Source of the DNA: a virus
Strand: one strand, 5' to 3'
IMG/VR virus record: IMGVR_UViG_3300017786_000152
Coordinates: 1 to 23,258 of that record
DNA: 23,258 nt
Position numbers and translations under genes: made by a program. This document shows positions 1 through 23,258 of the stretch, piece by piece. Position 1 is the stretch's first letter, and every line of letters begins with the position of its first letter. Below the pieces are notes generated by a model, which worked only from the letters and a program-made list of their open reading frames with translations, did not search any database and was not told the origin of the DNA.

Positions 1-1
1 A

Positions 2-472
2 CCATATCATTTTGTTAAGTGGTGTAACCCAACACAGGTTGTTAAGTTTGATATTGAAAAGGGTACAACCGAAGATGTGTTCCAAGATGAATCTGAAAGA
101 AAACCATTCAATAGAGATTTCCGCGGTGGGTCACAAGTCATTCGAATCAATGACCAGCAACGTATGGCATTCGTTCATGAAACAAATTTATTGAAAGATC
201 CGTTTGGTCGTAAAGATGGCGAGTATTCGCATCGAGTTATTATATGGGATAATGATTGGAATATGGTTCATACAAGTCGTAATTTTCATTTTATGGGTAC
301 ATATTATGATCATGTTACAACTACGGATTACGGTATTGAATTTGTAACTGGTATGACGATCCACCCAGAATCTGGCGATATATTAATTTCGTTTGGTTGG
401 CAAGACAATGCATCATTTGTTTTAAAAATGCCGCAACAACTATTCTTAGATTTTTTGAGTGACAAGGGGTAA
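2..472 (+). CDS. C-terminal fragment of a five-bladed beta-propeller, glycosidase-like protein (5' end outside window)
   Basis: The frame is open from the window's left edge, so the gene begins upstream; 156 codons are visible before the TAA at 470-472. The pattern (FRGGSQ, then an AFVHE strand, then HRVIIWD, then GIEFVTGMTIHP, then ILISFGWQD) matches, from memory, the last blades of five-bladed-propeller domains related to GH130-like glycosidases and phosphorylases. These are often found with glycosyltransferases and TPR proteins in surface-polysaccharide loci. The catalytic residues of such enzymes lie mostly in N-terminal blades that are not visible here, so activity cannot be judged. The next gene starts 5 nt downstream, which makes a common transcript likely. 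The fold call is reasonable; the substrate is unknown. It could also be a non-catalytic glycan-binding propeller. Confidence 0.5.
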   Translation, partial: PYHFVKWCNPTQVVKFDIEKGTTEDVFQDESERKPFNRDFRGGSQVIRINDQQRMAFVHETNLLKDPFGRKDGEYSHRVIIWDNDWNMVHTSRNFHFMGTYYDHVTTTDYGIEFVTGMTIHPESGDILISFGWQDNASFVLKMPQQLFLDFLSDKG

Positions 473-476
473 TATT

Positions 477-1721
477 ATGAAATTAGAAAACAAAGAATTA
501 TTACATGATGTTATTTTAGATTATAATAACCCTCCTAAAATATATGCACTTGCTCGAGAATACGATAGGTTAGAACAAGGCTCTGGTGCATTCGGATTTT
601 ATTTGCGTGCAGCAGATATGTCACCTGGTAAAACCTTTGAAGAAAAATGGCTGCAATATAAATGTATGATATTAAGTGCATTTATATATGAGCGTAATGG
701 CAATCGCAATCATAGTGTTGAAGGTTTACATAAGATTGCTATCGATACATTACCAGATAGACCAGAAGCATATTACTTTCTATCACAATTTAAAGCTAAA
801 AATAATGATTGGCGTGAAAGTTTAATGTATGCTAAGATTGGCATGAATTTTATTTACGATGATGATATATGGGAAGCAGAAGATAATGATGTAGGCTATC
901 CTGGACATAATGCTTTACGGTTATTGTATGCTAAAGCAAGATGGAAAACAGATGGCCGAGATGATTCTAAAAACTATGCGTTTAATTTAAAATATAAAAC
1001 AAAGCTTAATGAACAAGATTTACATACAACTAATGCATTACTTGCAGAGCACGGATATCCAAGCACATTAGAATTTACAAATACTGAATTGCCTCGATAC
1101 AAATTTAAGTTCCCGGGCATTGAAGATATTGAACAAAACTATTCTCGACACTTCCAAGATATGTTTGTACTGTCAGTATTAAACGGTAAACGAAACGGTA
1201 AGTTTGTTGAACTAGGCGCTGGGCACCCATCATTGTTTAATAATACTAAGCTACTCGAAGAAGACTTTGATTGGAGCGGTATTTCATTAGATAACTCTGA
1301 ACGCATGTGTCATATCTTTTCAAGAGAAAGACAATCAAATATCTTATTAGCTGATGCAGGCAATACAGATTATGTTGAACTATTTAAACAAAACTGTTTA
1401 GAACAACGCGTAGATTTTCTTCGCATCAATGCAGAGTATTCATCAATGGCTGCATTAAAAGCTATACCGTTTAATAAACACGAATTCAGTGTAATACAAT
1501 TCCAGCACAATGCAATTTGGTGGGGCAAAGGTGTACGTGACGAGTCTCGAGAAATACTTAAGAAGATTGGTTATGTTTTGATGGTACCAGATGTTGCAGT
1601 CGATGAAAAATCTAATTATGAAGATTGGTGGGTACACCCGGCGCATGCAGCTGAAAAACCAAACATGATGGCTACTGGAATTAATTTTGCATGGGATTAT
1701 ATAATGGAGAAAATGAAATGA
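477..1721 (+). CDS. TPR-like domain plus FkbM-like SAM-dependent methyltransferase
   Basis: 414 residues from the ATG at 477, chosen because AAGGGG at 464-469 sits 7 nt upstream; an in-frame ATG at 459 overlaps the previous gene and has no such site. The N-terminal half (about residues 15-140) is alpha-helical with TPR character (alternating A/Y/L positions, DRPEAYYFLSQFKAKNNDWRE). From about residue 240 comes a methyltransferase region with the motif I signature KFVELGAGHPSLFNN, then WSGISLDN (acidic residue binding the SAM ribose), then DFLRINAE. This order is typical of FkbM-family O-methyltransferases acting on sugars or lipids. It lies between a propeller protein and a sugar-nucleotide-type enzyme, suggesting glycan modification of the virion or the host surface (inference). 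Its stop overlaps the next start (ATGA at 1718-1721), indicating translational coupling. Confidence 0.65.
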   Translation: MKLENKELLHDVILDYNNPPKIYALAREYDRLEQGSGAFGFYLRAADMSPGKTFEEKWLQYKCMILSAFIYERNGNRNHSVEGLHKIAIDTLPDRPEAYYFLSQFKAKNNDWRESLMYAKIGMNFIYDDDIWEAEDNDVGYPGHNALRLLYAKARWKTDGRDDSKNYAFNLKYKTKLNEQDLHTTNALLAEHGYPSTLEFTNTELPRYKFKFPGIEDIEQNYSRHFQDMFVLSVLNGKRNGKFVELGAGHPSLFNNTKLLEEDFDWSGISLDNSERMCHIFSRERQSNILLADAGNTDYVELFKQNCLEQRVDFLRINAEYSSMAALKAIPFNKHEFSVIQFQHNAIWWGKGVRDESREILKKIGYVLMVPDVAVDEKSNYEDWWVHPAHAAEKPNMMATGINFAWDYIMEKMK

Positions 1722-2470
1722 GAGTTATAATTGTAACCGGCGGATTCGATCCGATTCATTCCGGACATATTGAATATTTTAAAGCAGCGAAAGAACTCGG
1801 CACGATATTATGTGTTGGTGTTAATAGTGACGAATGGTTAACCCGTAAGAAAGGTAAGCCGTTTATGTCTTTTGAAGAACGTATAAATATAGTTAATAAT
1901 ATTAAATGTGTTGGACATACATTTGGCTTTAACGATGATGACGATTCTGCGTGCGCTGCAATTGATTATATTAAGAATTACTTTCCTAAAAATTCTGAAA
2001 TCATCTTTGCAAATGGCGGCGATAGAACAAAAGAAAACATTCCAGAGATGGAACATGATGATGTTCAATTTATGTTTGGTGTGGGTGGAGAAGATAAGAA
2101 GAATAGTTCCTCGTGGATTTTACAGTCCTGGGATAAACCATCTACTCAAAGACTTTGGGGTAAGTACAGAAATCTTGATGAAAATGGTCATTGGAAAGTA
2201 AAAGAACTTTCAATCGATGTTGGTAAATCTTTATCAGATCAACGGCACTTCATTCGATCAGAACATTGGCATATCGTTGATGGTGAATTAAAGATGGAAC
2301 TTGAGTTTGCTAACGGTTACAGCACATCTAAGGTATATAAAACTGGTGACAGTATAGATATTCCTACAAAATGTTGGCACCACGCAACTAATGTTGGTAA
2401 GAAACCAGTTAAAGTTATTGAAGTTTGGATGGGAAATACGTTGTCAGAAGAAGATATTGAAAGAAGATAA
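1718..2470 (+). CDS. Bifunctional fusion: HxGH nucleotidyltransferase + mannose-6-phosphate-isomerase-type cupin
   Basis: 250 residues from the ATG at 1718, chosen over an upstream ATG at 1691 because GGAG at 1706-1709 fits and the ATGA overlap with the previous stop is typical coupling. Residues 1-140 form a cytidylyltransferase-like (TagD/HldE-C-like) domain: VTGGFDPIHSGH gives the H14-x-G-H17 nucleotide-binding motif, followed by GVNSDEWL, ERINIV and a C-terminal KNSSSWIL resembling the family's SSS/T motif. Residues 145-250 form a type II cupin like the C-terminal domain of bacterial mannose-6-phosphate isomerase/guanylyltransferase: LWGKYRNL, LSDQRHFIRSEHW and IPTKCWHHATN. Q175, H177, E182 and H221 are candidate metal ligands. 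Making and isomerising an activated sugar is the natural inference; the substrate is unknown. It is the last gene before the late virion block. Confidence 0.75.
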   Translation: MRVIIVTGGFDPIHSGHIEYFKAAKELGTILCVGVNSDEWLTRKKGKPFMSFEERINIVNNIKCVGHTFGFNDDDDSACAAIDYIKNYFPKNSEIIFANGGDRTKENIPEMEHDDVQFMFGVGGEDKKNSSSWILQSWDKPSTQRLWGKYRNLDENGHWKVKELSIDVGKSLSDQRHFIRSEHWHIVDGELKMELEFANGYSTSKVYKTGDSIDIPTKCWHHATNVGKKPVKVIEVWMGNTLSEEDIERR

Positions 2471-2495
2471 CATATATTCTAAAGGACATAATCCT

Positions 2496-2524
2496 ATTAT
2501 ACGCTAAAAATTACATTTGTACAC
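2496..2524 (-). promoter_or_regulatory. T4-early-like promoter on the minus strand, antisense to the nucleotidyltransferase-cupin gene
   Basis: Read on the minus strand: -35 GTGTAC (complement of 2519-2524), a 17-nt spacer, and a perfect -10 TATAAT (complement of 2496-2501). T4 early promoters use GTTTAC with this spacing, and a GTTTAC copy precedes the DUF932 gene in this window. Transcription would run leftward into the 3' end of the upstream plus-strand gene. No convincing minus-strand gene follows within the window. Confidence 0.5.
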
Positions 2525-2536
2525 TGTTATTTTATA
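2507..2536. repeat. 30-bp near-repeat, copy 1 (partner at 22726-22755)
   Basis: 27 of 30 bases match the partner in the same orientation. The shared core is ATTTGTACAC followed by TTATTTTATA with one difference between them. Both copies are intergenic or at a gene edge, and both supply the -35 box and upstream A/T tracts of minus-strand early-type promoters. Confidence 0.6.
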
Positions 2537-2540
2537 AATA
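2533..2540 (+). promoter_or_regulatory. Late promoter (TATAAATA) for the virion gene block
   Basis: Exact T4 late octamer TATAAATA, 31 nt before the ATG at 2572, with a one-mismatch TATAAATT at 2542-2549 just behind it. The gene it serves has a strong AAAGGAG site at 2559-2565. Confidence 0.8.
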
Positions 2541-2571
2541 TTATAAATTAATCTAAACAAAGGAGACAAAA

Positions 2572-2979
2572 ATGTCTTTTCAATTATCGGTCGCTGCAAG
2601 AAATGCAACTCTTTCAGCAATAGAAACAGAAATCGGCGAACTTCCAATCCTAACTATATCTACTGGTTCGGTACCGGCAACAGCGGGCACTGCAAATACA
2701 GGCGTTGTTGTAGCTACGATGGTATTACCAACTGATTGGTTGGCAACACCTGTCGGCGGTTCTATTGCGTTATCAGGAACTTGGCAAGATTTATCAGCTG
2801 ATGCTTCTGGTACTGCTGGTTATTTCAGATTGCATAACAATGCTGGAACTGAATGCCATATGCAAGGTACTGTATCAGCAACAGGCGCTGGCGGTGACAT
2901 GCAGTTAGACAATACTAACATTGCGACAGGTCAGCAAATTAATATTACGACATTCACAATTACAGCTGGCGGTGCTTAA
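2572..2979 (+). CDS. Small beta-rich phage protein, probable virion component
   Basis: 135 residues behind a T4 late promoter and a strong AAAGGAG ribosome site. The sequence is low in charge and rich in G, T, A and S, with regular beta-strand alternation: LPILTISTGSVP, VVATMVLPTDWLA, IALSGTWQDLS, AGYFRLHNNAG, then GGDMQLDNTNIATGQ and a final ITTFTITAGGA. I recognise this pattern from small conserved proteins in many phage structural regions, whose biochemical role is not established; capsid decoration or fibre-associated roles are possible. There is no signal peptide and no cysteine-rich or catalytic motif. It occupies the region where T4 has whisker and short-tail-fibre genes upstream of gp13. 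Confidence 0.6.
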   Translation: MSFQLSVAARNATLSAIETEIGELPILTISTGSVPATAGTANTGVVVATMVLPTDWLATPVGGSIALSGTWQDLSADASGTAGYFRLHNNAGTECHMQGTVSATGAGGDMQLDNTNIATGQQINITTFTITAGGA

Positions 2980-3001
2980 ACTTTAACTTAAGGTAAGCTA
3001 C

Positions 3002-3595
3002 ATGTCTGCTAATGGCGCAATAATTACAACATTAGATTTTAGCTTCTTTGGAGGTGGATATCTTGAAGTAACGGGAGAAGCAACCGGATCATTACCAATG
3101 ATTTTCGGTTCAAGCGCCGTTGTACCTATTACTGGTGAAATACAACCTGTTACACTTGACTTTATATTTCAAGCTGGTATTGAAACACCGACAGTATATG
3201 GTGAAGCAAACTTAAGTATTAGCTTTGATTCTTATGGTTTTATAGAATTTGGTGTCCAACGATTTGGTGAAGTTGGCCAAGCAAACCAAGCAATTCTATT
3301 TGAATATACCGCAAATTCTGCGGGTTATGTTACTACACATGGTTATTTTGATAATACCCTAGACTTTAATCTTGACACTAACATCTTTGTATTTTCTTTA
3401 GGTGAAACAAGTGGATTTATTAATGGCTGGGGCGTTAACTCTACCGCACTCAATATTAGTACAAGAAAATATTCAGAAGACGGCATAAACATTGTAGACA
3501 TAGATAAAATTGAATTTAACGATGCATTAGTCCTTGTTGATTCAAATTACGTAGAAATAAATCCAAATGGCATTACTTATGCCGAAATTAAATAA
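3002..3595 (+). CDS. Unrecognised beta-rich protein in the virion gene block
   Basis: 197 residues, starting 22 nt after the previous gene with AAGG at 2991-2994 as a modest ribosome site. I do not recognise a family. The composition is strongly beta-like and acidic: aromatic and glycine-rich N-terminus (FSFFGGGYLEVTGEA), repeated ITGE/TGEA turns, several F-rich strands in the middle, and a C-terminal segment ending NPNGITYAEIK. It has no transmembrane segment or enzyme motif. Its position between two probable virion proteins and its co-orientation with the late block suggest a virion surface component such as a fibre tip or decoration protein (inference only). Confidence 0.5.
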   Translation: MSANGAIITTLDFSFFGGGYLEVTGEATGSLPMIFGSSAVVPITGEIQPVTLDFIFQAGIETPTVYGEANLSISFDSYGFIEFGVQRFGEVGQANQAILFEYTANSAGYVTTHGYFDNTLDFNLDTNIFVFSLGETSGFINGWGVNSTALNISTRKYSEDGINIVDIDKIEFNDALVLVDSNYVEINPNGITYAEIK

Positions 3596-3609
3596 AAGTT
3601 TTCACTTTA

Positions 3610-3617
3610 GATAAATA
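3610..3617 (+). promoter_or_regulatory. Probable late promoter variant GATAAATA
   Basis: GATAAATA differs from the T4 late octamer only in its first base and lies 23 nt before the ATG at 3641, behind a CGGAG ribosome site. The same variant recurs at 13815 and 16568 in front of other late genes. Confidence 0.5.
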
Positions 3618-3640
3618 AAAGTAAAACTCGGAGAAAACAA

Positions 3641-3973
3641 ATGGCGGCTAGCTTTTACATAAAACAGAACGATACTGCACCGTCTATTGAGGCTGCTTTA
3701 AAGAATTCAAATGGTAGAGTTAAATCAATGGCAGAAGCATCTAATGTGAAATTTCATATGAAAGATGTTAACGGGAATATACTAATACAAGATGGTGTTG
3801 GTACTATTTTAAATGCTGCAAAAGGTACTGTAGCCTATGAATGGCAAACAGGTGATACTGCAAACACAGGAACACACAGCGCAGAATTTCAGATTACATA
3901 TAACAACGGTCAGATTGAAACATTTCCAAATACTGGTTATATAAAAGTAATCATTAAAGACGAGTTGGCATAG
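3641..3973 (+). CDS. BppU-like N-terminal domain protein, probable virion/baseplate component
   Basis: 110 residues. The pattern FYIKQNDTAPSIEAALKN, then VKFHMKDVNGNILIQ, then GTVAYEWQTGDTANTGTHSAEFQIT, then FPNTGYIKVIIKDEL is that of the small beta-sandwich domain at the N-terminus of phage baseplate upper proteins (BppU-like), which also occurs alone in many marine myoviruses. In those phages it links receptor-binding parts to the tail. Here it forms the whole protein. The gene ends 9 nt before gp13 and is preceded by a late-promoter variant. The fold is fairly secure; the site on this virion is inferred. Confidence 0.65.
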   Translation: MAASFYIKQNDTAPSIEAALKNSNGRVKSMAEASNVKFHMKDVNGNILIQDGVGTILNAAKGTVAYEWQTGDTANTGTHSAEFQITYNNGQIETFPNTGYIKVIIKDELA

Positions 3974-3982
3974 GGGAAAAAT

Positions 3983-4726
3983 ATGGCACAACCAAGTTCA
4001 AGAGATGAATTCCAAGACTATATTTTACGCAAACTCGGTGCACCCGTTGTTGAAATTAATATTGCGGAAGAGCAGCTTAGTGATCGTATAGATGAAGCAG
4101 TTTCTTTTTGGAGAGACTATCACTATAACGGTTCACAATTAGTTTTTCTAAAACACCTGCTAACCGAACAAGATAAAGAAAATGGCTGGGTTCCATTACC
4201 AAAAGATATCCTCGGCATTCAAAAAGTATTTAACTTTGACACATCTATTTCTGCTGGTAGCGGAATGTTTAATGTGCAATATCAATTTGTTTTAAATAAC
4301 ATCAGTGATTTAACTTCATACGGCATGACAAACTATTATATGTCTTTGCAGCACATTGAATTTATGCAAGAAATGCTAGTAGGTAAACCACGAGTCAGAT
4401 ATAACAAACATGTTAATAAACTCTTTATTGATAACAGAAGAGAGCGTTGGGTCCCTGGTACATATATTATCATTGAAGCATATGATATTATCGATCCAGA
4501 CGAATATGCAGATGTTTGGCAAGAGAGATGGCTACAAAATTATGCAGCAGTATTAGTTAAAGAACAATGGGGACTTAACCTTACTAAATTTACAGGAATG
4601 CAACTCGTAGGAGGAGTACAGTTTAACGGAGAACAAATCTTGGCAGACGCAAGGGCTGAAAGAGAGCGGATGGAAGAAGAAGCCATCAGAAGCTTGCAAC
4701 CGTTAACATATAACTTTATTGGGTAA
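3983..4726 (+). CDS. 13: Neck protein gp13 (head completion)
   Basis: 247 residues, compared with 309 in T4. T4 gp13 together with gp14 forms the neck that seals the portal after packaging and docks the tail. Diagnostic stretches are the N-terminal DEFQDYILRKLGAPVVEINI and QLSDRIDEAVSFW (helical start shared by the family), MQEMLVGKPRVRYNKH, WVPGTYIIIEAYDIIDP, then YADVWQERWLQNYAAVLVK and WGLNLTKF. The start has GGGGA at 3973-3977. Four nt later comes gp14, as in T4. The shorter length probably reflects loss of peripheral loops. Confidence 0.9.
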   Translation: MAQPSSRDEFQDYILRKLGAPVVEINIAEEQLSDRIDEAVSFWRDYHYNGSQLVFLKHLLTEQDKENGWVPLPKDILGIQKVFNFDTSISAGSGMFNVQYQFVLNNISDLTSYGMTNYYMSLQHIEFMQEMLVGKPRVRYNKHVNKLFIDNRRERWVPGTYIIIEAYDIIDPDEYADVWQERWLQNYAAVLVKEQWGLNLTKFTGMQLVGGVQFNGEQILADARAERERMEEEAIRSLQPLTYNFIG

Positions 4727-4729
4727 ATC

Positions 4730-5407
4730 ATGGCAACTAATTCATATTTCTCTCCTTACAATACATTTAATGAGCAACAATTAATCGATGATTTAGTTAT
4801 TGAATCCATTAAAATGTACGGTATAGATGTGACCTACATCACCGGAGAATTTAATAATATAGATACTGTGCTTAATGAAGATGATTCTCCATTATACGAT
4901 AAGACTTACGGTTTCGAAGTATACATTAAAAACGTCGACGGCTTTGAAGGCGAAGGCGATTTCTTATCTCGGTTTGGTTTACAAATTCGAGATCAAATTA
5001 CATTTAGTGTTGCTATTAGAACATTTGAAAGATATGTTACACGGGAAGATCAGACTAAGCTGCGCCCGCGTGAAAATGATATTATTCAATTACCACTTAA
5101 TAAAAAAATGTACAGAATTACGTACGTTGAGCATGAAAGTGTATTCTATCAATCCGGTAAGTTGCAAGTCTATGATGTTAAATGTGAGCTTATGGAATAT
5201 TCTGGTGAAAGATTTGATACGGGATATCCTGATATTGATGATTACTTCGATGACATTGATACATCATCTGAATTCGTAAGTACATTAACTAATCTTGCAA
5301 ATACTGATCCTATCGCACAGAACTTAGAGTTTGAACAAATCGCTGATGATATTTTAGATTTCTCTGAAATGGATCCGTTCAGCGAAAACATTACTATTCA
5401 GGATTGA
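4730..5407 (+). CDS. 14: Neck protein gp14 (head completion)
   Basis: 225 residues, against 256 in T4. It partners gp13 in the neck. Recognisable are the N-terminal YFSPYNTFNEQQLIDDLVIE, the IDVTYI strand, GFEGEGDFLSRFGLQIRDQI, the RPRENDIIQLPLNKKMYRI segment and VFYQSGKLQVYDVKCELMEYSGE, which are highly typical of T4-like gp14. The C-terminal 50 residues are acidic and probably flexible. The start lies 4 nt after the gp13 stop with only a weak ribosome site, so translation is probably coupled to gp13. Confidence 0.92.
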   Translation: MATNSYFSPYNTFNEQQLIDDLVIESIKMYGIDVTYITGEFNNIDTVLNEDDSPLYDKTYGFEVYIKNVDGFEGEGDFLSRFGLQIRDQITFSVAIRTFERYVTREDQTKLRPRENDIIQLPLNKKMYRITYVEHESVFYQSGKLQVYDVKCELMEYSGERFDTGYPDIDDYFDDIDTSSEFVSTLTNLANTDPIAQNLEFEQIADDILDFSEMDPFSENITIQD

Positions 5408-5411
5408 TAAC

Positions 5412-7511
5412 ATGGCAATAGCTAATCATTTTTATAACGAAACCACTCGAAGATATGTTGCTTTATTTGGTACGTTATTTAATCAACTTAAAATTACCCG
5501 GTCAGATAATGCGGGTACCGAAGTGCAATCATTGATTGTACCGTTAGCTTATGCTCCGTTTCAAAAAGTCCTGGCTCGTTTAAACCAAGATCCGGATTTA
5601 ATTAACAGTCGTCGTACAGCAATGACGCTGCCACGTATGTCTTTTGAGATTACAAGTTTTACTTATGACTCGCAAAGAAAATTAGCTTCAACTCTTAAAA
5701 TGCGTAAAGATGCAAAGTCTGAAACTGATTCTTCTCGTAACTTCGTGCATTCCGCAGTGCCATATAATTTAGATTTTTCTTTGTATATTATGACAAAGTA
5801 TTCTGAAGATGCTACAAAAATCATGGAACAAATCATTCCATTTTTTACACCGGACTGGACTGTCACAGCAAAGATGGTTGAAGACTTAGATCCAATTGAT
5901 ATACCTATTATATTAAACAGCGTTAGTACAGAAGACTTATATGAGAATGATTTTGAAAGCCGTACGTCAATCGTATATACACTTTCATTCACTTTAAAGG
6001 GTTGGTACTTCGGACCAGAAAAGAAACAAAAAGTAATTAAATTTGTTGACATTGATTTAGCAACAGATACAGATGCAGATAAAGCACCTGACGAACGTAT
6101 TATTATTAAGCCAGGAATGGATGCTCAGGGCAATCCATTGACACAAGATTCTGTGCTCGCAACAGCAATTGCTAGTTTGAATAATGGATCGCTTTCAGGC
6201 ATTACTGTCGTAAACAATGGTGAAAATTATAATCAAGCAAACACAAATGTGCTCGCAACTATTGCTGCACCAGACTCTGCAAATGCGGTTATTACGCCTG
6301 TTATAACGAACACAAGCATATCCTCATTCGCCATAAACGAGTCTGGCGGCTTCTATACTGCGACCCCTAGTATAACTATCAGTGCACCTAATATGCCGAT
6401 TACAACAGCCACAGCAGCCCCTACGGTTACCGGTGACAGTATTTCAGCAATTAATGTAACAGATTCAGGTACTTATTATAACTCAGCCACGGTCGCAATA
6501 GAAGAGCCTCCGCTCAAATCTGCAGTCGGTGCTAAGTTTGGTACAGATGCTTTAGGCCACTCAAGTCATACAGATCAAACATTCAGTCACATTACAACTT
6601 ATAATTTAGTTACAGCTGGTAACGGATTCTCAATTGAATTCTGGATTTACCCAACTGAATTTAATGCAAGTGATAATCATATTTTATCTTACTCTGGTCA
6701 AACAATGAGACTTGAAATTGAAACTGGCGGAATACTTGTATATCGTCCTGCTTTAAACTCAAGCCCCGTAAGATCAACACCAGAAGCATTGAATCTTAAT
6801 CAATGGAATCATTGTCGTATTACTCATGTTGGAACTACGGCACGCTGGACAGTTAACGGTGTATCAGATCAAGGCGGTTCTGCTCCACAAGGTTTCTTAT
6901 TTGGTGGTGGTGCAACTGTAACTATTGGTTCACGTTCAGCAAACGAAAAAAGTTTCTTAGGTTCAATTGACAACATTACATTTTCAACAACAAACGTTTT
7001 ACCAGCAGTAGGTGCATATACTATACCAACAACTGCTTTAACTGGTAATTTGCATACAGATGATTTTGAAAAAGTTCCTGCTACGGCCACGGCAACAGTT
7101 ACAGCCGGTGAGATTACAGGAATTACAGTAACAAATCCTGGTGAAAATTACACGGGTATAACTCCGACAGTAACAATAAGTGCTCCAGACGGGGTAGCAG
7201 CAGATTATCAAGCATCAGCTACAGCAACTCTTGCGGACGGTGCAATATCTAATATTACTATAAATAATGCAGGTAAGTTTTATAACTCAGCAACAACTAC
7301 TGTTCCTGGTGTAATTTCTCAGCAAGCAACTGCAAATGTTGCAATTAGCAAAAGCGGCGAAGTTTCATCAGTAACAATAATAGATGCTGGACTAGGTTAT
7401 AGAGTTCCTCCAGTAGTTACAATCTCCGAACCTGTTGCGACAGCAGTTTCATATACACAAATCGAATTTGACGACGACTGGGGAATCATTACAATATTTG
7501 AGGATGCATAA
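5412..7511 (+). CDS. 15: Tail completion/sheath terminator gp15 with a LamG-type domain and six beta repeats
   Basis: 699 residues; T4 gp15 has 272. Residues 1-235 are the gp15 domain that caps the tail tube and sheath as a hexamer: HFYNETTRRYVALFGTLFN, SFEITSFTYDSQRKL, VPYNLDFSLYIMTKY and FTPDWTVTAKM. Residues 368-530 form a LamG/concanavalin-A-like sandwich: FSIEFWIYPTEF, LNLNQWNHCRITH, TARWTVNG, then SFLGSIDNITFS. Three repeats precede it (about 258-288, 302-327, 343-366) and three follow (565-593, 609-633, 647-675), with consensus ISxITVxNxGxxY and then TVTIxxP. The last 20 residues (ending WGIITIFEDA) may be the original gp15 terminus. The gp15 call is secure and the LamG fold is well supported; glycan or cell-surface binding at the neck is inference. 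The gene overlaps gp16 by TAATG. Confidence 0.88.
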   Translation: MAIANHFYNETTRRYVALFGTLFNQLKITRSDNAGTEVQSLIVPLAYAPFQKVLARLNQDPDLINSRRTAMTLPRMSFEITSFTYDSQRKLASTLKMRKDAKSETDSSRNFVHSAVPYNLDFSLYIMTKYSEDATKIMEQIIPFFTPDWTVTAKMVEDLDPIDIPIILNSVSTEDLYENDFESRTSIVYTLSFTLKGWYFGPEKKQKVIKFVDIDLATDTDADKAPDERIIIKPGMDAQGNPLTQDSVLATAIASLNNGSLSGITVVNNGENYNQANTNVLATIAAPDSANAVITPVITNTSISSFAINESGGFYTATPSITISAPNMPITTATAAPTVTGDSISAINVTDSGTYYNSATVAIEEPPLKSAVGAKFGTDALGHSSHTDQTFSHITTYNLVTAGNGFSIEFWIYPTEFNASDNHILSYSGQTMRLEIETGGILVYRPALNSSPVRSTPEALNLNQWNHCRITHVGTTARWTVNGVSDQGGSAPQGFLFGGGATVTIGSRSANEKSFLGSIDNITFSTTNVLPAVGAYTIPTTALTGNLHTDDFEKVPATATATVTAGEITGITVTNPGENYTGITPTVTISAPDGVAADYQASATATLADGAISNITINNAGKFYNSATTTVPGVISQQATANVAISKSGEVSSVTIIDAGLGYRVPPVVTISEPVATAVSYTQIEFDDDWGIITIFEDA
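6177..7434 (+). repeat. Array inside gp15: three beta repeats, LamG domain, three beta repeats
   Basis: Protein-level repeats lie at nt about 6183-6275, 6315-6392, 6438-6509, then 7104-7190, 7236-7310 and 7350-7436. Each carries an (I/V)(S/T)xIT(V/I)xxxGxxY core followed by a TVTI-type strand and a proline. The LamG domain lies between repeats 3 and 4 (about 6513-7001). The arrangement is near-symmetric (3 + 1 + 3) and looks like a module inserted before the C-terminal tail of gp15. Such repeats occur in structural proteins of marine T4-like phages. Confidence 0.65.
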
Positions 7512-7984
7512 TGAGCGACGAAAAGATTTCTTCTGCACTTGGTATTAGACCAATGTCAGAAATAGATGAAAATGAAAAGATTCTTCCTGCGGAAGCGCAG
7601 CCTATTGCGGAAGTTAAACCTCAAGCCCCGTCAACTGAGTTGGCTATCGGTACAGAGATAGATCAAGAAAATCTAGCAGACATTGAAACTGTTCGTGATA
7701 ATATCAATGATGTTATGTCGACAGGACAAGAAGCTATGAAAGAGATGCTTGAAATTGCTAAGCAATCTGAGCAGCCTCGTGCATTCGAAGTTGTTTCAAC
7801 TTTAATGAAAACATTGCTTGATGCTAATAAAGATTATGCAGACATTTCTACTAAGCGTAAATTTGCGAAGGAAGAAATCAACGGACCTAAAGAAGCAGCA
7901 CAAACAAATGTTACAAATAATAACTTAATTGTTTCAACATCAGATTTGCTAAGAATGATTAAAGGCGAACCTGAAGATGGGTGA
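7511..7984 (+). CDS. 16: Small terminase subunit gp16
   Basis: 157 residues, close to the 164 of T4 gp16. gp16 forms rings that recognise DNA and stimulate the gp17 ATPase at packaging start. The signature is the central coiled-coil segment: QPRAFEVVSTLMKTLLDANKDY corresponds to the ADSPRHMEVFATLM stretch of T4 gp16. It is followed by a T/N-rich linker (TNVTNNNLIVSTSDLLRMIK) resembling the T4 C-terminal region. The N-terminal 45 residues are acidic and proline-rich. It overlaps gp15 by one base (TAATG) and gp17 by eight, so all three are translationally linked. Confidence 0.9.
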   Translation: MSDEKISSALGIRPMSEIDENEKILPAEAQPIAEVKPQAPSTELAIGTEIDQENLADIETVRDNINDVMSTGQEAMKEMLEIAKQSEQPRAFEVVSTLMKTLLDANKDYADISTKRKFAKEEINGPKEAAQTNVTNNNLIVSTSDLLRMIKGEPEDG

Positions 7985-9563
7985 CGGTTACTTAGGCAAC
8001 TCTAATCTCAAAAAAGTTCAAGAACAAATTGAGTGGACGCCTGAATTATTAAAAGAATATATGAAGTGTGCACAAGATCCGATATATTTTGCTAAAAATT
8101 ATATTAAGATTGTTCACGTTGACCGAGGACTTGTACCTTTTGAAATGTATCCATACCAGGAAAACATTACTCGAAAGATTACAGATAACCGTCGTGTCGC
8201 AGTATTAACTGCACGTCAGTCCGGTAAAACAACTACTGCAATGGCTATTATTTTGCATTATGTTTTATTTAATGAATTTAAAACCGTTGCTATCCTTGCA
8301 AACAAAGGTGATGCTGCTCGAGAAGTTATGGCTCGAGTAAAACTTGCTTTTGAATCATTACCGAAATGGCTGCAACAAGGTGTAGAAGAATGGAATAAAG
8401 GTAACATAGCATTAGAAAATGGGTGTCAAGTATTAGCAGGTACCACATCTTCAAGTGCTATTCGTGGTAAATCTGTTAACTTTCTGTACCTCGATGAGGT
8501 TGCATTTATTGAAGGCTACGATGATTTCTTTGCCTCAGTTTATCCAACTATTTCATCTGGTGAATCAACAAAACTATTAATGACTTCAACACCAAATGGT
8601 TTGAATCATTTTTGGAAAACATGCCGAGGTGCTAAAGAAGGTACGAACGGTTATGAATATGAAGAAGTTATGTGGAATGATGTTCCTGGCCGGGATGAAA
8701 AATGGCGCAAAGAAACATTAGAAGCACTTGATCATGATGAACAAAAATTTGCGCAAGAGTATTGCTGCGAATTCCAAGGCAGCTCAGGAACTTTAATCTC
8801 TGGTGTAGCCTTGAAAGCGCTTTATGCTGAGCAACCCCTCACTATAATTGAAGGGCTATCACAATATGAACGTGCAAGCCCTGGGCAGCAGTATGTAATT
8901 ACAGCAGACGTTGCTCGTGGTAAAGGTTTAGATTTCTCAACATTTAACGTTTTTGATATTACAGAAATGCCTTATAAGCAAGTCGCTGTTTATAAGGACA
9001 ACTTAATTGGACCAGTCGACTTTGCATCTGTACTGTATAGAGCAGGTAAAATATATAATGAAGCTGGCATCTTAATAGAAATAAATGACATCGGTGGACA
9101 GGTATCCGATGTTCTTACACTTGATCATGGATATGAAAACTTATTGTACACTCAAAATTCTGGGCGGAGTGGAAAGGTTCTCAGTGCAGGCTTTGGTAAA
9201 AACGTAGATAATGGCGTTAGAACTACAAAACTTGTTAAAGCAACAGGTTGTTCTATGCTTAAAATGCTCGTTGAACAAAATCAATTGTTATTACGAGATA
9301 GCGATACGATAGAAGAACTAAAGCGATTTTCAAAAAAAGCAAACTCTTTCGAAGCAGAGTCCGGATTCCATGACGATTTAGTTATGAATTTAGTCTTATT
9401 TGCATGGATGACGGAACAACAATACTTCAAAGATATGACAGATATAAATACACTAACAAAGCTCAGAGAAAAAACAGACGAGCAAATTGAAGAAGAAATG
9501 CTACCATTGGGTTTCTTCGACGTTGGGGACGAGATATACGAAGACGACGGACTTAGGTTATGA
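7977..9563 (+). CDS. 17: Large terminase subunit gp17 (packaging ATPase and nuclease)
   Basis: 528 residues, against 610 in T4. The N-terminal ATPase has Walker A ARQSGKTT (79-86), Walker B FLYLDE (169-174, catalytic E174) and coupling motif MTSTPNG (202-208). The C-terminal RNase-H-like nuclease carries VITADVARGKGLD with D311, ILIEINDIG with E368 and GFHDDLVMN with D466, matching the T4 triad D401/E458/D542. gp17 docks on the portal, cuts concatemeric DNA and translocates it into the prohead. The region after the nuclease is short compared with T4, accounting for most of the length difference. All catalytic residues are present, so it should be functional. Confidence 0.96.
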   Translation: MGDGYLGNSNLKKVQEQIEWTPELLKEYMKCAQDPIYFAKNYIKIVHVDRGLVPFEMYPYQENITRKITDNRRVAVLTARQSGKTTTAMAIILHYVLFNEFKTVAILANKGDAAREVMARVKLAFESLPKWLQQGVEEWNKGNIALENGCQVLAGTTSSSAIRGKSVNFLYLDEVAFIEGYDDFFASVYPTISSGESTKLLMTSTPNGLNHFWKTCRGAKEGTNGYEYEEVMWNDVPGRDEKWRKETLEALDHDEQKFAQEYCCEFQGSSGTLISGVALKALYAEQPLTIIEGLSQYERASPGQQYVITADVARGKGLDFSTFNVFDITEMPYKQVAVYKDNLIGPVDFASVLYRAGKIYNEAGILIEINDIGGQVSDVLTLDHGYENLLYTQNSGRSGKVLSAGFGKNVDNGVRTTKLVKATGCSMLKMLVEQNQLLLRDSDTIEELKRFSKKANSFEAESGFHDDLVMNLVLFAWMTEQQYFKDMTDINTLTKLREKTDEQIEEEMLPLGFFDVGDEIYEDDGLRL

Positions 9564-9589
9564 GCTCATTTTAGCAAATCAAAACATAT

Positions 9590-9597
9590 TATAAATA
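9590..9597 (+). promoter_or_regulatory. Late promoter (TATAAATA) for tail sheath gp18
   Basis: Exact T4 late octamer in the 84-nt gap between gp17 and gp18, 50 nt before the gp18 ATG, which has AAAGGAG at 9636-9642. The gap holds nothing else that I can see. Confidence 0.8.
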
Positions 9598-9647
9598 GAA
9601 ACAGACATATATTAAACGCGTTTCTAACATAATTAAAGGAGAAAAAC

Positions 9648-11645
9648 ATGGCTTTTTCCGTAAGTCCTTCCGTCATAGTTCGGGAAGTGGATGCGAGTCA
9701 AACTGTACCAGGCGTAGCAACAGCGCCGGCAGCTATGGCAGGTATTTTCAAATGGGGGCCAGTTAATGACCCTATTTTGATAACTTCCGAGACTCAACTT
9801 GTAGATCGTTTCGGTAAACCAACCGACGACAACTACGAAACATTTTTTACAGCATCAGATTACCTATCCTATGCAAGTGCACTTTATGTTGTACGTGCAG
9901 ATGATTCGTCTCTTACTGCTACCAGCACAACACTAGATATTACATCAGCATATGATGCTGTTTCAAATACAACTATCGTAACAGATAATAGTGTGTACGG
10001 TGCTTTCGACGCAAAATACCCAGGCGCACTAGGTAATAGCATCGAAGTTTCTTGGTCAACATCAAAAGCATTTTCAAATGAAATTGAACCTTTGAATGGT
10101 ATTGATCCAAATAAAATAAGTAATACATCTATATCTCAAACTATTGATTTTAATTCAAATACAGTAGAATGGGAAACAGCAACTACATTGGATGCAAACA
10201 ATGCCGTTACTGCTACAAACATTAATCCTATCTATGTGGGTGATGTTATTGTACTCGGTAATAACAGCGTTGGATACCAAGAATTAGTTGTAACTGCGGT
10301 TGCAAACAATCCAATTACTGAAGTTGTTGCAAATACTGATGTAACAGTTGCTACTACAACAGAGCTAACATTTACTACAAGGTATACATTAGCTGAAACA
10401 AGACTAAACCAACTATCAATAGTTAGAAAATGGTCGCAAAATGCGTTGTTTGGTAAGAAACCAGACTTAAACCACTTGCATATTACAGTTACAGATAAAG
10501 ACGGTGATATTACAGGTACCCCAAATACCGTACTTGAAGTATTTGATAACGTTTCTACAATTGAAGGTGCAGTTTCACCACAAGGTCAAACTAACTATTA
10601 CCAAACAATTATTGAAAACCAATCATCTTGGGTTAAAGTGGCTAACACTGCAGTTATTGATGCTGCAATGGTTACTGACAATTCAAATGCAGCTGACGCT
10701 CTAAGAAATAATAACTACGAAAATCTAGGCGATGGTACTGATGCTTCAACTGAAACAACTGCCACACTAGGTTCGCTAGCATTTGCTTGGGACGAGCTTA
10801 AGAATTCAAATGAAATTGATATTTCTTTTGTTCTTCAAGGTAAAGGTGATGCAGGCGCAACTAGAGCAAACTATATTGTTGCAAACATTGCAGAATATAG
10901 AAAAGATTGTGTAGCTTTCTTATCACCAGATTTAGCTGGGATGGTTACTGCAGTAAAAACTAATGATAAACTAAACAATGCAATTGCATATCGTAACCTA
11001 GTTCAGAACTCTTCATATTCGTTTATGGATTCTGGTTATAAATATCGATATGACAAGTTTAACGACAAGTATCGTTGGACACCTCTAAATGGTGATATGG
11101 CAGGTCTTGCATCAAGAGTAGATGCATGGGAATCTCCAGCTGGTTATAGAAAAGGTGTTATTAAAAATATCATCAAACTAGCATTTAACCCAAGCAAACC
11201 ACAAAGAGATGCTCTATACACGGCAGATATTAATCCTGTTATGTCACAAACTGGACGAGGAATTGTTCTATTCGGTGATAAAACTGGTTTGGGCATGCCA
11301 AGTGCATTTGATCGTCTTAATGTTCGCAGATTGTTTATTGCGATTGAAAAGTCTATCGCTACTGCTGCGGAAGGATTTTTATTCGAGTTTAATGATGATT
11401 TCACACAAACTCAATTTAAGAATATTGTTGATCCATTCCTTCGAGATATTCAAGGCAGACGAGGTATTACTGATTTCAGAGTAGTTTCTGATGCAACAGT
11501 AAATACTCCAGAAGTGATTGATCAAAATAAATTCCGCGCAAGCATTTTTGTTAAGCCAGCACGCTCTATCAATGTGATCGAATTAACATTCGTAGCAACT
11601 AGAACCGGTGTTGAGTTTGATGAAATTGTTGGCCAGCTAACGTAA
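9648..11645 (+). CDS. 18: Contractile tail sheath protein gp18
   Basis: 665 residues, compared with 659 in T4. Sheath subunits polymerise around the gp19 tube and contract during injection. The N-terminus SPSVIVREVDASQ, VATAPAAMAGIFKWGPVNDP and the following ETQLVDRFGKPT and SYASALYVVRA are hallmark sheath sequences. The C-terminal core is equally typical: QGRRGITDFRVVSDATVN and PARSINVIELTFVATRTG, containing the strands that interlock neighbouring subunits. The middle (about 90-270) is T/N-rich and is the expected variable, outward-facing part. The gene has its own late promoter, consistent with high demand. Confidence 0.95.
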   Translation: MAFSVSPSVIVREVDASQTVPGVATAPAAMAGIFKWGPVNDPILITSETQLVDRFGKPTDDNYETFFTASDYLSYASALYVVRADDSSLTATSTTLDITSAYDAVSNTTIVTDNSVYGAFDAKYPGALGNSIEVSWSTSKAFSNEIEPLNGIDPNKISNTSISQTIDFNSNTVEWETATTLDANNAVTATNINPIYVGDVIVLGNNSVGYQELVVTAVANNPITEVVANTDVTVATTTELTFTTRYTLAETRLNQLSIVRKWSQNALFGKKPDLNHLHITVTDKDGDITGTPNTVLEVFDNVSTIEGAVSPQGQTNYYQTIIENQSSWVKVANTAVIDAAMVTDNSNAADALRNNNYENLGDGTDASTETTATLGSLAFAWDELKNSNEIDISFVLQGKGDAGATRANYIVANIAEYRKDCVAFLSPDLAGMVTAVKTNDKLNNAIAYRNLVQNSSYSFMDSGYKYRYDKFNDKYRWTPLNGDMAGLASRVDAWESPAGYRKGVIKNIIKLAFNPSKPQRDALYTADINPVMSQTGRGIVLFGDKTGLGMPSAFDRLNVRRLFIAIEKSIATAAEGFLFEFNDDFTQTQFKNIVDPFLRDIQGRRGITDFRVVSDATVNTPEVIDQNKFRASIFVKPARSINVIELTFVATRTGVEFDEIVGQLT

Positions 11646-11651
11646 TAAATA
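11644..11651 (+). promoter_or_regulatory. Possible late promoter variant AATAAATA for gp19
   Basis: AATAAATA overlaps the gp18 stop codon and lies 21 nt before the gp19 ATG. It differs from TATAAATA only in the first base. A similar variant stands before gp22. Confidence 0.4.
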
Positions 11652-11672
11652 AAAGAAAAAGGAGAAAGACAC

Positions 11673-12206
11673 ATGGCATTTAATATCAACCAGTTCAAAT
11701 CAGAACTCGTCGGTGGCGGTGCACGTCCAACGCTCTTCCAATGTCAGATCACTAATCCTATTAATCCGACAGCAGATATCAAAACACCGTTTATGATTCG
11801 ATCTGCTGGAATTCCCGAGTCAAGTGTAGGGGCATACATTGTCCCTTACTTTGGCCGTCAGATTAAATATGCTGGTGACAGAACATTTGCAGACTGGAGT
11901 GTACAAGTAATAAACGATGAAGATTTTGCAATTCGTAACGCTATGGAAGAGTGGATGAATTTCATTAACTCGCACGATTCAAACTCGCGTGGTTTACCAC
12001 AACAGTATAAATCTACAGGGCAAGTAACACAATACAGCAAAGATGGTTCACCATTGCGTACATATGTTTTTGAAGGCATGTACCCAGTAAGTGTGGAAGG
12101 TATTCAGCTGGATTGGTCTAACTCGGATACAATTGAAGAATTCGGGATTACGTTCCAATACGATCTGTGGAGAGTAGAAGGAAACACTGGCCTACCGACT
12201 ACATAA
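11673..12206 (+). CDS. 19: Tail tube protein gp19
   Basis: 177 residues, near the 163 of T4. It forms the inner tube through which DNA passes. Family features are the N-terminal FKSELVGGGARPTLFQCQI, then FMIRSAGIPESSVGAYIVPYFGRQIKYAGDRTFADWSVQVIND (the tube-fold beta segment), RNAMEEWMNFIN, and the C-terminal WSNSDTIEEFGITFQYDLW. A strong AAGGAG site precedes the start. Its place between sheath and portal is as in T4. Confidence 0.95.
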   Translation: MAFNINQFKSELVGGGARPTLFQCQITNPINPTADIKTPFMIRSAGIPESSVGAYIVPYFGRQIKYAGDRTFADWSVQVINDEDFAIRNAMEEWMNFINSHDSNSRGLPQQYKSTGQVTQYSKDGSPLRTYVFEGMYPVSVEGIQLDWSNSDTIEEFGITFQYDLWRVEGNTGLPTT

Positions 12207-12235
12207 ATTATATTATTATTAAGTGAGGAATAACG

Positions 12236-13819
12236 ATGAAGCTATTTGGTTTCGAAATAAAAAGAGATTCTGACGAGGAGGCTGGTGGACATACACCGGT
12301 CTCTTTTGCTGAACCTCAGAATGATGACGGTGCGATTACTGTCAGCGGTGGAGCTATGGGTGGATTCTATAGCACTATCCTTGATTTAGAAGGCACTGCA
12401 AAAACAGAATCTGAACTTGTTACCAAATACCGTGGTCTGGCACATAATCCAGAAATCAATCAAGCTATTGACGAAATTGTTAATGAAGCAATTAACGTTG
12501 ATACACAAGACAAGGTTGTAGATCTTGTTTTAGATAATACAGATTTACCTGATAAAGTTAAAGACAAACTTGTTGAAGAGTTTGAAAATGTATTATCACT
12601 ATTAGATTTTTCAAATCAAGCATATGATATTTTTAGTAAATTCTATGTTGATGGTCGAGTAAACTATCACGTTATCATTGATAATGATAATATCTCTGAG
12701 GGTATACGTGAATTAAGATATGTTGACCCGAGAAAACTAAAGCTTATCCGTGAAATGGATAAAAAGAATTTAGATAAACATTCTATGGTACCAGTCAAAA
12801 GAGTTAAATCCGAATATTATATGTATTCAGAAAATGGATTTGGTTCGCAGGGTGGCAAAGGTAATGGATTACAGACAGGTTCACAAGGTTATAAAGTAGC
12901 AAAAGACGCAATTGCTCGTGTTACATCTGGTGTTATGACTGAAAATAATTCGCTTGTATTATCTCACTTAAGTGCTGCAATGAAACCATTGAATCAATTA
13001 AGGATGCTAGAAGATGCAACAATTATTTACACTCTTACACGAGCTCCTGAGAGACGAGTGTTCTACATTGACGTTGGCAACTTACCTAAATCAAAAGCTG
13101 AGCAGTATCTAAGAGATATGATGGTTCGCCATAAAAATAAGTTGCAATACAATTCAGCAACTGGTGAAATCAATGATCAGCGTAAAATGATGACTATGAC
13201 CGAAGATCTATGGTTCCCGCGTCGCGGTGGCGAAAGAACAACGGAAGTTGATACTTTACCTGGCGGTAATGCTGCTGGCTTAACTAACGATGAAAACTTA
13301 CAGTATTTCCAGCGTAAACTATACAAATCGTTAAAGGTTCCGCTATCGCGTTTAGAGCCAGAGACAATGTATAGCTTCGGTAGAGTTTCAGAAATTACTC
13401 GTGATGAACTTAAATTTGGTAAGTTTGTTACAAGATTAAGAGTACGTTTTTCAAGTATCTTTACACAACTGTTAGAAAAGCAACTTGTTCTTAAAGGTAT
13501 TATGACACCAGAAGAATTTGTAGAAATTAAAGATTCACTTCGTTATGATTTTATCCAAGACAATTATTTCCAAGAATTAAAAGAAGCGGAAATTGCAAAA
13601 GAAAGACTTTCAACATTACGAGATGTTGAAGATCATATTGGCACTTACTATTCAAGAGAATGGGTTCGTAAAAATATTCTCCAAATGTCAGAAGATGATA
13701 TTAGAGATATGGATAAGCAAATAGCTAAAGAAGCTGAAAATGAACCTGATGATGACATGGAAGAGCCAGAAGAAGACGCAAACAACAATCCACAAGATTC
13801 AAAAGTAGTCAATGGATAA
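12236..13819 (+). CDS. 20: Portal vertex protein gp20
   Basis: 527 residues, compared with 524 in T4. Twelve copies form the portal that nucleates head assembly and serves as the docking ring for gp17 and the neck. Typical stretches: LVTKYRGLAHNPEINQAIDEIVNEAI, FYVDGRVNYHVIID, IRELRYVDPRKLKLI, LTRAPERRVFYIDVGNLPKSKAEQYLRDMM, DLWFPRRGGERTTEVDTLPGG and LKVPLSRLEPE. The C-terminus is acidic, as in related phages. No clear late octamer stands directly upstream (only a degenerate CATAAATT near 12203), so expression may come from the gp18/gp19 promoters. Confidence 0.96.
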   Translation: MKLFGFEIKRDSDEEAGGHTPVSFAEPQNDDGAITVSGGAMGGFYSTILDLEGTAKTESELVTKYRGLAHNPEINQAIDEIVNEAINVDTQDKVVDLVLDNTDLPDKVKDKLVEEFENVLSLLDFSNQAYDIFSKFYVDGRVNYHVIIDNDNISEGIRELRYVDPRKLKLIREMDKKNLDKHSMVPVKRVKSEYYMYSENGFGSQGGKGNGLQTGSQGYKVAKDAIARVTSGVMTENNSLVLSHLSAAMKPLNQLRMLEDATIIYTLTRAPERRVFYIDVGNLPKSKAEQYLRDMMVRHKNKLQYNSATGEINDQRKMMTMTEDLWFPRRGGERTTEVDTLPGGNAAGLTNDENLQYFQRKLYKSLKVPLSRLEPETMYSFGRVSEITRDELKFGKFVTRLRVRFSSIFTQLLEKQLVLKGIMTPEEFVEIKDSLRYDFIQDNYFQELKEAEIAKERLSTLRDVEDHIGTYYSREWVRKNILQMSEDDIRDMDKQIAKEAENEPDDDMEEPEEDANNNPQDSKVVNG

Positions 13820-13822
13820 ATA
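13815..13822 (+). promoter_or_regulatory. Probable late promoter variant GATAAATA
   Basis: GATAAATA overlaps the gp20 stop codon and lies 32 nt before the ATG at 13855, which has TTGGAG at 13842-13847. It is the same variant as at 3610 and 16568. Confidence 0.5.
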
Positions 13823-13854
13823 TAATCAAATTAAAGAATATTTGGAGAACCAAA

Positions 13855-14757
13855 ATGAAGTCCTTTAAAACACTATTAAGCGAAGTCGCAGAGCCGAAAT
13901 CGGCTGAAGAGAAACGCTTTAAAGATCAGCATACATATGAAGTAATCAAACACCCGGTTGCTTTAGATAGCCAACACACAGGTGAAATTACTCCTGGCCA
14001 AACTACCGATAAAGGTAAGCGTGCAGCAGATCAAAAAGGTGATGCGGCATATGATAAAGCATATTCAAAGCACGGTGATGGTTCAACAAAATTAAAAGAA
14101 GACGCATCAGGAATGAATGCTGCTCAAAAAATGAATTTTGATAAGTTATATAAGAAAATGAATAACGGACCAGAACATAAAGCTCTTAAGCAAAAACATG
14201 GTAACCAGGTTAAAGCAGACGATGCATTTCATGCAATGGTTAAAGCAAAAGCAATGGGCGAAGATCAGCAGCTTACTGATGAAGAATTATCAGCAGCACA
14301 AAAGAAAATTGACATCAATAAAAATGGTAAGATTGATGGACATGATCTAGCTATGCTTCGTGCTAAAAAGAAAAAAACTGAGGGTAAAAAAACCTTTAGA
14401 AGCGTGACTGAAGGCCTTATGTCTGCATTAAAGAAACCAGTTACTCAAACAGGACCAGACGGAAAAACTCGTACCGTTATGAAAACAACTCGTAACGTTA
14501 ACAAAGACGACAGAGGTTATGATAAAATCAGAACTAATGAATCTGACGAGTTGCTTGACGAAGGTATGAAATTTAAACAAGGCAATCTTAAATTAAAAGA
14601 TCGCTCATCGGTTAAAATAACTAAAGAAGACGCTGATAAGTTGAATAAACTTATGGGTGGATTAGACCGTAACAATTTAAAAAGAATGGAAGCTACGGCT
14701 GTTAAAGACAAGAAATCCTTTAATGAGATTTTAAGTTTTGCACGAGAAGCTACATAA
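13855..14757 (+). CDS. Lysine-rich prohead core/internal protein with CTS-like N-terminus and EF-hand-like loop
   Basis: 300 residues, in the slot of T4 gp67/gp68 between portal and protease. The N-terminus MKSFKTLLSEVAE resembles the capsid-targeting sequence of T4 internal proteins (MKTYQEFIAEA), which gp21 cuts after E. Related motifs recur at KTFRSVTEG (179-187) and KSFNEILSF (287-295), and other L-x-E sites exist (ELLDE). Residues 153-164 (DINKNGKIDGHD) fit a dockerin/EF-hand calcium loop with D153, N155, N157, D161 and D164. The protein is highly charged, rich in K and D, and probably mostly disordered. A role as a core protein packaged in the head and processed by gp21 is inference from position and N-terminus. 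I do not recognise a named family with certainty. Confidence 0.6.
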   Translation: MKSFKTLLSEVAEPKSAEEKRFKDQHTYEVIKHPVALDSQHTGEITPGQTTDKGKRAADQKGDAAYDKAYSKHGDGSTKLKEDASGMNAAQKMNFDKLYKKMNNGPEHKALKQKHGNQVKADDAFHAMVKAKAMGEDQQLTDEELSAAQKKIDINKNGKIDGHDLAMLRAKKKKTEGKKTFRSVTEGLMSALKKPVTQTGPDGKTRTVMKTTRNVNKDDRGYDKIRTNESDELLDEGMKFKQGNLKLKDRSSVKITKEDADKLNKLMGGLDRNNLKRMEATAVKDKKSFNEILSFAREAT

Positions 14758-14762
14758 GATTA

Positions 14763-14770
14763 TATAAATA
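14763..14770 (+). promoter_or_regulatory. Late promoter (TATAAATA) for prohead protease gp21
   Basis: Exact late octamer 27 nt before the ATG at 14798, in the short gap after the core-protein gene. Confidence 0.75.
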
Positions 14771-14797
14771 AACAGTATAAACAAAAAGGCGATGAAC

Positions 14798-15490
14798 ATG
14801 AAACTTATAACTGAAGTTGTAGAAGAATGCAATGTAGTTACAGAACTTAATGAAGAAACCGGCGACAAGTCGTACTTCATTGAAGGTATCTTCATGCAAG
14901 GTGATATTAAAAACCGCAATGGTCGAATTTACCCATCTGCAGTTTTAGAAAAAGAAATGAATCGCTATAATACAGATTTTATCAGTACAAAAAGAGCACT
15001 TGGTGAATTAGGACATCCTGAGGGACCAAGCATTAATGGTGACAGGGTATCACACCTTATTACTGAAATGAAAAAAGATGGCTCAAACTTTACTGGCAAA
15101 GCAAAAATTCTCGGAACTCCGATGGGTAATATTGTGAAAACTTTAATGGACGAAGGTGTTCTTATTGGGGTATCAACACGAGGATTAGGTTCAGTTAGAC
15201 AAACTAAAGAAGGTATTATGGAAGTTCAAAAAGATTTCCATCTTGCAACTGTAGATATCGTAACTGATCCTTCTGGCCCAAATTGCTTCGTAAATGGCAT
15301 AATGGAAAATGCTGAATATTTTTATGATATTGCTTCGGGTAACTGGTTACCTCAAAACGAATCAGTTGAAGAAGTTATTGAAGAGATTCAGGAAACAATT
15401 GAAAAAGAAGTTAGACGGGTGGTACATCGTGTTGATGAAAGTACAGCCGCACGTATGTTCGAGCGATTTATATCTTCGCTTAGAAATTAA
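14798..15490 (+). CDS. 21: Prohead core protease gp21
   Basis: 230 residues from the ATG at 14798, preferred over the ATG at 14792 because AAAGG at 14785-14789 is 8 nt away from the former and only 2 nt from the latter. T4 gp21 (212 residues) is the serine protease that degrades the core and trims gp23. Family motifs: YFIEGIFMQGDIKNRNGRIYP, then ALGELGHP with catalytic H73, then GVLIGVSTRGLGS with the nucleophile S126 (T4 H85 and S140), then VDIVTDPSGP. The C-terminus is a charged helix (VEEVIEEIQETIEKEV). The order core protein, gp21, gp22, gp23 matches T4. Confidence 0.94.
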   Translation: MKLITEVVEECNVVTELNEETGDKSYFIEGIFMQGDIKNRNGRIYPSAVLEKEMNRYNTDFISTKRALGELGHPEGPSINGDRVSHLITEMKKDGSNFTGKAKILGTPMGNIVKTLMDEGVLIGVSTRGLGSVRQTKEGIMEVQKDFHLATVDIVTDPSGPNCFVNGIMENAEYFYDIASGNWLPQNESVEEVIEEIQETIEKEVRRVVHRVDESTAARMFERFISSLRN

Positions 15491-15496
15491 TTTTTT

Positions 15497-15504
15497 AATA
15501 AATA
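15497..15504 (+). promoter_or_regulatory. Possible late promoter variant AATAAATA for gp22
   Basis: AATAAATA lies 38 nt before the gp22 ATG at 15543, in an otherwise gene-free 52-nt gap, with AAAGGAG at 15528-15534. Confidence 0.45.
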
Positions 15505-15542
15505 GTATACATATAGAATAAACACCAAAAGGAGTAGAACAT

Positions 15543-16532
15543 ATGTCAAATGAGTTAGACGAAAAGTTCGTGGAAAAATCTGGCGGAGCCGGAGTTCCAG
15601 CAGCAGAAGTTGCTGACGCAACTACAGGCGCTGGTGGCGCGATACAAAAGAAAAAAGCCGATGTTAAAAAATCTGTAGATCCAAAGGCTGATAAAGTCGA
15701 TGGTGCTACTCCAGGCCAAACAGGCGCTGTTGCGGAAGATGCTGATACTGCAGATTCTGACGTAGTGGTTGAAGTAGTTGAGATTGAAGAATCAATCCAA
15801 GCTATGTTTGAAGGCATGGACTTATCAGAAGAATTTACATCGAAAGTAACAATGGTTTTTGAAGCGGCTGTTAATGAAGCGGCAACTTTAAAAGCAGGCA
15901 CAATAATTGCTGAGCAAACAGAAATTCTGGAAGCACAGATGGCCGAGTCAATTGAATCATCAGTTGACGAAATTGTAGAAAACCTTGATTCCTATCTAGA
16001 TTATGTTGTCGAAGAGTGGATGAAGGAAAATGAATTAGCTATCGAATCTGGTATCCAGGTTGAAATGGCTGAGTCATTGATGACTGGTCTTAAGTCATTG
16101 TTTGAAGAGCATAACATTGAAGTTAACGATGAAATCGTTGATGTAGTTACTGGCTTAGAAGAGCATGCAGAAGACCTTAGAGCAGCAGCAAACGATTCAA
16201 TCAATGAAAATGTTGAATTGAAAGCTACAATTGCAAGTCTCAAAGCTGACAAAGTTTTCAGCGAAATGACCGAAGATCTTACTATCACTCAGCGTGAAAG
16301 ATTGAAAGTTCTTTCTGAGAAACTCGACGTTCAAGACATTGCAGAATATTCAAGCGATCTTGAAACTCTACGTGAATCTTTCTTCACGACAAAGAAAGTA
16401 GTAGCAGAAGAAGTAAGCGATGAAGAGCAAGAAATTATTACTGAGGAAACAGAAGCAAAGCAAGTTGCTCCAGCATCTGATTACTCAAGCATTAATGCTC
16501 TCGTTGAGTCTCTTAACGCAAGACAAAAATAA
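15543..16532 (+). CDS. 22: Prohead scaffold protein gp22
   Basis: 329 residues; T4 gp22 has 269. It is the main core protein around which gp23 assembles and is destroyed by gp21. It is very acidic and helical, with long coiled-coil stretches (LEAQMAESIESSVDEIVENLDSY, then EEHAEDLRAAANDSINENVELKATI) as expected for a scaffold. ITQRERLKVLSEKLD and LRESFFTTKK near the C-terminus match T4-like gp22 patterns. The first 70 residues are A/G/K-rich and low in complexity, a lengthened N-terminal tail. Position immediately before gp23 supports the call. Confidence 0.88.
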   Translation: MSNELDEKFVEKSGGAGVPAAEVADATTGAGGAIQKKKADVKKSVDPKADKVDGATPGQTGAVAEDADTADSDVVVEVVEIEESIQAMFEGMDLSEEFTSKVTMVFEAAVNEAATLKAGTIIAEQTEILEAQMAESIESSVDEIVENLDSYLDYVVEEWMKENELAIESGIQVEMAESLMTGLKSLFEEHNIEVNDEIVDVVTGLEEHAEDLRAAANDSINENVELKATIASLKADKVFSEMTEDLTITQRERLKVLSEKLDVQDIAEYSSDLETLRESFFTTKKVVAEEVSDEEQEIITEETEAKQVAPASDYSSINALVESLNARQK

Positions 16533-16553
16533 AACCGGTAAAACATTAACAAT

Positions 16554-16575
16554 TATAAATAGATCTAGATAAATA
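16554..16575 (+). promoter_or_regulatory. Tandem late promoters upstream of major capsid gp23
   Basis: An exact TATAAATA at 16554-16561 is followed by GATAAATA at 16568-16575, 14 bp apart centre to centre. The gp23 ATG is at 16599 with AAGGAG at 16584-16589. Confidence 0.7.
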
Positions 16576-16598
16576 CTCAATCAAGGAGATAGACAATT

Positions 16599-17915
16599 AT
16601 GGCACAGTCAAACTATCAGGCACTTGTGGAAAAGTGGGGCCCAATTTTGGAGCACGACTCTTTCTCACCAATCGCCGACAATCACAAGAAAAGCGTAACA
16701 GCTACAATTCTTGAAAACACAGAAAAAGCTTTAATGGAATCAGGTGATATTTCTGCTTCTATGACAGGTTTACTTTCAGAAGCAGCACCAACAAATGCTG
16801 CAGGCGCAGGCGGCTTCTCAGCTTCAGGCGATTCTGCAACAGTTGCTGGTTATGACCCAGTACTAATTTCATTAGTACGTCGTGCAATGCCAAACTTAAT
16901 GGCATACGACATCGCAGGCGTTCAGCCAATGACAGGTCCAACAGGACTTATCTTTGCTATGCGTTCGAAGTACACATCACAGGGTGGAACAGAAGCTTTC
17001 TTCAACGAAGCTGACACAGACTTCTCTGGTGCGGCTTCTCCAGCACACAATCAAACACTTCCACATGCAACTCCTACAACAGGCGTTGGCATGGACACAG
17101 GTGTTGCTGAAGCACTTGGCGATTCAGGTTCAAACGGATTTGCTGAAATGGCTTTCTCAATTGAAAAAGTTACAGTAGCTGCAAAATCAAGAGCTTTGAA
17201 AGCAGAATACACAACAGAGCTTGCACAGGATCTTAAAGCCGTACACGGTCTAGATGCTGAAACAGAACTAGCGAACATTCTACAGTCTGAAATCTTAGTT
17301 GAAATCAACCGTGAATTAGTTCGTACAATCTATACAACAGCTGTTGAAGGCGCACAAGGTAAGGCCGTTGACGGTACTTTCGATCTTGACGTTGACGCAA
17401 ACGGTCGTTGGTCAGTAGAGAAGTTCAAAGGTCTAATGTTCCAAATCGAGCAAGAAGCTAACGCGATTGCTAAAGGTACAAGACGTGGTAAAGGTAACAT
17501 CGTAATTTGTTCTTCTGATGTAGCATCAGCATTACAAATGGCAGGTGTACTTGACTATACTCCAGCTCTTGCATCAAACTCATTGACAGTAGATGACACA
17601 GGCAATACATTCGCAGGTGTTCTAAACGGTCGTTACAGAGTGTACATTGACCCATATGCAGGCGACAACTACTTGGTAGTAGGATATAAAGGTTCATCAT
17701 CATTCGATGCTGGCTTGTTCTATTGTCCATATGTACCATTGCAAATGGTCCGTGCAGTTGGCGAAAACAGCTTCCAGCCAAAAATCGGGTTTAAAACTCG
17801 TTACGGTATGGTTGCTAACCCATTTGCTCGTGGCGATGCTGCAGCAAACGATGGTGCGCTATCAGCTGGTGTTAACCAATACTACAGACGTGTATTAGTA
17901 AACAACTTGTTCTAA
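16599..17915 (+). CDS. 23: Major capsid protein gp23 (precursor)
   Basis: 438 residues, shorter than the 521 of T4. The N-terminal region (ALVEKWGPILEHDSFSPI) is the T4-like delta domain. TGLLSE|AAPT gives a gp21 cleavage site after E61, equivalent to T4 E65|A66, leaving a mature protein of 377 residues. HK97-fold signatures include PVLISLVRRAMPNLMAYDIAGVQPMTGPTGLIFAMRSKY, VEINRELVRTIY, RGKGNIVICSSDVASALQM and the C-terminal QPKIGFKTRYGMVANPF. The shorter length suggests loss of parts of the insertion domain. No gp24 vertex gene follows in this window; the strand ends with a terminator. Confidence 0.97.
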   Translation: MAQSNYQALVEKWGPILEHDSFSPIADNHKKSVTATILENTEKALMESGDISASMTGLLSEAAPTNAAGAGGFSASGDSATVAGYDPVLISLVRRAMPNLMAYDIAGVQPMTGPTGLIFAMRSKYTSQGGTEAFFNEADTDFSGAASPAHNQTLPHATPTTGVGMDTGVAEALGDSGSNGFAEMAFSIEKVTVAAKSRALKAEYTTELAQDLKAVHGLDAETELANILQSEILVEINRELVRTIYTTAVEGAQGKAVDGTFDLDVDANGRWSVEKFKGLMFQIEQEANAIAKGTRRGKGNIVICSSDVASALQMAGVLDYTPALASNSLTVDDTGNTFAGVLNGRYRVYIDPYAGDNYLVVGYKGSSSFDAGLFYCPYVPLQMVRAVGENSFQPKIGFKTRYGMVANPFARGDAAANDGALSAGVNQYYRRVLVNNLF

Positions 17916-17955
17916 GTTGAATTAAAATAAGATTAGGGTTCACCTAACCTACTTT

Positions 17956-17983
17956 AAAGGACTCCTTCGGGGGTCCTTTTTTT
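17956..17983 (+). terminator. Rho-independent terminator after gp23
   Basis: A 10-bp stem (AAAGGACTCC with GGGGTCCTTT, one G-U pair), a TTCG loop closed by C-G, and a run of seven T (17977-17983). The T-run overlaps the stop codon of the convergent minus-strand gene. Confidence 0.92.
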
Positions 17984-18734
17984 ATGCGAGATAGTCGGGG
18001 AGATAGGGGGCTTTTGATAGAAAGTCTTGATAAGCAAGTTCAACTTTACTTTGTTTGTAAAAGAAAAACTTGTGTAATCTTTGCCATATACTCTTTTCTA
18101 CCATTGAGTATCCAAAAGAAAATACAATGCATTCATAATGTTTGTAATTACGGTTTGTTTGGATATTCCAGAATTTAGTTAATTCTTCTTCAGTATATGG
18201 TTTTTCACGTCGTCGTTGTTGAGGCGCTTCGTGATATAAACTATCGTCATAAACAATATGCAATGTTATACCACCTTCAGCCCACCAGGGGATCTCTTGA
18301 CACGGGCGTTCAACACTGTTTATAACATTATCATACCAATGTATATTGGCATTAAATTTGTTTATATTATTAATGAAATCTTGTTTCTGTTCTTTAGTAT
18401 TAAATAAAACACCGATATAACGATGCTTTGAATCCTTATGTCCTTGACAACTTGTAAAAGTTAAATAGCCTTTGTCATGCAAAGCAAGAACTGCTGCACG
18501 TACTTTAGGCTCTAGATTTTGTTCTATAATATCAGAGTACTGGCTTACAAAGGTACTGACATAATTACCGTCTTCATCTTTGAAGCAATAGGTTCGACCG
18601 TTAATTAAGTGATCATTCCCCTTAACAAACATAGCATATCGATGTCCATCTTCTGCACATCGCAAGTCAGGTTCATTTTGTTCATACTGATATTCGTGCT
18701 TGTATGGCACGACAATTTCATATTGACTTTTCAT
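17982..18734 (-). CDS. Unrecognised protein with SCQGH motif
   Basis: 250 residues, minus strand, convergent with gp23. No family assigned. The clearest element is VRAAVLALHDKGYLTFTSCQGHKDSKHRYIG (residues 78-108): C96 and H99 in TSCQGH followed by an H/R-rich strand could be a metal or substrate site. It faintly recalls the SCSGR motif of TYW3-type tRNA methyltransferases, but the rest does not support that. Also visible are WWAEGGITLHIVYDD (about 150-164) and a C-terminal basic/aromatic helix. There is no good ribosome site before the ATG. It is separated from the operon behind it by a terminator, so it needs its own promoter or read-through. Confidence 0.6.
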   Translation of the reverse strand: MKSQYEIVVPYKHEYQYEQNEPDLRCAEDGHRYAMFVKGNDHLINGRTYCFKDEDGNYVSTFVSQYSDIIEQNLEPKVRAAVLALHDKGYLTFTSCQGHKDSKHRYIGVLFNTKEQKQDFINNINKFNANIHWYDNVINSVERPCQEIPWWAEGGITLHIVYDDSLYHEAPQQRRREKPYTEEELTKFWNIQTNRNYKHYECIVFSFGYSMVEKSIWQRLHKFFFYKQSKVELAYQDFLSKAPYLPDYLA

Positions 18735-18740
18735 AATAAT

Positions 18741-18748
18741 TATTTATT
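18741..18748 (-). promoter_or_regulatory. Weak candidate late-type octamer AATAAATA next to a start codon
   Basis: On the minus strand AATAAATA ends 6 nt before the ATG at 18734. A T4 late start would fall almost on the ATG, giving a leaderless message. The region is AT-rich, so chance occurrence is quite possible. Confidence 0.2.
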
Positions 18749-18750
18749 GC

Positions 18751-18775
18751 AAATAAAAAGGGAGCCGAAGCTCCC
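18751..18775 (-). terminator. Rho-independent terminator, minus strand
   Basis: Read on the minus strand: GGGAGC stem, TTCG loop, GCTCCC, then TTTTTATTT. It lies 6 nt beyond the stop of the DsbA-like gene and closes the early operon that comes from 21047. Confidence 0.9.
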
Positions 18776-18780
18776 AATTA

Positions 18781-19071
18781 TTAGTTAAGCTTAAGAGGTT
18801 CCATAACGGCTTCTGCAAATTGCATAAACTCTTCACTCTTCGCAGCTTCTTGCGCTAAATTAGATGCATGATAAATGCGTGCTAACTTGTTAAAGTCTTT
18901 CTTAGGTACCATACAATCTTCCAGAATCTTTTCTGCAATTGCTTTCATATGATCTTTTTCAGCTTCAACACGCGTCATAGAATTAGACATTTCACTCAAT
19001 GCTGCTTGTATTTGTTTACGATGATCTTCAGTTACCACTGTTGGCAAGCTGTCGTCTGTTTCAATACTCAT
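18781..19071 (-). CDS. dsbA: DsbA-like double-stranded DNA-binding protein
   Basis: 96 residues from the ATG at 19071, chosen because AGGAG stands 7 nt upstream; the open frame reaches 19128 but lacks a ribosome site there and overlaps the previous gene. The pattern (helical, KDHMKAIAEKILEDC, then PKKDFNKLARIYHASNLAQEAAKSEEFMQF) aligns by eye with T4 DsbA (89 residues; DELGVDGKMFNRLLALYHKDNRD). T4 DsbA binds duplex DNA near late promoters and aids late transcription. Here it closes the early operon, followed by a terminator, a sensible position for an early regulator of the late genes on the opposite strand. The family call is good; the function is by homology. Confidence 0.7.
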   Translation of the reverse strand: MSIETDDSLPTVVTEDHRKQIQAALSEMSNSMTRVEAEKDHMKAIAEKILEDCMVPKKDFNKLARIYHASNLAQEAAKSEEFMQFAEAVMEPLKLN

Positions 19072-19081
19072 AATATATCTC

Positions 19082-19498
19082 CTATAGTTTTCCGTCTTCA
19101 CGCATTTGTGCGCGTATTTTTGTTGCACTAATATCGTGAATATCTTTGCCTAGATCATGTTCAGTGAAGGTATATCCTACACCACGACCATAGCTAATAT
19201 CCACAATGTTTGGTACTTCCATAATGATGTATTCATAACCATCATAGTATCCTTTGTTTGCTAAAGCTGCATGAATATTTTCTATAACATCAATTACACC
19301 AAAGGGATTATCGTTTTGTTCTGCAGTACGACCAGCGCCTGCGTCACCTTCAAATTTAAATACATCACGTATTTGAATAATTACTTGACCTGTTTCAGCT
19401 AAAGCACGCTCAAACAATTCAGTATGGCCATCATGCCAAGGTTGCCACCTACCCAACATTTGCGTAGTAGGTTTCTTCCAGTCAAACATTTCTTTCAT
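19082..19498 (-). CDS. HxGH nucleotidyltransferase (cytidylyl/adenylyl-transferase superfamily)
   Basis: 138 residues. LGRWQPWHDGHTELFERA holds the H22-x-G-H25 nucleotide-binding motif and ISATKIRAQM (123-132) the C-terminal ISxTxxR motif, both diagnostic of the superfamily that includes ATP sulfurylase, glycerol-3-phosphate cytidylyltransferase and NMN adenylyltransferase. The GRWQPWHDGH form is common in phage and marine bacterial proteins linked to APS-kinase-like enzymes, and here such a gene lies directly upstream. It may act on a small phosphorylated or sulfated substrate; the exact reaction cannot be read. The start at 19498 has AGGA 8-10 nt before it; Met4 is an alternative. Ten nt separate its stop from the dsbA-like start. 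Confidence 0.72.
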   Translation of the reverse strand: MKEMFDWKKPTTQMLGRWQPWHDGHTELFERALAETGQVIIQIRDVFKFEGDAGAGRTAEQNDNPFGVIDVIENIHAALANKGYYDGYEYIIMEVPNIVDISYGRGVGYTFTEHDLGKDIHDISATKIRAQMREDGKL

Positions 19499-19513
19499 TC
19501 ATTTATTCCTAAC

Positions 19514-20002
19514 TTACTTCCTTGACGTATCATGAGCAACAAAAACGTTTCCGTCTGTATCTTTTGCAAAACCAGGGGGAACTTGTAACTCTTGATAACG
19601 TTCTATTACCTTTATTAATTTTTCATGAGTATCATCAAACCAACCGGCCACATGATAGTCTACATTTTCGTAAGGTGTTTCAAACATATTATTCGTATCT
19701 TCAAAACGACCACGAACAATAGTATCCAACCATATAGTAAAGTCTGGATTAAATGCTTTTCTTGCAGCCTCGGTAGGGCATACAAAATCAGTTACGGCGA
19801 TTTTACCCGCCATAACCACACCATCACTTAGATGTTTCATTCTATTGGCTTGCCGCATACGACCTTCAGGACTAAAGTCCCAATCATCATATTTAGTACG
19901 AACTTCATCAGCATTTATATGAACTGCACCTAATTGTCTTGCAAGCGGAGTAGCAAGTGTCGTCTTGCCAGATCCTGGTAAGCCAAAAATTAAAATTTTC
20001 AT
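19514..20002 (-). CDS. APS-kinase-like P-loop kinase
   Basis: 162 residues, with AGGAG well placed before the ATG. Walker A is GLPGSGKTT (7-15). The INADEVRTKYDDWDFSPEGRMRQANRM stretch (29-55) matches the CysC pattern in which D/N-V-R and the FSPExR segment bind adenylylsulfate, and FVCPTEAARKAF (73-84) resembles the CysC F(I/V)SPxxxxR element. The C-terminal part (GRFEDTNNMFETPYENVDYHV) differs from bacterial CysC, so the acceptor may not be adenylylsulfate. Together with the neighbouring nucleotidyltransferase this could be a two-step activation pathway. The kinase fold is secure; the substrate is uncertain. Confidence 0.75.
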   Translation of the reverse strand: MKILIFGLPGSGKTTLATPLARQLGAVHINADEVRTKYDDWDFSPEGRMRQANRMKHLSDGVVMAGKIAVTDFVCPTEAARKAFNPDFTIWLDTIVRGRFEDTNNMFETPYENVDYHVAGWFDDTHEKLIKVIERYQELQVPPGFAKDTDGNVFVAHDTSRK

Positions 20003-20010
20003 ACTTTCTC

Positions 20011-20094
20011 CTATACGAGTATTTCTATAGCTTGCATCATGAAAAGGAGCGATACAGTGACCGCTCCCCAGAAGAATATTTCTTTTGTTTTCAT
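20011..20094 (-). CDS. 27-residue single-span membrane peptide
   Basis: The ATG (20094-20092) overlaps the stop of the DUF932 gene as TAATG and the frame ends in TAG at 20011-20013, whose last bases merge with the AGGAG site of the kinase gene. The product begins MKTKEIFFWGAVTV and continues with a hydrophobic helix (SLLFMMQAIEILV): a short basic head and one membrane span. There is no ribosome site of its own, so it would depend on coupling. A hairpin with a short T-run lies inside it and may instead be the reason for this sequence. Confidence 0.4.
   Translation of the reverse strand: MKTKEIFFWGAVTVSLLFMMQAIEILV
20041..20067 (-). terminator. Hairpin with short T-run, possible weak terminator
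   Basis: On the minus strand: GGAGCGGT, loop CACTGT, ATCGCTCC (8 pairs, one G-U), then TTTTC. The T-run is short compared with the other two terminators of the window, so attenuation between DUF932 and the kinase gene is more likely than full termination. Confidence 0.4.
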
Positions 20095-21047
20095 TATGCG
20101 TCAGCCATTTCTAATGCGACTGATAGTGCATCAACTTTCTTTTTAGCATTTGAACCAAACCATGCAGAAGCCATACGAGTATCAGCTGAACGACCAAGCT
20201 CGTGGTCAGTCAAATATGTTACTGCATTATATGCATTCCACCATGTTCCCGGACGGAAGTCAGATCCTGGCTGGTTTTCAACAACCGCCATTGCTCTTTC
20301 AGCCGTACGTGATAATGCTTTATCTTCGCGTGAAGACTCACCAAAGATTTTGCCAAAGAATTTTTCAAGCTTTGCACGATCATATGCTTTAGAACCAAGA
20401 AATTCTGCAGCTTCTTTGAATTGTTCTACACGATTATGTCCTAAACCTAGGATTTCTTTAACCGCTTCTGGATTAAATACTGAACGGTGATTAACACGAA
20501 CAGATGGTTGACCCTTTTCAGTCAAAGCAACAGACAAAGTATTGTTACAAACAACACGTTCCATAACAAACTTAATATCAATTGCTTTACCGTATTGATG
20601 TGGATTAGAAAAAAGTAAATAACCTTTGACTTCATCACCATTAAATAGTGAGAAACCTTCGTTTACATCTGCTAATGCCCATACAATTTGTCCATCTTTT
20701 AATGAACCAGCCGTATCCATTTGCATATCACCTGCACTTACGAATTCTGTAAAGAAATCAAATGCTTCTGAGTTTTGCACTGGATTCCAACCTGTTCCGA
20801 CTTGTGTCAAAACTTTACTATCAGTAGAACGTACAAGTGCTTGCTGACCACTTTTATGCATATCACCTTTGTGACGGAATAAAGTGTCAATCTTTTCAAC
20901 TTCCCAATCAAGACCAGCAGCTTTCATCATCTCTTGTGGAGACATGTCGTCTGATACTGGTGTTCCTAATCCATGCCAAGGTAAACCTTTGCTTGCACGG
21001 TAAGCCATTTGTGCTTCGCCGTTGATCATCTCTAATTCATGAGCCAT
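20094..21047 (-). CDS. DUF932 phage/plasmid-like protein
   Basis: 317 residues, with AAGGAA before the ATG and an early promoter 30 nt further up. The pattern PWHGLGTPVSDDMSPQEMMKAAGLDWEVEK, VLTQVGTGWNPVQNSEAFDFF, then FVMERVVCNNTLSVAL and FRPGTWWNAYNAVTYLTDHELGRS is that of the DUF932 family (TIGR03299-type phage/plasmid-like proteins). These occur across phages, plasmids and integrative elements, often expressed early, with no established biochemical role. Length and motifs are complete, with no truncation. It is the first gene of the operon that ends at the DsbA-like gene. Confidence 0.85.
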   Translation of the reverse strand: MAHELEMINGEAQMAYRASKGLPWHGLGTPVSDDMSPQEMMKAAGLDWEVEKIDTLFRHKGDMHKSGQQALVRSTDSKVLTQVGTGWNPVQNSEAFDFFTEFVSAGDMQMDTAGSLKDGQIVWALADVNEGFSLFNGDEVKGYLLFSNPHQYGKAIDIKFVMERVVCNNTLSVALTEKGQPSVRVNHRSVFNPEAVKEILGLGHNRVEQFKEAAEFLGSKAYDRAKLEKFFGKIFGESSREDKALSRTAERAMAVVENQPGSDFRPGTWWNAYNAVTYLTDHELGRSADTRMASAWFGSNAKKKVDALSVALEMADA

Positions 21048-21079
21048 AATATAATTCCTTATTTAGTGTGTATAATAAT

Positions 21080-21108
21080 ATTATAACACAGTTTTAGTAT
21101 AAGTAAAC
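21080..21108 (-). promoter_or_regulatory. T4-early-like promoter for the DUF932 operon
   Basis: On the minus strand: -35 GTTTAC (complement of 21103-21108), 17-nt spacer, -10 TATAAT (complement of 21080-21085), with an A/T-rich upstream tract. This matches the T4 early promoter pattern recognised by unmodified host sigma-70 polymerase. Transcription would start near 21072, about 25 nt before the ATG at 21047. Confidence 0.8.
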
Positions 21109-21135
21109 AATTATTTGATTTAATTTTAAGTTTTT

Positions 21136-21498
21136 TTAGTGATCGACTTGACTTACCATAGGAAGTGCGTCAATCATATCCCAAGCATATTCACCATATC
21201 CAGCTTTGACAATAGATACAGTATCCACGTATGGACCTTTACTATCATCTGCAACTGAGCCTATAAAAGCATGTGGATATGAGGGTAAAATAAATTGATG
21301 TAGATAATCGAAAGCATCTTCTGGATCTACAAATCCAACAGCCTTTGTGATATCTAATAAGTTATTGTTAGAGAAAAGCGCAATTAATCTTTTGTCGCCT
21401 AACTGACGTGTAATAAAAGGAGCATCTTCATCTTTGACAGTGCCAAGGAAGATGCCCTCTTTAGGATCGATAATAATGTGTTTATGTTTAGTCTTCAT
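21136..21498 (-). CDS. Conserved-looking hypothetical phage protein
   Basis: 120 residues, no recognised family. Begins MKTKHKHIIIDPKEGIFLGTV, has a HIIID start strand, DAFDYLHQFILPSYPHAFIG in the middle and ends with an acidic/aromatic stretch (GYGEYAWDMIDALPM). It is soluble, mixed alpha/beta, without cysteines. The start overlaps the upstream gene by 11 nt, with a weak GAG ribosome site, so it is probably coupled. It is the last gene of its small operon; the DUF932 early promoter follows. Confidence 0.6.
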   Translation of the reverse strand: MKTKHKHIIIDPKEGIFLGTVKDEDAPFITRQLGDKRLIALFSNNNLLDITKAVGFVDPEDAFDYLHQFILPSYPHAFIGSVADDSKGPYVDTVSIVKAGYGEYAWDMIDALPMVSQVDH

Positions 21499-21694
21499 AA
21501 TATTTTAACATCTCTATTTCACCATCTTTATTTCGATTTGTTTTAATGTAATTATCTTTAATTAAGCGATCAATAGTGTTTTCTATAATAAGATGTGTTC
21601 TATCATCTTGATTACTGCGTTCCATATATCTACCAAAGTAAGTGAAAACAACAGCGGTTATCAACATAAAAACTTGACTTATACTTAATATCAT
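21488..21694 (-). CDS. Small single-span membrane protein
   Basis: 68 residues from the ATG at 21694, which overlaps the upstream stop as ATGA and has AAGGAG ten nt before it; the frame is open to 21727, but that start lies inside the upstream gene. Residues 2-22 (ILSISQVFMLITAVVFTYFGR) form one transmembrane helix, followed by a charged cytoplasmic-type tail (RSNQDDRTHLIIENTIDRL, then KTNRNKDGEIEML). Function unknown; the topology suggests a membrane-anchored regulator or an inhibitor of a host membrane process (inference). Confidence 0.6.
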   Translation of the reverse strand: MILSISQVFMLITAVVFTYFGRYMERSNQDDRTHLIIENTIDRLIKDNYIKTNRNKDGEIEMLKYYED

Positions 21695-22263
21695 GCAGCT
21701 ATTTCTCCTTGAAAACCTTGCCACCAAGACGGTGCTTCTCGACCCTTAACCCACTTAGCAAATCCCTTAGCAACATGATAATAATTACGATATGCTTGTA
21801 TAGGATTACCATCAACCATGCATTGAGGATAATGGCTCATTGCTTGTGGAAATTCAGTTAATTCAATGTCGGGAATGTTTGTAGGTGCTGCTTTGAGCAC
21901 GTCTCGTAGTTTGGTATATGTTAAATGTTCTTTTTTAAATCGGTATGTAAACTCAGAACAAAGTTCTAAGAAGTGCTCATAGTGCCAATTATAGTTAGCT
22001 TTAGATGCCATTGTCCATACCGTACATGGATGATAATGATGTACTGCTTTATATAGTACACCATCTAAATTAGAATTATGATGCGGATACGCTTTAACCA
22101 TACGTTTGCCGGACTTAGATGGACGTTTTTCCATATAACCGTCATGCATACGATGTGCTGTTGACAACATTTGCGCCGCTTCTATAATCATTTTAGGAAT
22201 ATGTTTATCACACATCATTCGCGCCGATTCTCGAGGGCATTCAGACAGGACAAATACATTCAT
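21691..22263 (-). CDS. Conserved phage protein with CDKH motif
   Basis: 190 residues from the ATG at 22263, which overlaps the preceding stop as TAATG; an in-frame GTG 12 nt earlier has no advantage. The pattern MNVFVLSECPRESARMMCDKH, then MIIEAAQMLSTAH, HPCTVWTMASKANYNWHYEHFLELCSEFTYRF, then FPQAMSHYP, AYRNYYHVAKGFAKW and APSWW is one I recognise as a widespread conserved phage family. C18, H21, H37, H78 and C80 are candidate metal or catalytic residues. It is sometimes given DNA-repair-type names by automatic annotation, which I do not rely on. The length looks complete. Confidence 0.7.
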   Translation of the reverse strand: MNVFVLSECPRESARMMCDKHIPKMIIEAAQMLSTAHRMHDGYMEKRPSKSGKRMVKAYPHHNSNLDGVLYKAVHHYHPCTVWTMASKANYNWHYEHFLELCSEFTYRFKKEHLTYTKLRDVLKAAPTNIPDIELTEFPQAMSHYPQCMVDGNPIQAYRNYYHVAKGFAKWVKGREAPSWWQGFQGEIAA

Positions 22264-22469
22264 TACTTCACCCACACATGATTAAACTTTGTAGGCATAT
22301 TCTCACATGAATATTTATCGTCCTCATCGTAATTTAAGACTTTAACACATTCATCTGTGGAATAGCTAAAATGTACATCTGGAATAGCTATTGCATGTAT
22401 GCATACAACTGCCAATGATACGGTAAGAATACTTGCCGTTATAATAGCAACATAATTTGATTTAGTCAT
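22263..22469 (-). CDS. Small membrane-anchored or exported protein with a cysteine pair
   Basis: 68 residues, with a GGAAGG-type ribosome site. The N-terminus MTKSNYVAIITASILTVSLAVVCIHAIA is a signal anchor or signal peptide; the outside part DVHFSYSTDECVKVLNYDEDDKYSCENMP contains C41 and C55, likely a disulfide, and ends KFNHVWVK. I recall similar small proteins in marine myoviruses; no function is established. It is followed, overlapping by one base, by the CDKH-motif gene. Confidence 0.62.
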   Translation of the reverse strand: MTKSNYVAIITASILTVSLAVVCIHAIAIPDVHFSYSTDECVKVLNYDEDDKYSCENMPTKFNHVWVK

Positions 22470-22472
22470 AAC

Positions 22473-22685
22473 TTAACCTTCCTCTAAGAAATTATCAGTT
22501 GTTAATACGTGATCAATAAGTTCACCTAAGTCAGATAAACTATCAGATGCAAAAGTATAATGAGGGGTATCACCGGTTTCTATATGCCGTTCTACTGATT
22601 CAACAAAGCAACCTTTACTTAAAGCCATAGCTTCAACTGTTGCATAAGGTACATTGTTATCGATGTCAAATGATATAGTATTCAT
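22473..22685 (-). CDS. Small acidic hypothetical protein
   Basis: 70 residues, with AGGAAAG eleven nt before the ATG. Acidic, soluble, probably alpha/beta: MNTISFDIDNNVPYATVEAM, then FVESVERHIETGDTPHYTF, then LSDLGELIDHVLTTDNFLEE. No recognised family. It is the first gene behind the early-type promoter at 22714-22743 and lies 3 nt before the next gene, so the four genes to 21136 form one operon. Confidence 0.55.
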   Translation of the reverse strand: MNTISFDIDNNVPYATVEAMALSKGCFVESVERHIETGDTPHYTFASDSLSDLGELIDHVLTTDNFLEEG

Positions 22686-22713
22686 AATAAATCTTTCCTA
22701 TTAGTTATACTTT

Positions 22714-22743
22714 ATAATACACTATAAAAGTAAATTTGTACAC
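22714..22743 (-). promoter_or_regulatory. Probable T4-early-like promoter for the 22685-21136 operon
   Basis: On the minus strand: -35 GTGTAC (complement of 22738-22743), 18-nt spacer, -10 TATTAT (complement of 22714-22719). The -35 region is shared with the promoter at 2496-2524. The spacer is one base longer and the -10 has one mismatch, so it is weaker than the DUF932 promoter by sequence. Confidence 0.45.
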
Positions 22744-22755
22744 TTTTATTTTATA
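22726..22755. repeat. 30-bp near-repeat, copy 2 (partner at 2507-2536)
   Basis: 27 of 30 bases match copy 1. Three bases at the right end belong to the stop codon of the exonuclease gene; the rest is intergenic and carries the -35 box of the downstream minus-strand operon. Confidence 0.6.
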
Positions 22756-23258
22756 CGTTATGTACTTCTTTATATTTTTTGCGAACAGCCATAAAGTGTT
22801 CTAAATAATCAAAGGTATTTACTTTAAAAACTTGCGGTTCTGAACCGTCAACTGCGATAAGAATAACAGCTTGCTTTACCGCAATGCCAGTTCTTTCTAA
22901 AAACGCAGCAGCATAAAAAGATGCTTGCATAAAATAGGCTTGAATCCATTCTATTTTCTTGGGTTTACGAGATGTTTTAAAATCAATAATAGACATAACT
23001 CCATCGTATTCCGCAATACAATCAACTTGACCTGCAGTCTTTAATTTATCACTATAAAGGAATACTTCTTGCATCCAAACATTGTCTAGTCGGTTATCAA
23101 TAACAGTACGTAAGTCATTAAACGTATTAAGATTAGCGGGCATATGTTTACCTTTCCAATCTTCTTTGTTATCAATATAGTCTTCAGCAAGTTTGTGAAC
23201 TGCTGTTCCGCGACCTGCTGCTTGACGAGAGATCTTATTAGCTTCTTCTTCGCCAACA
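22751..23258 (-). CDS. RecB-like PD-(D/E)XK exonuclease (5' end outside window)
   Basis: 168 codons are visible and the frame runs off the right edge; the ATG at 23143 is internal, since the upstream frame encodes AAGRGTAVHKLAEDYI. That RGTxVHxxxE stretch, with H and E, together with AGQVDCIAEYDG and SIIDFKTSRK (D and K of the D-x-K site), is the ordered motif set of RecB/Cas4-type PD-(D/E)XK nucleases. This form is common in marine T4-like phages as a putative exonuclease, probably for host DNA degradation or replication/recombination. All core catalytic residues appear present. The missing part is the N-terminus. The gene is on the early strand, in keeping with DNA metabolism. Confidence 0.78.
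   Translation of the reverse strand, partial: VGEEEANKISRQAAGRGTAVHKLAEDYIDNKEDWKGKHMPANLNTFNDLRTVIDNRLDNVWMQEVFLYSDKLKTAGQVDCIAEYDGVMSIIDFKTSRKPKKIEWIQAYFMQASFYAAAFLERTGIAVKQAVILIAVDGSEPQVFKVNTFDYLEHFMAVRKKYKEVHNV

Follow-up and report, generated by a model that had tools for sequence, protein, structure and literature searches.

A putative early-type antisense promoter with an inverted repeat at its start, at a border of late genes in T4-like phages

We analyzed a short gap between two rightward genes of a T4-like phage and found that it very probably holds a genuine, selected, early-type antisense promoter, judging from its sequence and that of its relatives. We tentatively favor the explanation that this is a working sigma-70/early-type promoter at the border of tandem late units, from which early, opposing leftward transcription would keep the late block off. 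The sequences show the promoter type, its conservation, its antisense position and a linked inverted repeat, and we found no conserved reading frame. Across uncultured T4-like phages, an antisense promoter without a gene stays near perfect consensus, together with a covarying repeat that is rare at the promoters of early genes. If the border role is true, the site would be a compact, testable element for keeping phage late genes off early in infection.

The probable antisense promoter and its conservation

The window, that is, the whole stretch of DNA analyzed, is a 23,258-base virus record of a T4-like phage. Genes for further virion proteins lie on its plus strand along with those for the large terminase and a T4-like neck protein, and the minus strand on the right has a DUF932 gene together with exonuclease-like and DNA-binding genes. 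A strong terminator-like hairpin lies at 17956-17979, where the late plus-strand block meets the minus-strand genes. The site sits in a 101-base gap between a cytidylyltransferase-cupin gene, which ends at 2470, and a virion structural gene, which starts at 2572. The features are listed by window position.

1718..2470, plus strand: left gene, a cytidylyltransferase-like and cupin fusion (Pfam), whose 3' end the antisense RNA would cover
2483..2495, no strand: inverted repeat of AGGA (2483-2486), CATAA (2487-2491) and TCCT (2492-2495), directly beside the -10 box and across the predicted start
2489..2489, minus strand: predicted start of the leftward RNA, placed 7 nt past the -10 box
2496..2501, minus strand: -10 box TATAAT, from sequence match and relatives
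2518..2523, minus strand: -35 box TGTACA (2519-2524 when read as GTGTAC), TTGACA in relatives
2533-2540, plus strand: late-type promoter TATAAATA, facing right
2572..2979, plus strand: right gene, a 135-aa virion structural protein (PHROG 3758)
21080..21108, minus strand: sense early-type promoter GTTTAC-N17-TATAAT before the DUF932 gene, for comparison
22714..22743, minus strand: sense early-type promoter GTGTAC...TATTAT before a 70-aa minus-strand ORF, for comparison

The initial annotation had described GTGTAC-N17-TATAAT on the minus strand at 2524..2496, a late-type promoter facing right beside it and a nucleotidyltransferase-cupin gene on the left, and all three are present. GTGTAC-N16-18-TATAAT has a single match in the whole window, compared with a mean of 0.03 in 100 shuffles (one match in 3 of them). 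The site is real, but the homologous -35 box is TGTACA with a 16-nt spacer, one base over from GTGTAC with 17, in register with the TTGACA-N16 seen in L009, L016 and other close relatives. Against the sigma-70 consensus the window site scores 10/12, with TGTACA agreeing with TTGACA at 4/6 positions. A sigma-70 scan of window positions 1-20000 returned 75 sites, with 70.6 expected, which is chance level overall. Because sigma-70-like matches are this common by chance in the window DNA, relatives are needed as proof.

We fetched relatives by protein scans with the left and right genes, taking the best 80 of 173 and the best 80 of 171. The scans gave 144 loci (L009-L152), part of them sharing a contig; both genes could be placed in 130 loci, the window included, which reduced to 51 distinct intergenic sequences. 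From these best-80 sets, 44 of the 51 sequences carried a 12/12 match to TTGACA-N16/17-TATAAT on the minus strand at the same place, two scored 11/12, the window 10/12, and four had no site, although sequences sharing kinship do not count as independent events. A 12/12 match arose in 2 of 2,550 shuffled sequences and on the plus strand in 0 of 51, where the maximum was 10/12. Over the 47 site-bearing sequences, positional entropy was 0-0.25 bits in the hexamers and 0.82-1.98 bits in the spacer. Near-invariant hexamers around a varying spacer suggest selection beyond shared descent. A TGn element was present in 29 of the 47.

The promoter is also kept beside a different left gene, a UvsW-like helicase gene with a UvsY-like gene before it (L111 and G029). 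It is absent from the L039 group (4 of the 51 sequences, with gaps of 61-62 nt), though the cupin gene is there. In eight further loci the cupin gene runs into a gene with a neck-like start (L031, L058, L059, L061, L066, L069, L076 and L087); TATAAATA is present and the stretch shown has no such promoter. Among named relatives, TTGACA-N16/17-TATAAT was not found before gp13 in the stretches of phiM12, phiN3, Cr30, Melnitz-3, HTVC008M, RHph_I1_18 and DLP6, nor in T4 74-95 kb or AG-345-P14. Pseudoalteromonas phage XG4 has one match in its stretch, with no repeat there by eye. A similarity search of phage DNA returned 101 records with short partial matches, the best among the 20 listed being Lactobacillus phage 521B. 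In the literature covered by our search, which largely excludes subscription papers, we recognized no description of an antisense promoter combined with such a repeat.

The same pattern marks promoters that face genes. In 20 long records, TTGACA-N16/17-TATAAT matched 110 times, compared with 6 for a reversed control. On the minus strand, 14 of 17 matches in G002 and 14 of 19 in G003 were followed, after 26-61 nt, by an ATG that had a ribosome-site-like motif and opened an ORF of 30 codons or more. The exceptions were this site plus two more in G002, and this site plus four more in G003. Within the window, GT[G/T]TAC-N16-18-TAT[A/T]AT occurs only three times, always on the minus strand, twice before genes and once at the antisense site. 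The same pattern averaged 0.096 matches in 500 first-order Markov sequences, none of which held at least two. We infer the early class of the antisense promoter, and of the genes compared, from this promoter likeness. The T4 early -35 motif is GTTTAC. A separate observation is a perfect TTGACA-N16-TATAAT facing right on the plus strand (22161-22188), inside the minus-strand DNA-binding-protein ORF at 21691-22275.

The imperfect -35 box raises the question of a relic, that is, a promoter active in relatives and weak or dead in the window phage. The relatives have the full consensus that TGTACA matches at only four of six positions, but the two sense early-type promoters of the window are similarly changed at -35 (GTGTAC and GTTTAC), and the -10 box and repeat of the antisense site are intact. 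The DUF932-like gene of G003, so assigned by its first residues, is preceded by TTGACA-N17-TATAAT, so the -35 boxes of the window phage seem to have drifted together. We consider decay of this promoter quite improbable.

The inverted repeat at the predicted start site

The repeat lies directly past the -10 box and reads, for example, AGGA-TTATG-TCCT on the minus strand. Its arms covary: a stem of at least 4 formed in 25 of 34 distinct sequences, compared with a mean of 7.9 and a maximum of 14 in 500 arm shuffles. At the other early promoters of six records, a repeat was found in 3 of 34. We also surveyed viral contigs by pattern, using 80 of 120 stretches, which gave 65 distinct repeat regions. 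In these, the left gene was on the plus strand in 26, on the minus strand in 32 and unplaced in 7, and 22 of the 26 plus-strand genes ended within 60 nt, forming tandem borders. In these 80 of 120 stretches, the repeat was present at 18 of 22 tandem borders and 1 of 32 divergent ones (Fisher p = 1.3e-9, an optimistic value, as the survey overlaps the first relative set and the sequences are related). The tandem borders without it are L173, L198, L207 and L214. Elsewhere in the window, a long imperfect inverted repeat, AGTTTTCACTTT ... AAAGTAAAACT, occupies the gap between two plus-strand genes at 3596-3640, with an ATAAATA late-like motif inside it by eye.

Some phages have a second antisense TTGACA-N17-TATAAT with a repeat of its own (G001, G004, G007, G008, G010 and G012). 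There the -35 box shares bases with the start codon of a long ORF that looks fiber-like. In G011, the stem found at the second site was only 3. Loci L161-L169 and L291-L294 cover the second sites of these seven records. Extra pattern matches inside coding stretches of G001 (near 38.4 kb) and G005 (near 0.5 kb) may be chance.

Two simple functions for the repeat were set aside. Read on the plus strand as an intrinsic terminator, it has a weak stem followed by UAUUAU, with no U run, and it was not among the terminator-like sites found in the window scan. As sense-strand RNA, the hairpin has low stability, with -2.6 to -5.4 kcal/mol in the 5 examples folded, which argues against a plain terminator. 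A protein operator would have fixed arms; here the arms differ from phage to phage, and from one site to another in G001, a pattern that favors a structural repeat.

A structural repeat could act in RNA. A short RNA, or pairing of the sense repeat with the antisense transcript, might control decay of the upstream late message. The covariation fits this, as does the position of the repeat in the sense RNA, within the 3' untranslated sequence, and synonymous codon identity of the left gene peaks in its last 15 codons (0.672 versus 0.577 overall). That excess is small, however, with other bins reaching 0.646; the sense hairpin is weak, folding of the antisense RNA over its first 90 nt does not surpass that of shuffled sequences (z -0.43), and the window holds no Rfam family at gathering score. 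Control of message decay seems unlikely to us. The repeat could also act in DNA. Hairpins could form in a scrunched bubble, and here the non-template strand, once scrunched, might fold at the repeat. The backward consensus sigma-70 promoter with its self-complementary start would then be a recurrent module at tandem late borders that holds host RNA polymerase as a roadblock, and the late structural genes would stay silent until the late polymerase takes over. We give this variant a rather low probability.

Proposed transcription against the upstream late unit

In the explanation we favor, a host sigma-70 or phage early-type promoter would fire leftward from the border of two tandem late transcription units, and the resulting RNA would go untranslated and run antisense to the upstream unit at its 3' end. 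Early in infection and in cis, leftward transcription would oppose rightward RNA polymerases and cover the DNA of the neighboring late promoter. The late block would stay off until early promoters close, and the late RNA polymerase would then use TATAAATA. The start-site repeat would probably be a structural element tuning either the antisense promoter or the end of the sense RNA.

The leftward RNA would overlap the 3' end of the left plus-strand gene. A conserved minus-strand ORF with a ribosome site was not found; the longest frames have 20-82 codons and scattered starts, and no conserved minus-strand frame lies within 150 nt of the predicted start. The late promoter is the other close neighbor. 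TATAAATA, which is the T4 late motif, has 8 copies in the window, with 3.25 expected, and 9 nt separate it from the antisense -35 box in 40 of 47 distinct relatives. At the second antisense site, no TATAAATA stands between the promoter and the gene, and L127 keeps the antisense promoter despite the loss of TATAAATA. These cases indicate that the role must go beyond masking of the late promoter.

The initial annotation had offered two purposes for the promoter. Silencing of the glycan cassette alone is doubtful, since the module persists beside other left-hand genes and is absent from the L039 group despite its cupin gene. These other genes are the UvsW-like helicase (G029), a gp4-like head-closure gene (G021) and, as a third kind, the long fiber-like ORF at the second site of G001, G004 and G007. 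Service to a minus-strand gene on the left found no support in most records examined, with G021 as the one exception. A related proposal is a leader promoter for minus-strand genes further left, with transcription crossing one or more plus-strand genes. In G021, minus-strand genes lie just past one 438-nt plus-strand gene, the first being a baseplate tail-tube-cap gene, and in G004, G005 and G007 a minus-strand cluster begins 4-5 kb to the left. However, the clusters of these three records have their own TTGACA-N17 promoter, and the called genes left of the site form one unbroken plus-strand run of about 21 kb in G002 and G003 and 56 kb in G001. We regard a leader promoter as very unlikely. 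In G021 (L316, around 7060), the module is flanked by the gp4-like head-closure gene and a gene for a DNA end protector, and the minus-strand baseplate genes lie past gp4.

Opposition to rightward transcription at the border has evidence on both sides. In G002, G003 and G029, a plus-strand early-type promoter further left aims toward the late block, which suggests a border role. Against it, the left early cassette of G004, G005 and G007 faces away from the late block and the module is still kept; the L039 group and the eight promoter-less cupin loci manage without the module; and late genes should be off early in infection anyway. Two of these arrangements can be described further. In G029 (L317 3039-5041), UvsY-like and UvsW-like genes with a plus-strand early-type promoter read straight into the antisense promoter. 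In G002 (L153), the plus-strand stretch at 11249-17427 under an early-type promoter looks like the cassette that is inverted in the minus-strand clusters of G004, G005 and G007. The first protein of this shared-looking cassette contains ...HDVSYID..., and the G002 cassette has cysteine motifs that we take to be radical-SAM-like.

Comparison with known antisense and early promoters

The main rival to opposition at the border is an origin like T4 oriE, where an early leftward RNA antisense to late genes would form an R-loop and prime leading-strand synthesis. T4 oriE likewise has an early-mode promoter in a late region that transcribes against late gene 5 (T4 record; PMC3016281), and the T4 record gives its primer RNA as complementary to the gene 5 transcript. 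Some phages here have two or three antisense sites, and T4 likewise has several origins. On the other hand, six records had no consistent change of strand skew at the site, although in the available text of PMC3016281 T4 oriA and oriC also fall outside skew shifts. Downstream A+T content was 0.640, compared with 0.637 for the gene (n = 47), with no unwinding element as defined for oriF and oriG. Evenly spaced direct repeats (iterons) were not found in window positions 1500-2700, and the same part of PMC3016281 describes no iteron role in T4 origin activity as established. We rate an origin as possible though on the unlikely side; if the site is one, it would mark where such phages may start replication. 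At T4 oriE, the transcript made early extends over repEA and repEB as well, and iterons are present in the region, whereas here we found neither a conserved minus-strand frame nor iteron-like repeats. The covarying start-site repeat is a feature of the present site.

In the available sources, descriptions of antisense transcription in T4-like phages concern T4 oriE, T4 gene 32 (by reference title) and one cyanophage RNA; further literature includes PMC3014915 and PMC2988020. The last of these RNAs, CfrI of cyanophage S-PM2, resembles the present case as an antisense RNA in a T4-like marine phage, but the account available places it over psbA and the gene for a homing endonuclease, with both of which it is co-expressed, rather than at a late-operon border (PMC2984593). 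Phage AR9 also has mapped phage promoters driving antisense RNA; as far as the accessible text goes, seven are late promoters, and the phage has its own multisubunit RNA polymerases (PMC5312081). The -35/-10 layout, the excellent sigma-70 match and the frequent TGn element are shared with T4-type early promoters as described in the accessible part of PMC2988021. The present site differs from them in having no rightly oriented gene downstream and in adding a self-complementary start region.
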